NCBI GenBank assembly: GCA_018222405.1
Contig: JAAFAI010000003.1
Coordinates: forward strand, 186,001-250,000
Direction of reading: 5' to 3'
Source of the DNA: Gammaproteobacteria bacterium
GTDB taxonomy: Bacteria > Pseudomonadota > Gammaproteobacteria > Enterobacterales > Alteromonadaceae
Length of the DNA stretch: 64,000 nucleotides
The notes under the pieces were generated by a model that saw only the letters and a list, made by a program, of their open reading frames with translations, did no database searches and was not told the origin of the DNA. Shown here piece after piece: positions 1 through 64,000 of the stretch. Positions within the stretch are counted from its first letter, which is position 1. The number at the start of each line of letters is the position of its first letter. Both the position numbers and the translations under genes were made by a program.

Positions 1-69
1 TATAGTTCAGCTTTTCGCGCTGTAGAGAGAGGCAAGCCTATGACTGGCTATCGGCAAGTGGTTGCCGTC

Positions 70-969
70 TCAGGCTGCCTGGTAAGTGTCCTTGCCGTCT
101 TCTTTTGCTTCGTAAAGGGCTTTATCGGCACGGTCGAATAAGTCGCTCATACTGTCGTTTTCGCGCAGTAATGAGCCGCCTATGCTACAAGTAACATGAT
201 GCGCTTTGAGCAGCGGGTGGGCGTGCATGGCGTCGTGGATCCTGCCTGCAATAGCTGATAATTCCCGCGGGCAGCTGACATCCAGCAAACAGCAAAACTC
301 GTCACCACCAAAGCGATACGCTTCTTCATGTCCACGAATAGTGTCGCTTAGCACAGATGCAGTGGTCATAAGCACTTCGTCTCCCTGTTGGTGACCGTGC
401 TTATCGTTGACCTGCTTGAAGTTATCCAAATCCACCACCAACAGGCCAAACGACTGGCCGTTGCGAGTGTGGCGGTTAATTAGCCGTTGTGCTGCTTCAT
501 TAAAACCATTACGGTTGCCCAGATTGGTCAGTGGATCCTTGGTGGCCATAAGGCGTAACCGCTGAAACTCCATGACGTGGATGAGCGGCCGGGTAAACAG
601 CTGATGCAATGTGGCCAGCAAACGGCGCTGAGACGGTGACAAATTTTCGTCAAAAATATAGCGCACGAACGCGGCGTGTTTGCCCTGGTCCAGGCGAACC
701 GCACTGACCGGCAGACTCACCGAAAATTCGCTGCTAAGCAGACCGGCATTCAATGTTTTGTCAAACTCTGACATATCGATGCCTACCAGAGGCAAGTATC
801 TGTTTACCTGTGTAAAATAGAGTGAAACCAGTGTATATATTTCAATCGTTGAGGTTAGTTGGTTGAGCACGGTATTGACCTGTTCGCTGGTCAGAACTTC
901 AGGCTCAGCACCGCCAAGAAAGCCGCTTTCTGTTGTAGCGTGTTCAAATTGAATCATTGAAATATCCAA
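70..969 (-). CDS. GGDEF-domain diguanylate cyclase
   Basis: This protein of 299 residues has a GGDEF domain at about residues 143-299 that should make cyclic di-GMP from two GTP. The signature GGDEF is intact at 221-225 and is preceded by the typical DPLTNLGNR entry (145-153). The first 140 residues have no membrane segment and may be a GAF-like sensor, which I cannot name with certainty. The inhibitory I-site, usually RxxD five residues before GGDEF, reads RGHE (212-215), so product inhibition may be weakened. I chose the TTG start at 969 because AAGGGG lies 6 bases upstream; an internal ATG at 957 would sit 18 bases from it. The gene diverges from the antiporter at 1127. No EAL domain is present. 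Confidence 0.9.
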   Translation of the reverse strand: MDISMIQFEHATTESGFLGGAEPEVLTSEQVNTVLNQLTSTIEIYTLVSLYFTQVNRYLPLVGIDMSEFDKTLNAGLLSSEFSVSLPVSAVRLDQGKHAAFVRYIFDENLSPSQRRLLATLHQLFTRPLIHVMEFQRLRLMATKDPLTNLGNRNGFNEAAQRLINRHTRNGQSFGLLVVDLDNFKQVNDKHGHQQGDEVLMTTASVLSDTIRGHEEAYRFGGDEFCCLLDVSCPRELSAIAGRIHDAMHAHPLLKAHHVTCSIGGSLLRENDSMSDLFDRADKALYEAKEDGKDTYQAA

Positions 970-1126
970 GTGCTGCCCCTTGACTCAACGTCTGGCACCC
1001 ACTTCACTTTAAGGATGACAAAAATATGTCGTTTCTTGTGAAAATGTGTGCTTTGATTAGACTTAATGGTATCGTTGCCATTAACTAAGCAAAACACATG
1101 CCCAAAATGCGTTACGGGGAATTTAG

Positions 1127-3103
1127 GTGGTAGAACACGGTTTCGTTCAGATTGTACTGTTAATGCTTTTAGCAGTGGTGAGTGTGGCTTTATTTAAACG
1201 GATCCATTTGCCGCCCATTCTCGCTTATTTATTTGCTGGTATTATTGCCGGCCCCAGTGGTTTTGCCCTTTATTCTCATCCTGAAGACATGCATCTGGCA
1301 GCAGAAGTCGGCATTGTCTTTCTGTTGTTTTCCCTTGGTCTTGAATTTTCACTGCCTAAACTGATGGCAATGCGTTCGCTGGTATTTGGCGCCGGGCTGA
1401 TGCAGATGGTGCTGACCACCGTGCTGGGCTCAGTAGCGGTATGGATGCTGGTGGATACCAGCTTGTCGGCGGCCATCGTGATTGGCGGCATGCTAGCGCT
1501 CAGTTCCACCGCTATTGTTATCAAGCAGGTGACTGAGATGGGCATATTAAATAATGTCCGCACGCAACTGGCGGTTAGCATCCTGTTGTTTCAGGACCTC
1601 GCCGTGGTGCCCTTTCTGATAGTTATTCCGCTGCTATCCGGTGAAAGCGAAACCAGTCTGGCCATGGCGCTGGCCCTGGCGCTGATAAAAGGCGTACTGG
1701 TAGTAGGTATGCTAATGTCAGTGGGCAAATGGGTGCTGCCCTGGGTGTTCAGGGAAGTGGCGCGTACCCGCACCGATGAGCTGTTTGTGCTGAGTACCAT
1801 TCTGGTAGCGTTACTGGCAGGCGGCCTTACCTATGCCTTTGGTTTGTCCATGGCGTTGGGCGCTTTCCTGGCCGGCATGATGCTTGGTGAAAGCCAGTAC
1901 AAATACCAACTGGAAGCCGATATCCGACCTTTTCGTGACATCCTGATGGGACTGTTTTTCGTGACCGTGGGAATGCAGTTGGAGCTCTCAGTGCTGATGA
2001 GTTACGGCCACTGGATTGTGCTTGGCGTTATTCTGCTGATGGTTACCAAGGTGGTGCTGGTGCGTCTGTCTGCCAGCGTGTTTTCTATTTCTTCTATTGA
2101 TGGCTGGTCGGCCGGGTTAAAGCTTTGTCAGGTGGGAGAGTTCAGTTTTGTTATCGCCGCTCTGGCTAACAGTCATTCGGTTATCAGCCCCACTCAGTCA
2201 TCGATTCTGATTTCCATGGGGGTCATTAGTATGGCTGTGACACCCTGGTTAGTTGAGCACAGCCTTGAATTAGCCCAGCGTTTAAGCCCAGTATCACACC
2301 ATAATATTGAGCCGGAAGTTCCTGAGATTGATGTAAGCGGTATGCGGGATCATGTGATTATCTGTGGTTTTGGCCGGGTAGGGCAATCGGTGGCCAGAAT
2401 GCTCAGCATGGAAGATGTACCTTATCTGGTTATTGATGTTGATCCTATCCGGGTCTTTGAGAGCCGCAGTGCCGGTGAGCACGTAATTTATGGCGATGCC
2501 ACACAAAAAGACCTGCTGCACAGCGCGCGGTTAGAACAGGCCAAACTGGTTTTGGTCACTTTTTCTGAGGCAGAAAATGCCAAGCTGGTGATCAATGCCG
2601 CCCGTCAGGTAAAAGATGATGTTGATGTGATGGTACGAACGCCGCGGGATGTGGAACTTGAAGCGCTCTATAGCGCCGGGGCAAGTCAGGTAGTGCCGGA
2701 ACTTCAGGAGGGCAGCCTGATGCTCATTTCGCAGGTGATGCATTACGCGGGGGTACCGATGTCAAAAATTCTCAAGCGTGTGCGTGAGGAACGCAAGGGG
2801 CGATACGATCACCTGCACGGTTTCTATCCCGGCGAGACTACCGAAATCAGCTATAACACTGCCGATAAACTGGAGTTTATTCATGCCATTGCGCTGGGTA
2901 CCGACGCGTTTGCGGTAAATAAACAATTGCATGAACTGACCGCGATGATTGATAAGGTCAAAATTAAATCGGTGCGGCGAGCCGGTCAGGAATTTACTGC
3001 CGAGGATTTTCAGGAGCGCTTAACACCGGGTGATATTCTGGTGATTGCAGGCAAGCCAAGACGTATTGAACGCGCCGAGCGATACCTTCTGGATGGTTAT
3101 TGA
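1127..3103 (+). CDS. KefB/KefC-type potassium/proton antiporter (CPA2 family)
   Basis: This 658-residue inner-membrane protein has about 12-13 hydrophobic segments in residues 1-390 (Na/H exchanger fold). An RCK_N (TrkA-N) domain follows, with the Rossmann motif GFGRVGQS near residue 410, and then a TrkA_C-like C-terminal domain at about 575-658. The conserved QVGEFSFV segment of KefB/KefC/YbaL is present. It should couple K+ or another monovalent cation to proton exchange, gated by a nucleotide on the RCK domain. It begins at GTG 1127, with GGGGA six bases upstream; the ATG at 1098 is out of frame. The extended C-terminus makes it longer than E. coli KefB/C (about 600-620 residues). I cannot say which cation it carries. 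Confidence 0.9.
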   Translation: MVEHGFVQIVLLMLLAVVSVALFKRIHLPPILAYLFAGIIAGPSGFALYSHPEDMHLAAEVGIVFLLFSLGLEFSLPKLMAMRSLVFGAGLMQMVLTTVLGSVAVWMLVDTSLSAAIVIGGMLALSSTAIVIKQVTEMGILNNVRTQLAVSILLFQDLAVVPFLIVIPLLSGESETSLAMALALALIKGVLVVGMLMSVGKWVLPWVFREVARTRTDELFVLSTILVALLAGGLTYAFGLSMALGAFLAGMMLGESQYKYQLEADIRPFRDILMGLFFVTVGMQLELSVLMSYGHWIVLGVILLMVTKVVLVRLSASVFSISSIDGWSAGLKLCQVGEFSFVIAALANSHSVISPTQSSILISMGVISMAVTPWLVEHSLELAQRLSPVSHHNIEPEVPEIDVSGMRDHVIICGFGRVGQSVARMLSMEDVPYLVIDVDPIRVFESRSAGEHVIYGDATQKDLLHSARLEQAKLVLVTFSEAENAKLVINAARQVKDDVDVMVRTPRDVELEALYSAGASQVVPELQEGSLMLISQVMHYAGVPMSKILKRVREERKGRYDHLHGFYPGETTEISYNTADKLEFIHAIALGTDAFAVNKQLHELTAMIDKVKIKSVRRAGQEFTAEDFQERLTPGDILVIAGKPRRIERAERYLLDGY

Positions 3104-3117
3104 AGTGCGTTAACAGC

Positions 3118-3618
3118 TCAGAAATTAATGGTTACATCACCGGTGGTGGAATCATAATCAACCGTTAAAGAGGGGTTGCTTACCAATGAGTAGGTGCAGG
3201 TGAAATTGTTATTGTACTGCGCCTCGTATAGCGCGCTGTCGTTGGTTGCAACGCTTGCATCTCTGGTATTGAGCACCGCACGCCATACATCCAGACAATC
3301 GTTGTCGCTATTGAGCGTTAAGCTGGTGCCCCGGGTATCTGCCGGAAAGCCATTGGCATTTACGCTGAGATCACCACCTACCGCCGGATCGGCGATGGCA
3401 ATAAAATCCTGCTGAGCCTCGTTGTTTCCCGCCACTTGCCACTTGAGGTGAATAAATTCGACTCCGGACTTAAACGCGCTGGCGGTTGAACGAAATGTCG
3501 CCTGGCTGGCATCACCGGAAAAATCAATAAACTTTGGCAGGGCAACTACCGACAATACGCCAATTAGCACGACAACAATAATCAGTTCGATTAACGTAAA
3601 ACCCGATGACTTTCGCAT
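3118..3618 (-). CDS. type IV pilin-like / pseudopilin protein
   Basis: The protein of about 166 residues begins MRKSSG followed by FTLIELIIVVVLIGVL, a class III prepilin signal. Prepilin peptidase would cleave after Gly6, and Glu5 of the mature protein is present. The N-terminal hydrophobic helix is followed by a globular domain with two cysteines (in NDCLDVW and FTCTYS), as in MSHA-type pilins. I set the start at ATG 3618 because AAGGAG (3626-3631) lies 7 bases upstream; an in-frame upstream start at 3666 would put the cleavage site 22 residues in. It is an orphan: no pilus assembly genes are nearby. It converges on the antiporter gene with 14 bases between. It could be a minor MSHA or type IV pilin. 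Confidence 0.85.
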   Translation of the reverse strand: MRKSSGFTLIELIIVVVLIGVLSVVALPKFIDFSGDASQATFRSTASAFKSGVEFIHLKWQVAGNNEAQQDFIAIADPAVGGDLSVNANGFPADTRGTSLTLNSDNDCLDVWRAVLNTRDASVATNDSALYEAQYNNNFTCTYSLVSNPSLTVDYDSTTGDVTINF

Positions 3619-3798
3619 ACAACAACTCCTTGTAACAGCTTGCAACGCGATAAAATCCGTCTGCAAAGATATTCTATAGTTGCTTGGTTGGCAAGAATTC
3701 TGGCCTATTATTCAGGAGGTTAGCGTTGGGTTACGGCGTTTTTCTGAAAGTCTTGCACAATAGGTATGATGTGAGTGGTTTGGGGGCACTAATAAACT

Positions 3799-3832
3799 AA
3801 CACCAGCATTTTACTGCTGGTGTTTTTATTTT
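3799..3832. terminator. intrinsic terminator hairpin
   Basis: A perfect 10-bp stem AACACCAGCA (3799-3808) and TGCTGGTGTT (3815-3824) with a 6-base loop is followed on the plus strand by a T-rich run (3823-3832). On the minus strand it sits 18 bases after the stop of the gene at 3842 and is preceded by an A-run, so it may act in both directions. The better U-tract is on the plus strand, where no plus-strand gene precedes it closely. Confidence 0.8.
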
Positions 3833-3841
3833 GAGGGGGAA

Positions 3842-4075
3842 TCACGCAACCCGGTCGTCTTCCAGATCTTTAAATTGTTTCTTCAGGTCGTAGCCAGGGT
3901 CGGTAACAATTTTTTCTAAGGTGACAATACGAGCTTTGAGCGCTTCAACTTCTTTTTCCAGCTCGTTAGTTTTGTCACTATCAGCGTTATTATTTTTTGC
4001 CTTATGTTTGGATGTGGAAATAATGGTGCCGGCTAAAATGGCAACGATCACAACTACTGCAGTCCAAAAGCTCAT
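3842..4075 (-). CDS. PspB-like small membrane protein with coiled coil
   Basis: This 77-residue protein has one N-terminal membrane helix (about residues 3-21, rich in V, I and A), then a charged linker and a heptad-like coiled coil (about 38-60). The layout, and the segment LKARIVTLEKIV followed by an acidic tail, resemble phage-shock protein B. PspB is an inner-membrane partner of PspC and PspA in envelope stress. No pspA or pspC is nearby, so the resemblance may be architectural only. AAGGGA seven bases before the ATG supports the start. A terminator lies just after the stop. Confidence 0.65.
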   Translation of the reverse strand: MSFWTAVVVIVAILAGTIISTSKHKAKNNNADSDKTNELEKEVEALKARIVTLEKIVTDPGYDLKKQFKDLEDDRVA

Positions 4076-4282
4076 AATATTTTCCCTTCGTTAATCAGTT
4101 TCGTATAATCAGGCGCTTCACGTCGCATTGACCGGGCCAGTATATCGGTGCTGGTGATGCGACGACTAGCATCGTTTGGGAATAGTATAGCAAGTACTTC
4201 GCCAGAAACTTAAAGTTATTTAAAAACATATAGTTATGCTGTTTTTGTGGTGGGGGGATTATAATGGGTATCGCTATTTTGA

Positions 4283-4908
<626 letters not shown>

Positions 4909-5013
4909 ATTAATCTCCATGATTATTAGTGGGTTGCATTATTTGTCTTCTTCCAACCCGGCGATTACCTTGTTCACTCTAATAGACATATATGAAGGTG
5001 ATATGACAAAAGA

Positions 5014-6288
5014 TCAAGTGCCTTTCATTAACAGTGTTAACGTTTCTGCTACGTAGCGTACCTGATCTACAAAAGTAACGGCCTGTGCACCATTAGCGAA
5101 TCCCGCACGGGTGGCTGAATAGTCAGTCTGTAACAGGGGTAACTGTTGTTTTACATCCACCCATAAATCCGGGTTTGCACCAGCCTGGACGGTGAGTTGC
5201 CTGGCATCGTCGATATGCTCTGCGCCCAGATAATAGGCGGCCAGAATAAACCAGGTGCGGTCAGTGCCCTGGATCCTGGCGGGTAATTGCGCTTGCAATG
5301 TGTCCAGTTTGCGGCCTATCTGTGCCAGTCTTATGGCTGGTTTGTCGCTTTCTTTTGCTTGTTCATGTTGCGCTGCCTGCCAGTCGTTGAGGAGATAATC
5401 GATAGCTGCGATATAAGAGCCGTCCAGTGTACTTTGGACCCCTTCAGCAGCCTGCTGTATGGCCGGGTAGCGGGTATTGATATGCTCAACCAGTTCTCTG
5501 GGGGCGGGTTTCACCAACATTTTTGCCGGTTCATGTAGCTCATCTTTTAGCACTGCAAGCGAGCCATTGGTAAGGCTTAAGTGAGTGAATTCATATAACG
5601 CACTGAGCAACGCTGTATCCTCTAAACGCACCAGCCATTGCTTGGATAGGGTGGCATCAGGCAGTACTCGTTCGTTTAAGGATGGAAAATGCCCCTTGAG
5701 CACAGCACTCCACGTGTTGGGTAGAATGGTGCAGAATTCGGCCTGGCTGAGCATCTCAGTTAATAGCGTTACGCTATCGGCACTTTCAGATTGTTGCCAG
5801 ACGATACCGGTAATGGCCGTTACTGTATCCTGTAAGTAAGGTAGTACCTGTCGTTGTTGTGGCTCTGTCGTCGAACAAGGGCTGGCTTTATTCTCTGGCC
5901 CTATCTCAACCAGCGTTGTAGTAAACAATACCGGCCCGTAGGCCAACTCATGCTTAAGCGCAGCATGGCTAAAACGAGGCGCTGCTACATGGATAATGTT
6001 ATGGGTAAGTGCCTGATAAAGCTTTGCCTCGCTGTAAAACGGCACAACCTGGAGGGTGACGCCCAGATAGTCAGCCAGACCACGGGCATAGCCGTAATCA
6101 AAGCCAGTCGGGCCGTCACCGGTCAGATGGTAATGGTGCCTGTCATTAATCAGGCCAACCTTCAAAATCCGCTCCTCAAGAACGGTACTGAGCGTGGACC
6201 GGGGTTGGGCACTGGCAGGTAACACCCAGCTTAACGTGATTGCGACCAGAAGAACTTTGCCTGATAAGTGGTGAAGTAGGGAATTCAT
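5014..6288 (-). CDS. MltF-like periplasmic protein lacking the transglycosylase catalytic segment
   Basis: Position (between tadA and purL) and sequence identify a relative of membrane-bound lytic transglycosylase F. A signal peptide (residues 1-27, cleavage after ASA) is followed by a solute-binding-protein-like domain (about 35-255). The last 80 residues (344-424) match the MltF C-terminus, with WFILAAYYLGAEHIDDA and NPDLWVDVKQQLPLL. The middle of the catalytic domain is different: where MltF has the catalytic Glu in YQESHW, followed by a GVRGMM-type motif, this protein reads AAIDYLLNDWQAAQ (294-307) and then runs on without any GLMQ-like segment. At 424 residues it is also shorter than E. 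coli MltF (518). I infer a periplasmic pseudoenzyme that may keep a ligand- or peptidoglycan-binding role. The reading frame is intact. Confidence 0.8.
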   Translation of the reverse strand: MNSLLHHLSGKVLLVAITLSWVLPASAQPRSTLSTVLEERILKVGLINDRHHYHLTGDGPTGFDYGYARGLADYLGVTLQVVPFYSEAKLYQALTHNIIHVAAPRFSHAALKHELAYGPVLFTTTLVEIGPENKASPCSTTEPQQRQVLPYLQDTVTAITGIVWQQSESADSVTLLTEMLSQAEFCTILPNTWSAVLKGHFPSLNERVLPDATLSKQWLVRLEDTALLSALYEFTHLSLTNGSLAVLKDELHEPAKMLVKPAPRELVEHINTRYPAIQQAAEGVQSTLDGSYIAAIDYLLNDWQAAQHEQAKESDKPAIRLAQIGRKLDTLQAQLPARIQGTDRTWFILAAYYLGAEHIDDARQLTVQAGANPDLWVDVKQQLPLLQTDYSATRAGFANGAQAVTFVDQVRYVAETLTLLMKGT

Positions 6289-6375
6289 TATTATTCTTTA
6301 TTACTGCTGTTAGTGCTAAAACCACAGGATCGGGTTATTTGGGTAAAAAAATTACGGTTGAATAACCCTTGCTGG

Positions 6376-6404
6376 TTATCAAGCCGCCGCTTTTCCACTA
6401 TAAT
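6376..6404 (+). promoter_or_regulatory. sigma70-type promoter for purL
   Basis: A perfect -10 TATAAT (6399-6404) lies 17 bases after a -35 TTATCA (6376-6381). It is about 84 bases upstream of the purL ATG. I see no clear PurR operator in the leader. Confidence 0.6.
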
Positions 6405-6487
6405 CCGCGCCAAACAAGTTCACAACCAGGACCGACGGCAGATTGGCGTTTTCTACCCGGCGGTTCTCACAAATTAGGTAGCAAACT

Positions 6488-9400
6488 ATGTTGGTCCTAC
6501 GTGGCGCTCCGGCGTTATCTGACTTCCGCACAGCTAAATTAATCCAACGACTGCAGCAATCCGGTGTCGACGTTACTCACCTTTACAGCGAATATGTTCA
6601 TTTAGTGGATACGCAACAGGCGTTATCTGAAGAACAATTATCGGTGTTGGATAAATTGTTAACCTATGGACCGAAGCAGGCACAGGAAGCAGCCACCGGC
6701 GAATGTTTTTTCGTTACTCCCCGTCCCGGCACTATTTCACCGTGGTCTAGTAAAGCCACAGATATTGCTCATAACTGCGGATTAACTGCGATTGCCCGTG
6801 TTGAACGTGGTTGTGCTTTTTATGTGACAGCGGCGCAGCCGTTAACAGGTGAACAGCGTAAACTGGTAGCCGCAGCGCTTCATGACCGTATGACCGAAAG
6901 CGTATTTGCTGCGCCAGAGGAAGCGTCGGTGCTGTTTGATAAGCATCAGCCCCGGGAATTCAGCTCGGTGGATATTTTAGGCGCGGGTAAAGACGCGCTG
7001 GTTTCAGCTAACCAAACGCTGGGCCTGGCTCTGGCCGATGACGAAATTGACTACCTGTTCGATAACTTTGTGAAGTTGGGTCGTAATCCTAACGATATCG
7101 AGCTGTATATGTTTGCTCAGGCTAACTCTGAGCACTGTCGCCATAAAATCTTTAATGCCGACTGGACTATTGATGGCGAGGTGCAGCCTAAGTCGTTATT
7201 CAAAATGATCAAGAACACCTTCGAACTGTGTCCGGAATATGTGTTTTCTGCCTATAAAGATAACGCGGCGGTAATGGAAGGCTGGCAGGCTGGCCGATTT
7301 TTCCCTGAGCCGCAGTCTCATGAGTATACGTATCACCACGAAGATATCGCTATCCTGATGAAGGTAGAAACCCACAACCATCCCACTGCAATTTCACCAT
7401 TCCCTGGTGCTGCAACGGGTTCTGGTGGTGAAATTCGTGACGAAGGTGCTACCGGTCGTGGTTCTAAACCTAAAGCCGGTCTGGTTGGTTTTACCGTGTC
7501 GAACCTGAAACTGCCTGATGCAGTGCGTCCGTGGGAAGTCGATTATGGCAAACCAGCCCGCATTGTCAGCGCGCTGGACATTATGATCGATGGACCACTT
7601 GGTGGTGCCGCGTTCAACAACGAGTTTGGCCGTCCTAACCTGTTAGGGTATTTCCGTACCTACGAGCAGGAAGTAAACAGTTTTAACGGCACCGAAGTAC
7701 GTGGCTATCACAAACCGATTATGCTGGCCGGTGGTTTAGGTAACATTCGTCAGGATCACGTTGAAAAAGGTGAAATTACGGTTGGCGCTAAACTGATCGT
7801 GCTTGGCGGCCCGGCAATGAACATCGGCCTGGGCGGCGGTGCAGCTTCATCCATGGCTTCAGGGCAGTCCAGTGAAGATCTCGATTTTGCCTCGGTACAA
7901 CGGGATAACCCGGAAATGGAACGCCGCTGTCAGGAAGTTATCGATGCCTGCTGGCAGTTAGGTGAAGACAACCCTATTCAGTTTATCCACGATGTGGGCG
8001 CTGGGGGCTTATCCAACGCCATGCCGGAACTGGTCAACGACGGTGGTCGCGGCGGTCGCTTTGAACTGCGTAAAGTATTGTCAGACGAGCCGGGCATGTC
8101 GCCACTGGAAATTTGGTGTAATGAATCCCAGGAACGTTACGTCATGTCGGTAGCCCCGGATAAACTGGCGGTGTTCGAAGCTATTTGTAAGCGGGAACGC
8201 GCGCCTTTTGCGGTAATTGGTGAAGCTACAGAAGAGCAACACCTGTTATTGAACGACGAGCATTTTGATAATCAGCCTATCGATTTACCGCTGGAAGTTT
8301 TATTAGGCAAGCCACCTAAAATGCATCGTGATGTGGCCAGCGCCACACACAGTTCTGCTGAACTGGATTGCAGCGAGATCAGCGTTGCCGATGCCGCTGA
8401 GCGGCTGCTGCGCTTACCGGCCATTGCCGAAAAGACTTTCCTTATTACCATTGGCGATCGCAGCGTAACCGGTTTGGTAAGCCGTGATCAGATGGTTGGC
8501 CCGTGGCAGGTACCGGTTGCCGACGTTGCCGTAACGGCCTCGGCATTTGATACCTATCATGGTGAAGCAATGGCGATGGGTGAACGTACGCCAGTTGCCT
8601 TGCTCGATTACGCTGCTTCTGCGCGACTGGCAGTAGGTGAATCAATTACCAATATCGCTGCCGCCCACATTGGCGACATGAAACGCATTAAATTGTCGGC
8701 TAACTGGATGGCTGCAGCCGGACACCCGGGTGAAGACGCGGGCTTGTACGAAGCGGTAAAAGCGGTAGGTGAAGAATTATGTCCGGCACTGGGCCTGACC
8801 ATTCCGGTGGGCAAAGACTCTATGTCGATGAAAACCGCCTGGCAGGACAACGGTGAAGATAAGTCGGTTACAGCGCCGTTGTCACTGGTGATCACCGCCT
8901 TTGGTGCGGCGACCGATATTCGTAAAACGGTAACCCCTCAACTGCGCACCGACAAAGGCGAGACAGCCTTATTGCTGGTGGACTTAGGTGCAGGTAAAAA
9001 CCGTTTAGGCGCCAGCTGTCTGGCTCAGGTCTATAACCAGTTAGGTAAAACGCCGGTTGATCTGGATGCGCCGGAATTACTGCTTAATTTCTTTAACGCC
9101 GTGCAGGCATTACTGGCCGACAATAAACTGCTGGCCTATCACGATCGCTCTGACGGTGGTTTATTTGTAAGCGTAGCGGAAATGGCCTTTGCCGGTAAAA
9201 CCGGTGTGAGTGTAACGCTTGATACGCTGGGCGATGACGACCTGGCGGCGCTCTACAGCGAAGAGCTGGGTGCGGTAATGCAGGTCTCTGCTGACGACGT
9301 TGAAAGTGTTCTTGCAGTCTTCGCAGCAAATGGCCTGGGCGAAATGGTGCATAACGTAGGTACATTAAATACTACTGATACCATCGAATTCACCCGTGGC

Positions 9401-10375
9401 GGCGAAGTTGTGCTTAGCGAAGCCCGAACTACCTACCGAGCCATGTGGGCCGAAACTACACACGCTATGCAGCGTTTGCGGGATAACCCTGCATGCGCAG
9501 ACGAGGAACATGAGGCGAAACAAGACGCTAAAGATCCTGGCCTGCACGCTAAACTGAGTTACGACATCAACGATGATGTGGCTGCACCTTATATTGCCAA
9601 AGGCATTAAGCCACGCATTGCAATCCTGCGTGAGCAGGGCGTTAACTCTCATCTGGAGATGGCGGCAGCCTTTAGCCGGGCCGGATTTACTGCTATCGAT
9701 GTGCATATGAGCGATGTGCTGTCAGGTGCCGTTGCGCTGGAAGATTTCAAAGGCCTGGCGGCCTGTGGTGGCTTCTCTTATGGTGACGTGCTTGGCGCGG
9801 GTGAAGGGTGGGCGAAGTCAATCCTGTTCAATCAGCGTGCCCGTGAACAGTTTGAAGGTTTCTTCCACCGTGACGATACTTTCAGCCTCGGGGTTTGTAA
9901 TGGCTGTCAGATGCTGTCTAACCTTAAATCCCTGATCCCCGGAACGGATCACTGGCCACACTTTGTAACCAATAAGTCAGAGCGCTTTGAAGCACGCGTT
10001 GCCATGGTTGAGGTACAACAGTCCAAATCGGTACTGTTTGCCGATATGGCAGGCTCCAGAATGCCGATTGCTGTTTCTCACGGTGAAGGGCGTGCAGAAT
10101 TCGCCGCGCAAGCAGACTTGCAGTCTGTACAGGACAAAGTGGCATTGCGTTATGTAAATAACTACGGTGAGGTGGCGTCTCAGTACCCGGCTAACCCGAA
10201 TGGTTCACCCATGGGGATCACTGGCCTTACGACCGACGACGGCCGCTGTACTATTATGATGCCGCACCCTGAGCGTGTATTCAGAGCAGTGGCTAACTCA
10301 TGGCGTGCTGATGAGTGGCAGGAAGATTCTCCGTGGATGCGCATTTTCCGCAACGCACGGCGTTTTGTTGATTAA
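6488..10375 (+). CDS. purL: phosphoribosylformylglycinamidine synthase (FGAM synthase)
   Basis: PurL catalyses the fourth step of purine synthesis, turning FGAR, glutamine and ATP into FGAM in the cytoplasm. The single-chain form here has exactly 1295 residues, the same as the E. coli enzyme. The N-terminal domain is followed by the ATP-binding synthetase domains, with conserved [17 protein letters not shown] and the second-half [14 protein letters not shown] segments. A C-terminal class I glutamine amidotransferase domain begins at about residue 1040. Its catalytic triad is visible: Cys1137 in LGVCNGCQM, and His1260 and Glu1262 in MMPHPERVF. The ATG start at 6488 gives a family-typical N-terminus ([11 protein letters not shown]). 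The gene is monocistronic, with its own promoter and a hairpin after it. Confidence 0.98.
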
Positions 10376-10390
10376 TTTCAAAAAAATGAC

Positions 10391-10425
10391 GGCAAGGTGT
10401 CAAATAATTGTCCTGACACCTTGCC
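10391..10425. terminator. hairpin after purL, with minus-strand U-tract
   Basis: A 12-bp perfect stem GGCAAGGTGTCA (10391-10402) and TGACACCTTGCC (10414-10425) encloses an 11-base loop. On the plus strand it lies 16 bases after the purL stop but has no real U-run after it. On the minus strand it is followed by a run of seven T. It can therefore stop leftward transcription from smrA and protect the purL 3' end. Confidence 0.7.
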
Positions 10426-10554
10426 AGCGCCCTTCTACTGCATTAAAGTAGTGCAAGCAGTATGGAATGCTGTGTGGTTACAAGGACTTGTAGGGGATGG
10501 GTTAACATCGCTGTGCTCAGTTTTACAGTGGTCTAGAAATAATAAGAGACGAAT

Positions 10555-10692
10555 ATGAATCGTTCTTCAAAAGGTTTCGGCTTAACCGGCGTGGCTGTTG
10601 CAGTGCTGCTTATGATCGTTACAGCAGCGTTTGGAACCTCCGCCCAGTCAGCTGTATTATCTACCGAAGTTCAACAAATCACTTCTAAATAA
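10555..10692 (+). CDS. putative small exported or membrane peptide, 45 aa
   Basis: A 45-codon ORF between purL and smrA starts at ATG 10555 with a purine-rich AAGAGA a few bases upstream. The product begins MNRSSKGFGLTGVAVAVLLM, with one hydrophobic stretch at about residues 9-27 and an alanine-rich end that could be a signal-peptidase site (TSAQSA). The rest is short and polar. It is either a single-pass membrane peptide or a secreted peptide of about 13-15 residues after cleavage. I do not recognise a family. A hairpin at 10712-10746 would terminate its transcript, which supports it being a separate small gene. Confidence 0.5.
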   Translation: MNRSSKGFGLTGVAVAVLLMIVTAAFGTSAQSAVLSTEVQQITSK

Positions 10693-10711
10693 TTAATAAA
10701 ATTAATTAGTT

Positions 10712-10746
10712 AACGATAACTATGTCATTTATGGCAGGTTATCGTT
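10712..10746. terminator. likely bidirectional terminator
   Basis: A 9-bp stem AACGATAAC (10712-10720) and GTTATCGTT (10738-10746) has a 17-base loop. Plus-strand sequence after it is TTGCCTGTTTTT; minus-strand sequence is also T-rich. It lies between the small ORF ending at 10692 and the end of smrA, whose stop codon is inside the stem. Confidence 0.5.
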
Positions 10747-11335
10747 TTGCCTGTTTTTCGCGGTTTATCATCTTTTGATTAGGGTGTTTCTTCAGTAATA
10801 CGTAAGTCGCGCCCAGTCCGCCATGCATAGGTTGGGCGGTATGAAAGGCAATCACGTTATTAAACTGCGGGAGCCAGTGATGTACGTAAGATTTTTTCAA
10901 AGCAGGGAAGGGCTGGCTTTGCTCTCCCTTGCCATGTTGAATTAATAGAGTTCTTACGCCACGTTCATGGGCAGCATTGATTTTCTGATACAAGGTTATG
11001 CTGGAATCCCGCAATGAAAGCCCCGCCAGCGAAATTTTTTGCTCGATTGGATATTTGCCCTGGCGCAGATTCTTATATACACCATCCTGTATGCCGGCCT
11101 GTTTAAATTCCAGAAAGTCATCCGGCTTGACAGGCTTTACCCCTTCAAAGGTTAATGGGCTTTCTTTGGGTTGCTGGGCGAGCAGGGCTTCCCGGCGCAT
11201 CTGTTTTTCAATAGCTTGCTGGGTTTGCTTAAGATGAACCTTATCGTCTGACTTTATCGGTTTAACGTCGCCGAGTTCCTGCAGGAAATCCTGAAAGCTA
11301 TCCAGTTGTTCAAAATCCTGATCGTCGTCCCGCAT
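10739..11335 (-). CDS. smrA: Smr-domain protein SmrA-like (putative endonuclease)
   Basis: The C-terminal half is a small MutS-related (Smr) domain with LLIQHGKGEQ and PMHGGLGATYVLL, the two conserved loops of the family. The N-terminal extension contains LTFEGVKPVKPDDFLEFKQAGIQDGVYKNLRQGKYP, split across 65-100, which resembles the SmrA (YdaL) arrangement of E. coli rather than SmrB. Smr proteins are structure-dependent nucleases, but the biological role of SmrA is unclear. I give ATG 11335 (198 residues) as the start; an in-frame GTG at 11350 would add five residues, and neither ribosome site is decisive. It is transcribed leftward towards the hairpins after purL. Confidence 0.85.
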   Translation of the reverse strand: MRDDDQDFEQLDSFQDFLQELGDVKPIKSDDKVHLKQTQQAIEKQMRREALLAQQPKESPLTFEGVKPVKPDDFLEFKQAGIQDGVYKNLRQGKYPIEQKISLAGLSLRDSSITLYQKINAAHERGVRTLLIQHGKGEQSQPFPALKKSYVHHWLPQFNNVIAFHTAQPMHGGLGATYVLLKKHPNQKMINREKQAKR

Positions 11336-11420
11336 AAATCCCCCGATCACTAAGTCTCTGATTAGTATTACGCGCGACTGGCGTTAAAGTTCAGTACTTA
11401 TCGAAGCTGTAGAAGTTGGC

Positions 11421-11496
11421 TGGCGTCCCCACCGCGACTCGAACGCAGATCTAAAACTTAGGAGGTTCTTGTTTTATCCAGTTAAACTATGGGGAC
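11421..11496 (-). tRNA. tRNA-Arg (anticodon CCU)
   Basis: A full cloverleaf can be folded on the minus strand. The acceptor stem is GTCCCCA/TGGGGAC, the D-stem GTTT/AAAC and the anticodon stem AGAAC/GTTTT with loop CTCCTAA, giving anticodon CCU, which reads AGG. The T-arm is CTGCG TTCGAGT CGCGG. The discriminator is G and CCA is encoded (11421-11423). Length is 76 bases. Confidence 0.95.
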
Positions 11497-11537
11497 ACGG
11501 ATCCCCATTATAGATAGGCGGGCGAAAATCTAAAGCC

Positions 11538-12719
11538 CTAACGTTTCGCAACGAAGTCGTTTGGCTGAATATTAGCCAGAAAGCCCTCTTCGGCGGCTTT
11601 TACCCGGGCGTTATCTGCATAGGCTTCGATCACTGTCACTTCTTCGGGGTACAGGTGATACTGGATGAATTTAACGCCACGATAATCAGTGACTTCCTGA
11701 ATCTGATATATGGACAGGGTATCGCCGGGTTTCAGGCCGTGCTGGCGGCCCAGAGAGACACTCAGTTCATTGCCGCCGTTGATACTGATCACCCGTCCCG
11801 TTGCCGGGACGCAGGCCAGTGTCGAGTCTACATCGCTTTGCAACTGGCGTAGCTGGTTTTGCAGGGCCAGACCGTAAGCGCTTTGCCAGAATTGGTTGGA
11901 AGACGCATCGAGTTGTGCAAATCGATCGAACTCCCATTCTGATTCGGTCTCATAGGTTTTATTTAATAGCGGTGCCCCATTAATTCCATCGATAAGTTCT
12001 ACCTTTAACCGAAAGCTCCGGGTTGCCGTATCGTCTTGCCAGAAAGCTAACTTATTACCTTGGGGTCGGTATACACTGAGATCTTCAATCACGCCGGTAA
12101 GGACAAACTGACTTTTGGTTTGCGTGGCGAGGGCCGTAGCCTGATCGCGAATTTGTCTGGACTGCCAGTGAACTACATAAGGCTCGATGCTGCTAATCAC
12201 AGCATGTTGCGCTGATTGATCGAATTCTCGTTTTAAGCGGGCGGTAACCAGACGTCCCAGTTCCTGAACCTGACCGTCCTGGGCGTGCTGGCGTTCAAGT
12301 AACGGGAAGTAGCTGGTGGCAATGGTTTTGCTGAAAGGGGCGGCAGAGCACTGTTGTTGACTGGGAAAAATATCGGCACGGATCCGAACCGTTACTGCAT
12401 CTTCATGCCAGGTTTCTGAGATAAGCTCTAACTGGCGAACTTCTCCGGATGCGCTCACTTCAAGGCGTTCATCGTTGAGTAAGCCATCGGTAAGCTGCTG
12501 AACGCTGCGCACCGATGCGCCAGCGAATAACATGGCCTGGCGCAGCGCTTCTTCTGTCGCCTGGTGTTTGGCCTGGACCTTATTGCCGTTTAATACCACT
12601 GATTGCCCCTGAGTCTCATACCAGACGGCATAACTTTGCCCTGTGAAGGCTAACAGCAGGCAGGTTGTCGCCGACAAAAAAACGGTTAACCGGGCAATCA
12701 GTGTGTACATTGTCTTCAT
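11538..12719 (-). CDS. flgT: flagellar assembly protein FlgT (H-ring)
   Basis: FlgT builds the H-ring around the LP ring of polar flagellar motors of Vibrio type and is needed for motor stability and stator assembly. The product from ATG 12719 has about 393 residues with a signal peptide cleaved after QSYA. The family pattern is clear: an N-terminal AVWYETQGQSVVLNGNKVQAK region, a middle domain (FVLTGVIEDLSVY) and a C-terminal SH3-like domain (VSLGRQHGLKPGDTLSIYQ). An upstream GTG at 12737 is possible, but the ATG is closer to a normal signal peptide. It diverges from flgP, as expected for this locus; flgO, usually nearby in Vibrio, is not seen. Confidence 0.93.
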   Translation of the reverse strand: MKTMYTLIARLTVFLSATTCLLLAFTGQSYAVWYETQGQSVVLNGNKVQAKHQATEEALRQAMLFAGASVRSVQQLTDGLLNDERLEVSASGEVRQLELISETWHEDAVTVRIRADIFPSQQQCSAAPFSKTIATSYFPLLERQHAQDGQVQELGRLVTARLKREFDQSAQHAVISSIEPYVVHWQSRQIRDQATALATQTKSQFVLTGVIEDLSVYRPQGNKLAFWQDDTATRSFRLKVELIDGINGAPLLNKTYETESEWEFDRFAQLDASSNQFWQSAYGLALQNQLRQLQSDVDSTLACVPATGRVISINGGNELSVSLGRQHGLKPGDTLSIYQIQEVTDYRGVKFIQYHLYPEEVTVIEAYADNARVKAAEEGFLANIQPNDFVAKR

Positions 12720-12769
12720 TACTCTTACTCTCACCACTTATCTGCTGTTGCAATGCGCTTGTTGTTCGC

Positions 12770-12784
12770 TGGCATTGGTCTTGC
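12770..12784 (+). promoter_or_regulatory. candidate sigma54 promoter (upstream of flgP)
   Basis: TGGCATTGGTCTTGC fits the sigma54 pattern TGGCAC-N5-TTGC with one change, and GG to GC spacing is exactly 10. It is 240 bases upstream of flgP on the plus strand. Flagellar H-ring genes are sigma54-dependent in Vibrio, which makes the site plausible. Confidence 0.5.
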
Positions 12785-12909
12785 TGCGCTCTTCATACAA
12801 GAAGCCCGGAGGGGCCGGGAGCGGTATGCAAGGTGTCAAACCTATGACTCGCTTAGCCATTGTTGCAGGAAGCTCTGCATATATCGTTCCCAAAATTCAT
12901 CCCATCACT

Positions 12910-12925
12910 GGGCATAAATATTGCT
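12910..12925 (+). promoter_or_regulatory. second candidate sigma54 promoter for flgP
   Basis: GGGCATAAATATTGCT has GG-N10-GC spacing and a good TTGCT, but lacks the first T of the -24 element. It is about 100 bases before the flgP ATG, a more usual leader length than the site at 12770. Confidence 0.4.
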
Positions 12926-13025
12926 AACTTCTGACAAGTACGAAGTGATTGTCCGTTTTGCCAAGGCCTGGTGGCGCGCAGCGGATAACAGCACTACTCA
13001 GACTGCACAAAAATACGGTGGTTTT

Positions 13026-13502
13026 ATGACGGTTTTAACACACATTAACAAAGCGCTTGCTATGCTTGGCTGCCTGTTACTTATCAGTGGCTGCACATCC
13101 ATGTTTGATAAGCATGTCGAATGGGAAACCGTGGAACCTGACGAATATCCGGTGCTAACCGCGGTGGGCTATGCACCCATTGCCTCGCAGCATGGCGGCT
13201 CCGATTCTGAGAAAAACATAATGGCGATGAAAGCCTCAAAACTCGATGCCTACCGCGAACTGGCTGAACAGGTTTATGGCCAGCGAATAAACGGCCAGCA
13301 GTCACTGGCTAATATGGTGATAAATAATGCGCATTTACAGGCTTCAGTTGAAGGAGTGATCCGCGGCGCGAAGGTTGTGAAAGCGTATCCGGTGGGAGAG
13401 GATACCTACGCCACCGAGCTGGAGCTCGACATGCAGCAGGTTTACAACATTTATTTGTCTACCGCGCGCCCGCAGCGGTTAAAAAACGTAATATATTATT
13501 AG
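13026..13502 (+). CDS. flgP: outer-membrane flagellar lipoprotein FlgP
   Basis: FlgP is an LPP20-family lipoprotein that forms part of the outer-membrane disk around polar flagellar motors. The product from ATG 13026 has 158 residues with a lipoprotein signal (lipobox LISGC, Cys about residue 22). The conserved core is YPVLTAVGYAPI followed by the helix with KASKLDAYRELAEQVYGQ and GVIRGAKVV. A longer open frame begins at 12921, but the lipoprotein signal and a GGTGG element shortly before 13026 set the start. It diverges from flgT and precedes an unrelated minus-strand gene. Confidence 0.9.
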   Translation: MTVLTHINKALAMLGCLLLISGCTSMFDKHVEWETVEPDEYPVLTAVGYAPIASQHGGSDSEKNIMAMKASKLDAYRELAEQVYGQRINGQQSLANMVINNAHLQASVEGVIRGAKVVKAYPVGEDTYATELELDMQQVYNIYLSTARPQRLKNVIYY

Positions 13503-13659
13503 GGCCTGTTTTAACGAGATCTGGTCGGTTAACGTAAGCGTGTATTCTTTGCTGATTTGAAAATCTCTGCCCGGGCTCACTGATGTTTGACTACATTCGC
13601 TTACGCCGCCGCATCGCGCGCCTCCAAAAGTTGAGTGATTTACAGACTAGGTTTTTTAG

Positions 13660-14670
13660 TTACTGTATTTGCGATGATCTTAGTTGCCAGTCAATAGAGA
13701 CTGGCTTGTTTCGGTCTGTGACCAGCTTATTATTTTGCAATTGCAATTCTGTAACCTGAATGACACTCCGACGAGCAGCATGACGGATATTGTCTGGCTT
13801 TCCATCGAGCTGGCCTGGGTGGGTAAAATAAAACAAATATGCACGGTTGTTGATAACCACCACATCAGGGTGCTGACCCATTTTGGCGTCATCCTTGCCA
13901 AGTCCCGGTTCAGCAAGTAAATAGCCTGCTTGTTGTTGCCAAATATTCAAATCGTCAGAGTGATATACGGCCAGTCCTCGCCAGGCATCAACAATCATCC
14001 AGTACTGATTCTGCCAGTTAAAGACTACCGGACCTTCGCCCCGGCTAGCTAACGCAGCTTTCCCTCTATCGACCCAATCATGAAGATTATTGCTGTCTGC
14101 ATAATATATCGACTTGCCATCGGGCTCATCGTTGTAGAACAGTCTGAACCCGCCACCTGGCAACGCAATTACGTCCGCGTCAATGACCTTGTTACTGTTC
14201 AGAGATAGTATTGATTGATATTCCCAATGCAGTAAGTCGCTGCTGGTAAAGTGACCAATAGTCCGAGGGTGTTGCCAATCATTGAAGATCCCCGGGACTA
14301 AAGTTAAATACATATGAAACGTTTTATTGTGCACAAACACATCGGGAGCCCACAGTGTCGGCATATCAAAGGGCATACTAAAACTGGCGTCCTGAAGGTA
14401 GCGCCAGTTACGACCATCAGATGAAGCAGCTATGCCAATAGGCGTGCCGTGGACCCAGGTAACGCCTTCCAGTTGGTCGTCATTCGCCCGGCGATTGGTA
14501 TAAAACATTAACCAGCGCCGATTAGCTTGGTCGTACACAATACTGGGATCCGCCGCACCGTCATAAATGGGATCAACGAACAGTGGTTGAGGGGCAATAT
14601 CTGATTTATCAGGTGTCGATGACGCGCAACCATAAAGAATAAACAAACATAGAACAATTAAATAATGCAT
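13660..14670 (-). CDS. GH43-like five-bladed beta-propeller glycosidase, lipoprotein
   Basis: A lipoprotein signal (MHYLIVLCLFILYGC) is followed by a protein of 336 residues with the GH43/GH32-clan (clan GH-F) propeller pattern. The likely catalytic residues are the general base Asp41 in GAADPSIVYD, an Asp in VIDADV (164 or 166) as pKa modulator, and the acid Glu212 in GEGPV. The repeated aromatic blade motifs (WLMFYTNRR, FHMYLTLVPG, YWMIVDAWRG, AYLFYFTHPG) support the fold. The substrate cannot be told. The start at ATG 14670 has AGAGG seven bases upstream. It sits between flgP and flgN, with no flagellar function apparent, so it looks like an insertion into the cluster. Confidence 0.8.
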   Translation of the reverse strand: MHYLIVLCLFILYGCASSTPDKSDIAPQPLFVDPIYDGAADPSIVYDQANRRWLMFYTNRRANDDQLEGVTWVHGTPIGIAASSDGRNWRYLQDASFSMPFDMPTLWAPDVFVHNKTFHMYLTLVPGIFNDWQHPRTIGHFTSSDLLHWEYQSILSLNSNKVIDADVIALPGGGFRLFYNDEPDGKSIYYADSNNLHDWVDRGKAALASRGEGPVVFNWQNQYWMIVDAWRGLAVYHSDDLNIWQQQAGYLLAEPGLGKDDAKMGQHPDVVVINNRAYLFYFTHPGQLDGKPDNIRHAARRSVIQVTELQLQNNKLVTDRNKPVSIDWQLRSSQIQ

Positions 14671-15245
14671 TGGCAAGCCTCTTACGGAAACGTGACCAGA
14701 GTACCGCCTGCAAACCCATATTCATACAATACTATCGCGCTCTTATTCAGAAAGATTTATATATGAAACCAGCAACGTTTTTCCGCGTGTTTATTTGTAA
14801 TGCTTGACTCTGCCGGTAGCTCTAAGGCTTATATAATCAGTATGAGTACAAACACTTTTAGCTTTGGCCAGTCTGACCCGCCTGCTAGATGACACTATCC
14901 GTTATTCAAACAATCATGTCACTCCTGGACTATCATAATTTAGCGCAAGCTAGCAACGACTCGCTGATGCCGCCACTGCGCGCGCCACCGAATATAGAGG
15001 CATTCACAGACAATTCTAATAACTCAATGGCATTTGAAAAGCTGGCAACTGTGGCTAAAGAGTCTTATTGATAGTAGTTACAGAACTCGCACCAAACTTA
15101 TCGCCACGGGGGGATTGAATTTCACCGTTTATCCGTTTAAATAAAGCTGGTTAAACAGACACTAATAGGCGAATTCGTTTTTCTACTTTGCAACAACTTT
15201 AAGTAGCAGTGGGTGAGAACGATTTGTGATTCAGGAAGAGGCGGT
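14671..15245. other. gap of 575 bases with no firm gene
   Basis: No gene in this stretch is well supported. One plus-strand ORF (14889-15071, 60 codons, beginning MTLSVIQTIM) overlaps in an ATGA the end of a 16-codon ORF (from 14842, MSTNTFSFGQSD). Neither has a ribosome site. The pair could be a gene remnant. A -10-like TATAAT lies at about 14833, but its -35 is badly spaced. No strong terminator is visible after flgN on the minus strand. Confidence 0.4.
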
Positions 15246-15677
15246 TTAAGCGCTGATGCCTTTGCCAGAAAAACCGCCTTTCTTTTTACCGGCTTTATCG
15301 TAGGTCAGCGACTCTTTGGCCCGAACATCCATCATCAGGTTTCGCAAATGAACCAGGCGTAACTGACCTTGCTCAACTGCGAGCTGGTTTACTTCGGTAC
15401 AATACTGGCATTCGCTGAGTAAGGTTTTGGCCTGATCAATATGGGCCTGAATGTCTTCGGGGAGAGGCGCTTCTTGCTGAAGCGCCTGCAACTGCGGGTT
15501 AATGGCATCGTCGAGGTTTTGGATAGCACCGAGCAGTTGTTCTTTATCTTTGAGCAGCGTCATTAACGCTTCGGCATCTCTTGAACTAATCAGGTGCAAC
15601 TCCTTATCCAGCATCGCTTTCAAAGATGCCAGGTTTTCAGTTTGTTGCGTTAATTGCTCATTCAGTGTTGCCGTCAT
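15246..15677 (-). CDS. flgN: flagellar chaperone FlgN
   Basis: FlgN is the cytoplasmic export chaperone of the hook-filament junction proteins FlgK and FlgL. The protein of 143 residues is almost all helix. An N-terminal coiled region (LTQQTENLASLKAMLDKE) and the conserved middle (LLKDKEQLLGAIQNLD) match FlgN, and the C-terminus is glycine- and lysine-rich as often in the family. It follows flgM by 11 bases on the same strand, so flgM-flgN form one unit driven by the sigma28 site before flgM. Its clients are encoded at 26384 and 28435. Confidence 0.93.
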   Translation of the reverse strand: MTATLNEQLTQQTENLASLKAMLDKELHLISSRDAEALMTLLKDKEQLLGAIQNLDDAINPQLQALQQEAPLPEDIQAHIDQAKTLLSECQYCTEVNQLAVEQGQLRLVHLRNLMMDVRAKESLTYDKAGKKKGGFSGKGISA

Positions 15678-15688
15678 GGTTTATTGCT

Positions 15689-16030
15689 TCAGGACTTAAA
15701 TCCAAAAATCTCCGATTCCAGGCGTGCAATCTTCTTCGCCAGTGACTGTGGATCTACTTTATACTCACCACTTTGAATGGCTTTCTTCAGTTTATCGACC
15801 TTTTCCTGATTAACCGGCGCTTCGGCACTTTTCTTCTGTACCTGATTTAACTGCTGAGCAGACTGCGTCAGTGACACAGAATCCTGACGCGGCACATTGG
15901 CAGCCTGAGCTGTTGATGCGGCAGCTTGCTGCGCAGCCGTTTTGTTTTGTTGTGGCTGTTGCTGGCTGTTGACCTTATTATTGTCAACAGGCGCTTTGGG
16001 TAAGCCATTGTTTACATTATTAATTGCCAT
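15689..16030 (-). CDS. flgM: anti-sigma28 factor FlgM
   Basis: FlgM binds and inhibits FliA (sigma28) until the hook is complete, then is exported through the flagellum. The protein of 113 residues has a low-complexity Gln, Ala and Asn-rich N-terminal half (export region). A C-terminal sigma-binding region follows with VSLTQSAQQLNQVQ and the conserved VDKLKKAIQSGEYKVDPQSLAKKI, split at 78-103. The end ESEIFGF is typical. It is preceded by a near-perfect sigma28 promoter (16066-16092), giving the usual feedback loop, and is followed by flgN. Confidence 0.95.
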   Translation of the reverse strand: MAINNVNNGLPKAPVDNNKVNSQQQPQQNKTAAQQAAASTAQAANVPRQDSVSLTQSAQQLNQVQKKSAEAPVNQEKVDKLKKAIQSGEYKVDPQSLAKKIARLESEIFGFKS

Positions 16031-16065
16031 AATTAATTTCCACTACCTTTTAAACCTCAATCAAT

Positions 16066-16092
16066 TTATCGGCTGCAGGCAGAATTTCTTTA
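16066..16092 (-). promoter_or_regulatory. sigma28 (FliA) promoter for flgMN
   Basis: On the minus strand the -35 TAAAGAAA (16085-16092), an 11-base spacer and the -10 GCCGATAA (16066-16073) match the sigma28 consensus; the -10 is perfect. It is about 36 bases before the flgM ATG. Confidence 0.85.
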
Positions 16093-16144
16093 GGCTCAAT
16101 TGCGTTTTTTTCGCATAAAAATCGCGGTATTTATAGCCACTTTA

Positions 16145-16879
16145 TCACAGATTCACCACGACTTCCTGGGTGCTGGCAACTTCAGCAATGACAGACTTAT
16201 TAGAACTGCTGTTCACTACTTCAATAGTATCGCCAATCACACCATCCTGACGGGCGATGCCTGAGGTTTTTACCTTCATAGCACCCGCGTTAGCGCTTAT
16301 AGTGATTCTATCACCTTTACAAATAAAGCATAGCATATTCGTTTGTACCGGCTGGCCTTCTCTGACCCGGTATTTCAGCCGCGCGCCAATCACATCTTTT
16401 AGCGAAGTGAAAGGGGTGTGTCGCAGTTGCTTAATATCGACTTCTGCCAGCGACAAATGACTGGCAGATAGCACGGTGTCAGGGCTAATCATGCTGGCGG
16501 TGACAACGATAGTGCGGGTGCGTGTTACCTTAGCGCTGGAAAATAAATACCAACTGTTGCTGTCGCAGCTTACCCGGACGTTGAGATAAGACTGCTGCAG
16601 CGTGGCAGGATCTACATCAAAATTAAAAGGGACGGTGCATTCCGGTATGTTAATGCGACTGTCAATGGGCGTCACATCTACACTTAAATTGTCCGCTAAA
16701 TCGGTTTCCTGGGTCGGTGCCAGACGGTTTTCCAGAAACGATTTAACGGCATTTGTCAGACGTTCGTGCGGCGTGCCGGCGTTTTGTTGGGCAATTGCGC
16801 CAAAGTGAGCTAAGGTGATACCTGTAGTCAATATGAAAGCCAGGCGCGCAGGCAAAAGTAATGTTTTCAATATTTTCAT
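16145..16879 (-). CDS. flgA: P-ring assembly chaperone FlgA
   Basis: FlgA is the periplasmic chaperone needed to assemble FlgI into the P ring. The 244-residue protein has an N-terminal signal peptide (to about residue 30, ending near FGAIA) and a C-terminal SAF-like domain with the family motifs RVREGQPVQ, MLCFICKGDRITI, and GVIGDTIEVVNSSSNK near the end. It lies upstream of flgM on the same strand, with a separate sigma28 promoter between them. It diverges from cheV with 145 bases between. The start at ATG 16879 has no strong ribosome site. Confidence 0.93.
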   Translation of the reverse strand: MKILKTLLLPARLAFILTTGITLAHFGAIAQQNAGTPHERLTNAVKSFLENRLAPTQETDLADNLSVDVTPIDSRINIPECTVPFNFDVDPATLQQSYLNVRVSCDSNSWYLFSSAKVTRTRTIVVTASMISPDTVLSASHLSLAEVDIKQLRHTPFTSLKDVIGARLKYRVREGQPVQTNMLCFICKGDRITISANAGAMKVKTSGIARQDGVIGDTIEVVNSSSNKSVIAEVASTQEVVVNL

Positions 16880-17024
16880 GTTCAGATGTTTTCATTTTGA
16901 CTATTATTAAAGATAAATCAGCGAGTTTTGCTAATCAGAACAGCCGCGACAGTATATTGACGCCACCTCTGTTAAACAGGAAACACGCAAACTCTATGCC
17001 CACATTGAAATATCGAGGTGAAGT

Positions 17025-17951
17025 ATGTCTGGAATTTTAGATTCGGTTAATCAGCGTACGCAACTGGTCGGCCAGAACCGGCTGGAGTTGTTGCTGTTCC
17101 GTTTAAACGGTCGGCAGCGATTTGGCATTAACGTATTTAAAGTCCGAGAAGTGCTGCAGTGCCCGGCGCTTACTGCCATGCCAAAGCTTAATCCATTGGT
17201 ACGAGGCGTTGCCCATATCCGCGGCCAGACTATCTCGGTTATCGATTTAAGTATGGCCACAGGCGGTCGTAAAATTGAAGATCTCAAAACCGCGTTTATT
17301 GTGATCGCAGAGTATAACCGCTCAGTTCAGGGGTTCCTGGTAGGCGCAGTTGAGCGCATTATCAATACCAACTGGGATGCTATCATGCCACCACCACAGG
17401 GAACCGGCCGCGCCAGTTACCTCACGGCGGTGACCGAAGTTGAGGGCGAGCTGGTCGAAATTCTCGACGTTGAGAAAATCCTCAATGAGATTTCACCGCT
17501 TAACACTGAGGTTAGTCAGGAAGTTGCATCTACCTTAAATACTGATGGCTTTAAAGATAAAATCATCTTTATTGCTGATGACTCGTCGGTTGCGCGAAAT
17601 CAGGTGAAGCGGGCGTTAACCACCCTGGGGCTTGAAATTGAAATGGCTAAAAACGGCCTGGAAGCACTCAAGCGGTTAAAAGAAATTGCTGCGGAAACCG
17701 GTGATGTCACCGACAAGGTAGGGGTACTGGTTTCTGATATTGAAATGCCGGAAATGGATGGCTACACCCTCACGGCCGAGATTAAAAATACCCCGGAGCT
17801 GCAAAAGCTGCATGTAGTACTGCATACCTCTTTAAGTGGCGTATTTAATCAGGCGATGGTGAAAAAAGTTGGCGCAGACGACTTTATTGCTAAATTTCAT
17901 CCTGATGAACTGGCAAGTGCCGTTCAGAAATGGCTGGGTCCTGAAGAATAA
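17025..17951 (+). CDS. cheV: chemotaxis coupling protein CheV
   Basis: CheV joins a CheW-like coupling domain (about residues 15-165) to a response-regulator receiver domain (about 180-305), linking chemoreceptors to CheA with adaptation by phosphorylation. The receiver shows the acidic pair in IADDSS and the phosphoacceptor Asp in VSDIEMPEMDGY. The conserved Thr of the pocket is in LHTSLSG and the Lys in IAKFHPDEL. Length 308 is normal. GAGGTG lies shortly before the ATG. cheV-cheR next to flgB is the usual order in Vibrio, Shewanella and Pseudomonas. Confidence 0.95.
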   Translation: MSGILDSVNQRTQLVGQNRLELLLFRLNGRQRFGINVFKVREVLQCPALTAMPKLNPLVRGVAHIRGQTISVIDLSMATGGRKIEDLKTAFIVIAEYNRSVQGFLVGAVERIINTNWDAIMPPPQGTGRASYLTAVTEVEGELVEILDVEKILNEISPLNTEVSQEVASTLNTDGFKDKIIFIADDSSVARNQVKRALTTLGLEIEMAKNGLEALKRLKEIAAETGDVTDKVGVLVSDIEMPEMDGYTLTAEIKNTPELQKLHVVLHTSLSGVFNQAMVKKVGADDFIAKFHPDELASAVQKWLGPEE

Positions 17952-17970
17952 TCAACGGAGTATCAACTGA

Positions 17971-18804
17971 TTGATTAATAAGGATGTGTCGCCTGACGCG
18001 TACCGCCAGTTCCGGGAGTTTCTGGAACAGCAGTGCGGTATCGTGCTTGGAGATAATAAGCAGTACTTAGTGCGAAGCCGTTTGGGCGGGCTGTTGCACG
18101 AGCGGCAGTTAACCAATATTGATGAGCTGTTAAGGCAATCCATTTCCGGTCGCGACCGCGGGTTGTTGCAGCAGGTTATTGATGCCATGACCACTAACGA
18201 AACCCTTTGGTTTCGCGACAGCTACCCGTTTGAACTGTTGATCCGGCAAATACTGCCTACCCTTGCCTCCCGGCAACGGCGTATTCGGATCTGGAGTGCG
18301 GCATGTTCTTCCGGTCAGGAGCCTTATTCCATTGCCATGTCGTTACTGGAGTATCAGCGTAATAACCCTGGTGCCGGTTCGTTGTCTGCGGAAATTCTGG
18401 CCACTGACTTATCCAGTAATATGCTGAGAAAGTGTGAAGAGGGCGCTTACGATGAGCTCTCACTGGCACGTGGTTTATCGCCCGAGCGTCGGCAAAGGTA
18501 CTTCCAGCAGCATGCCAGCGGCATGTTACAGGTGAAGCCGGAAGTGCGTCGTATGGTCAGTTTTCGCAGCCTGAATCTGCTTCACAGCTATTCTTCACTG
18601 GGCAAGTTCGATATTGTCTTTTGCCGCAATGTGCTGATTTACTTCTCTACGGAGCTGAAACAAAAAATACTGCAACAAATTGCCGCTCAGTTAAACCCAG
18701 GCGGCATCCTGTTTCTCGGTGCATCGGAATCTGTGGCCGCAGCGGCCGATTGTTACCGCATGGTCAAATGTAACCCTGGCCTGTACTACACCAAAAAAGA
18801 CTAA
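17971..18804 (+). CDS. cheR: chemoreceptor methyltransferase CheR
   Basis: CheR methylates glutamates of chemoreceptors using S-adenosylmethionine, which is needed for adaptation. The protein of 277 residues has an all-helical N-terminal domain (FREFLEQQCGIVLGDNKQYL) and a Rossmann methyltransferase domain with the SAM motif WSAACSSGQEPYSIAM and the conserved FCRNVLIYF and LFLGASES. It begins at TTG 17971; GGAG at 17957-17960 is the only good ribosome site. It follows cheV by 19 bases. Confidence 0.95.
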   Translation: MINKDVSPDAYRQFREFLEQQCGIVLGDNKQYLVRSRLGGLLHERQLTNIDELLRQSISGRDRGLLQQVIDAMTTNETLWFRDSYPFELLIRQILPTLASRQRRIRIWSAACSSGQEPYSIAMSLLEYQRNNPGAGSLSAEILATDLSSNMLRKCEEGAYDELSLARGLSPERRQRYFQQHASGMLQVKPEVRRMVSFRSLNLLHSYSSLGKFDIVFCRNVLIYFSTELKQKILQQIAAQLNPGGILFLGASESVAAAADCYRMVKCNPGLYYTKKD

Positions 18805-18858
18805 TTAAAATAAATAGTTAGTCTTTTCTTTCGCTATATTTCCCACCTGATGGTTTTG

Positions 18859-18875
18859 TTGGCACTTAGTTTGCT
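18859..18875 (+). promoter_or_regulatory. sigma54 promoter for the flgBCDE operon
   Basis: TTGGCACTTAGTTTGCT matches TGGCAC-N5-TTGC exactly, with ten bases between GG and GC. It lies about 30 bases before flgB. Confidence 0.9.
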
Positions 18876-18903
18876 TTTATCTCTGCGATAGAGGAGAAGT
18901 GCT

Positions 18904-19308
18904 ATGGCCATTAATTTAGACAAGCTCGTGGGTTTTCATCAGAACGCGTTAAAGATCCGCAACGATAAGATGGAAGTCATTGCCGGTAATCTGGCAAATG
19001 CTAATACGCCGGGCTACAAATCCCGTGGCATCGATTTTCAGCAAGCGATGGCAAGAGCTCAGCACTCCAGCGGCCAGTCGATGACCCGCACTCACGAAAA
19101 ACATATGAGTGGTGGCATGGTGTCGTCAACAGAGATTGGCTTTCGAATCCCCTCGCAGCCGGACACCGGCGACGGCAATACCGTCGAAGTCCAGCGTGAA
19201 CGTAATGAATTCTTAGATACAGGTATGCGCTATCAGGCCACCATTGAGTTTCTCAACGGTAAAGTTAAAGGCATGAAAAAAGCGATTAGTGGAGGACAAG
19301 GTCAATGA
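18904..19308 (+). CDS. flgB: flagellar proximal rod protein FlgB
   Basis: FlgB is one of the proximal rod proteins joining the MS ring to the distal rod. The product has 134 residues and the shared rod/hook N-terminal motif (NLANANTPGYKSRGIDFQQ) plus a C-terminal helix (YQATIEFLNGKVKGMKKAI). GAGGAG lies just before the ATG. Its stop overlaps flgC by four bases, so the two are translationally coupled. It is the first gene after the sigma54 site at 18859. Confidence 0.96.
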   Translation: MAINLDKLVGFHQNALKIRNDKMEVIAGNLANANTPGYKSRGIDFQQAMARAQHSSGQSMTRTHEKHMSGGMVSSTEIGFRIPSQPDTGDGNTVEVQRERNEFLDTGMRYQATIEFLNGKVKGMKKAISGGQGQ

Positions 19309-19727
19309 GTCTGTTTGATGTTATGTCAATTTCTGCGTCAGGTATGCATGCTGAAAGCGTACGCCTGAACACCACGGCAAGTAACATTGCCAATGCCAAT
19401 TCGGTAAGTAGTAGTGAGCAGGATACCTATCGTGCCCGTCATGCTGTTTTTGCTGCCGAGCTGAACCGCGCAACCAATGATTACAGCAAGGGCTCTGAAG
19501 TTAAGGTACTGGGCGTTGTCGAGAGCGACCGTCCGTTACAAACCGAGTATGCACCGCATAATCCGCTGGCTGATGAAAATGGTTACATCTATAAGCCTAA
19601 CGTCAATATCGTCGAAGAGATGGCCGATATGATGTCTGCGTCTAAGGCTTATGAAACCAACGTTCAACTGGCAGACACCACCAAACGCATTTTCCGTCGG
19701 GTGTTAACCCTTGGCCGTGGTCAGTAG
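19305..19727 (+). CDS. flgC: flagellar proximal rod protein FlgC
   Basis: FlgC is a proximal rod protein assembled with FlgB and FlgF. The 140-residue protein has the rod N-terminal signature (ISASGMHAESVRLNTTASN, then IANANS). It ends in the conserved region VNIVEEMADMMSASKAYETNVQ followed by the TTKRIFRRVLTLG end (split here), which identifies FlgC. It overlaps flgB by four bases (ATGA). Confidence 0.96.
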   Translation: MSLFDVMSISASGMHAESVRLNTTASNIANANSVSSSEQDTYRARHAVFAAELNRATNDYSKGSEVKVLGVVESDRPLQTEYAPHNPLADENGYIYKPNVNIVEEMADMMSASKAYETNVQLADTTKRIFRRVLTLGRGQ

Positions 19728-19752
19728 TAGCGGTCATTAAGAGGATACTAAC

Positions 19753-20442
19753 GTGAGTACAATTACCAACACGCAGGGTCTCAATAATGACCTCTACTGG
19801 CAGGAAGAAAAAGTCAAAGTGTCCGATGGCTCGGAGCAGAACCTGTCTCAGGAAGACTTTTTCGCCCTGTTAACAGAGCAGCTGTCTAATCAGGATCCTA
19901 CCAAGCCGGTGGATAACGATCAGATGGTTTCGCAGATGACCCAGTTCACCACTGCCGACGGCATCAGCAAACTTAATGAGAAGTTCGAAAGCTTCGCCAC
20001 CTCCATGACCTCGAATCAGGCGCTACAGGCTTCCAGTCTGATTGGCCAGGATGTGCTCGTAGAAGCCAACGTGGGCTATATGGGCAGTGAAGGCGCCGGC
20101 CTCAGTGGTTTTGTGGTAAACGAACAAACAGTACAGAACATGGAAATTACCATCACCAATGCCAACGGTGAAGTAGTCAGAACTATCGATGCAGGCACCC
20201 AGGGGGCCGGCAACATTGAGTTCAACTGGGATGGTACCGACCGCAGCGGCAATTTAATGCCGCCCGGCGAATACCTGGTGAGTGCAAACGGCCAGGTGAA
20301 TGGTGAAGGGGTAGCAATTTCTACCGCTATTCATCGCCACGTTAGCAGCGTAAGCCTGGCTGGTAGCAACCAGGGCATTATTTTGAATTTAGAGGGTGAT
20401 GTCAGTATCAATCTTGACGACGTTATCCAGATCGGCAGTTAG
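19753..20442 (+). CDS. flgD: hook capping protein FlgD
   Basis: FlgD caps the growing hook and guides FlgE polymerisation; it is lost on completion. The 229-residue product begins at GTG 19753, with AGAGGA seven bases before. The conserved N-terminal region is LSQEDFFALLTEQLSNQDPT followed by KPVDNDQMVSQMTQF. The C-terminal half carries the FlgD Ig-like domain (FNWDGTDRSGNLMPPGEYLV). It lies between flgC and flgE in the usual order. Confidence 0.96.
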   Translation: MSTITNTQGLNNDLYWQEEKVKVSDGSEQNLSQEDFFALLTEQLSNQDPTKPVDNDQMVSQMTQFTTADGISKLNEKFESFATSMTSNQALQASSLIGQDVLVEANVGYMGSEGAGLSGFVVNEQTVQNMEITITNANGEVVRTIDAGTQGAGNIEFNWDGTDRSGNLMPPGEYLVSANGQVNGEGVAISTAIHRHVSSVSLAGSNQGIILNLEGDVSINLDDVIQIGS

Positions 20443-20456
20443 TAGGAGAAAAGCAC

Positions 20457-21863
20457 ATGTCTTTTAACATTGCATTAAGTGGCGTCTCTGCCGCACAGAA
20501 AGATTTAGACACTACCGCAAATAACATTGCTAATGTGAACACGGTAGGTTTTAAAGAGTCGCGGGCCGAGTTTGGTGATGTATACGCCGCCTCACTGTTA
20601 GCCAGCGGTAAAACCAAAGTGGGCGATGGTGTCCTGACTCAGGAAGTTGCCCAGCAGTTCAGCCAGGGTAGCCTGCAGTTTACTAATACCGCCCTGGATC
20701 TGGCGATTACCGGTAATGGCTTCTTTGCCACGGTACCAGAGATCACCTCGCGGGATTTCTCCTTTACCCGTGCCGGTCAGTTTAAGCTGGACGAAAACAA
20801 CTTCGTGGTTAACAGCAGCGGTGATAACCTGCTGGGTTTTCCGGTAAACCCCGATGGCACCAGTTCATCAGTCGCTTTAAGTACTACCGAACCTGTGCGT
20901 ATTCCTGACTCATCAGGTTCACCGCAGGCGACTCAGGAAGTCACCATGCGTATGAACCTGCCTGCGAACGACGATTATCTGGATCCGGCATCGTTTAACC
21001 CCGATGACACCCTTACGTATAATGCGGCAACCTCGGTTACCGTTTACGATTCACTGGGTGAAAGTCATATTATGACTTATTACTTTGTGAAGGATGGCAC
21101 CGACCAGGCGGGACCAACCGGCCCGGATCAGCTCAACAGCTGGTTAATGTTTGCCACTCTTGATGATACCCCGGTAGATATTGCCAACGGTGATACCAGT
21201 GTACCGCTGCCAACCAGAGACGATCCGCAAAACCCGGGTACTTCTGAGCCCTGGTTACCGGCCAGATTGTCATTTAACCAGAGTGGTGACTTTACCTCAC
21301 AAATTCCGGCCGGCGGTATTACTACGGTAGCCTTGGGGGACGACGGTACTGCTAACTCAGCTATTGCATTGACCGGCGGCGCCGATCAGACGCAAACCAT
21401 TTCCATAGACTTCAACCTGGATCCACTGGGCGGGCAAACCATTAATGAGCCTACTCAGTACGCCTCTGCGTTTGAAGTAACCTCACTGGAGCAGGATGGT
21501 CTGCCGGTGGGCCGTTTAACCGGCGTAGATATCGGTGAAGACGGTCTGGTCAGAGCGACGTTCTCCAACGGTACTTCAGAGCCGGTGGTACGTGTTGCGT
21601 TAGTACGGTTTGCCAATGAGCAGGGCCTGACCCAGCAGAGCAATACCCAGTGGAAAGAGTCCATTGAGTCTGGTGAAGCGCTGGCGGGTGAAGCGACTAC
21701 AGGAACCTTCGGTGAAATCAATTCCTCTGCCCTTGAACAGGCTAACGTGAACCTGACTACTGAGCTTATTGACATGATCATTGCACAGCGGAACTTCCAG
21801 GCTAACTCGCGGGCGCTGGAAGTCAATAACCAGCTCAACCAGACTATCCTGAATATCCGCTAG
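20457..21863 (+). CDS. flgE: flagellar hook protein FlgE
   Basis: FlgE forms the curved hook. The 468-residue protein has the rod/hook N-terminal motif (ALSGVSAAQKDLDTTANNIA), then the GNGFFATVPE segment of the first globular domain. The C-terminal motif NVNLTTELIDMIIAQRNFQA and ANSRALEVNNQLNQTIL shows the conserved axial helices. Length is in the common range for marine gammaproteobacteria and exceeds the 402 of Salmonella because of the surface domains. A strong terminator follows, which splits flgBCDE from flgF onward. Confidence 0.96.
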   Translation: MSFNIALSGVSAAQKDLDTTANNIANVNTVGFKESRAEFGDVYAASLLASGKTKVGDGVLTQEVAQQFSQGSLQFTNTALDLAITGNGFFATVPEITSRDFSFTRAGQFKLDENNFVVNSSGDNLLGFPVNPDGTSSSVALSTTEPVRIPDSSGSPQATQEVTMRMNLPANDDYLDPASFNPDDTLTYNAATSVTVYDSLGESHIMTYYFVKDGTDQAGPTGPDQLNSWLMFATLDDTPVDIANGDTSVPLPTRDDPQNPGTSEPWLPARLSFNQSGDFTSQIPAGGITTVALGDDGTANSAIALTGGADQTQTISIDFNLDPLGGQTINEPTQYASAFEVTSLEQDGLPVGRLTGVDIGEDGLVRATFSNGTSEPVVRVALVRFANEQGLTQQSNTQWKESIESGEALAGEATTGTFGEINSSALEQANVNLTTELIDMIIAQRNFQANSRALEVNNQLNQTILNIR

Positions 21864-21881
21864 GTTAATTATTAACTCCCC

Positions 21882-21907
21882 GGGCCGCAGCATGCGGCCC
21901 TTCTTTT
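21882..21907 (+). terminator. intrinsic terminator after flgE
   Basis: An 8-bp GC-rich stem GGGCCGCA (21882-21889) and TGCGGCCC (21893-21900) with a 3-base loop is followed by TTCTTTT. It ends the flgBCDE transcript. Confidence 0.9.
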
Positions 21908-21937
21908 ATCCTCTCTTCGCCTGCTTATTCGCCGTTT

Positions 21938-21953
21938 TGGCACTGCCTTTGCA
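21938..21953 (+). promoter_or_regulatory. sigma54 promoter for flgF onward
   Basis: TGGCACTGCCTTTGCA is a full consensus sigma54 site (GG-N10-GC) about 40 bases before flgF. No other clear promoter appears before the flagellin region, so it may serve flgFGHIJKL. Confidence 0.9.
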
Positions 21954-21993
21954 GAGTAATTAATAATTATTATTAAAGCGTCAAAAGGCAGTC

Positions 21994-22737
21994 ATGGATA
22001 AATTACTCTATATCGCCAGTAGTGGCGCCAATCAGGACCTGGTTGGTACGTCTTTACGGGCCAATAACCTGGCTAACGCACAAACCAATGGCTTTAAAGC
22101 GCAGCTGGAACAGGCAAGGTCGATGCCGGTATACGGCGAAGGTTTGCCGACCCGGGTGTTCGCCATGACCGAAAGCCCCACTAATAACTATGAATCCGGG
22201 CCGTTAATTCAGACCCACCGTGATCTGGATGTGGCCATTCAGGGCGATGGCTGGTTTGCCGTGCAGGATAAGCAGGGTAATGAAGCCTACACCCGAGATG
22301 GTAATTTCCAGCTCGGTCAGGACGGTGTGCTGGAAGACGTCCATGGCAACGTGGTGATGGGCGATGCCGGCCCGCTGTTTTTGCCGGTGCCGCTGGATAA
22401 CCTGAATATTGCCGCCGATGGCACTATTTCCATTCGTCCTCAGGGAGCACCAGAGGCGGTTATTGAAGAAGTTGGCCGGCTCAAACTGGTTAACCCGGAA
22501 TACAGCAACCTCGAAAGAGGTAATGATGGCTTATTCCGCCAGAAAGATGGCACCGATGCCCAGGCCGATGAAACGGTGACGGTAATGACCGGCATGCTTG
22601 AGGGCTCAAACGTGAACGCCATTGAAGAAATGGTCAGTATGATTCACCTGCAGCGTCATTATGAGCTGCAGGTCAAGATGATGAAGAAAGCCGACACGCT
22701 AGATATGCGCGGCAACATGCTATTACGCATTATTTAA
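21994..22737 (+). CDS. flgF: flagellar proximal rod protein FlgF
   Basis: FlgF is a rod protein between the proximal rod and the distal rod protein FlgG. The 247-residue product starts MDKLLYIASSGANQDLVGTS, which is typical of FlgF, and carries the GDGWFAVQDKQGNEAYTRDG globular segment. It ends with EGSNVNAIEEMVSMIHLQRHYELQ (split) and the C-terminal axial helix. It is the first gene after the sigma54 site at 21938. Confidence 0.96.
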   Translation: MDKLLYIASSGANQDLVGTSLRANNLANAQTNGFKAQLEQARSMPVYGEGLPTRVFAMTESPTNNYESGPLIQTHRDLDVAIQGDGWFAVQDKQGNEAYTRDGNFQLGQDGVLEDVHGNVVMGDAGPLFLPVPLDNLNIAADGTISIRPQGAPEAVIEEVGRLKLVNPEYSNLERGNDGLFRQKDGTDAQADETVTVMTGMLEGSNVNAIEEMVSMIHLQRHYELQVKMMKKADTLDMRGNMLLRII

Positions 22738-22779
22738 TAATTTGCCGCCAGCAACGAATAAGGCAGAGGAGAGACAATT

Positions 22780-23568
22780 ATGCATCCAGCACTTTGGATC
22801 AGTAAAACCGGACTTGATGCCGCGCAAACCGACGTAGCCGTGGTATCTAACAACCTGGCTAACGCGTCTACCGTTGGGTTTAAAAAGGATCGGGCGATCT
22901 TTGAAGATTTGCTCTATCAAAATATTAACCAGCCTGGTGGTCGCTCCTCTGCGGATACCGAACTGCCGTCAGGGTTAATGGTGGGGGCGGGCTCTAAAGT
23001 GGTTGCTACGCAAAAAGCCCACACTCAGGGCAACCTGTTAACCACCGACAATGCACTGGATATGTCTATTCAGGGCCGCGGATTTTTTGAAATTCTGCAG
23101 CCAGACGGCACCATCGCCTATACCAGAAATGGTCAGTTTACGTTAAACGATCAGGGGCAAATTGTTACTCCGGGCGCAGGTTTCCTGTTGCAGCCGGAAA
23201 TCGCCATTCCTGAAGATGCCCAGCAAATCACCATTTCACAGGATGGTGAGGTGTCTGCATCGGTGCGTGGCCAGGCTGAGCCTCAGGTGCTTGGTCAGCT
23301 CAATATATCTGATTTTGTTAACCCGACCGGCTTACAGCCAGTGGGCCAGAACCTGTATGTGGAAACGGCGGTATCCGGCGCGCCATTGCAGGGCGTACCT
23401 GGTCTGCAGGGGCTGGGAACCATCGTGCAGGGGACGCTGGAAACGTCCAACGTGAATGTGACCGAAGAACTGGTAAATCTGATTGAAAGCCAACGGCTAT
23501 ATGAAATGAACTCCAAAGTCATTTCATCGGTTGACCAGATGCTTGGTCAGGTTATACAGCAGCTTTAA
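22780..23568 (+). CDS. flgG: flagellar distal rod protein FlgG
   Basis: FlgG makes the distal rod that crosses the periplasm inside the L and P rings. The 262-residue protein has the family length and the N-terminal ALWISKTGLDAAQTDVAVVS motif. The FlgG-specific insertion is present (FEDLLYQNINQPGG), as is the C-terminal LETSNVNVTEELVNLIESQR. It follows flgF by 42 bases with AGAGGAGAG before the ATG. Confidence 0.97.
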   Translation: MHPALWISKTGLDAAQTDVAVVSNNLANASTVGFKKDRAIFEDLLYQNINQPGGRSSADTELPSGLMVGAGSKVVATQKAHTQGNLLTTDNALDMSIQGRGFFEILQPDGTIAYTRNGQFTLNDQGQIVTPGAGFLLQPEIAIPEDAQQITISQDGEVSASVRGQAEPQVLGQLNISDFVNPTGLQPVGQNLYVETAVSGAPLQGVPGLQGLGTIVQGTLETSNVNVTEELVNLIESQRLYEMNSKVISSVDQMLGQVIQQL

Positions 23569-23582
23569 TCTAAGGTGATCTT

Positions 23583-24266
23583 ATGATGCGTGTTTTACTG
23601 GTATTTACTTGTGTTGCACTGATTAGCGGTTGTGCCAGTACATCGTCCGAACGCGTTGAGGCGAATGATCCATCCTTTGCGCCGGTGATCCCCGAGATGC
23701 CGCGCGAGCAAATCGTTGAGGATGGCGGCCTGTTCCGCCCGCGCATGGCTAATAGTCTTTATTCAGACGTGACGGCCCGACGGGTAGGGGACATCATCAC
23801 TGTCACTCTCAGTGAAAATACCAATGCCACCAAATCTGCCGGCACCACTACGTCTAAAGAAACCGGCGTTGATGTGCAGCCCATTACCGGTTTAGGCGGT
23901 AATGCATTGAACATCGGTAACCAGTCCATTCAACTGGGGGTAAACTCTTCCAGCGAATTTGCCGGTGATGCCCAGGCGAATCAGAGTAACAGCCTGAACG
24001 GCAGTATTTCGGTTACCGTCACGGACGTGCTGGCCAATCAGAACCTGGTCATACGCGGTGAAAAATGGCTGACGTTAAACCACGGTGATGAATACATCCG
24101 TTTAACCGGCATTATCCGCGCATCGGATATCTCGCCGGAAAACGAAATCCTGTCTACCCGTATTGCCAATGCCCGCATTCAATACAGTGGTACCGGTAGC
24201 TTTGCCCGCTCTCAGGAGAAAGGCTGGCTGACTAAATTCTTTTCTTCACAATGGTGGCCTTTTTAG
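23583..24266 (+). CDS. flgH: flagellar L-ring lipoprotein FlgH
   Basis: FlgH forms the L ring in the outer membrane. The 227-residue product has a lipoprotein signal with lipobox LISGC. The conserved FlgH core follows: [20 protein letters not shown] with [18 protein letters not shown], then [20 protein letters not shown] and [18 protein letters not shown]. It shares a short junction with flgI: the flgI start at 24275 lies 9 bases after its stop. Confidence 0.97.
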
Positions 24267-24274
24267 GGGGTAAC

Positions 24275-25384
24275 ATGGGTAAATTATTAAGTGTTGTACT
24301 ATGTTGTCTGAGCCTGGTGACCAGCGCTCATGCCCAGCGGATCAAAGACGTAGCCAGTATTCAGGGCGTGCGCAGTAACCAGTTAATTGGGTATGGTCTG
24401 GTGGTGGGCTTACCCGGTACCGGCGAGCAGAGCCCGTTTACCGAGCAAAGTTTCAGAACCATGCTGACCAATTTTGGCATCAGTCTGGACCCGAACATTA
24501 AACCCAAAATTAAGAACGTCGCGGCAGTGGCTGTCCATGCGGAGTTACCACCATTTATCAAACCCGGCCAGACCATTGATGTAACGGTTTCGTCGGTAGG
24601 TGAAGCCAGCAGTTTGCAGGGCGGTACCTTATTACAAACCTTTCTTAAAGGTGTGGATGGCAATATTTATGCAGTAGCGCAGGGTAGCCTGGTTGTCAGT
24701 GGTTTTGGTGCTGAGGGCGGTGATGGCTCGCGAGTGGTGGTGAATACGCCAACCGTCGGCCGGATTGCTAACGGTGCATTGGTTGAGCGGGCAGTGCCAA
24801 GCGGTTTTGCCAGCGGCGACAGCCTGACGCTGAATTTACATTACCCTGATTTCTCTACCGCCAAAGCACTGGCCGATGTAATTAATCAGCGCCTTGGTGC
24901 TCAGCCGGAAAAAGGCTATGCCATTGCAGAGCCACTGGATGCAGCGTCGGTAAGAGTGACAGCGCCTCGCGATCCAGGCCAGCGCGTAGGCTTTTTAGCT
25001 ACCCTGGAAAACTTTGAATTCACCCCTGCAGATGCACCTGCACGTGTGGTGGTTAATAGCCGCACCGGCACGATTGTTATTGGTCGCGACGTGCGTTTAT
25101 TACCCGCCGCAATCACCCACGGTGGCCTTACCGTTACCATCAGTGAAAACCAGCAGGTTACGCAACCTAATGCGCTGGCCGACGGTGAAACAGCAGTAAC
25201 TACGCAGTCCATCATTGATGTCAATCTGGCCGATAGCCGCATGTTTAAGTTTGAACCGGGCGTGACCCTGGATCAACTGGTGCGCGCGGTTAACGAGGTA
25301 GGCGCAGCGCCGGGCGATCTGATGGCTATTCTTGAAGCGCTTCGCCAGGCAGGCGCGTTACAGGGCGAACTGGTGGTGATCTGA
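24275..25384 (+). CDS. flgI: flagellar P-ring protein FlgI
   Basis: FlgI forms the periplasmic P ring around the rod and is assembled with FlgA. From ATG 24275 (GGGGG before it) the protein has 369 residues with a signal peptide cleaved after SAHA. The family core is [38 protein letters not shown] and the end [20 protein letters not shown]. An in-frame ATG at 24251 lies inside flgH and would spoil the signal peptide. Its stop overlaps the flgJ start (TGATG). Confidence 0.97.
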
Positions 25385-26337
25385 TGGACGTACTGAATAC
25401 AAAATCGCAGTTAGAGTCGGCCCGCAACGTTCATGACTTATCCAGTCTGAACCGCTTACGTGAGGCTGCTTATTCGAAAGATGACGAAGCGCTCAAAGAA
25501 GCAGCGCAGCAGTTTGAAGCGATTTTTGTCCAGATGATGCTCAAATCCATGCGTAAAGCCCAGGATGCCATGGCCGATAAAGACAGCCCTTTTAATTCCG
25601 AAGAAGTGAAGTTCTATCGTGACATGCACGATAAACAGCTCGCTCAGGATCTGTCCAGCGGTGGCGGTGTTGGCCTGGCGGAGATTATTGTGCAGCAGTT
25701 GGGGCAACATGATATCAACGATTATATTCCGGCCAGTGTGGCCCGTAATGACGGAAATCTGGCGTCGCTGAATCGGCAACGGGAATTCCGCATTGAGCAG
25801 GCACAACAAACAGCCGAACTACTCAGCGATCCACAATCACAACAGGCCTTTAAAACTGCCGCGTTTAGTAACCCTCAGGAGTTCGTCGAACAACTTTGGC
25901 CAGCTGCCATCGAAGCGGCAGAAAAACTGGGTATTGAGCCCAGGGCATTACTGGCGCAGGCGGCAGTGGAAACTGGCTGGGGTCAACATGTTATTCATCA
26001 TGGCAGTGGCAACAGTGCCAATAACCTGTTCGGTATTAAAGCCAATAGCAACTGGCAGGGTGAGTCGGCAACGGTCAATACCATGGAGTTTGACGGAACG
26101 GTAGCGCGCCAGCAGCGCGCTGCATTTCGCTCTTACGATAATTTACAGCAAGGCTTTGAAGATTACGTGCAGTTTATTCGAGGTCAGGAACGGTACCGCC
26201 CGGCTGTAGAAAATGCCGGCGATCCTAAGACGTACTTTAAGGCGTTACAGGATGCGGGGTACGCCACGGATCCGCAGTATGCGGATAAGGTGATGGCCGT
26301 TTATAACAGTGATTCTTTGCGGAGCTATCTGCCATGA
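25384..26337 (+). CDS. flgJ: flagellar rod cap and peptidoglycan hydrolase FlgJ
   Basis: FlgJ caps the growing rod and opens the peptidoglycan for it. The 317-residue protein has the N-terminal rod-cap domain (about 30-110, QFEAIFVQMMLKSMRKAQDA) and a C-terminal N-acetylglucosaminidase domain (about 165-315). The likely catalytic Glu is in AQAAVETGWGQHV and the family tyrosines are near ENAGDPKTYFKALQDAGYAT. The dual-domain form is typical of gammaproteobacteria. Confidence 0.96.
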   Translation: MDVLNTKSQLESARNVHDLSSLNRLREAAYSKDDEALKEAAQQFEAIFVQMMLKSMRKAQDAMADKDSPFNSEEVKFYRDMHDKQLAQDLSSGGGVGLAEIIVQQLGQHDINDYIPASVARNDGNLASLNRQREFRIEQAQQTAELLSDPQSQQAFKTAAFSNPQEFVEQLWPAAIEAAEKLGIEPRALLAQAAVETGWGQHVIHHGSGNSANNLFGIKANSNWQGESATVNTMEFDGTVARQQRAAFRSYDNLQQGFEDYVQFIRGQERYRPAVENAGDPKTYFKALQDAGYATDPQYADKVMAVYNSDSLRSYLP

Positions 26338-26383
26338 AAAAGTGTTGCCCGGTAATATTGCCCCATCAGGCTAAGGCGTGCTT

Positions 26384-28429
26384 ATGAGCGGCAATGTTGA
26401 TTTATATTCCATTGCTACCAGCGGTGTAAATGCCAGCAGCCGGTTGCTGGCGACCACCAGTAATAACATCGCCAATGTTAACTCTGAAGGCTATGTGCGT
26501 GAGCGTACTTCGGTAACCAGTGAGCTTTATGGTGGCGTCGGTCGGGCAACCACAGAGCGGGTTATCAATCAGTTTGCGCAAAATCAGTTGCGCCGTGATA
26601 CCACGTTAGTGGGCGAGTGGCAGACGTTTTCTGAAAAGACCTCAGCGATAGATAATCTGTTGGCCAATGAAGCCAATTCGCTGTCTACCGGGTTTAGCGA
26701 CTTTTTTGCCTCGCTACAGACCGCCGCTGACGATCCGACTAATTTGTCTTCACGCCAACTGGTGCTTTCAGAGGGCGGGGCATTGCTGCGCCGCATGTCG
26801 TCACTTGCTGATTTTATGGAAGCCAAGGAAGAAGAGCTAAACCTTGAATTTACCAGTATGGTAAAGCACGCCAACAGCCTGATTGAGTCTATAGGCGAAC
26901 TTAATAAAGCCATTCTGGTAGCAAAAGGCAATTTTAAAGACAGTGAACCCTCGGCTTTACTTAACGAACGTGATCAAGCCATTACTGATCTGGCGGAGAT
27001 CATGGATATCACCGTGCGGGAAAGTAAAAATGCCAACGGCTCTTTGTTGGTCAACCTTTCCAGTGGTGAGTCACTGGTACTGGAAGATGGCAGCTTTAAC
27101 CTTTTTGAGCTTAGCGACAATGCCGATTTCATGCAAAAGCAACTGGAACTGGCAACTAATTTTTCTGGCAGCAAACCCAATACCGATATCAATATTGCTG
27201 AGGAAGATCTTGGCGGCGCTTTAGGTGGTCTGTTTCGCTATCGGGATGAGGTACTAGGGCCGTCGCAGCGGGATATAGGCCAGATGGCGGTGGCCTTTGC
27301 CGATGCGGTGAATTCGCAAAACCGCCTGGGTATGGATCTGGATTTTCAGCTTGGCGGCGACATATTCACGCTGCCTGAGCTGAGCGGCCTGCCGTACAGC
27401 AATACACCGCCAACGCTGGCTTTATCCGGTCAGTTTACTTCCGGTAAAGGTAACGAGCTTACCGATGCCGATATTCGCGTGTCTGTTACCAACGTTACCG
27501 GCGCCGGTGTACCCAGTGAGGTATCGGTGGAACTGCTAAATGGCGATGGCACGCCTAAGCTGGATGAAAACAATCAGCCGGTGCTGTTCAGTAACATTAC
27601 GTTAAATGCCGGCTATACCGAAATCCCGGGCGGCATCGAAATTGAATTTCAATCTGCCGGTGGCTATAGCTCAGGCAACCAGTTTCTGGTTCAGCCGGTA
27701 AAATACAGCGCATCGGATATTACTATGGCCACCTCCCGGCCAGAAGATTTAGCCTTTGCCAGCCCGGTCCGTGGTGATGCCGGCAACAATAATCTTGGCG
27801 ATGCCACCGTAGTGAATACTCAGGTGTACGATACCGATATCACCACATCATTTTTTGATGGCGCGGGTGGGCTGGATGCCGGTGCCCCTGCGCAGATACG
27901 TTTTACCGCTGCCGACAGCTACGAAGTGCTTGATAGCGGTGGCACGGTGCTATCTACCGTTACCGGGGCCACTGATTTTAATAATCTGCTGGCCCAGGCG
28001 GGCGGCGGTTTAGATGGCAGCTATGATATCAGTCTTGAAGGGATACCTGCTGCCGGCGACACCTTTTCGATCAGCTACAATACCAACGGTAGCTTTGATA
28101 ACCAGAATGCACTGGAGTTGGCCTCGCTGAAGCAAGCGTCGTTGGTGCAACTGAGCACTAACTCAAGCAGTGAGCCGCGCACCCTGCACGAGAGTTACTC
28201 TACGCTGGTAAGCCGGGTGGGCGAAGAGTCAGCCTCTGCCAGTATTGCTCTGCAAGCTGCCGAAAGCATGAAGGTACAGTCTACTGAATGGTTTGACTCG
28301 GTGTCGGGAGTGAGTCTGGATGAAGAAGCTGCGAACCTTGTGCGTTATCAGCAGTCTTATGCTGCAGCAGCCAGAATTTTGAGCACTGCCCAGGAATTGT
28401 TTAATACTATTTTATCGTCGGTCAGGTAA
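26384..28429 (+). CDS. flgK: hook-filament junction protein FlgK (HAP1)
   Basis: FlgK connects hook and filament. From ATG 26384 (AAGG seven bases before) the product has 681 residues, longer than the 553 of Salmonella because of extra surface domains in the middle (about 330-560). The ends are conserved: YSIATSGVNASSRLLATTSN with NIANVNSEGYVRE, and the C-terminal VSLDEEAANLVRYQQSYAAA with ARILSTAQELFNTIL. FlgN at 15246 is its expected chaperone. An upstream GTG at 26378 would add two residues. Confidence 0.96.
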   Translation: MSGNVDLYSIATSGVNASSRLLATTSNNIANVNSEGYVRERTSVTSELYGGVGRATTERVINQFAQNQLRRDTTLVGEWQTFSEKTSAIDNLLANEANSLSTGFSDFFASLQTAADDPTNLSSRQLVLSEGGALLRRMSSLADFMEAKEEELNLEFTSMVKHANSLIESIGELNKAILVAKGNFKDSEPSALLNERDQAITDLAEIMDITVRESKNANGSLLVNLSSGESLVLEDGSFNLFELSDNADFMQKQLELATNFSGSKPNTDINIAEEDLGGALGGLFRYRDEVLGPSQRDIGQMAVAFADAVNSQNRLGMDLDFQLGGDIFTLPELSGLPYSNTPPTLALSGQFTSGKGNELTDADIRVSVTNVTGAGVPSEVSVELLNGDGTPKLDENNQPVLFSNITLNAGYTEIPGGIEIEFQSAGGYSSGNQFLVQPVKYSASDITMATSRPEDLAFASPVRGDAGNNNLGDATVVNTQVYDTDITTSFFDGAGGLDAGAPAQIRFTAADSYEVLDSGGTVLSTVTGATDFNNLLAQAGGGLDGSYDISLEGIPAAGDTFSISYNTNGSFDNQNALELASLKQASLVQLSTNSSSEPRTLHESYSTLVSRVGEESASASIALQAAESMKVQSTEWFDSVSGVSLDEEAANLVRYQQSYAAAARILSTAQELFNTILSSVR

Positions 28430-28434
28430 CAGCC

Positions 28435-29661
28435 ATGCGTATTTCAACCAATCAACTTTATGATCAGAATATCCGTGCCATTATGGATAATCAGTCAGGG
28501 CTTGCTGACACCCAGCAGCAGTTGAGTACGGGTAAGAAAATTAATCGCCCGTCGGACGATCCGGTTGGCACTGCCAAAGTCCTGCGCATGACCGAAGAGC
28601 TGGCCAGCTTAGAACAGTACCAACGCAATAATGATCTGGTAACCGGTTCGCTCGAGCAACAAGAAACCATTCTGCGAAATATTACCGATTCGGTGAACCG
28701 CGCCCGAGTGCTGACTATTCAGGCCGGTGACGGGTTATTATCTGATGCCGATCGTAAAGCGCTGGCGTCAGAGATTGGCCAGATCAAAGACGAAGTCTTC
28801 GATCTGATGAACTCGCGAAATGCCGAAGGTGACTATTATTTTTCGGGATATCAGTCTGAATCCCAGCCATTCGTTTTAAATGCCGGCGGCGCTGGAAACG
28901 CTTATACCTATCAGGGTGATAGTGGCAGCAACGAAGTACAACTTTCCAATAGTGTGAAAGTAAGAAGCAGTGCCTCAGGGCAATCTTTATTCGAAGATGT
29001 TCCCGCGCGCCGTAACTTCACCATTACCGGTAATACCGGGATAACCGTGGATGAAGCGCTGGTGGCCGGGCAGGGCGACTTTGATACTTTCTATAAGAAT
29101 AACTACGATCCGCTCAACGGTGCCAATAATAATTATCGTATTACTATCACTGCGCCCAACCAGGTGCAAATTCAGAACCTCGGTACAGGTAGCGTAGTCG
29201 CGACTAAAGATTTTACCTCTGGAGAGCCATTCAGTTTTGCCGGCATCGATTTTAACCTGCAGGGCGGAACCGGTAATACCCTGGATTTTCAGCTAGATGC
29301 ACCGCAAAAGAAAAATATAGCCACCACGCTCTATGATTTACAGCAGGTACTGAATAATGATCAGGTGGATGATGCCGCCTATCGTGAAGCGTTAAGTGAT
29401 GCCCTGGTAGGCATTGATAATGGCCTGGAAAAAATAGCGTCTGAAACCTCGTCTATTGGTGCCAGGCTGAATGTGGCCCAATCGGTTTATGAAACTAATC
29501 TGGATTTGGAAGTGTCGACCAAAGAGGCGCGCAGCGCTATCCAGGACGTGGACTATGCCGAAGCCTCGGCCGAGTTTGCCAAGCAGGAAGCCGCGCTCAC
29601 TGCTGCACTGACCACGTTCCCGCGAATTTCTAATCTATCGCTGTTTAATTACATCTCGTAA
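28435..29661 (+). CDS. flgL: hook-filament junction protein FlgL (HAP3)
   Basis: FlgL is the second junction protein between hook and filament. The 408-residue product starts with MRISTNQLYDQNIRAIMDNQ and the D0/D1 helices containing QQQLSTGKKINRPSDDPVGT. It ends with KEARSAIQDVDYAEASAEFA, the flagellin-like C-terminal helix. It follows flgK by five bases. Its last 13 bases overlap the end of the converging sialidase-like gene. Confidence 0.95.
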   Translation: MRISTNQLYDQNIRAIMDNQSGLADTQQQLSTGKKINRPSDDPVGTAKVLRMTEELASLEQYQRNNDLVTGSLEQQETILRNITDSVNRARVLTIQAGDGLLSDADRKALASEIGQIKDEVFDLMNSRNAEGDYYFSGYQSESQPFVLNAGGAGNAYTYQGDSGSNEVQLSNSVKVRSSASGQSLFEDVPARRNFTITGNTGITVDEALVAGQGDFDTFYKNNYDPLNGANNNYRITITAPNQVQIQNLGTGSVVATKDFTSGEPFSFAGIDFNLQGGTGNTLDFQLDAPQKKNIATTLYDLQQVLNNDQVDDAAYREALSDALVGIDNGLEKIASETSSIGARLNVAQSVYETNLDLEVSTKEARSAIQDVDYAEASAEFAKQEAALTAALTTFPRISNLSLFNYIS

Positions 29662-30578
29662 TTCAGTTCGGCCAGGTACATCCGACTCTGGTTATCAATA
29701 TGGCTGGAGTAATACGCAATAAAGAGTTTGCTGTTGTGTTTTATCATGCCGGGGTAGCTATTATCGCCGCCACTGGGCAACGTGAGTAATTTTTCCAGCT
29801 CTCCGCTAACCGTATTCAGCGACCATAGCTGAGTGAGCAGCTTGCGACCGGTAAAGTGACGACCGCATACCAACGCCATGTCGTTATTAAGCGGCAACAA
29901 GGATGGTGCGCCGATATAAACTCCCAGATCCTGCCACTGCCAGTGCGTATAAGGCGGTTTGCTGCGGCCCAGCTGGGCAGTAAATGTGTCGGCATCCCGT
30001 CGTGCAACGGCAATCATTTCTCCATTCTCGTTAAAGTAACAGTCGGTTTCGTTAGGGTAGCCTAACTGGTGACGGGGCTTAGACATACAGCCACTTACCA
30101 CCTTGTGCATTTTACCGCGTAAGTTCCCTGCATATAAATCCAGCTGTTCGGACGGGCGGTGATAAGCCAGGCCCCAGTGGCGACCCTGAAAAGTGGTAGC
30201 GCGCCACAGCCACCAGTTATCCGGTCCCGGATCGTGCAGCGAAGACCAGCTCAAGCCGTCACCACTGAACCAGGTGAAAGTTTTCGCTGCGCCCAGACTG
30301 GCCAGCCAGCGCTGATGGGCAAGTAAATACAGACGGTTGTCGTCGATACAAAAATGCGGATCGCGCAGATCGCCGCCCGGGCTGCTTAGTTGCACAAAGC
30401 GCAGCGGCTTGCCGGAGGCGTCAATTTCAGCTATCACAATAATGCCATTATCACTCATATGATGAGCGCCCTGGCGATAACACACCAGTAATCGGCCATT
30501 AAACCAGACCAAATCACCAAAGGCATTATGAGTATGACCACGGCACACCCGGGTCAGACGGCTCAGTTGTACTTTCAT
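29649..30578 (-). CDS. sialidase-like beta-propeller protein without signal peptide
   Basis: The 309-residue protein has the sequence rhythm of a sialidase/BNR-type six-bladed propeller: repeated aromatic strands (LVWFNGRLLVCYRQG, LYLLAHQRWLASLG, FFNENG-like turns) and one Asp-box-like segment FSGDGLSW. It has no signal peptide or membrane segment, so it should stay in the cytoplasm. Catalytic residues of sialidases (Arg triad, Tyr/Glu pair) cannot be assigned by eye. It is transcribed against flgL, overlapping its end by 13 bases, and diverges from the first flagellin. Its location beside a pseudaminic acid flagellin glycosylation cluster is suggestive, but it may be an unrelated insertion. 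Confidence 0.6.
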   Translation of the reverse strand: MKVQLSRLTRVCRGHTHNAFGDLVWFNGRLLVCYRQGAHHMSDNGIIVIAEIDASGKPLRFVQLSSPGGDLRDPHFCIDDNRLYLLAHQRWLASLGAAKTFTWFSGDGLSWSSLHDPGPDNWWLWRATTFQGRHWGLAYHRPSEQLDLYAGNLRGKMHKVVSGCMSKPRHQLGYPNETDCYFNENGEMIAVARRDADTFTAQLGRSKPPYTHWQWQDLGVYIGAPSLLPLNNDMALVCGRHFTGRKLLTQLWSLNTVSGELEKLLTLPSGGDNSYPGMIKHNSKLFIAYYSSHIDNQSRMYLAELNYEM

Positions 30579-30676
30579 AAGGTTGCTTTCACCGTAAATT
30601 CTTTATTCTGACAGTACGTTACCACGAACTGTGGGGCAACTTTTTGCCGCCCGTGAAAAAAATAGTGAATTTTTAT

Positions 30677-30703
30677 TAAAGGGAATTTTGCAAGGGTCGA
30701 TAA
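30677..30703 (+). promoter_or_regulatory. sigma28 promoter for flagellin 1
   Basis: The -35 TAAAGGGA (30677-30684), an 11-base spacer and the -10 GTCGATAA (30696-30703) match sigma28 with one change in the -10. Confidence 0.85.
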
Positions 30704-30709
30704 AGATGA

Positions 30710-30826
30710 TGAGAGAGCCAGTTCATCAATTACCCCTCAAGGTGTTGGTGACTACTATTTAAATTGAAAAACACCGGGTCACCCGGTAGCCAGCTCTGGC
30801 TGGATTGAGAGTGTAGGAGAGACTTT
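30710..30826 (+). promoter_or_regulatory. structured 5' leader of flagellin 1
   Basis: This leader of about 117 bases has two adjacent perfect hairpins just before the ribosome site: ACCGGG-TCA-CCCGGT (30773-30787) and AGCCAG-CT-CTGGCT (30788-30801). An alternative pairing GGTGTT (30741-30746) with AACACC (30770-30775) competes with the first. TTCATCAATTACCCCTCAA (30722-30740) is the reverse complement of a stretch in the flagellin 4 leader apart from a 5-base gap. The ribosome site AGGAG is at 30815-30819. Confidence 0.55.
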
Positions 30827-31651
30827 ATGTCTATGTACGTCAATACCAATGTGTCTGCATTAAACGCGCAACGCCAGTTGTTCGATGTATCTAATGCGTT
30901 AAGCACTTCATTTGAGCGTCTTTCGTCAGGTTTCCGTATTAACGGAGCTGCTGACGATGCTGCAGGTTTGCAAATTACCGATCGTATGACTTCTCAGATC
31001 CAAGGTCTGAACCAGGCTGTACGTAATGCGAATGACGCAATTTCATTAACCCAAACTGCAGAAGGCGCGCTAAGCGAGACCACAACGGCTCTGCAGCGTA
31101 TTCGCCAGCTGGCGGTACAGTCCCAAAACGGTATTAACAGTTCTGCTGACCGTGTAGCCCTGCAAAAAGAAGTGTCAGCACTGAAGACTGAAATCTCACG
31201 TATTTCAACTGATTCTCAGTTTAACGGCCTCGATCTGTTAACCGGTACTTATTCTGCTAAGTTCCTGGTTGGCGCGAACGGTGGTCAGACTATCTCGGTC
31301 AACCTGTCCCGCACAGGTGGTTTTGGTGCTTCTGGTCTAAGCGTAGGTTCATTGTCTGTATCATCTGCAGGCGGCGCATCTGCTGCATTGGCATCTATTG
31401 ATGCGGCTATTTCCACTATCGGTGGCGTGCGTGCTGACTTAGGTGCACTGCAAAACCGCTTCCAATCCACCATCCGTAATTTGAGTAACATCTCAGAAAA
31501 CGTTTCAGCAGCTCGTTCACGAATCAAAGACACTGATTTCGCGGAAGAGACTGCGCAACTAACGCGTAACCAGATTATCCAGCAGGCGAGTACCACTGTT
31601 TTGTCTCAGGCAAATCAGCGTCCTCAGGCTGCACTACAGCTATTAGGATAA
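30827..31651 (+). CDS. fliC: flagellin 1
   Basis: Flagellin is the filament subunit. This 274-residue protein has the two conserved flagellin ends: the N-terminal D0/D1 ([18 protein letters not shown] and [19 protein letters not shown]) and the C-terminal D1/D0 ([20 protein letters not shown] and [18 protein letters not shown]). The middle (about 165-200) is very short and Ser/Gly/Ala-rich; serines there are the expected sites for pseudaminic-type glycosylation. It groups with flagellin 4 ([25 protein letters not shown]). It has a good sigma28 promoter and AGGAG before the ATG. Confidence 0.97.
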   Translation: MSMYVNTNVSALNAQRQLFDVSNALSTSFERLSSGFRINGAADDAAGLQITDRMTSQIQGLNQAVRNANDAISLTQTAEGALSETTTALQRIRQLAVQSQNGINSSADRVALQKEVSALKTEISRISTDSQFNGLDLLTGTYSAKFLVGANGGQTISVNLSRTGGFGASGLSVGSLSVSSAGGASAALASIDAAISTIGGVRADLGALQNRFQSTIRNLSNISENVSAARSRIKDTDFAEETAQLTRNQIIQQASTTVLSQANQRPQAALQLLG

Positions 31652-31668
31652 TCCGTTATGACACCCAA

Positions 31669-31749
31669 GTCAGGGAATGGGGCCAGGAGGTAGTGAACCA
31701 GGTAACCGCCTGACACCGGGAGTAAGCTCACTCTCAATTAAAAATGAGC
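31669..31749 (+). ncRNA. structured 3' element after flagellin 1
   Basis: Eighteen bases after the stop, an outer stem GTCAGG (31669-31674) and CCTGAC (31709-31714) encloses a loop with GGAATGGGGCCAGGAGGTAG. It is followed by a hairpin GCTCA/TGAGC (31725-31749). Very similar units follow flagellins 2 and 3. It holds several A-N-GGA motifs of the kind CsrA binds. No coding function is seen. Confidence 0.45.
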
Positions 31750-31753
31750 ACCA

Positions 31754-31783
31754 GCCGGACGAAAGTCCGGCGCTTTATCGTTT
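31754..31783 (+). terminator. probable terminator after flagellin 1
   Basis: A 7-bp stem GCCGGAC (31754-31760) and GTCCGGC (31765-31771) has a GAAA tetraloop. The downstream GCTTTATCGTTT is only a weak U-tract, so termination may be partial. Confidence 0.6.
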
Positions 31784-31829
31784 GTAACTAACTGATTTAT
31801 AAGCTCAATAAAATTTAGTGAAAAAAGGC

Positions 31830-31857
31830 TAAAGGATTTCTCCTGCCCGCACGATAA
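31830..31857 (+). promoter_or_regulatory. sigma28-like promoter for flagellin 2
   Basis: TAAAGGAT (31830-31837) and CACGATAA (31850-31857) fit sigma28, with the -10 matching six of eight positions and a 12-base rather than 11-base spacer. It is a weaker site than those of flagellins 1 and 4. Confidence 0.6.
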
Positions 31858-31867
31858 CTATTACAAA

Positions 31868-31974
31868 GGCACTGCGAACAATAAAAACAAATACGCAAAA
31901 GTGCCAGGTTGATCGCCCAATAATAACAACATGATCAGCCAAACCAGGTTAATAAAAACAATAAAAACCTGGGT
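31868..31974 (+). promoter_or_regulatory. three hairpins with AAN-triplet loops in the flagellin 2 leader
   Basis: Three successive stem-loops precede the ribosome site (AGGAG 31989-31993). Stems are GGCACT/AGTGCC (31868-31873, 31900-31905), GGTTGATC/GATCAGCC (31907-31914, 31933-31940) and CCAGGTT/AACCTGG (31944-31950, 31966-31972). Each loop holds a run of A-purine-N triplets: 31877-31891 (five), 31919-31930 (four) and 31951-31965 (five). Such runs are the known Hfq distal-face recognition pattern; binding here is inferred. Confidence 0.6.
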
Positions 31975-32001
31975 AATACAAAATCGTTAGGAGATTAAAA
32001 A

Positions 32002-32832
32002 ATGAGCTTATACGTTAGCACGAATGTGTCGTCGCTGAACGCTCAGCGGCAACTATTTACCTCAAATAACCATTTGAGTACCGCTTTTGAGCGTTTATCT
32101 TCCGGTTTCCGGATCAACAGCGCCAAAGACGATGCGGCTGGATTACAAATTTCAGACCGTATTACATCACAAATTATGGGCCTGGATCAGGCCGTTCGAA
32201 ACGCCAATGATGGTATTTCTCTTGCTCAGGTTGCCGAAGGCGCTATGCAGGAAATTACTACCGCATTACAGCGCATCCGTGTGCTGGCTATCCAGGCACA
32301 AAACGGTATTAATACCTCAGCCGATCGTCTGGCACTGCAAAAAGAAGTGTCGGCGCTGAAAACCGAGATTTCGCGTATTGCGTCGACCTCTCAGTTTGCG
32401 GGTGGTGACATTCTTACCGGTACGTTCTCTACTGCTTTCCTGGTTGGAGCGCAGGCGGGACAGTTTATTAACTTTAACCTTTCGCGTTCTGGCGGTTATG
32501 GCTTTTCAGGCCTGACTAACGGCTACAACGCCAGTGTTTTGACGGCTGGCCAGGCGTCAGCCACGCTGCCGGTGATTGATTCAGCCATATCTGCTATCGA
32601 TGCCAAGCGGGCAGACCTGGGTGCGATTCAAAACCGCTTTCAGTCAACTATCAGAAACTTAAGCAATATTTCAGAAAATGCTTCGGCTGCACGGTCTCGT
32701 ATCAGAGATACCGACTTCGCAACAGAAACCGCTGAACTGACGCGCTGGCAGATTATCCAGCAGGCCAGTACCACGGTGCTGAGTCAGGCGAACCAGCGGC
32801 CACAGGCTGCACTACAGCTGCTGCAAGGATAA
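32002..32832 (+). CDS. fliC: flagellin 2
   Basis: A second flagellin of 276 residues has conserved N-terminal ([38 protein letters not shown]) and C-terminal ([37 protein letters not shown]) helices. It is the most divergent of the four: [11 protein letters not shown] in place of [23 protein letters not shown], and RWQIIQQ in place of RNQIIQQ near the C-terminus. With flagellin 3 it shares SLAQxAEGAMQE, RIRVLAIQ and [13 protein letters not shown]. Its leader carries the three AAN-loop hairpins. AGGAG lies eight bases before the ATG. Confidence 0.96.
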
Positions 32833-32850
32833 TCCTATGCATAAGCTTAC

Positions 32851-32956
32851 GAATGCAAAAAGCGGGGGCAGACTGCATTCGGTAATCGAATAACGATGAG
32901 TAGATAAAAATAAAAACGGTCGAGTTGCAATATGTGGGGGCAGACTGCAATCGACC
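32851..32956. repeat. REP-like doublet of GGGGGCAGACTGCA hairpins
   Basis: GGGGGCAGACTGCA occurs twice in direct order (32864-32877, 32936-32949). Each copy lies in the loop and 3' stem of a hairpin: GAATGCA/TGCATTC (32851-32857, 32874-32880), and GGTCGA plus TTGCA pairing with TGCAA plus TCGACC (32919-32956). The stems differ in sequence but both pair. The loops share GGGGGCAGAC. This resembles repetitive extragenic palindromes mobilised by RAYT transposases, though no such gene is in the window. Confidence 0.5.
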
Positions 32957-33043
32957 GGTGAGTAGAGTGTATTTGCAAGACAACGTGGTATTTGGTTAAA
33001 GCTAAATGACAAAACCAGTGGGTTTTGTGTGTTGAGCTAAGCT

Positions 33044-33129
33044 GCCGACTGACAGGAATGAAGCCAGGAGGTAGTGAGAGGTATGAGGTCTGAACATCAT
33101 ACCTGCAGTCAGCATGAGCTTGTGCTCAA
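33044..33129 (+). ncRNA. structured 3' element between flagellins 2 and 3
   Basis: Outer stem GCCGACTG (33044-33051) with CAGTCAGC (33106-33113, one mismatch) encloses ACAGGAATGAAGCCAGGAGG and an inner 8-bp hairpin AGGTATGA/TCATACCT (33079-33086, 33097-33104). A GAGC-TTGT-GCTC hairpin follows. The GGAATG-GCCAGGAGGTAGTGA core is shared with the unit after flagellin 1. Confidence 0.45.
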
Positions 33130-33237
33130 TTTAGCACTGCTTAACCAGGCATACGCCAAGCAAAGCGCCAGTTTTTTATCACTGACGCAAAAGATAATGC
33201 ATAGGCTGTGCCAACACGTTGAAGTGATTTTTATATT

Positions 33238-33265
33238 GCGTTGAAAACAATAATAAAAACAACGC
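33238..33265 (+). promoter_or_regulatory. AAN-triplet hairpin in the flagellin 3 leader
   Basis: Stem GCGTTG (33238-33243) and CAACGC (33260-33265) encloses a 16-base A-rich loop. Read from 33246 it gives six AAN triplets (AAC AAT AAT AAA AAC AAC). It lies 15 bases before the ribosome site AGGAG. No sigma28 promoter is seen between flagellins 2 and 3. Confidence 0.55.
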
Positions 33266-33290
33266 CAACTTTAACTGTTAGGAGTAATCC

Positions 33291-34121
33291 ATGAGTTTAT
33301 ATGTTAACACCAATGTGTCCTCTCTGAACGCACAGCGTCAGCTGTTTACTACCGGTAACGAACTGTCCACCGCATTTGAACGGTTATCTTCCGGTTTCCG
33401 GATAAATTCTGCCGCTGATGATGCTGCCGGCCTGCAAATTTCTGACCGTATGACCAGCCAGATCGAAGGGCTTAATATGGCGGTCAGAAACGCCAATGAC
33501 GGTATATCGCTAGCCCAGACTGCTGAAGGCGCCATGCAGGAAGTCACTACTGCCTTGCAGCGTATCCGAGTGCTGGCAATTCAGTCGCAAAACGGTATTA
33601 ATTCCTCGGCGGATCGCCTGGCACTGCAAAAAGAAGTGTCTGCGCTTAAAGCCGAAATATCGCGTATTGCATCAACCACACAGTTTGGCGGTGTGGATAT
33701 CTTAAGCGGCGGTTACTCGGCGAAGTTTCTGGTGGGCGCCAATGGCGGACAAACCATTAGTGTAAACATATCACGTTCCGGAGGGTTCGGTTTTTCAGGC
33801 CTCACCAGCGGTCAAAGTGATTTATCCGTAGCTAGCGCTGAGACGGCATCCGCCGCGTTAACCACTATTGATGCGGCGATTTCTGCGGTTGACGCCAAGC
33901 GCGCCGATCTGGGTGCAATTCAAAACCGCTTTCAGTCTACGATACGTAACCTGAGCAGTATTTCCGAAAATGTATCAGCGGCAAGATCGCGCATCCGGGA
34001 TACAGATTTTGCCACCGAGACGGCACAACTTACCCGCTATCAGATTCTGCAGCAGGCAAGCACAACTGTACTTTCGCAGGCGAATCAGCGGCCACAAGCA
34101 GCATTATCGTTACTGGGCTAG
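33291..34121 (+). CDS. fliC: flagellin 3
   Basis: The third flagellin has 276 residues, with the standard N-terminal ([38 protein letters not shown]) and C-terminal ([36 protein letters not shown]) helices and a short serine-rich middle. It pairs with flagellin 2 in the N-terminal D1 ([18 protein letters not shown]) and in [14 protein letters not shown] find no sigma28 or sigma54 site in the 458 bases before it and no good terminator after flagellin 2, so it may be read from the flagellin 2 promoter. AGGAG is six bases before the ATG. Confidence 0.96.
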   Translation: MSLYVNTNVSSLNAQRQLFTTGNELSTAFERLSSGFRINSAADDAAGLQISDRMTSQIEGLNMAVRNANDGISLAQTAEGAMQEVTTALQRIRVLAIQSQNGINSSADRLALQKEVSALKAEISRIASTTQFGGVDILSGGYSAKFLVGANGGQTISVNISRSGGFGFSGLTSGQSDLSVASAETASAALTTIDAAISAVDAKRADLGAIQNRFQSTIRNLSSISENVSAARSRIRDTDFATETAQLTRYQILQQASTTVLSQANQRPQAALSLLG

Positions 34122-34140
34122 ACTTAAAGAAATACCATAG

Positions 34141-34320
34141 AGGGTAGGAATTGAGAGGCCAACCCTTGCCAGGGACGGCGGCCGAAAGGCCACCATACAA
34201 GGATTAAAACGCCGACTAACAGAATTGAGAGTGTAGAATTTAAGGTTGAGAGGCCAGTATATTTCTACTATTCTGCCAGCCGACTGAAACTGAATTTGCT
34301 CAAACTCCTAACGTGAGCAA
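34141..34320 (+). ncRNA. structured 3' region after flagellin 3
   Basis: Two hairpins carry the same loop word TTGAGAGGCCA: AGGGT/ACCCT (34141-34145, 34162-34166) with the word at 34151-34161, and GTAGAA/TTCTAC (34233-34238, 34263-34268) with the word at 34246-34256. A GGCC-GAAA-GGCC hairpin lies between. A TGCTCA/TGAGCA hairpin follows just before the terminator, as after flagellin 1. It resembles the units after flagellins 1 and 2 but is expanded. Confidence 0.45.
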
Positions 34321-34323
34321 GTT

Positions 34324-34360
34324 GGCCGGGTCACTATTTGACTCGGCCTTTTTTATTTTT
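34324..34360 (+). terminator. strong intrinsic terminator after flagellin 3
   Basis: A 10-bp stem GGCCGGGTCA (34324-34333) and TGACTCGGCC (34339-34348), with one G-U pair and a 5-base loop, is followed by a long T-run. Confidence 0.92.
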
Positions 34361-34431
34361 ATTACCGAATCGTTTCCCGTCACTTACCCGAGTTGTTTTG
34401 CAACACTGGTGCCAGCTTTTCACTTTTCTCA

Positions 34432-34653
34432 CTAATTAACCGTACAGCCCTTATTTTGCGGCTTTTCAGCATAGTCTTCAGCAACGCTGGCGTTACTTAC
34501 TGATGCACACCTGACAAACTTTTGACGTGCATAAGCGGAGAATGCTTGCCAGATAGTGCCGCCCGGGCGGACAACTTTGCCGCCTGATATCTTCGTCACG
34601 CTTCCTTGGACTATGAACGCTTGTTGACGGGACTGTTTAAGCGCAGCGTACAT
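34432..34653 (-). CDS. hypothetical small protein, 73 aa
   Basis: This is the best ORF in the 951-base gap between flagellins 3 and 4. The product (beginning MYAALKQSRQQAFIVQG) is basic, with a Gly-rich turn (SGGKVVRPGG) and an aromatic helix (TIWQAFSAYARQ). It has no signal or membrane segment. There is no strong ribosome site and I do not recognise a family. It runs against the flagellins. The plus-strand ORF overlapping it looks like its shadow. It may be a gene or a remnant. Confidence 0.35.
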   Translation of the reverse strand: MYAALKQSRQQAFIVQGSVTKISGGKVVRPGGTIWQAFSAYARQKFVRCASVSNASVAEDYAEKPQNKGCTVN

Positions 34654-34853
34654 CTACCCGCTGACTCTTCCCGCCGGTGTTTACCCCAAAATTTTTACTC
34701 ACTAACACCTTATAAAGCAACCTGTGCGCGCTTAAAACGGCGCTGCCCGCGAGGTTTAAACGCGCAAATTGCAAAAAATAGATTTTTTATTTCTTTAAAA
34801 TCAGTGGTTTAGGTTTAATTTTGAATTTATTTAAATTTTTTTTCGAAAAAAAC

Positions 34854-34880
34854 TAAAGATTCTCAAGGTTGGGCCGATAC
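34854..34880 (+). promoter_or_regulatory. sigma28 promoter for flagellin 4
   Basis: The -35 TAAAGATT (34854-34861), 11-base spacer and -10 GCCGATAC (34873-34880) match sigma28 closely. Confidence 0.85.
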
Positions 34881-34886
34881 CTTTAG

Positions 34887-35072
34887 TTGAGGGGTAATTC
34901 ATTTGATGAATTGCGTAGTGGCTTAGAAGCGCTACAAAATGAGGTGGTTTAGCAATTGTTGTTGTGATGAATATCGCAACCAATGATTCAGTGCTAAATC
35001 AGGTACGAAAGATTATAGCTTAGCAGAGTCCGGGGGGATTCGGCTACAGGTATAATCCCAGGAGGTTAGATA
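34887..35072 (+). promoter_or_regulatory. long structured 5' leader of flagellin 4
   Basis: The leader is about 186 bases. At its 5' end TTGAGGGGTAATT (34887-34899) and GATGAA (34905-34910) are complementary to the flagellin 1 leader. The same stretch can fold on itself as AATTCAT/ATGAATT. Further on, TTTAGCA pairs with TGCTAAA, enclosing GTTGTGAT/ATCGCAAC. The ribosome site AGGAGG lies seven bases before the ATG. Confidence 0.5.
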
Positions 35073-35900
35073 ATGTCTTTATATGTAAATACAAACGTCT
35101 CGGCCCTGAATGCACAGCGTCAGCTTTTCGATGTGAGCAACAAGCTAAGCACATCATTTGAGCGTCTGTCTTCAGGTTTCAGAATCAACAGTGCGGCAGA
35201 TGACGCTGCCGGTCTGCAAATTTCAGATCGTATGACGTCGCAAATCCAGGGTCTTAACCAGGCCGTGCGAAATGCAAACGATGCGATTTCACTCACACAA
35301 ACAGCGGAAGGTGCCTTGTCAGAGGTGACGACCAGCTTGCAGCGTATTCGTCAGTTGGCAGTACAATCTCAAAACGGTATCAACAGTTCATCTGACCGTA
35401 TTGCCCTGCAAAAAGAAGTGTCAGCGCTGAAAACTGAAATGTCACGTATCGCTACGGATACTCAGTTCGGTGGTGTTGACCTGCTTAACGGCACCTACTC
35501 TGCTAAGTTCCTGGTGGGAGCCAATGGTGGGCAGACTATTTCTGTTAACCTGTCTCGTGCCGGTGGCGGTTATGGTACATCGGGCCTGTCTCTGGCGAAT
35601 TTGTCAGTGTCTTCAGTTGCCGGTGCTTCAGCAGCCCTGACATCCATTGATTCAGCTATCTCTACCATTGGTGGTGCACGAGCTGACCTAGGTGCCTTGC
35701 AAAACCGCTTTCAGTCGACTATTCGTAACTTAAGTAGCATTTCTGAAAACGTATCTGCCGCACGTTCTCGTATCCGTGATACAGACTTTGCGTCAGAAAC
35801 GGCTGAACTGACTCGTAACCAGATTATTCAGCAGGCGTCTGTTTCTGTTCTGAGTCAGGCTAACCAGCGTCCACAGACAGCGTTATCGCTGTTAGGTTAA
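35073..35900 (+). CDS. fliC: flagellin 4
   Basis: The fourth flagellin has 275 residues and all conserved ends ([70 protein letters not shown]). It is most like flagellin 1: [28 protein letters not shown] and [10 protein letters not shown]. The short Gly/Ser-rich middle ([19 protein letters not shown], about 167-185) has several candidate serine glycosylation sites. It is followed by flaG, fliD and fliS, so it may be the main flagellin of the cluster, but expression cannot be judged from sequence. Confidence 0.97.
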
Positions 35901-35947
35901 TAGCTGGAAGGTTTATCGGCAACGCGTTGCCGGTTAGGTCAACGGGT

Positions 35948-35990
35948 AAACGGGCATCTGTGTAAGCAGGCCCGTTTAATGCGTTTTAAA
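35948..35990 (+). terminator. possible terminator after flagellin 4
   Basis: An 8-bp stem AAACGGGC (35948-35955) and GCCCGTTT (35970-35977) with a 14-base loop is followed by AATGCGTTTT. The weak U-run suggests partial termination, letting some transcripts enter flaG. Confidence 0.5.
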
Positions 35991-36004
35991 TCAGGGGGTT
36001 AGTT

Positions 36005-36442
36005 GTGGAAATTTTATCAACACAAATTGGCCAGAATTTTGCTGGAAATATACCCAAAGAACAGCCAAAAACCGAAGTGGTAGCGGACCAGGTCGCCCTG
36101 GACAGTTCGTCGCAAAATGCGCAAAAAAATGGGGTGCCTGAAGCAGAAGATGTTCAAGCTGAGCAAAAATCTGCCGATAACTATAATCGAGAGGAACAGG
36201 CTCCGGAGTTGGATGGTGCAGTACGGGAAATTCAGTCGTTTTTGCAGACGCAAAATCGTAATCTTGCTTTTTCTGTAGACGAGGGTACCAACCGTTCTGT
36301 AGTGACTGTTAAAGATTCCACGTCGGGCGATGTGATTAGGCAAATCCCGTCTGATGAGGTATTGAGGTTAGCTGAACGAATTAAAGATCTCCAGCAAGAC
36401 ATCGGAAGTAGTGTGGGGGTGTTATTTAATAAACAAGTGTAG
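36005..36442 (+). CDS. flaG: flagellar protein FlaG
   Basis: FlaG affects filament length in polar flagellates. The 145-residue product has a variable, polar N-terminal half and the conserved FlaG C-terminal domain. The latter reads LQTQNRNLAFSVDEGTNRSV, then VTVKDSTSGDVIRQIPSDEV with LRLAERI. It starts at GTG 36005, with a G-rich ribosome site six bases before. It lies between flagellin 4 and fliD, the usual place in Vibrio, Shewanella and Pseudomonas. Confidence 0.9.
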   Translation: MEILSTQIGQNFAGNIPKEQPKTEVVADQVALDSSSQNAQKNGVPEAEDVQAEQKSADNYNREEQAPELDGAVREIQSFLQTQNRNLAFSVDEGTNRSVVTVKDSTSGDVIRQIPSDEVLRLAERIKDLQQDIGSSVGVLFNKQV

Positions 36443-36451
36443 AGGTGAGCT

Positions 36452-37900
36452 ATGACTATTCAATCGTTAGGTGTTGGTTCCGGGCTTGCGCTTGACGATC
36501 TGGTCGCGCAGTTGCTCAGTGCCGAGCGTGAACCAAAAGAAAAGCGCCTGAATGACAAGGAAGAAAAGATTGAGGCAGAAATTTCTGCCCTGGGTCAAAT
36601 TAAATCCAAGCTGTCCGATTTTAAAGATACGGTTGATGAAATGCGCCGTGACAGCGATATTAATGGTCGTGAACCTACCATAACGCATCCATCCGAAGAC
36701 AAGAAAATCTTTACTGCAGAAGCGTCTAACTCTGCATTGAGAGGGTCTTACGAGATAGCCGTTTCTGATCTGGCTTCCGGCTCGCGTATTGAAACGGCAG
36801 ATGCCGCCTTTTCAAGCTCAAATGATGCGGTGCTCACCGACGGGCTCGGTGATGCCAGCATGACATTTAAAATTAATAATACCGGCGAAAGTTTTGCCGT
36901 GACAGTTAAGCAAGGCATGACCCTGGCTCAGCTACGTGAGGCGATCAACAATAACGCTGATAACTTCGGTGTGAATGCCAATATTATTGATACCGGCACG
37001 GCATCAGGCGCGAAATTAGTTATTTCTTCTTCAGTTACTGGATTGAATAATGATCTGATGATCGTCAACGACGGCGACCGCGGTGAGCTGGATGCGTTAA
37101 CCACTAAGAAAGCTGATGAGACAACTAACAATCTGGTGCCTGTGAAAAATGCCGGTAATGCTAAGGCAACCATCGATGGTATCCCGGTAGAGAGTGCTAC
37201 GAATAAGTTTGAGAATACTATCCAGAATGTATCATTTGAGGCGACCAGCACATCCCCATTTGATGTTGATGGCAGTACCCGCCTTACCTCTACCCTTGAA
37301 ATCGGTTATGACCGTGAAGGGCTGGAAAAAAAAGTTCGCGATTTTGTCGATAATTACAATAAAATAATTAGTGAAATTAAGTCATTAACTCGTTACGGAG
37401 AGTCCGACCTGGAAGAGGACGGTGCCTTGGCTGGCGATTCATTGTTACGCGGAATCAGCAACGGACTGGCCGGTATTGCCGGATCCAGTGTGGCCAACTC
37501 ATCGCTCGGCAGTTTATTCGCTATCGGGGTCGAACTGAACTCTGATGGAGAGCTAGAAATTCCAGCAACTGATTTTGGCTTGGGCTCGGGTGAAGAGCGT
37601 TTAGCCGACGCTCTGGAAGATAATTTTGATGAAATTGCTAAGCTTTTTACAGACGAGAATGGCGGGATAGCCGTGCGCATGCACGAACTGACCAAGCAGT
37701 ATACTTCCTACAGTGGGCTGATTAGTTTACGGGAGCGGGCGGCAAGAGACGACAAAGACCAGATTGCAGATGATCGTGAAGCTTTCGAATTACGCATGGT
37801 GAATTACGAGCAAATTCTGCGTGATCGCTACCTTAACCTCGACCAGACGGTGGCGAGACTAAATCAAACCGGTTCTGCTTTATTGGCGGCACTAGGCTAG
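36452..37900 (+). CDS. fliD: filament cap protein FliD (HAP2)
   Basis: FliD caps the filament and helps flagellin insert. The 482-residue protein has the N-terminal FliD_N region (SLGVGSGLALDDLVAQLLSA then EREPKEKRLNDKEEKIEAEI). Central surface domains follow, and the C-terminal FliD_C ends in coiled coils (DREAFELRMVNYEQILRDRY, LNLDQTVARLNQTGSALLAAL). It follows flaG by nine bases and precedes fliS. Confidence 0.95.
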   Translation: MTIQSLGVGSGLALDDLVAQLLSAEREPKEKRLNDKEEKIEAEISALGQIKSKLSDFKDTVDEMRRDSDINGREPTITHPSEDKKIFTAEASNSALRGSYEIAVSDLASGSRIETADAAFSSSNDAVLTDGLGDASMTFKINNTGESFAVTVKQGMTLAQLREAINNNADNFGVNANIIDTGTASGAKLVISSSVTGLNNDLMIVNDGDRGELDALTTKKADETTNNLVPVKNAGNAKATIDGIPVESATNKFENTIQNVSFEATSTSPFDVDGSTRLTSTLEIGYDREGLEKKVRDFVDNYNKIISEIKSLTRYGESDLEEDGALAGDSLLRGISNGLAGIAGSSVANSSLGSLFAIGVELNSDGELEIPATDFGLGSGEERLADALEDNFDEIAKLFTDENGGIAVRMHELTKQYTSYSGLISLRERAARDDKDQIADDREAFELRMVNYEQILRDRYLNLDQTVARLNQTGSALLAALG

Positions 37901-37929
37901 TAACTGACATAATTATACGAGGACTTTTC

Positions 37930-38358
37930 ATGGCTCTTACCGGAATCAACGCTTATCGCAAAGGTAATCTGAAGCAGGATATTGCGAATGCTGACCCGCA
38001 TAAACTCACCCTGATGCTAATGCAGGGCGCGCTGGATCGTATTGCTTATGCCAAAGGCGCGATGGAGCGCCGAGAGTACGAGCTCAAGTCGCAGTATATC
38101 TCACGGGTTACCGCAATCCTGATTAATCTGCGCGATACTCTGGATTTAAAAACCGGCGGTGAAACGGCCGAAAATCTCTTTGCATTATACGATTATATGG
38201 TTGAGCGATTAAACCTGGCGCACGTTAAGAATGACTTGAAGATGCTGGATGAAGTGACTAACCTGTTAACACCAATTCGCGATGCGTGGGTTCAGATCCC
38301 TGAAGAAGCCAAACAGGAAGCTTTTGAGGCCCAGCGTCAAAAACGTCAAGCTGTGTGA
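37930..38358 (+). CDS. fliS: flagellin export chaperone FliS
   Basis: FliS binds the C-terminal helices of flagellin in the cytoplasm and prevents early polymerisation. The 142-residue protein is helical and carries the family pattern DPHKLTLMLMQGALDRIAYA, ISRVTAILINLRDTLDLKTG and ENLFALYDYMVERL. Its stop overlaps the start of the next gene by four bases (GTGA). Confidence 0.95.
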   Translation: MALTGINAYRKGNLKQDIANADPHKLTLMLMQGALDRIAYAKGAMERREYELKSQYISRVTAILINLRDTLDLKTGGETAENLFALYDYMVERLNLAHVKNDLKMLDEVTNLLTPIRDAWVQIPEEAKQEAFEAQRQKRQAV

Positions 38359-38672
38359 ACCTGAACGAACTGAATCACGAGTTAACGCCCGACGCACTGG
38401 GCGCTTTAAACGCGCAAATTATTGACGCTTTACCCCAGCCTGACGACGCCTCGTCAGGCTTCAAAACCTTCTACGAACTCATCGTTAAACGTGATGCACT
38501 GGTCCAGCAGATCCTGGCTGATGCTGAGCCGTTATTTGCTCAGGCTTTTGCTGAGAAAGAGCTGGTGGTTAATGACCAATTAAAGGAACTGGCGCAAACC
38601 TTGCTAAAGTCTGCTAAAGACGATGCGAGTCACTTTATACGTAGTCAGGCCGCTATCAAAAAGTACAAATAA
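38355..38672 (+). CDS. FliT-like flagellar chaperone
   Basis: This helical protein of 105 residues is translationally coupled to fliS (GTG start inside the TGA). Genes in this position encode FliT or the FlaJ-type protein of Vibrio, chaperones of FliD. The sequence is weakly conserved and I rely mainly on position, length, and the helical, charged composition (LIVKRDALVQQILADAEPLF). No zinc or membrane motif is seen. Confidence 0.6.
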   Translation: MNLNELNHELTPDALGALNAQIIDALPQPDDASSGFKTFYELIVKRDALVQQILADAEPLFAQAFAEKELVVNDQLKELAQTLLKSAKDDASHFIRSQAAIKKYK

Positions 38673-41128
<2,456 letters not shown>

Positions 41129-41132
<4 letters not shown>

Positions 41133-41833
41133 ATATTGCAGTGATCCCGGCCCGTGGTGGCAGTAAGCGGATCAAAGGAAAAAATGTCCGCCCTTTTGCC
41201 GGTAAACCGCTGATTGCTTATTCTATCGAGGCGGCAAAACAGTCTGGCGTGTTCGATGATATTGTGGTGTCGACCGATTCGCCCGAAATTGCCCGGGTCG
41301 CCAAAGCCTGGGGGGCAACGATGATCATTGAGCGGCCAGATGCGTTGTCGGACGACCATACCGGCACCTCGCCGGTGGTTCGCCATGCCATAGAAGGGTA
41401 TAGCGAAATCGTCGACAAACCGGATTTTGTGTGCTGCATCTATGCGACTGCCCCCTTCTTACAAGCTGATTTTCTGGCCGACGGGTTAGCTCGTTTGCAG
41501 GGAGCTCCGGCTATGCACTACGCCTTTTCGGTAACCACTTTCGACTTTCCCATTCAGCGCGCCATTCGGTTGGCAGGCGAGGGCGTTGAACCGGTGGATG
41601 CCGGTAATATGGGGATGCGCTCCCAGGATTTTGAAGAGTGCTACCATGATGCCGGTCAGTTTTACTGGGGGCACAGCAATGCCTGGTTAGCCCATCAGCC
41701 AATGTTTGCGCCGCATAGCATTCCGGTAGTATTGCCGCGCCATCTGGTGCAGGACATCGATACCATGGAAGACTGGACTCGAGCCGAACTGATGTACCTG
41801 GCCTATGTTAAAGGAGGCAGTGATGCACAGTAA
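41129..41833 (+). CDS. pseF: pseudaminic acid cytidylyltransferase PseF
   Basis: PseF activates pseudaminic acid with CTP to give CMP-Pse, the last step. The 234-residue protein has the CMP-nonulosonate signature IPARGGSKRIKGKNVRPF and the family segments VSTDSPEIA and CIYATAPFL. It starts at TTG 41129 within the pseC stop. A Shine-Dalgarno for pseI lies in its last codons. Confidence 0.95.
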
Positions 41834-42896
41834 CGGGCCGGCCAGTAAAATAAAGATTGGCAACCGTGAAATCGGTCGTGATACTGCGCCTTTTGTGATT
41901 GCGGAGCTAAGCGGTAATCACAGTCAGTCACTCGATACTGCGAGAGCCATGGTTAAAGCCGCCGCCGAGAGTGGTGCCCACGCCATCAAATTGCAGACCT
42001 ATACCGCCGACAGCATGACCCTCGATGTCATGGAAGCTGGTTTTGTTATTGAAGAAACCGATAGCCTCTGGCATGGCGCCAGCCTGTATAGCTTGTATCA
42101 AAAAGCAGCTACTCCATACGAGTGGCACAGTGAACTGTTCGACTATGCGAAATCGCTGGGGATGCTGGCCTTCAGTTCGCCCTTTGATGAGTCGGCGGTG
42201 GACTTCTTAGATGAACTGGACGTACCCTGCTTTAAAATCGCCTCCTTCGAATTAACTGACATTCCGCTAATCAAAAAAGCGGCCAGCAAAGGCAAGCCGC
42301 TGATCATGTCTACCGGGATGGCCAGTCTGAGTGAAATTGAGCTTGCGGTAGAGACCGCCAGAAACGCGGGTTGCGAAGAGATTATCCTGCTCAAATGCAC
42401 CAGTACGTATCCGGCTGAGCCGATAAACACTAATCTCAATACCATCCCCCATTTGCGCGACGCCTTTGGCTGTGAAGTGGGCCTCAGTGACCACACCGGT
42501 GGTATTGGTGCCGCGGTGGCCAGTGTGGCACTGGGGGCTAGCGTAATCGAAAAACACTTTGTACTGGATCGCAACGGCGGTGGCGTAGATGCGGCATTTT
42601 CACTGGAGCCGCAGGAACTTGCTGCGCTGGTAACAGAAACAGAACGGGCCTGGCAGGCGCTGGGACAAGTGAAGTACGGCGGTACCGTGGCAGAAGATAA
42701 AGCCAAACAATATCGCCGCTCTATATATGTGAGTCAGGATATTCAGCCGGGCGAACCGCTTGGCCCGAACAATCTGAAAATAGTTCGCCCGGCCTTTGGT
42801 CTGGCGCCAAAGCACTGGGATTATGTGTTGCATAAAAAAGCCAGTAGGTTTATCCGCAAAGGGACAGCCCTTAGCTGGGAGCATATCGGCGAATGA
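41823..42896 (+). CDS. pseI: pseudaminic acid synthase PseI
   Basis: PseI condenses the 6-deoxy-2,4-diacetamido-altrose with phosphoenolpyruvate, a NeuB-family reaction. The product from ATG 41823 has 357 residues with an N-terminal TIM barrel (VIAELSGNHSQSLDTARAMV, HAIKLQTYTADSMT, GLSDHTGG, EKHFVLDRNGGGVDAAFS) and a C-terminal SAF antifreeze-like domain. AGGAGG lies five bases before this ATG, so it is preferred to the upstream in-frame start at 41805. It overlaps pseF by 11 bases. Confidence 0.96.
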   Translation: MHSNGPASKIKIGNREIGRDTAPFVIAELSGNHSQSLDTARAMVKAAAESGAHAIKLQTYTADSMTLDVMEAGFVIEETDSLWHGASLYSLYQKAATPYEWHSELFDYAKSLGMLAFSSPFDESAVDFLDELDVPCFKIASFELTDIPLIKKAASKGKPLIMSTGMASLSEIELAVETARNAGCEEIILLKCTSTYPAEPINTNLNTIPHLRDAFGCEVGLSDHTGGIGAAVASVALGASVIEKHFVLDRNGGGVDAAFSLEPQELAALVTETERAWQALGQVKYGGTVAEDKAKQYRRSIYVSQDIQPGEPLGPNNLKIVRPAFGLAPKHWDYVLHKKASRFIRKGTALSWEHIGE

Positions 42897-43933
42897 GTGC
42901 TGTGCTATTTTGTACCGGCGGTTGCCGCGAAACCGGCATAGGCCATGTGATGCGTTGTCAGGCGCTTGCCCAGGCAGCAGCTGAACAAGGGCTGGATAGT
43001 TTGTTTGTTGTGAATGAGCCTGCCCGCCAATTTATCATTGAACGCCACGACTGGACGGGCCGGCTGATTTTAGCGGCCGATACCGAACAAGCCCTGGCCA
43101 GTCAGTTAACCGCTCTGGCCGCAGAGCATGCCGCGGTGGCCATTGTGCTTGATGGGTACGGTTTTAGCGAGTCGCTGCTGCGAGAGGTAAGTCACGCCGA
43201 TGCGCCGCTGGTGTTGCTTGATGACATCCGCCAACCGGGTTTTCAGTATGCTGACATTCTGTGTAACTCCGCCGGTGAAGCCTGGCGAGAGGAGTACACC
43301 CAGGCCAATCCGACCGCCATGCTATGTCTGGGGGCAAGATTCCGTTTACTGAGAAGAGAGTTTTCCGTTACCCAACCGTTACCGATTAATCAGCGTTTTA
43401 GTCTGACTATCAATATGGGAGGCAGCGATCCTTGCGGATTCACCTTACCGCTGCTCGAAGCGCTGACTGCCGCGCTGCCGGACGCGCCGTTAAGAGTGGT
43501 CACCGGTCCGGGCATGGCGGCGGATGCGCTTGATGCCTTAACCCGTTTCATTAACAAGAGTGATAGCGCGATTCAGCATGTACACAATTGTCAGGATATG
43601 GCCGATCTATGGATTAATGCCCGTCTTGCCGTGGTTGCCGCAGGCGGGAGTCAGTTTGAACTGGCGGCCTGTTTAACGCCTTCGGTGTTACTGACGGTAG
43701 CAGCAAATCAGCGCCAGGCGAGCCATGAAGCGGCCGGGCAGGACTGGTGTGAAGTTATGAATGCCGAAGACAATCTTGATTTAGATGCCCTGACAGCCAG
43801 CGTAAAAGCACTCTGGCAGGATGAAAGCCGCCTTGAAGCTATGTCCCGGGCGGCTTCTGAGGTCGCTGTCACCGATGGTGCCTGGCAACTGCTGGCTGCC
43901 ATTGCCGATTGGCGCAACAATCAGGCGGGGTAA
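42893..43933 (+). CDS. pseG: UDP-sugar hydrolase PseG
   Basis: PseG removes UDP from the bis-acetamido altrose intermediate before PseI acts. The 346-residue protein has a GT-B fold with the N-terminal GGCRETGIGHVMRCQALAQ and the MurG-like C-terminal NMGGSDPCGFTLPLLEAL and VAAGGSQFELAACL segments. It overlaps pseI by four bases (ATGA). Confidence 0.94.
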   Translation: MSAVLFCTGGCRETGIGHVMRCQALAQAAAEQGLDSLFVVNEPARQFIIERHDWTGRLILAADTEQALASQLTALAAEHAAVAIVLDGYGFSESLLREVSHADAPLVLLDDIRQPGFQYADILCNSAGEAWREEYTQANPTAMLCLGARFRLLRREFSVTQPLPINQRFSLTINMGGSDPCGFTLPLLEALTAALPDAPLRVVTGPGMAADALDALTRFINKSDSAIQHVHNCQDMADLWINARLAVVAAGGSQFELAACLTPSVLLTVAANQRQASHEAAGQDWCEVMNAEDNLDLDALTASVKALWQDESRLEAMSRAASEVAVTDGAWQLLAAIADWRNNQAG

Positions 43934-43934
43934 A

Positions 43935-44513
43935 ATGTTAAGTGACAAGCCGGTTAACCATTTTTCGCTCAGCGCCTATCAGGTAGAGCTGCTGCCGATG
44001 ACACAAGCCCATCAGGGCCTGCTGCGCAGCTGGCGTAATCAGGATGAAATTCGCCGCCAGATGTTGTCAGATGAGCTCATAAGTGAAGAACAACAACAGG
44101 CGTGGTTCAAAAAAACGCAGCTCGACCCGAAACAATTGCACTGGGTAATTAAATTTCGTGACCAGTTAATTGGTGCGACCAACGTTAAATCACTGGAAAA
44201 TGGTAACACCGTGGCCGAGGCTAGCTTACTTGAACCCGGTTTGTACATTGGCGAGCGGCGTTATCAGGGCAATATTGTCGCCTTTGCCCCCACACTGGCC
44301 ATGTACGACTTTTGTTTCGACCAACTTGGCACCCAACGATTCCGGGCGGTAGTTAAGCGCAGTAATCAAAACGCTTTGAGTTACAATCAGAAGCTCGGTT
44401 ATGCCATTGTCGAAAATGAGGAGCTGATGGTGCTCGAGCTGGATGTGGAAAATTATCGCCAGGCCACAGCGCCGATTAAACAGTTTTTATCACGCACTCG
44501 CAACGCGAAATAA
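43935..44513 (+). CDS. pseH: GNAT N-acetyltransferase, PseH-like
   Basis: PseH acetylates the 4-amino group of the altrose intermediate with acetyl-CoA. The 192-residue protein is a GNAT/RimJ-type acetyltransferase with RSWRNQDEIRRQM, YIGERRYQGNIVAFAPT and VVKRSNQNALSYNQKLGY (acetyl-CoA site and the RSNxxA motif). The identity as PseH rests on its place in the pathway. GGGG is four bases before ATG 43935; the open frame extends further upstream inside pseG. Confidence 0.88.
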   Translation: MLSDKPVNHFSLSAYQVELLPMTQAHQGLLRSWRNQDEIRRQMLSDELISEEQQQAWFKKTQLDPKQLHWVIKFRDQLIGATNVKSLENGNTVAEASLLEPGLYIGERRYQGNIVAFAPTLAMYDFCFDQLGTQRFRAVVKRSNQNALSYNQKLGYAIVENEELMVLELDVENYRQATAPIKQFLSRTRNAK

Positions 44514-44527
44514 GGAACGAGATACAC

Positions 44528-44770
44528 GTGGATACGCAACAACAATTACAACAAGCTTTTAGTGATGCGCTGGGGATCCCACCGGAAAAGATCACCGACG
44601 GACTCACTTACAATACCATCCCTGAGTGGGATTCTACGGCTCACATGGTGTTAATTGCTGAGTTAGAAAATGTGTTTGATGTGATGCTGGATACCGATGA
44701 CATTATTGACATGAGCTCGGTGGCTCAGGCCAAACTCATTTTACAAAAATACGATGTCAGCTTTGCCTAA
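44528..44770 (+). CDS. acyl carrier protein
   Basis: The 80-residue acidic helical protein has the phosphopantetheine attachment site Ser36 in EWDSTAHM and the following helix (LIAELENVFDVMLDTDDII). It carries an acyl group as a thioester on a 4'-phosphopantetheine arm. It is a dedicated ACP, not the housekeeping AcpP, since it sits between pseH and a FabG-like gene, with the ligase one gene further on. It starts at GTG 44528 and overlaps the next gene by 17 bases. Confidence 0.9.
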   Translation: MDTQQQLQQAFSDALGIPPEKITDGLTYNTIPEWDSTAHMVLIAELENVFDVMLDTDDIIDMSSVAQAKLILQKYDVSFA

Positions 44771-45518
44771 TACCGTTTTACAAAGTGCGTCTGTACTGGT
44801 TACCGGAGCAAGCGGCGGCATCGGCCAGGCGATTGTGGCCGCCTGCATAGAACGCGGTGCCACTGTGTTTGCCGGCGGACGCAACGAAGACGCGCTTGGC
44901 GCCATGCAGGAAACCTTTGGCAAAGCATTGCGGCCGCTGGTTTATGACGTGACCGACGAACTCGCGGTGAAAGATACATTCCGCCAACTGCAGCGCCAGG
45001 TTTCCGATGGCCTGGCTCCGCCGTTATTCGGGCTGGTGAATAATGCCGGGGCGATGCTCGAGTCGCCGTTATCGGTAACCAGCATGGACAAACTTAAACA
45101 GCAGCTCAATATTAACTTTCTCGCTCCTTATCAGCATATGCAACTGGCCAGCCGGTTAATGAGCCGCCTGCGCCGTGGCAGTATTGTAAATATTGTGTCG
45201 CAGGTCAGTGAGCAGGGTAGTAAAGGTATGAGCGCTTATGCGGCCAGTAAAGCAGCCCTGACTGGCGCAACCAAATCCCTGGCGAAAGAACTGGCCCCGG
45301 TGGGAATTCGGGTGAATGCGGTAGCCCCCGGTTTCATCGATACCCCGCTGACCGAACATTTTGATGACGAAGCCAGACAAAAAGTGCTGCAGCGAACGGT
45401 ATTGCAGCGTGCCGGTACTGCTAACGAAGTGGCTGACGCCGTACTCTATTTACTCTCCGAGCAGGCCGGTTATACCACCGGGCATGTGCTACCCGTTGAT
45501 GGACACTTTTGCCCATGA
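44754..45518 (+). CDS. FabG-like short-chain reductase (3-oxoacyl-ACP reductase family)
   Basis: The 254-residue SDR has the TGASGGIGQ dinucleotide motif, NNAG, the catalytic Ser of IVNIVSQVS and TyrxxxLys in MSAYAASKAAL, followed by the FabG-like VNAVAPGFIDTPLTEHF. It probably reduces a 3-oxoacyl group, giving a 3-hydroxyacyl thioester on the ACP encoded just upstream; the substrate is inferred. It overlaps the ligase gene by four bases (ATGA). Confidence 0.88.
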   Translation: MSALPNTVLQSASVLVTGASGGIGQAIVAACIERGATVFAGGRNEDALGAMQETFGKALRPLVYDVTDELAVKDTFRQLQRQVSDGLAPPLFGLVNNAGAMLESPLSVTSMDKLKQQLNINFLAPYQHMQLASRLMSRLRRGSIVNIVSQVSEQGSKGMSAYAASKAALTGATKSLAKELAPVGIRVNAVAPGFIDTPLTEHFDDEARQKVLQRTVLQRAGTANEVADAVLYLLSEQAGYTTGHVLPVDGHFCP

Positions 45519-46891
45519 GCCATGCAGAGCTAATGATCCCGTTTATTAAAGCCCACCGCCACTCAGAACATGTGGCACTGATGGATGACTCCGATAGTCT
45601 GACTTACCGCCAGCTAAGTGAGGCCGTAGAACGTCGAGCGCAAAACTGGCAGCAAATTGTTACCCTTCATCGCCCGGTGGTGATGATGCTCATTGATAAC
45701 AGTATCACCAGTGTGGTGGATTACTTAACCGCACTGAGTCTGGATTATGTGGTACTACTACTTAATCCCGAGTGTACGCTGGCCACCCGTGAACAATATG
45801 CACAGGCATTAATGCCCAATGCGGTAATTGGTGATGGCACTGTTACCCTTTTGCATAACGAACCACTGCCAACAGATGCCCGACTAAGCCTGTTGTTATC
45901 TACTTCCGGTAGCACCGGCGCCGGCAAGTGCGTGGCGCTCTCGCAACGTAACCTGAGGGCGAACTGTGATGCCATTTTAAAGTATCTGCCCATTGTGGCA
46001 GAGGATATTACGCTGGCTACCCTGCCGCTTAGTTATTCTTATGGCCTGTCGGTTTTGCACACGCATCTTAAAGCAGGCGCAACTATCTGTTTTACCCGCC
46101 ACAGTGTGTTTGATAAAGCGTTCTGGGAGGTGGTAAAAAGCCGTCCTGTAACATCGCTGGCGGGTGTGCCGTCTTTTTACGAAATGCTGCTTCGGCTGCG
46201 TTTTACCCGTATGGCATTACCGGCCCTTCGCTATTTCACTCAGGCCGGCGGTAAACTGGCCGAGGCCCATGTGACCAGCCTGGCCGAGTACGCAACACAA
46301 ACCGATAAAGCATTTTATGTGATGTACGGCCAAACCGAGGCCACCGCCCGTATGGCTTACCTGGCGCCGGATAAGGTATTGCAAAAGCCCGGTGCCATGG
46401 GGCAGGCGATTGCCGGAGGCGAGTTTAAGCTGACAGGCGCAAACCAGTCAGATGGTGAAGGAGAGCTTTGCTATCGCGGTGACAATGTTATGCTGGGCTA
46501 CGTCGCCGACGCAGCTGATTTGGCCGCATTTTCGCCATCTGAATGGCTGGCCACCGGCGATCTGGCAGTCTGTGACGCCGAGGGTGATTACACAATTACC
46601 GGCCGCACCAAGCGAATGATCAAAGTTGCCGGCGAACGGGTTAATTTGGATACCATGGAAAGCCGTTTTAGCACGGCAAAGATGGTGGTCCGGTGCATTG
46701 GGTCAGACGATAAGCTTACGGTGGTAGCACTGGCGACGCAGTTAGACGAGCTAATGGACTACATCAACAATCAGCAGATATTGCCGCGACGCAATATTCT
46801 TCTGGGGGTGGTGGAAGACTGGCCACTGCTGGCCAATGGAAAAGTTGATTATCAGCGTTTGCAGCAAATCCTGGTTGAGAAAACATGTTAA
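45515..46891 (+). CDS. AMP-forming acyl-CoA/acyl-ACP ligase
   Basis: The 458-residue protein is an ANL-superfamily ligase that activates a carboxylic acid with ATP. The P-loop STSGSTGAGK is at about 129-138, the A5 motif YGQTEATARM near 270, the A7 TGDLAV near 350 and A8 GRTKRMIKVAGERVN near 363. A terminal catalytic Lys is in LANGKVDYQRL. The substrate is not known, but the adjacent ACP and reductase make an acyl or hydroxyacyl group likely. The C-terminal domain is short. An in-frame TTG at 45509 is less likely than ATG 45515. Confidence 0.88.
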   Translation: MSHAELMIPFIKAHRHSEHVALMDDSDSLTYRQLSEAVERRAQNWQQIVTLHRPVVMMLIDNSITSVVDYLTALSLDYVVLLLNPECTLATREQYAQALMPNAVIGDGTVTLLHNEPLPTDARLSLLLSTSGSTGAGKCVALSQRNLRANCDAILKYLPIVAEDITLATLPLSYSYGLSVLHTHLKAGATICFTRHSVFDKAFWEVVKSRPVTSLAGVPSFYEMLLRLRFTRMALPALRYFTQAGGKLAEAHVTSLAEYATQTDKAFYVMYGQTEATARMAYLAPDKVLQKPGAMGQAIAGGEFKLTGANQSDGEGELCYRGDNVMLGYVADAADLAAFSPSEWLATGDLAVCDAEGDYTITGRTKRMIKVAGERVNLDTMESRFSTAKMVVRCIGSDDKLTVVALATQLDELMDYINNQQILPRRNILLGVVEDWPLLANGKVDYQRLQQILVEKTC

Positions 46892-49800
46892 AGAATATCA
46901 AACATCATATCGACGACGATGAGGCCATACAATCGGCGCTGGAATCGGAACTGGCGCATACGCTGCAGCTACGCTTAAAAGAAAATATCCAGGCGTTTCA
47001 ACGCAATATTCCTAGTCTGTTGCCATTTGTCAGAACATCGATGAGCCAGAATATATCGATATTCTGTAATAAAAACGGTCAGCCAAACATTGTCGATTAT
47101 GGACTTGGCCGCGTACTGTACGGATTTGATCCACAGCAGGAAGTCAGTGATCAGGTTAACCACTTCCTGGCGCATAGTCCCAGGGTTGAGCTGGATGCCG
47201 ACGTATTGGCTGATATTCCGGCCCGGGCCAGCAGCATCGACGTTGACGGGTATCAGCGTTTAATGAGTTATCCTCCGTTACCTGACACGGCGGATGTGGT
47301 GGTGGTACTGGGCATTGGTCTGGGCGAGCACATTAAACAGTTACTGGCCGCTCGGACGATTAAAAATCTGGTTATCTATGAGCCGGAGCCGCAGTATTTT
47401 TCATGCTCAACCATGATTGGGCACTGGAAGGATATTTTTAATCTTGCCAATCAAAAAGGCACCGCGTTATTTATTCAACTGGAAAAGGACGGCCGCGATC
47501 TCGTTGATGATATGGATGAGCTCAGAGCGCACGTCGACTTTGATGGCTTTTACGTTTATCAGCACTATAACAGCCCGATTTTTAATTCTATCGCCTGTGA
47601 TCTGCGCGAGCGTCCGTGGCCAGAAATTAAACGCAAAGGCCTGAATATACAAACGACGTATAAACGGCAAAGTTTTGAGCCGCTGTGGTTAGATAGTGTG
47701 GCCCTGGAAGGTGCAGAATTAGCCCGGAATTCAGAGCAGCGCTTCGCCAAAAACCTGGCCGCCTTTAAGCATTACTTTCCGGATATTTATAACGAATTTA
47801 AAGACTACACGCCTGATACCTGGCTGACGGTTAAGGTCAGTGACGATGACTACAACCTGCTTAACCATAAAAGCCTGCATACCTGGTATGGCGACTCCGC
47901 CCGGCAAGAGTCTGACGCCGCTTACAACGCCTATGCAACGCACCCAAACCGTGATGGGCTGGTACTTGGGTATAACGGCACCAAATTACGGCATTACCTG
48001 CATTACAAGTTTGTGCTGGAAAGTGAAACCTTACTGCACTCCATCAGCGAACGGAACGGGGCCTTACCCGACACCATTAAGTCATTAATTATGTTTGGCT
48101 TAGGCGCTGGTTATCAGTTGCAGGCCTTGCTAGAGCAGCATCAGGTTGAAAAACTCTTTTTGTGCGAACCGAACAAAGACTTTTTTTACGCTTCACTCTA
48201 TGCCATCGACTGGCACGATATATTGCATAAAGTCGATGACGCCGGGTATCGGATTTACATAAATATTGGCGATGACGGCACACACTTATTCCGCGATCTG
48301 TTGAATCAGTTTTATGCCATAGGCCCTTATAACCTGGCGCAAACCTACTTTTATCAGGTGTATTACAATGCCGAACTAAACGGTGCCATTGCGCAACTGC
48401 GGGAGCAGTTACAGGTGGTGATCTCCATGGGCGAGTATTTCGATCACGCCTATTATGGTATTAATCACACCGTCGAGGGTTTATGTCGTAATTATCCGCA
48501 CTTACGCAATAATCCACAGCGTTTTTTAGCGGCCAGCCAGCAGGAGTGCCCGGTATTTATTGTCGGCAATGGTCCGTCACTGGATTATTCAATCGAGGTG
48601 ATTAAAGAATATCGCGAGCAGGCTATTGTGGTTAGTTGTGGCACGGCGTTGCAGGTGCTGCACCGCCATAATATTGTGCCCGATTTTCATGCCGAAATTG
48701 AACAAAACCGTTCGACATTCGACTGGGCGGTCCGCCTGGGGGATTTTGACTACTTAAAACAAATTACGTTGCTGTCGTGTAATGGCATTCACCCGGATAC
48801 CTGTGAGCTGTATGCCAATACCCTGATTTGTTTTAAAGATGGCGAGTCGTCGACGGTGTCGAATTTAAATATTCTGGGCAAGGACAATTTTTCCATTTTA
48901 AAATTTGCCTTCCCCACGGTGAGTAATTTTACACTTAACCTGTTTACCACCCTGGGTTTTCAGCAGTTATATCTGTTTGGGGTGGATTTGGGCTTTATTG
49001 ATAAAACCCACCATCATTCCAAACTATCCGGTTACTATGATGAAAAGGGCGAACCGCTTTACGATTATGAGGAAAAGAACAATACCGGTTTAATTGTGCC
49101 GGGTAATTTTCGCTCCTCAGTTAGCACCAAACATGAGTTTAAGGTCTCAAAAATGTTTATTGAGGACCTGCTGCGCACCTATAAAGGCGACTGTTACAAC
49201 ACCAGTGACGGCGCTAAGATTATCGGTACGCAGCCGCTCCCAATCGATAATGTGCTGATATTGTCATCGCCGCAGAATAAGCAGGCCGCCCTGGCGGTCA
49301 TGCATCAAAAAGCTTTTGCAGAAGTAGGCCATAATGATTATCTGGTTCGCTTTAATGAGCGCTATCAGCACGCGCGGATGAAGCAGGAACTGGCCGTCAT
49401 GACGGATAAGATTAGTGCGGTCATCGACGGTGAACAGGATGTGATGTGGCTTATTGAATACCTTAAGACGGAGTTGTTTAAGTCATATTCACAAGGTCGT
49501 TCCTTACTGTTTTATTATCTCTATGGCACCCTGAACTTTGCCAATGCCTTTTTATTAAAAGTAACGGCGTCTGACAGTAGCGAAGAAGCTCAGCGCGATG
49601 CCCTGGCCATTTTACTCAGACGCTTTAAGCAGTTTTCGGCCAAAATAAATGCCGACTTCTACAGCTTTGATATTACCTCTTCTTTTGGCGGGCTAAGAGA
49701 GCGTGAATACTTACGCAAACTGGAAAATCCGCCTGTGATAACACTGACGCGCCATTATGGCGGCACAGAACAGCAGGTTGTGCTTAATTATGTTAACTGG

Positions 49801-50385
49801 TGGGAGCTTGATCCGCGTGAGCAGCCGGTGGCGGATCCCACGCAACACCTGGTTTATGCCGATAATACTGACTATCTCGATTCACTGCCTACAAGGTCAG
49901 GACAGTACCAGGGCATCCTGGCACTGGTTAACGATAATCTTGACTGGTCGCCGCCGCTAATAAATGGCCTGTCGTATAGTAAAACCGTACCGTTACCCGA
50001 TTTTGATGCCGATGAACAGGCCATCTGTGCCGGACATTTGCCGGTGCTCAACCTCGAAATGTACGAGGTTCTGATGAAAAAGTGTTACCTGTTAACCGAA
50101 CATACCCAATGGTTTATTCCGCGCTATAGCTTTGTCTCAGGCGGCAGGGATGTGGCGTTGCTTTGGTTACAGGAAATTGTTGAGAAATTACCAGCATGGG
50201 ATCGATTTATTGTATTTCCGGGCTATCTGGCGATTCCAAAGGATCCGCAGCATCCGGTGCTGGTCGACCGGCTCGGCAGTCGTGGTGAGTGGGTTCAGGA
50301 AAGACTGAATGCTGAGCACTTGCTTGGCGATACCTTAACACAGAAAGAATTTTTTAACTTAAAACGTCTTTTTCATAAAGCATAA
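46885..50385 (+). CDS. large Maf-type flagellin glycosyltransferase (DUF115 / MptE-like)
   Basis: Motility-associated factors transfer nonulosonic acids to flagellin Ser/Thr. The DUF115 core is clear from about residue 554, with CPVFIVGNGPSLDYSIE, the segment VSCGTALQVLHRHNIVPDFH and LYLFGVDLGFIDK with HHHSKLSGYYDEKGE. Upstream there are two related Rossmann-like modules: VVVVLGIGLGEHIKQLL (about 138) and LIMFGLGAGYQLQALL (about 402). At 1166 residues it is much longer than Campylobacter or Aeromonas Maf (about 600-700). It overlaps the ligase by seven bases. It is the best candidate to attach the sugar made by the pse genes. Confidence 0.85.
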   Translation: MLKNIKHHIDDDEAIQSALESELAHTLQLRLKENIQAFQRNIPSLLPFVRTSMSQNISIFCNKNGQPNIVDYGLGRVLYGFDPQQEVSDQVNHFLAHSPRVELDADVLADIPARASSIDVDGYQRLMSYPPLPDTADVVVVLGIGLGEHIKQLLAARTIKNLVIYEPEPQYFSCSTMIGHWKDIFNLANQKGTALFIQLEKDGRDLVDDMDELRAHVDFDGFYVYQHYNSPIFNSIACDLRERPWPEIKRKGLNIQTTYKRQSFEPLWLDSVALEGAELARNSEQRFAKNLAAFKHYFPDIYNEFKDYTPDTWLTVKVSDDDYNLLNHKSLHTWYGDSARQESDAAYNAYATHPNRDGLVLGYNGTKLRHYLHYKFVLESETLLHSISERNGALPDTIKSLIMFGLGAGYQLQALLEQHQVEKLFLCEPNKDFFYASLYAIDWHDILHKVDDAGYRIYINIGDDGTHLFRDLLNQFYAIGPYNLAQTYFYQVYYNAELNGAIAQLREQLQVVISMGEYFDHAYYGINHTVEGLCRNYPHLRNNPQRFLAASQQECPVFIVGNGPSLDYSIEVIKEYREQAIVVSCGTALQVLHRHNIVPDFHAEIEQNRSTFDWAVRLGDFDYLKQITLLSCNGIHPDTCELYANTLICFKDGESSTVSNLNILGKDNFSILKFAFPTVSNFTLNLFTTLGFQQLYLFGVDLGFIDKTHHHSKLSGYYDEKGEPLYDYEEKNNTGLIVPGNFRSSVSTKHEFKVSKMFIEDLLRTYKGDCYNTSDGAKIIGTQPLPIDNVLILSSPQNKQAALAVMHQKAFAEVGHNDYLVRFNERYQHARMKQELAVMTDKISAVIDGEQDVMWLIEYLKTELFKSYSQGRSLLFYYLYGTLNFANAFLLKVTASDSSEEAQRDALAILLRRFKQFSAKINADFYSFDITSSFGGLREREYLRKLENPPVITLTRHYGGTEQQVVLNYVNWWELDPREQPVADPTQHLVYADNTDYLDSLPTRSGQYQGILALVNDNLDWSPPLINGLSYSKTVPLPDFDADEQAICAGHLPVLNLEMYEVLMKKCYLLTEHTQWFIPRYSFVSGGRDVALLWLQEIVEKLPAWDRFIVFPGYLAIPKDPQHPVLVDRLGSRGEWVQERLNAEHLLGDTLTQKEFFNLKRLFHKA

Positions 50386-50432
50386 CTGAAAAAGTGATGG
50401 TGTAAGAGATACTGCAATATGGGGATAAGCCG

Positions 50433-51539
50433 GTGGCGAATCTAATGGCCGAAACACAAACGTCTCTACAGCAGCTGGAAGCGCTGTCTGATATGCCAGT
50501 ATATGGCATTGCTCAGGCTGATAAAGAACGGCTGTTAGGACAGTTACTGGTGTCATTGCATGCTCACCACCAGCAACAATGTAACGCTTACCGGCAGTTA
50601 CACGCTGAACCCTTGTCATTAGTTGCCGGTTTAAGTGAGCTACCCTATGTGGCGGTGCGTTTATTTAAACTGCTTGATTTAAAAAGTGTTAAAGACGAAA
50701 ACGTTTTAAAATGCCTGAGTTCATCCGGCACAACCGGTCAGGTGCCGGCGCGTATATACCTTGATGCCATGACCAGTCGCTGGCAGTCGAAAATCCTGGT
50801 TAAAATTCTGCAACAGTTTTTAGGTAAGCAACGTCTGCCTATGCTGATTATCGATTGCCCGGCAAGTCATATGAGCGGGGCTGCGCTGAATGCCCGTTCG
50901 GCCGGTATCCAGGGGCTGGCGATGTTTGGCCGCCATCATACCTACGCACTCAACGCTGATATGAGTCCAAACTGGGACGCTATCGATGCCTTTTGCCAAA
51001 AGTACCAACACGAACCGGTGCTGGTTTTTGGTTTTACCTTTATGATCTGGCAGTACTTTGTTAAATCGCTTCGCCAGCAAGGCCGCACGATTCGATTGCC
51101 CCACGGGCATCTTTTCCACAGTGGTGGTTGGAAGAAGTTACAGTCTGAAAGTGTTGATAATGCCACCTTCAGGCAGAATGTTGAGGCAGTAACGGGCATT
51201 GCCCGCGTCACCAATTTTTATGGTATGGCAGAGCAGGTAGGCACCGTATTTATGGAATGTGAGCAAGGCTATTTGCATGCGCCGTCAACTGCCGATGTGA
51301 TTATTCGCGATTGTTACGATTTACACGAACAGGCCACCGGCGAGCAGGGGCTGATTCAGGTTTTGTCAGCCTTACCGTTTTCATATCCGGGCTTTAGCAT
51401 ATTAACCGAAGATTTAGGCACCTTGCATGGCACAGACGACTGCGCCTGCGGCCGTAAAGGTAAATATTTTTCAGTACAGGGGCGTTTGCCCAAAGTTGAA
51501 TTGCGCGGTTGCAGCGATACTGCCGCCGCTGCGTTATAG
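50433..51539 (+). CDS. LuxE-like acyl-protein synthetase
   Basis: The 368-residue protein belongs to the LuxE/PaaK ANL group. LuxE activates a fatty acid as acyl-AMP, then carries it on its own Cys and passes it to LuxC. The P-loop SSSGTTGQ (96-103) and the FYGMAEQVG motif are present. Cys360 in ELRGCSD, nine residues from the end, corresponds in place to the acylated Cys near the LuxE C-terminus. The GTG start has GGGGA seven bases before it. It is followed at 12 bases by the LuxC-like gene. Confidence 0.85.
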   Translation: MANLMAETQTSLQQLEALSDMPVYGIAQADKERLLGQLLVSLHAHHQQQCNAYRQLHAEPLSLVAGLSELPYVAVRLFKLLDLKSVKDENVLKCLSSSGTTGQVPARIYLDAMTSRWQSKILVKILQQFLGKQRLPMLIIDCPASHMSGAALNARSAGIQGLAMFGRHHTYALNADMSPNWDAIDAFCQKYQHEPVLVFGFTFMIWQYFVKSLRQQGRTIRLPHGHLFHSGGWKKLQSESVDNATFRQNVEAVTGIARVTNFYGMAEQVGTVFMECEQGYLHAPSTADVIIRDCYDLHEQATGEQGLIQVLSALPFSYPGFSILTEDLGTLHGTDDCACGRKGKYFSVQGRLPKVELRGCSDTAAAAL

Positions 51540-51551
51540 TAGGGAAGTGAT

Positions 51552-52766
51552 GTGACTCAGCCTACGCATATTGAATACCAGCTTTCGGCGGCACAGACGC
51601 CTCAGCAAGTCAGCAGCATGGATCTACCTGGCATCGGCTCTCCGGTCGTGGTCAGGTTTTTACAGGCATTGTCTGAACGGTTGCTAAAGTCGCCCGAGGT
51701 GAAACCCTTTGCCGAGCTGATTGCCCTTGGCTTTTGGTTACGCGATTCTAAGCTCAGCCAATGGCTTAACATGTTAAAGCCGGACAATCCCAAAGCGATA
51801 ATCAAACCGGTTGGCTGTGTTGTTCATTACACCCCCAACAATGTCGATACCATGTTTATGTATAGCTGGATTTGCGCGTTACTGGCCGGCAACAATAATA
51901 TTGTGCGACTTGGCAGCAGCGAAAGTGCAGCAAAATCGTTATTGCTCAACATCCTTAAAGCATTGTTTGCAGAACCTGAGTTTCACCCCATCGCCGCGCG
52001 CAATATGTTGCTGTATTTTGCTAAAAGCTCGCCGTTGAATGCTGAGCTCGCGGGTTTGGCTGATGCCCGGATGTTGTGGGGGGGCGATGAGAGTATTAAC
52101 AACATCAGGCAATTTGTGAGCAAACCACGTTGCCGTGATATCAGTTTTGCTGATCGTTACTCAGTGGCTGTTATGCATCCAGGCGACACTGCGCAGCAAC
52201 CGTCGGCGCTTGAAAAAGCCGCACAACTGCTATGGCAGGACACCAAAGCCCATCATCAACTGGCCTGTTCGTCGCCGCGGGTGATTTTCTGGCTAGGGGA
52301 TCAGACCAGCCTGACTGCCTTTGCCGGGGTGCTCAATGCACAGGCAAAACATCAGGATACCGCCCCGGAACACTTAAACGGACAGTCGCGTACTAATGAA
52401 CATTTGATCACGGCACAATATTTACAAATGCAGGGTAAAGCGTCCGCGCCATTGTGTAATGAGCGAGTGTGCTTGTTACCCGTGACCCAAATAGACGAGG
52501 ATATGCTCGCTCAACACGGTGGCGATGGACTGTATTTTGTGAAACCGCTGGCGTCTCTGGATGAACTGGGCGCTGAATTGCCAGCGCGCGTGCAAACCCT
52601 GACCTACTGGGGCATTGAGCAGGACGCATTATTAAAGTTACTGATGGATCCGTCGATACAAGGAGTCGACAGGTGTGTTTCGGTTGGCAAAGCCCTTACG
52701 TTCGCACCTGACTGGGATGGTTACCGGTTGTTTACCGCCCTGACGCGATATGTCTATTTGGATTAA
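51552..52766 (+). CDS. LuxC-like acyl-CoA/acyl-protein reductase
   Basis: LuxC is an aldehyde-dehydrogenase-fold reductase that takes an acyl group on its Cys and reduces it to aldehyde with NADPH. The 404-residue protein has the LuxC segments VGCVVHYTPNNVDTMF, LLAGNNNIVRLGSSES and the active site HHQLACSSPRVIFW with Cys239. Start is GTG 51552 with AGGGA six bases before. With LuxE next to it, it forms a candidate fatty acid reductase pair; the other Lux genes (luciferase, LuxD) are not in the window. Confidence 0.87.
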   Translation: MTQPTHIEYQLSAAQTPQQVSSMDLPGIGSPVVVRFLQALSERLLKSPEVKPFAELIALGFWLRDSKLSQWLNMLKPDNPKAIIKPVGCVVHYTPNNVDTMFMYSWICALLAGNNNIVRLGSSESAAKSLLLNILKALFAEPEFHPIAARNMLLYFAKSSPLNAELAGLADARMLWGGDESINNIRQFVSKPRCRDISFADRYSVAVMHPGDTAQQPSALEKAAQLLWQDTKAHHQLACSSPRVIFWLGDQTSLTAFAGVLNAQAKHQDTAPEHLNGQSRTNEHLITAQYLQMQGKASAPLCNERVCLLPVTQIDEDMLAQHGGDGLYFVKPLASLDELGAELPARVQTLTYWGIEQDALLKLLMDPSIQGVDRCVSVGKALTFAPDWDGYRLFTALTRYVYLD

Positions 52767-52771
52767 CGATA

Positions 52772-54670
52772 ATGCTGCACTATTTTGCCAATGCCTGTAT
52801 AGCACTGATTACCAGCATACTGCTGGTACATTGCGTGAAGTCTGTTCGCAGTCAGCGTGGTGCATTGTCAAAACTGATTAATCTGGATGACCTGTTGATA
52901 TTATTGTTGCCCGCCAGCCTGATACTGATTGCACAGTGGGCTGCAATACCGCTGGCCTCAGCGGCTATTTTTGGCGGGTTAAGTTTGTACGGCATTCTGG
53001 TGTGGCTCGATGCCATCCTGTTTGTACAGTATCGAATTGAAATTAACCGCCAGACCATCGCCTGGTTCTTTACCGGCAGTAAAGGGCTAAGCAAAGGTTT
53101 ACCGCATTTACTGGCGTTATTTAACCGTTTCCCGGTTGCGTTACTGATCCCCCCTGTGTGGGTCAGTACCTTGTACTGGTTAATCTACCTGCCCGAGACA
53201 CTGGCTGTTCAGGCAGTTATTGTGTGTGCGTCGCTGGCTGTGATCTGTCGCTGGTTTATCACGGCAAGTGTTGTGCAAACCTTGCTGCTGGCCGTTGTGG
53301 CGACAGGGGGTATGAGTATGTCGGTTACCGTTGTGGGCGATTGGGCTTTACTGTTAAGTGGCGCGTTTGGTGTAACCGTCAGCACTATTGTGTTGCTGGC
53401 AGTGCTGCGTAAATTGTTTATTTCCCAACACGAATTTTTAACGGCACCAACCTTACTGGCCAATATTCTGGTAGACGATTCCTTTGAGGCCGCCAGTGCC
53501 TTTACCCCGCGTGAAGAACACCGGCCATTTGTTAGTCCGGGCAAGGCAGCAAAGCAAAAAAGTCCGTACTTTGGCCGCTGTAAAGATGCCAATATTATCT
53601 TAGTGACGATGGAGTCTCTGGGGTGTTATATCAACCCTTATACAGAGAATGCAGCACACTCCCGACTGGCCCGGCGTCTGCAGCAGGACGCCTGGATGTC
53701 ACAGCAACATTTTAGCCTGTGCCCGAATACCACCGTTTCCACTAACCAGATGTATACCGGTCATTATTCCAATAATCCGTATAACAAAAGTGACTCATTA
53801 TTTCCGGGCAAAGACCCAATGCATATTGCCCATTTGCGGGCGCAGGGCTATAAAACGTTGTTTTTAGACAGTGCCGACACCAGTTTATACGACTATGAAC
53901 GGTTATTGGGACGTATTGGTTTTGACCGGGTTTGGGGCACCAGGGATATCCCGGCCAAGGGGCTGAAAGCCGATTACCGCTTATGGAATATGGTGGATGT
54001 GATTGCCGCAGAAGTGGCCGATGGCCCGTTCTTTTTGCATGTGATTAACGACCAGACCCATATGCCTTACGAAGTGGTGGACGGTGAACGGTTTAACCGC
54101 CATACGGGTAACAGTCAGAAAGCCAAATACCTTAATGCGGTGGAAGAGGTTGATTTTATTCTGGATGAGTTTTTACTGCGGTTGGGTAAAAAAGTGAATT
54201 TATCCAATACCATTGTGGTGTTTACCGGCGATCACGGCGAGTCATTCGGGGAGTTTGGCTACAGTTTTCACAGCAATTCGGTGATCCTGCCGCAGATAAC
54301 CGTACCGTTTATGCTGTGCCATCCTAATCTTCGCGGCCGTGAGATTGAGCATTCCTGCCATTTTGATTTGTTTCCGACCTTTTTTGACTTGCTCGGTATT
54401 GAATTTGATTACCCGTCGCTTGGCAGTCCGCTGGGGTGTGAGCAACGGGATTTTGCTTACTTTGCGCACTCGGCAACGTTAAAAGGCAACAGCCCGGCTA
54501 ATTTTGGATTTATCAACAATGGCGAGTTGTTATGGATGGACCGCTTATTTAATCAGGTCAGTTTATTGTCCAGTGAGCAGGTGCGTCGCCCACTCAGCGC
54601 CAAAGAGCAAACCTATGCTAAATCACTGTTACATAAAATGCTCAGCGAAAGAGGGGTATTAGTCTCATGA
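52772..54670 (+). CDS. membrane sulfatase/LTA-synthase-like phosphotransferase
   Basis: The 632-residue protein has about six membrane helices in residues 1-235, then a soluble periplasmic alkaline-phosphatase-superfamily domain (about 275-600). Metal-site motifs are ILVTMESLG, the nucleophile Thr in CPNTTVSTNQ, and VVFTGDHGESFGE with HSNSVILPQITVP. LtaS and EptA-type enzymes share this layout and transfer phosphoglycerol or phosphoethanolamine from lipids to surface sugars. The donor here is unknown. It follows the LuxC-like gene by five bases and overlaps the next by four. Confidence 0.82.
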   Translation: MLHYFANACIALITSILLVHCVKSVRSQRGALSKLINLDDLLILLLPASLILIAQWAAIPLASAAIFGGLSLYGILVWLDAILFVQYRIEINRQTIAWFFTGSKGLSKGLPHLLALFNRFPVALLIPPVWVSTLYWLIYLPETLAVQAVIVCASLAVICRWFITASVVQTLLLAVVATGGMSMSVTVVGDWALLLSGAFGVTVSTIVLLAVLRKLFISQHEFLTAPTLLANILVDDSFEAASAFTPREEHRPFVSPGKAAKQKSPYFGRCKDANIILVTMESLGCYINPYTENAAHSRLARRLQQDAWMSQQHFSLCPNTTVSTNQMYTGHYSNNPYNKSDSLFPGKDPMHIAHLRAQGYKTLFLDSADTSLYDYERLLGRIGFDRVWGTRDIPAKGLKADYRLWNMVDVIAAEVADGPFFLHVINDQTHMPYEVVDGERFNRHTGNSQKAKYLNAVEEVDFILDEFLLRLGKKVNLSNTIVVFTGDHGESFGEFGYSFHSNSVILPQITVPFMLCHPNLRGREIEHSCHFDLFPTFFDLLGIEFDYPSLGSPLGCEQRDFAYFAHSATLKGNSPANFGFINNGELLWMDRLFNQVSLLSSEQVRRPLSAKEQTYAKSLLHKMLSERGVLVS

Positions 54671-56991
54671 ATCAGCCCTGCCAAACAGCGCTAACGCCCT
54701 TTGCCACAGAGATTCTTGAGCGGGTTCAAAACGACAATATCAAAATGGTGTCTTTTGATATTTTTGACACCCTGGTGCACCGGCGAACCGGCCGACCGGT
54801 TGATGTATTCGCCTTAGCCTATGCGCAAATTCAGGAGCAGTATCCGCACCCTATGAGTGCTGAGGAATATCGTGAGCTCAGAGAAAGTAGTGAACAGCGG
54901 GTCAAGCGCGAATCCGTGTCAGGCGAAGTCAGCCTGAGTGATATTATCAACGTGCTGCCTTTTACCAGTGCGGTAAAAACAGCGTTACAGGATGCAGAGT
55001 TAGCCGCTGAAGCATCCTGCAGTTTTATTAATCAGGCGATTCATCAACTCATCAAAACGCTGATTGCGGCCGGTGTAAAAGTTGTGCTGATTTCTGATAT
55101 GTATTTAACTGCCGCGCAGATTCGGCGCTGCTTTTTCACAGATTGCGAGACTTTATCCGGATTGCCGCTGTATGTGTCATCTCAATTACAAACTAATAAA
55201 GCCACCGGCAAGGTCTATGAACACGTACAACAGGCAGAGCAAATTGCGCCGCAGTACTGGTTGCACATTGGTGACCATCCGGTGTCTGACGGCGAAATGG
55301 CTAACAAGGCCGGTTTACATACAGCCGTGTTGCGCGGGGCGTTAAATGAAACCGAGATTCTCAAACAGGAAAATGCCCTGTTTGCCGGGTCGCAGCATTA
55401 CAACGCCGCCCGCCTGATCGCGACAGCCCACTATCACTCCCAGCGCAGCAGCGCATTTGATGTGGGCAGCTTTGTCTGGGGGCCCATTCTGTTTGCCTTT
55501 GCCGACTGGGTCATCGATCAGGCAATAACAACCCAGAGCCGCAGTATTTTATGTTTAATGCGCGAAGCAGAAGTGTTTGCGCCCATTATCGAGTGGCGAC
55601 TAACCCAACGTGATATCAATCGTATTAGCGTTCACAAGCTTTATGCCTCGCGTAAGTCAACGTTCTGGCCTGCAATAGAGATTGACAACCCAGATTGGTT
55701 TGAAGATCTGATTTATGTGCTGGTACAGCGTCGTGGTTATTCGGTCGCCGATTTTTACCGGGATTTCAGGTTAGCAGACGATACGCTGTTAGCCCGTTAC
55801 CGTGACGTGGCGATTCGTGATACTGACGGATTGTTTGAGCAGGGCGAGAACTTATTAAAATTGCTCACGGCGCAGGCCCGCCAGAACAAGCCGGTGGTGC
55901 AGGCATATATTAGTGAACAGCGGGAACGTTTTACCCGTTATTACCACGCGAATATTGATGTACCGCTGGCATCTTGTGTCACTGTTGACCTGGGTAATGG
56001 CGGCACTATCCCGCATCAGATTGAAGCCATTATGGGGGCCAGCAGTAAGGCCAATTTACTGTTTTATTCATCTGAACGGATTTACCGCTACGCAGATAAA
56101 ACCTATTACAGCAGTTTTATCAGCGCTGCTACGGATACCCGCAATCTGCGTCAGTTATTATCACGTTCGCCAGAATGTATTGAGCCTTTCTTAGTGGGTG
56201 ATTGCGGCACCGTGACAGGTTACAGTGATGATGCCAGCGCAACGCCAGAACACGCCTGTGGGTTGCCGGAAAACTCCGTATATGTACGAGACTTCCAGGC
56301 AGGCTTAAAGTGTTATTTCGAAGTGCATGCGCAATATCAGCTGGCAACCATGACCGCGCAGGATGTGTTACCAGTGTTGTACCGTTATTTGCAATTGCCA
56401 ACCCGGTGCGAAGCCTTGTTGTTTACTGAAATTCAGCATCAGGATAATTTTGGCTCAAACGATGCCTATTCCATTATTACCCAGGCCCAGTGTGATGAAG
56501 TCAGCCAATGGCCTTTAGCAGGCTTTTATCAAACATTTTGTCAGTACCCGAAAATTAAAGTGGGGAAAATTCACTGGCCACAGGCTGTTATAACGTTGGT
56601 GGATGAAAAATTTTTAAGCCGCCAGAATGGCTTGCTGTCGATGGATACTGACAGCGATGTATTGAACCTGATAGAACGGGTGCTGGAGCAAAAGTGGCAA
56701 CGGTTTACCGTGTATGGTGCCGGGCTGTTTTTCGAAAAGCTACTGCCGCATATTCAAAAACATAACCTGCAAATAGAACAAGTCATCGATCGCAAGGCCG
56801 AGATCTCCGGGCCTTATCAGGTTGCCGGTTTTGAAGTGCAGTCATTGCAGTCTGCACTGCAAAACGGCTGTGACAAAATACTGATTTCCTCTTTTGCGTT
56901 TAAAGATGAAATTGCCCGCAATATCTATGAGCAATCACTACGTCAATCGCCAGGCCAACCCCAGGGTGCCATTGACATACTGAGTTTGTAA
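54667..56991 (+). CDS. HAD-like protein with C-terminal Rossmann-like module
   Basis: The 774-residue protein starts with a HAD domain: motif I SFDIFDTLV with nucleophile Asp31, motif II in LISDMYL, and motif IV GDHPVSD near 202-208. The second Asp of the usual DxD is Phe33, so phosphatase activity is uncertain. The middle (about 250-650) is of unknown fold. The C-terminal 100 residues start FTVYGAGLFFEKLL and resemble the PglD-like nucleotide-sugar module also seen in the next genes. Similar proteins occur in surface polysaccharide clusters. No precise function can be given. Confidence 0.65.
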   Translation: MNQPCQTALTPFATEILERVQNDNIKMVSFDIFDTLVHRRTGRPVDVFALAYAQIQEQYPHPMSAEEYRELRESSEQRVKRESVSGEVSLSDIINVLPFTSAVKTALQDAELAAEASCSFINQAIHQLIKTLIAAGVKVVLISDMYLTAAQIRRCFFTDCETLSGLPLYVSSQLQTNKATGKVYEHVQQAEQIAPQYWLHIGDHPVSDGEMANKAGLHTAVLRGALNETEILKQENALFAGSQHYNAARLIATAHYHSQRSSAFDVGSFVWGPILFAFADWVIDQAITTQSRSILCLMREAEVFAPIIEWRLTQRDINRISVHKLYASRKSTFWPAIEIDNPDWFEDLIYVLVQRRGYSVADFYRDFRLADDTLLARYRDVAIRDTDGLFEQGENLLKLLTAQARQNKPVVQAYISEQRERFTRYYHANIDVPLASCVTVDLGNGGTIPHQIEAIMGASSKANLLFYSSERIYRYADKTYYSSFISAATDTRNLRQLLSRSPECIEPFLVGDCGTVTGYSDDASATPEHACGLPENSVYVRDFQAGLKCYFEVHAQYQLATMTAQDVLPVLYRYLQLPTRCEALLFTEIQHQDNFGSNDAYSIITQAQCDEVSQWPLAGFYQTFCQYPKIKVGKIHWPQAVITLVDEKFLSRQNGLLSMDTDSDVLNLIERVLEQKWQRFTVYGAGLFFEKLLPHIQKHNLQIEQVIDRKAEISGPYQVAGFEVQSLQSALQNGCDKILISSFAFKDEIARNIYEQSLRQSPGQPQGAIDILSL

Positions 56992-57026
56992 CGGGGCGCA
57001 CAACGAATGTGGAGCGATACAACAAT

Positions 57027-59267
57027 ATGAACCTGACTACCCAAAGCGGCATTCCCGAGGCACCGTACACTGGCAAGTTGCAGTTTATTGTATTAACGCC
57101 GCAGTCACTCACCCGACTGACAGGGACCTTACCGGCATCCATGTTAATGGTGGCTGATCCGGCGACAGTTTATGCCGACGCATGTCATGTTATTTGTTTT
57201 GATGACGAGTTAGACGCCGCATTTCGCTTTATCAGCGAGAACACCGCCCGCGATCAGGCGTGCTATGTTACTGCGGTGAAAACGGCGGCAGCTCAGCACA
57301 GCCAGCAACACATTGAAAACCGGTTTTATGACGCCGGGTTCCACCTCGATGCGCGCGAATGGTTAGTGCGCGAGTATGCGCCGCTAACGGATAACCGTGC
57401 ATTTGTGACCACCACGTTTCGCGGCATAAAACAAACCGGGCATCCGCTGTGTACACTCAATAATTTACTGGCTGAGCGCGATCTGCATATGGACATGTTA
57501 CGCGAGTTCTCCAGCCGCTCCGATGCCCATGTGTTTCGCTATGCATTTGCCCAGCAGTTTATCCGTCCGGGCGATCGGTTACTCGACTGTGCCTGTGGCC
57601 TTGGCTATGGCAGTTATCTGATGTCGTTAAATGACCAGGTACAACAGGTGACTGCGGTCGATATTTGTGCAGAAAGCGTCAGCTACGCCAATCAGGTATA
57701 TGGTCACGACAAACTGGGGTATCAGACCCTGGACATTGACCAATATGCCCAGACCAGTTTTGAACCCTTTGATTTGATTACGTCATTTGAAACCATTGAA
57801 CATGTGGTGGATTATCATTCCTTCTTTAAACTGTGCTTAAAGAGCTTAAAACCTGACGGCAGAGTGATTGCCAGCGTGCCGAACATGTGGGTGGATGAAA
57901 CCGGCAAGGATCCCAACCCTTATCATTTTCATGAGTTTGACTGGCGTAAGTTTGCCGACTTATTTGCTCAATACGGATTTATTTTAGAGGGGCGTTATCA
58001 TCAGACGGCACCGGGCGGGTTTAAATTGCCGCAGTCTCCCCGCCGTTTTGAAAAAGCCTCACTGGATGCACCTGAAACGGAAACCGAGTGGTTAGTTGTT
58101 GTCGCAACCCCGGATTTAACGCACCCGCTGTGGCAAACGCCGCAACAACAGCCTTATACCAATCCCCAGTATCCTGAGCAGCCACTGCCTGGGTATGTTG
58201 ATTTTGCCGCAGGCTATCAAAACCCATGGCTGCACCGTCAGGTTGTACAGGTGGGGCAACGCATCGAGGATGCCGCTGTGAGGCGTCATTATGTGGAACG
58301 GCTGTTACAGCACAACAGTGTGGATACCATGATGCTGCTGACCTTACAGGGGTATGGTCTGCCTGATGAATTTAGTGCGTGGCAAACCTGGTTTAAGGCA
58401 TCTGAGCAGGCGTTGTCGGCTCAAAGCCTACAGGCGTTGGCTCAGCCTTTCAGCTTGCGATGGTATGTGTCGCTGGCTTATCTGACGGCCGTTAAACAGC
58501 TGGAAGCCGGTAATCGCGATAAAGCAACGCAGTATTTTCAATTTGTGCTTGAGGCCGATTGCAACCTGTTTTGCCCGGTGTTGAACATTAAGGCCATTGA
58601 GGCAGAATACCAGCTTGCCAAACTTGCTCTGTGCAATGACAAGCGCGAGCACGCACTGACGCATCTGGCGGCAGGCAAGCAGCGTATTTTCGCGTCGACC
58701 AAGGTGTTTCAGGACTGTGTCGAAAACGGCGAGGATGAAATTGCGGAATTTTTATGGCATGAAATGGCTGAACTCTACGATGCCGGCGCATTACTCAACA
58801 AACTTATGATTGCGCTTGGCAGTGATAAGCCAGCCAGTGACATCCTGCGCCAGTGCAGTAACTGGGAAAATAATAAACGCTTTGGCCTGTTTAACCTGGT
58901 CGAGAAATACCGTAAATCCAGCGACCTGACATTCCAGGCTGATATGCAACTGATAGCCCGGTCATATATTAATAAGCTCGTCAGTAAACTCAGTCAGCTC
59001 GAAACACCGGGTAATATTTATATTTGGGGCACCGGGGTGGTGGCAACAGAGATGCTTAATGCACTGCAAAAAAAATCTGTACAGGTGGCCGCATTTATCG
59101 ATTCTCAGGCTCGCAGCGGCCAAACCCTTAACGATATACCGGTATATACCCTTGCGAATACGCCGGTTAAAGCTCTGGATACGGTGATTCTGACTTCCGT
59201 TGGCTCATCTGGTGTGCTGGCTAAGCCACTACAAGAGCAGGGCGTACAATGTGTATATCTGGCCTGA
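57027..59267 (+). CDS. SAM methyltransferase with C-terminal Rossmann-like module
   Basis: The product (746 residues from ATG 57027) has a class I methyltransferase domain with the SAM motif LLDCACGLGYGSYLMS near 186 and the post-motif TSFETIEHVVDYHSF. The remainder is helical, and the C-terminal part again has a Rossmann-like segment (IYIWGTGVVATEMLNAL, about 664). It probably methylates a sugar or other cluster product; the target is unknown. GTG 57009 is an alternative start; neither has a well-spaced ribosome site. Confidence 0.7.
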   Translation: MNLTTQSGIPEAPYTGKLQFIVLTPQSLTRLTGTLPASMLMVADPATVYADACHVICFDDELDAAFRFISENTARDQACYVTAVKTAAAQHSQQHIENRFYDAGFHLDAREWLVREYAPLTDNRAFVTTTFRGIKQTGHPLCTLNNLLAERDLHMDMLREFSSRSDAHVFRYAFAQQFIRPGDRLLDCACGLGYGSYLMSLNDQVQQVTAVDICAESVSYANQVYGHDKLGYQTLDIDQYAQTSFEPFDLITSFETIEHVVDYHSFFKLCLKSLKPDGRVIASVPNMWVDETGKDPNPYHFHEFDWRKFADLFAQYGFILEGRYHQTAPGGFKLPQSPRRFEKASLDAPETETEWLVVVATPDLTHPLWQTPQQQPYTNPQYPEQPLPGYVDFAAGYQNPWLHRQVVQVGQRIEDAAVRRHYVERLLQHNSVDTMMLLTLQGYGLPDEFSAWQTWFKASEQALSAQSLQALAQPFSLRWYVSLAYLTAVKQLEAGNRDKATQYFQFVLEADCNLFCPVLNIKAIEAEYQLAKLALCNDKREHALTHLAAGKQRIFASTKVFQDCVENGEDEIAEFLWHEMAELYDAGALLNKLMIALGSDKPASDILRQCSNWENNKRFGLFNLVEKYRKSSDLTFQADMQLIARSYINKLVSKLSQLETPGNIYIWGTGVVATEMLNALQKKSVQVAAFIDSQARSGQTLNDIPVYTLANTPVKALDTVILTSVGSSGVLAKPLQEQGVQCVYLA

Positions 59268-59287
59268 ATACCTGAGAAGAGACCTGA

Positions 59288-60556
59288 ATGAAAATACATA
59301 AGGTGGCGGTGGTTGGCACGGGGAGCAGTGCACAGAAGTTTATAAGCACAGTAAGTTGTGAGTCTTGCTTTACGTTTTTTAATTCCACAGGAAGCGGAAA
59401 ATTCCAGGGGCAGCCCATATCCGCTCTGAATCAGCTTGTTCATACTGAATTCGATAAAGTTGTGCTTGCTGTATACGATTATGGCGAGTTGCTTCCATTG
59501 ATCGAAAATTCGGATACAGCACCGCTTTATTGGTTTGACGCAAAAAACGGAGAGTTAGCTTATTTAACCGATCGGTATTTTGACAACCCCCAGGCTTGTC
59601 GGCAGAAGAGTGAACTACTGACAGTAATTTATGACATGCGGATTGCGCCTCCAACCTATGATTTTGTAGTGTTTTTGAACAAAAGCCAGTTGGTTGCGCA
59701 AGAAAGAGGCCTGAATGGCCTACGCGTGATCATTGCGCCGGGAGACAAACAAGGTTTTCGTGAAAATATCGATTTTTTTTCCCAGGGGGAAATGGCATTC
59801 AGAGTTAGCCACCTGCTATTACCTTTGATAAAACTGGTTGACCCCGGCGCTGACATCTTCTTATGTTCAAATAGAGAGGATGCCCGTGATATCTATTTTT
59901 CCGCATCCCACCGCTTTCCTGATAACCATAATTTCGTTAAGCCAGTTGCCAATCATTTTTATTCGGAGTTTTTTGAATATATCGACAGAGGCATAGAGCA
60001 TCGTTTAATCAGGGCGTCAGAAACTTGTCGTGCTCGTATAAATGACTGGATGATTTACAGTGATATTTCACCGCAGCGCGCGATTACCCTGACACTCAGA
60101 GAATCAACAGCACACAATGACCGAAACAGCGAACTGGATATCTGGCACCAGGTGGCCACAGCGCTTACCCAGGCTGGTTATCGGGTAATTGTTGTACGTG
60201 ACACAGCTAAAGCACTGTTTCCATTAAAGTGGCAGAACATTGATGAATTTCCCATAGCCGCTTTAGATGTTGAGATGCGGACCGCGTTATATGAGCAGAG
60301 CTGGCTGAATCTGGGAGTGTGTAACGGCCCGGCGGTTCTCTGCTTTCTAATGGCGCAATGTCGCTATCTATTCTTTGGCATGTATAATGCTTCTTGTACC
60401 TCAAACACTTACGAACATCTTGAAAAAGTCGGGATTAGAAGAGACCAGGATCAGATTGCTGGTGGTGGAGATGGTCAGTATATCTGCTGGGACGATATCA
60501 CGGCAGAAAACGTACTTTTTGCAATACAACAAAAATTTGGAGTAACCATCCAATGA
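59288..60556 (+). CDS. GT-B-like or sugar-modifying protein of unknown function
   Basis: I do not recognise this 422-residue protein. Its first 30 residues are a Rossmann-type motif (KVAVVGTGSSAQKFISTV), like the C-terminal modules of the two preceding genes. The C-terminal half has the alternating strand-helix pattern of a GT-B or polysaccharide pyruvyl-transferase-like fold (AITLTLRESTAHNDRNSELD, YRVIVVRDTAKALFP and VCNGPAVLCFLM). A GC-poorer stretch and different codon choice, compared with its neighbours, hint at separate origin. Its place in the run suggests a sugar transfer or decoration role. Confidence 0.5.
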   Translation: MKIHKVAVVGTGSSAQKFISTVSCESCFTFFNSTGSGKFQGQPISALNQLVHTEFDKVVLAVYDYGELLPLIENSDTAPLYWFDAKNGELAYLTDRYFDNPQACRQKSELLTVIYDMRIAPPTYDFVVFLNKSQLVAQERGLNGLRVIIAPGDKQGFRENIDFFSQGEMAFRVSHLLLPLIKLVDPGADIFLCSNREDARDIYFSASHRFPDNHNFVKPVANHFYSEFFEYIDRGIEHRLIRASETCRARINDWMIYSDISPQRAITLTLRESTAHNDRNSELDIWHQVATALTQAGYRVIVVRDTAKALFPLKWQNIDEFPIAALDVEMRTALYEQSWLNLGVCNGPAVLCFLMAQCRYLFFGMYNASCTSNTYEHLEKVGIRRDQDQIAGGGDGQYICWDDITAENVLFAIQQKFGVTIQ

Positions 60557-61491
60557 AAATTCTAGTGACCGGCGCATGCGGTTATAAAGGCTCGGTGTTA
60601 ATCCCGAAGCTTTTACGGGAAGGATATTCAGTTGATGCGCTGGACATTCAGTGGTTTGGTAATTTTTTACCCGAACACGACAGCTTAAATGTCATTCATC
60701 ATGACGTGCGCGACACGGCAGCTATTAACTTATCCGGCGTTGACGCCATTATACATCTGGCCTCTGTGGCGAATGACCCGTGTGGTGACCTCGACCCTAA
60801 GCTCACCTGGGAAGTCAGCGCGCTGGCCACAATGCAACTGGCCGACCGCGCTGCCAGAGAGGGAATTAAGCACTTTATTTACGCCTCTTCGGGCAGTGTT
60901 TATGGCGTGAAAGACGAAGATCAGGTGACCGAAGATCTGACCCTCGACCCCATTTCTGAATACAACAAAACCAAGATGGTGTCAGAGCGAGTATTGCTAA
61001 GCTACGCTGAGCAAATGACCGTACAGATTGTGCGCCCGGCGACGGTATGCGGATTATCACCGCGAATGCGCCTTGATGTGGCTGTCAATATGTTGACCAT
61101 GCAAGCGCTGCTCAATGGCAAAATTACGGTGTTTGGTGGTAAACAGGCGCGGCCTAATATCCACATTGACGATATTACCGACCTGTATCTGTTTTTATTA
61201 GCCAACCCTCAGCATACCGGGGTGTTTAATGCCGGTTTTGAAAATATCACCATTCTTGATATTGCTGAGCAGATCAAAAACAGCATCAATACCGATATTG
61301 TGGTGACGCCATCAAATGACCCGCGATCGTACCGGATTAATTCTGACCGCTTACTGGCAACCGGGTTTAAACCGCAAAAGACCGTACAGAACGCGATTGA
61401 TGAAATTACCGAGGCTTTCCATAGTGGCAAGCTAACCAATGAGGACCGTTGGTATAACCTTAAGTGGATGCAGCAGGAAGTCTTAAAATGA
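60553..61491 (+). CDS. NAD-dependent sugar epimerase/dehydratase
   Basis: The 312-residue extended SDR has the GACGYKGS dinucleotide motif (7-14), the catalytic Ser in YASSGSVYG and the TyrxxxLys in SEYNKTK. It acts on a nucleotide sugar; whether it is an epimerase or a dehydratase is not decidable by eye. It overlaps its upstream and downstream neighbours by four bases, so it is translated in the same operon. Confidence 0.85.
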   Translation: MKILVTGACGYKGSVLIPKLLREGYSVDALDIQWFGNFLPEHDSLNVIHHDVRDTAAINLSGVDAIIHLASVANDPCGDLDPKLTWEVSALATMQLADRAAREGIKHFIYASSGSVYGVKDEDQVTEDLTLDPISEYNKTKMVSERVLLSYAEQMTVQIVRPATVCGLSPRMRLDVAVNMLTMQALLNGKITVFGGKQARPNIHIDDITDLYLFLLANPQHTGVFNAGFENITILDIAEQIKNSINTDIVVTPSNDPRSYRINSDRLLATGFKPQKTVQNAIDEITEAFHSGKLTNEDRWYNLKWMQQEVLK

Positions 61492-62051
61492 AAGCCTTCA
61501 TCGAGCAATATCAATCCCGCTTAGCACAGCAGATTGCCGCGTTAGACAGTGATGCGATTGAGCAACTAGCTGTCACCCTGATTGATTGTGCTAAGCACCG
61601 GCGTCAGGTATTTATTTGTGGCAATGGTGGTAGTGCCGGGAATGCGATGCATCTGGCCAATGATTTTTTATATGGTATCAGCCCGGATGGTTCAAAAGCG
61701 CTAAATGTCGAAGCGTTGCCGGCTAATTCGGCAGTGATTACCTGTTTGGGTAATGATATTGGCTATGCCAATATTTTTGCACATCAATTAAAGGTTAAAG
61801 CGAAAGCCGATGATGTCCTGATTGTACTGTCGGGCAGTGGTAATTCAGAAAATATTGTTGCTGCCCTGAATGTGGCAAAAGAAATGGGTATGAAAAGCTT
61901 TGCGGTGCTTGGCTTTACTGGCGGTAAAGCGCTCCGGCTCGCTGACTGCGCCATTTATAATGAAATTCATGACATGCAGGTGGCCGAAGACTTACAGCTG
62001 ATAGTGGGGCACATGTTGATGCAGTATCTGTGTGAGGCGCTGGCACAATGA
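61488..62051 (+). CDS. SIS-domain phosphoheptose isomerase-like protein
   Basis: The 187-residue protein has a sugar isomerase fold like GmhA, with CGNGGSAGNAMHLANDFLYG split around 45-63 and the phosphate-binding LSGSGNSENIV. GmhA converts sedoheptulose 7-phosphate to D-glycero-D-manno-heptose 7-phosphate and is followed by HldE. No kinase or HldE is visible here, so it may act on another keto sugar. ATG 61488 overlaps the upstream stop; an ORF extending to 61464 is less likely. Confidence 0.82.
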   Translation: MKAFIEQYQSRLAQQIAALDSDAIEQLAVTLIDCAKHRRQVFICGNGGSAGNAMHLANDFLYGISPDGSKALNVEALPANSAVITCLGNDIGYANIFAHQLKVKAKADDVLIVLSGSGNSENIVAALNVAKEMGMKSFAVLGFTGGKALRLADCAIYNEIHDMQVAEDLQLIVGHMLMQYLCEALAQ

Positions 62052-63037
62052 GTGATACCGTTGCAATCTTAGGCAGTAATTCATTTTCCGGGGCGAGCTA
62101 CGCTAAATACCTATTGGCCAATGGCAAGCGTGTTATTGCTATTAGCCGTTCGCCAGAGCCGATTGACGCATTGTTACCCTACAAATGGGGGGATCACCAC
62201 AAGCTCAGTTTTCATCAGCTCGATCTGAACAACGATCTTGATGCCATTGATGCCTTACTCGATAAATACAAGGTACCGGTGGTGGTGAATTTTGCCGCGC
62301 AAAGTATGGTCGGGCAATCCTGGGAGTGGCCGGAACACTGGTTCATGACTAACGCGGTGTCGACCATTAAACTACATAACCGCTTACGCCATAAAGATTA
62401 CCTTGACCGCTATGTGCATATTTCGACACCTGAAGTGTATGGCTCTATGTCAGGATTTGTGGCAGAACACGACCATTACCGTCCCAGTACGCCCTATGCG
62501 GTGTCGCGTGCCGCGGCCGATTTAAGCTTACAAACCTTTTTCGATGTTCATCAGTTCCCTGTAGTGTCGACCCGGGCCGCTAATGTGTATGGCCCTGGCC
62601 AGCAGCTTTACCGGATTATTCCAAAAACGATGATGAGTATTCTGCTTGGTCAAAAACTACCCTTACACGGTGGCGGGCATTCGGAGCGTTCGTTTATTCA
62701 TATTGACGATGTATCTGCTGCCACCCAGCTTATTGCTGAACAGGGCACACTGGGACAAAGCTACCATATCTCCACCGAACGCACCGTGACGATTCGGGCG
62801 CTGGTAGAGATGATTTGTGAACTAATGAATGTGAATGTGCATGATGTTTGCGAAATTACGGAAGACCGCCCGGGTAAGGATTCAGCCTATTTGCTGGATG
62901 CCACCAAGCTGCGCAACCAGTTAGGCTGGCAGGATCAAATCAGCCTGGAAAGCGGTATCGAACAAACTTTTCAATGGGTGCAGCGCTATTTGGATGTGCT
63001 TAAACATCAACCGCTGACCTACGAACATAAAGAATAG
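62048..63037 (+). CDS. NAD-dependent sugar epimerase/dehydratase with YxxxR motif
   Basis: The 329-residue extended SDR resembles GDP-mannose or dTDP-glucose dehydratases (ISTPEVYGSMSG, RAANVYGPGQQLYRIIPKT, FIHIDDVSAA). The dinucleotide motif is the unusual GSNSFSG (9-15). The catalytic lysine of TyrxxxLys is replaced by arginine: TPYAVSRAAAD with Tyr150 and Arg154. The substrate is unknown. It overlaps the SIS gene by four bases. Confidence 0.82.
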   Translation: MSDTVAILGSNSFSGASYAKYLLANGKRVIAISRSPEPIDALLPYKWGDHHKLSFHQLDLNNDLDAIDALLDKYKVPVVVNFAAQSMVGQSWEWPEHWFMTNAVSTIKLHNRLRHKDYLDRYVHISTPEVYGSMSGFVAEHDHYRPSTPYAVSRAAADLSLQTFFDVHQFPVVSTRAANVYGPGQQLYRIIPKTMMSILLGQKLPLHGGGHSERSFIHIDDVSAATQLIAEQGTLGQSYHISTERTVTIRALVEMICELMNVNVHDVCEITEDRPGKDSAYLLDATKLRNQLGWQDQISLESGIEQTFQWVQRYLDVLKHQPLTYEHKE

Positions 63038-63051
63038 GACGTTGTTTCATT

Positions 63052-63705
63052 ATGGAAATCGACCTGCTACGAAATTACCCTAAAACCAAACGTAATACAC
63101 AGGCTCGCAGTGAAGAAAAAACACCTGAAGTGCGAGCCATCGCCCGCCAGTTCGGTGCTGAATTTTTTGATGGTGATCGCCAGTATGGTTACGGTGGTTT
63201 TAGCTATAACCCGCGCTTCTGGCAGCCGGTCATCCCTGATATTAAGGCTCAATACGGGTTAAGTTCAGACAGTAAAGTACTGGATGTTGGGTGCGCAAAA
63301 GGCTTCTTCCTGTACGATCTGGCGCAAATTATTCCTGGGGTTACGGCCAAAGGCGTTGATATCTCAGAGTATGCCATTGCCAATGCCAAGCCTGAGGTGG
63401 CTGCTGATATGCAGGTTGCCTGTGCCACTGAACTGCCTTTTGAAGACAATAGTTTCGATTTGGTAATGAGCGTTAACACCGTACATAACCTTGAAAAAGA
63501 CGCCTGTGGTAAGGCGCTACAGGAAATTATGCGGGTCAGCCGAGGCAATGCATTTATCACCGTCGATGCGTATCGCGACGACGAAGAAAAAGCGCGTATG
63601 TATGAATGGAATCTGACGGCGAAAACTATTATGCATGTTGATGAATGGCAGGCGTTTTTCAAAGACGTCGGTTACACTGGCGATTATTACTGGTTTATTC
63701 CATGA
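63052..63705 (+). CDS. class I SAM methyltransferase
   Basis: The 217-residue protein has the SAM motif VLDVGCAKGFFLYDLAQ near 80, the acidic GVDISEYA and a post-motif LPFEDNSFDLVMSVNTVHNL. It methylates an unknown substrate, probably a sugar of the cluster. Its TGA overlaps the following ATG (ATGA). Confidence 0.85.
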   Translation: MEIDLLRNYPKTKRNTQARSEEKTPEVRAIARQFGAEFFDGDRQYGYGGFSYNPRFWQPVIPDIKAQYGLSSDSKVLDVGCAKGFFLYDLAQIIPGVTAKGVDISEYAIANAKPEVAADMQVACATELPFEDNSFDLVMSVNTVHNLEKDACGKALQEIMRVSRGNAFITVDAYRDDEEKARMYEWNLTAKTIMHVDEWQAFFKDVGYTGDYYWFIP

Positions 63706-64000
63706 ATGCCTTGCTTGAGCACTACCGCAATACCCTGCGTATCCGCCGTGTTGAAGAGGCCATCGCAGCACGGTACAGCGAACAGCAGATGCGCTGCCCC
63801 ACCCATTTATCTATTGGTCAGGAAGCAGCTGCTGTTGGTGTGTCAGCATGCCTGACGGTGAGTGACAAAGCCTACAGTTCCCATCGGGCTCATGCCCATT
63901 ACCTGGCTAAAGGCGGTTCACTTAATGCGCTGATCGCAGAACTGTATGGCAAGCAAACCGGTTGCACGGGAGGGCGTGGCGGCTCTATGCACCTGACCGA
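63702..64000 (+). CDS. thiamine diphosphate-dependent E1 component alpha subunit (cut by window end)
   Basis: The first 99 residues are visible. The start MNALLEHYRNTLRIRRVEEA with the later THLSIGQEAAAVGVSA and KAYSSHRAHAHYLAKGG is the pattern of pyruvate/acetoin dehydrogenase E1 alpha. GCTGGRGGSMHLT corresponds to the GGxGGSMH part of the thiamine diphosphate site. E1-type enzymes in sugar clusters can transfer two-carbon or acyl units to make branched sugars; that role is inferred. A beta subunit would be expected beyond the window. Confidence 0.8.
   Translation, partial: MNALLEHYRNTLRIRRVEEAIAARYSEQQMRCPTHLSIGQEAAAVGVSACLTVSDKAYSSHRAHAHYLAKGGSLNALIAELYGKQTGCTGGRGGSMHLT

What the first reader, a model, noticed from the sequence alone, without database searches (positions are those of the whole stretch)
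44528..52766. LuxC/LuxE fatty-acid-reductase pair with its own ACP, reductase and ligase inside a flagellin glycosylation operon
Between the complete pse genes and the rest of the cluster lie an ACP (Ser36), a FabG-like SDR, an AMP-forming ligase, a LuxE-like synthetase (C-terminal Cys360) and a LuxC-like reductase (Cys239), with the Maf transferase in the middle. LuxE hands an acyl group to LuxC, which reduces it to an aldehyde. No luciferase genes are here, so the usual use (light) is excluded in this window. I infer either a hydroxyacyl group placed on the amino groups of pseudaminic acid, or an aldehyde- or alcohol-bearing modification of the flagellin sugar.
Basis: partly seen in the sequence, partly recalled or inferred. 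Interest (0 to 1): 0.75.

Follow-up and report, generated by a model that had tools for sequence, protein, structure and literature searches.

The report
Sugar-acylating cassette in flagellin glycosylation operon
Five genes that look like a light-producing fatty-acid reducer sit in a marine bacterium's flagellum-decorating operon, where they most likely make a small four-carbon hydroxy-acid tag for a flagellar sugar, a guess that would explain two unidentified masses measured on Aeromonas flagella and can be tested directly.

Summary
The five genes are real, intact and tightly packed behind a complete pseudaminic-acid (Pse) pathway. The set is not new: Aeromonas and Enterobacteriaceae flagellin islands have it, with a guess at a "liposugar". 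I think long fatty acids are not the likeliest product. The LuxE/LuxC pair scores closer to RfbN-type LuxE-LuxC fusions, linked in print to the tetronate (dihydroxybutanoate) group of the Vibrio cholerae O1 antigen, than to the luminous enzymes. In the window's genus the cassette and a divergent PseH occur in the same 25 of 59 genomes; elsewhere it often sits with other sugar N-acyltransferases. Best model: LuxE/LuxC reduce a carboxyl of a small acid to an aldehyde, a dehydrogenase makes the alcohol, ligase and ACP activate the hydroxyacid, PseH puts it on Pse. Dihydroxybutanoyl in place of one acetyl gives 376.148 Da; Aeromonas AH-3, which has the set, shows 376.14 Da plus an unknown 102 Da unit (C4H6O3 = 102.032). 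Substrate, product and acceptor are unproven.

The parts
38977..39990 (+). pseB, UDP-GlcNAc 4,6-dehydratase (inverting)
   Evidence: NCBIfam TIGR03589, 560.5 bits over cut-off 407.75
39987..41132 (+). pseC, aminotransferase that makes the 4-amino group
   Evidence: TIGR03588, 512 bits over cut-off 423.5
41129..41833 (+). pseF, CMP-Pse synthetase
   Evidence: TIGR03584, 313.7 bits over cut-off 205.7
41826..42896 (+). pseI, pseudaminic acid synthase (the listed ORF opens at 41805; the later start is my choice)
   Evidence: TIGR03586, 496.3 bits over cut-off 340.25
42893..43933 (+). pseG, UDP-sugar hydrolase
   Evidence: TIGR03590, 169.9 bits over cut-off 153.55
43953..44513 (+). pseH-like GNAT, proposed acyltransferase for the cassette's product (listed ORF opens at 43821; the start at 43953 is my choice)
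   Evidence: TIGR03585 61.7 bits, below cut-off 93.1; in the model of the 206-residue frame residues 1-13 have pLDDT under 50; best fold match H. pylori PseH 4ri1; same 25 of 59 genomes as luxC
44528..44770 (+). acyl carrier protein, Ser36 pantetheine site
   Evidence: PF00550; Ser36 invariant in 26 of 26
44754..45518 (+). SDR reductase, proposed to reduce the LuxC aldehyde to the alcohol
   Evidence: PF13561/PF00106; Ser149, Tyr162, Lys166 invariant in 26 of 26
45509..46891 (+). AMP-forming ligase, proposed to load the hydroxyacid onto the ACP
   Evidence: PF00501; best-scoring stand-alone ligase in the PDB search is oxalate-CoA ligase 5ie0, after multidomain peptide synthetases
46885..50385 (+). 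Maf flagellin glycosyltransferase (between ligase and luxE here)
   Evidence: PF20157 E 1e-119, PF01973; between ligase and luxE in 6 of 25 cassette loci of the genus, window included
50433..51539 (+). LuxE-like carboxylate-activating acyl-protein synthetase, Cys360
   Evidence: PF04443 E 8e-49; Cys360 invariant in 25 of 25; 7xc6_E E 7e-22
51552..52766 (+). LuxC-like acyl reductase (ALDH fold), Cys239
   Evidence: PF05893 E 2e-28; Cys239 invariant in 26 of 26; top fold match 7xc6_A

Best explanation
The five genes plus their own pseH form a portable acyl-donor cassette. LuxE adenylates a carboxyl group of a small polar acid, most likely a C4 dicarboxylic acid such as malate, and hands the acyl group through Cys360 to LuxC Cys239. 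LuxC reduces it to a semialdehyde and the SDR reduces that to the alcohol, giving 2,4- or 3,4-dihydroxybutanoate. The AMP-forming ligase loads the other carboxyl onto the ACP, and the divergent PseH transfers the dihydroxybutanoyl group to the 4-amino group that PseC made (N-7 of the finished pseudaminic acid; that numbering is recalled). Maf then puts the acylated Pse on flagellin. Shown: the genes, conserved catalytic residues, linkage to this PseH type in the genus, the wider link to amino-sugar loci, and closer scores to RfbN-type fusions than to luminous enzymes. Inferred: substrate, product, order of steps, and the site.
For: (1) Linkage: luxC and the window-type pseH (E at most 2.3e-30; next best 6.2e-15) occur in the same 25 of 59 genus genomes, while PseI is in 58 of 59. 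(2) Natural replacement: L106/L107 keep the pse operon (PseI 89%, PseB 89-90%, PseC 82%) but have a different 155-159-aa GNAT and none of the five genes before a flagellin-like gene. (3) PseH of two cassette-free loci scores 120.3 and 113.3 bits, over the cut-off of 93.1; the window's scores 61.7. (4) Away from pse genes, 11 of 21 complete sets have a PglD/NeuD-type gene and 4 a PseH-type gene within 9.5 kb, 11 of 21 a DegT-type aminotransferase (4 of the 11 PglD loci had trained the profile). In L164 the set lies between a DegT aminotransferase and a PglD-type transferase, with rmlB and rmlC upstream. (5) The cassette LuxE profile gives RfbN-type fusions 270-274 bits, the luminous 7xc6 LuxE 81 and three presumed luminous LuxE 70-79; LuxC 123-126 against 53. 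Loci with the fusion have ACP, ligase and Fe-alcohol dehydrogenase beside it, as in V. cholerae O1: VC0249 RfbL (substrate given as 2,4-dihydroxybutanoic acid), VC0250 Fe-ADH, VC0251 RfbN; RfbN is tied in print to tetronate. (6) Gene fusions: ligase-LuxE in two genomes, LuxE-LuxC in L209. (7) Masses: 376.148 calculated against 376.14 reported, and 102.032 for the unknown 102 Da unit, in A. piscicola AH-3, a strain with the set; A. caviae Sch3 is reported with plain Pse5Ac7Ac.
Against: Five Firmicutes cassette loci carry a PseH that groups with two canonical ones, one of 46 pse-linked sets has no PseH-type gene nearby and 6 of 21 others match neither acyltransferase profile, so cassette and special acyltransferase are not linked everywhere. 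Five of the 15 cassette-free loci I fetched hold a shorter carrier-like, SDR, ligase and PseH module without LuxE/LuxC, so the SDR may act as a ketoacyl reductase. Four loci lack the SDR. The 376 Da value is given to two decimals and other compositions fit; O-methylglyceroyl is an isomer. A. hydrophila AH-1 shows 403 Da, not explained here. No substrate was tested. V. cholerae O1 sequences were not in hand; that kinship rests on architecture and published names. The 25-of-59 linkage is not corrected for shared ancestry.
Confidence: 0.48

Rival explanations
1. The cassette makes the small hydroxyacyl donor, but its acceptor is another amino sugar or hydroxyl of the longer glycan, not pseudaminic acid.
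For: In AH-3 the 102 Da unit is lost with fgi-1, so it lies beyond the linking sugar. Five Firmicutes cassettes go with canonical-type PseH. In three close relatives the DNA match to the window stops at the same base inside the ligase (46651); beyond it LuxE and LuxC have no DNA match and only pieces of Maf or the sulfatase-type gene do, at 63-68%.
Against: The 376 Da linking sugar stays in the fgi-1 mutant, so its extra mass does not belong to the outer chain. pseH stands next to the ACP in the window and all 24 fetched genus loci, and in the genus the cassette was seen only with this PseH type.
Confidence: 0.22
2. Published view: a fatty-acid (liposugar) component; LuxE/LuxC reduce a long-chain acyl group to a fatty aldehyde or alcohol attached to the glycan.
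For: Family names and the authors' suggestion for Aeromonas and Enterobacteriaceae islands; LuxC folds like the fatty acid reductase 7xc6 and LuxE matches its LuxE chain.
Against: Octanoyl to myristoyl in place of one acetyl would give 400-484 Da, not 376. LuxE/LuxC score low against the luminous models and structures. The best stand-alone ligase match is oxalate-CoA ligase, which is weak evidence.
Confidence: 0.12
3. The ACP, ligase and SDR make a 3-hydroxybutanoyl donor as in other sugar loci; LuxE/LuxC serve another step.
For: Five cassette-free loci of the genus have a carrier-like protein, SDR, ligase and PseH without LuxE/LuxC; FdhC, solved with a 3-hydroxybutanoyl product, is among the fold matches of the window PseH.
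Against: Pse with 3-hydroxybutanoyl would be 360.15 Da, not 376.14. Ligase and LuxE are fused in two genomes, and 67 of 80 named loci keep all five genes.
Confidence: 0.1
4. The sugar carries a free aldehyde, or an amine made from it.
For: LuxC is a reductase of the aldehyde-forming kind.
Against: A reductase gene is in most sets; a semialdehyde acyl would give 374.13 Da; no extra aminotransferase belongs to the five-gene block.
Confidence: 0.04

Closest known systems
Group II flagellin glycosylation island of Aeromonas (orf1-orf2-orf3, luxE, luxC after pseH)
   Same: Same five kinds of gene; PMC7874193 reports Group II in 98 strains. Seven named Aeromonas loci here (L152, L153, L158, L160, L162, L180, L184) read pseH-ACP-SDR-ligase-LuxE-LuxC.
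   Different: In the window Maf lies between ligase and luxE, all pse genes are in one run, and the gene after luxC is a sulfatase-type gene, not the fgi-1 glycosyltransferase.
RfbK-RfbL-RfbM-RfbN tetronate genes of the Vibrio cholerae O1 antigen
   Same: Carrier, AMP-ligase, alcohol dehydrogenase, LuxE+LuxC; acyl group on an amino sugar.
   Different: There LuxE and LuxC are one protein and the dehydrogenase is iron-containing; here two proteins and an SDR. The O1 sequences were not compared; fusion loci L232, L233, L264, L265 were.
Bacterial bioluminescence fatty acid reductase LuxC-LuxE (PDB 7xc6)
   Same: Same fold for LuxC, aligned cysteines in both.
   Different: Low scores, shorter LuxC (404 against 477 residues), and the genome's one PF00296 match lies outside the window.
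PseH of Campylobacter and Helicobacter
   Same: Best fold match 4ri1; profile match to 4xpk; same operon place.
   Different: Below the PseH equivalog cut-off and apart from the canonical ones of the genus in a quick tree.
sfm cluster of Shewanella oneidensis MR-1
   Same: Polar flagellin modification cluster with a predicted 3-oxoacyl-ACP reductase.
   Different: Its other members include a TPP enzyme, a methyltransferase and an ATP-grasp protein.

Membership tests
Aeromonas-type Group II cassette (ACP, SDR, ligase, LuxE, LuxC with pse genes) | All five genes together behind pseH | tested here: met
LuxE acyl-protein synthetase (PF04443) | Family score over cut-off and C-terminal acyl-accepting Cys | tested here: met
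   167 bits over 24.9; Cys360 aligned with a Cys of 7xc6_E
Long-chain LuxE/LuxC of luminous bacteria (NCBIfam NF052244, NF052251) | Equivalog score over cut-off | tested here: not met
   54.1 against 550 and 35.1 against 750 bits
LuxC acyl reductase (PF05893) | Family score, ALDH fold, catalytic Cys | tested here: met
   99.8 bits over 21; 7xc6_A top fold match; Cys239 aligned with a Cys of 7xc6_A
Tetronate-type (RfbK-L-M-N) acyl pathway | Carrier, AMP-ligase, alcohol dehydrogenase, LuxE and LuxC beside an amino-sugar pathway with an N-acyltransferase | tested here: met
   by kind of enzyme only; the dehydrogenase class differs (SDR here, Fe-ADH in L232)
Tetronate-type (RfbK-L-M-N) acyl pathway | Sequence kinship to V. 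cholerae O1 RfbN itself | tested here: inconclusive
   Full-length fusion in 4 of 329 genomes of that family, which are unnamed, so O1 could not be picked out; fusions score 270-274 bits with the cassette LuxE profile
Tetronate-type (RfbK-L-M-N) acyl pathway | Product is a dihydroxybutanoyl group | not testable with these tools
   Only published Aeromonas masses fit
PseH equivalog (TIGR03585) | Score over 93.1 bits | tested here: not met
   Window 61.7 bits. 26 of 26 cassette PseH match the model, best E 1.5e-22; a 113.3-bit match had E 1.1e-32, so I infer that none of the 26 reaches the cut-off

The most novel reading that the evidence does not exclude
A widespread modular acyl-writing cassette turns a central-metabolism dicarboxylic acid into a dihydroxybutanoyl (tetronate-type) group and hands it to whatever sugar N-acyltransferase lies beside it: PseH on flagellar pseudaminic acid, PglD/NeuD-type enzymes on other amino sugars. 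It would explain both the 376 Da Pse derivative and the unknown 102 Da unit of Aeromonas AH-3 by one C4H6O3 group.
Probability: 0.38. Interest if true: 0.75.

Novelty: new variant of a known kind. Interest (0 to 1): 0.58.

Why it matters
The set is found in flagellin islands of several bacterial groups and has been left in print as fatty acid synthesis genes, perhaps for a liposugar. [quoted passage not shown] Such groups could change the charge and antigenicity of flagella (inference).

Tried and rejected
Light production: rejected, since PF00296 matches only one gene in the genome, outside the window, and LuxE/LuxC fail the luminous equivalog cut-offs. E. coli genomes with a known O-antigen structure: no DNA match for the window pair or the fusion. 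V. cholerae O1 as a direct yardstick: not reached, the genomes being unnamed. Plasmids: 80 records with matches to the fusion, all under 60% identity, not followed. Prior claim in print that links LuxE, tetronate or dihydroxybutanoate to pseudaminic acid: of 3 papers with at least 3 of 6 terms none held 'pseudaminic acid' together with 'tetronic acid' or 'dihydroxybutan', 'dihydroxybutanoyl' occurred 0 times in the 15 listed of 201 papers; two searches listed only the two island papers I cite and one Dickeya genome paper that I did not open. The library lacks most subscription papers, so this does not show absence. The primary AH-3 mass paper was not held. The LuxC model confirmed the fold but cannot tell chain length. 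The PglD profile was trained on five sequences, four of them from loci then counted: without these 4, 7 of 17 non-pse sets match. Background: 86 matches of the NeuD/PglD model at E 1e-6 or better in 8 genomes of about 34 Mb, about 0.05 per 19 kb; these 8 genomes were chosen from the 11 with a hit.
Full report
What is there. Between pseH and the next glycan genes lie an ACP (44528-44770), an SDR (44754-45518), an AMP-forming ligase (45509-46891), a Maf glycosyltransferase (46885-50385), a LuxE-like synthetase (50433-51539) and a LuxC-like reductase (51552-52766), all on the + strand, overlapping or at most 47 bases apart. Pfam confirms each, the ACP only just. NCBIfam confirms pseB, pseC, pseF and pseI and pseG above their cut-offs; pseH is the one step of the Pse pathway that fails its cut-off (61.7 against 93.1 bits). 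Four flagellins, fliD and fliS are upstream, so this is a flagellar glycosylation region. A sulfatase-type gene, a HAD-type gene, methyltransferase-type genes and sugar epimerase-type genes follow.

Catalytic residues. ACP Ser36, SDR Ser149/Tyr162/Lys166, LuxE Cys360 and LuxC Cys239 are invariant in 26, 26, 25 and 26 aligned sequences (L120 was left out of the LuxE set because my script cut its frame short). The two cysteines align with cysteines of Photobacterium 7xc6; that these carry the acyl group is recalled family knowledge. The modelled window LuxC (mean pLDDT 88.4) has 7xc6_A as its best solved match.

Host. From this I take the host as Alteromonas-type; the window genome itself is unnamed.

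Linkage inside the genus. Of 59 genomes searched, luxC is in 25, a close pseH (E at most 2.3e-30) in the same 25, and PseI in 58. Ten further genomes have only weak PseH matches (6.2e-15 or worse). In the window and the 24 other cassette loci, all fetched, the order is pseH-ACP-SDR-ligase-(Maf)-LuxE-LuxC, Maf lying inside in 6 of 25. I fetched 15 loci from the 34 genomes without luxC. Two, L106 and L107, keep a pse operon close to the window's (PseI 89%) and then have a different short GNAT and a flagellin-like gene; that GNAT of L106 scores 29.6 bits with the PseH model. Five (L108, L109, L111, L112, L117) hold a shorter module of carrier-like protein, SDR, ligase and PseH without LuxE/LuxC (Pfam knew the carrier of L111 but not those of L109 and L112; L108 and L117 were judged by order only). 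The other eight have other arrangements that I did not resolve. The pseH of L109 and L112 passes the canonical cut-off. So the acyl step of this operon is exchanged as a unit, and LuxE/LuxC go with one version of it. The 25/25 match is not corrected for ancestry.

PseH tree. Of 53 sequences (45 with cassette, 8 without), 39 cassette PseH form a group without any cassette-free member (SH-aLRT 87, drawn open); 38 of them are from Proteobacteria or from the unnamed kin, one (L154) from Bacillota. Five Firmicutes cassette PseH group with L109 and L112 (98); L147 stands alone; the other six cassette-free ones lie in two further groups. It is a quick tree with several long branches flagged. Left out: L108 (a fragment), and two of the 21 named loci that I picked, which gave no sequence. 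The window PseH model (pLDDT 90) matches H. pylori PseH best by E-value; FdhC, solved with a 3-hydroxybutanoylamino sugar, is at rank 34 with query TM-score 0.72, the highest in the 50 rows shown, shared with 2qml.

Beyond the genus. With my profiles, 67 of 80 have all five genes; the other 13 lack one or more, some near a contig end. Of the 67, 46 have PseI- or PseG-type genes within 9.5 kb, 45 of these with a PseH-type GNAT. Of the 21 others, 11 have a PglD/NeuD-type gene, 4 a PseH-type gene, and 6 neither (one of the 6, L191, has a GNAT before the ACP by Pfam); 11 of 21 have a DegT-type aminotransferase. L164 reads rmlB, rmlC, aminotransferase, ACP, SDR, ligase, LuxE, LuxC, PglD-type transferase, which would suit a dTDP-4-acylamido sugar (inference; the aminotransferase is below the cut-off of each NCBIfam model it matched). 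Record titles include Firmicutes, Sphingomonadales and Bacteroidetes. Ligase and LuxE are fused in two genomes (G147, seen as L216 and L235; G427, L226), LuxE and LuxC in L209. Four loci (L134, L139, L140, L188; three Paraglaciecola and one other Alteromonadaceae) keep PseH, ACP, ligase, LuxE and LuxC but no SDR in the block.

The RfbN link. In the order, LuxE (PF04443) is in 51 of 394 genomes and in 0 of 14 control genomes. In one family, which I infer to be Vibrionaceae, and in one genome of another, an 825-827-residue LuxE-LuxC fusion follows a ligase and an iron alcohol dehydrogenase, with a 77-residue ACP before the ligase, beside nonulosonic-acid-type genes (in L232 my ORF filter did not show the ACP). 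In print, V. vulnificus lists a 77-residue ACP, RfbN and a NeuC homologue among its genes (passage of PMC11264103). The V. [quoted passage not shown] RfbL is said to activate 2,4-dihydroxybutanoic acid (passages of PMC12208996); the O1 perosamine is acylated with tetronate (passages of PMC3441752); and a LuxE domain in RfbN is tied to tetronate synthesis (passage of PMC4772473, citing Morona 1995, which I did not see). Malate as the start of the route is my inference. The cassette LuxE profile gives the fusions 270-274 bits, the luminous 7xc6 LuxE 81 and three LuxE that I presume luminous 70-79; for LuxC the fusions give 123-126, 7xc6 53 and one presumed luminous LuxC 53.

Masses. Passages of PMC7874193 and part 1 of 2 of its Discussion give a 376.14 Da Pse derivative and an unknown 102 Da unit in A. 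piscicola AH-3, a Group II strain, and show that 376 Da remains when fgi-1 is deleted. Pse5Ac7Ac is 316.127; exchanging one acetyl for dihydroxybutanoyl gives 376.148, and the acyl increment itself is 102.032. Other formulas fit within 0.025 Da, and O-methylglyceroyl has the same formula, so this is a fit, not a proof. A. caviae Sch3 is reported with plain Pse5Ac7Ac (passages of PMC9290775); PMC7874193 says that Sch3N and AH-1 lack glycosyltransferase genes between the pse genes and names the fatty-acid-type genes for Group II, but the part I read does not say outright that Sch3N lacks the five genes. A. hydrophila AH-1 shows 403 Da (passages of PMC4691044), which this model does not explain.

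Judgement. What is new here is the reading as a tetronate-type donor cassette with a dedicated N-acyltransferase. I put 0.48 on a small hydroxyacyl donor acting through this PseH, with dihydroxybutanoyl the likeliest group.

Noticed in passing
window 46651: Three relatives (L097, L098, L099) are 83-93% identical to the window from 38001 to exactly 46651, inside the ligase gene; beyond it LuxE and LuxC have no DNA match (proteins 48-49% and 26-28% identical) and only parts of Maf or the sulfatase-type gene match, at 63-68%. The shared break suggests a recombination edge.
   Followed up: partly
L088 and L120 (SDR): In two cassettes the SDR is only 36-38% identical to the window's while the ACP stays at 59-64%, as if another reductase had been recruited.
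   Followed up: no
L266, L268, L269: Loci with LuxE, LuxC, ACP and ligase beside a NeuB-like gene and a protein that looks TPP-dependent by eye: perhaps another acyl or sugar route.
   Followed up: no
L270, L271: A stand-alone LuxE-like protein of about 400 residues near a NifS-like gene (by eye) and a ligase-like gene, with no sugar genes that I recognised.
   Followed up: no
window 30827-35900: Four flagellin genes in a row (274-276 residues) precede fliD.
   Followed up: no
window 63645-64000: An open frame that looks like a TPP-dependent E1-type enzyme (by eye) runs off the window end, so the glycan cluster may go on.
   Followed up: no
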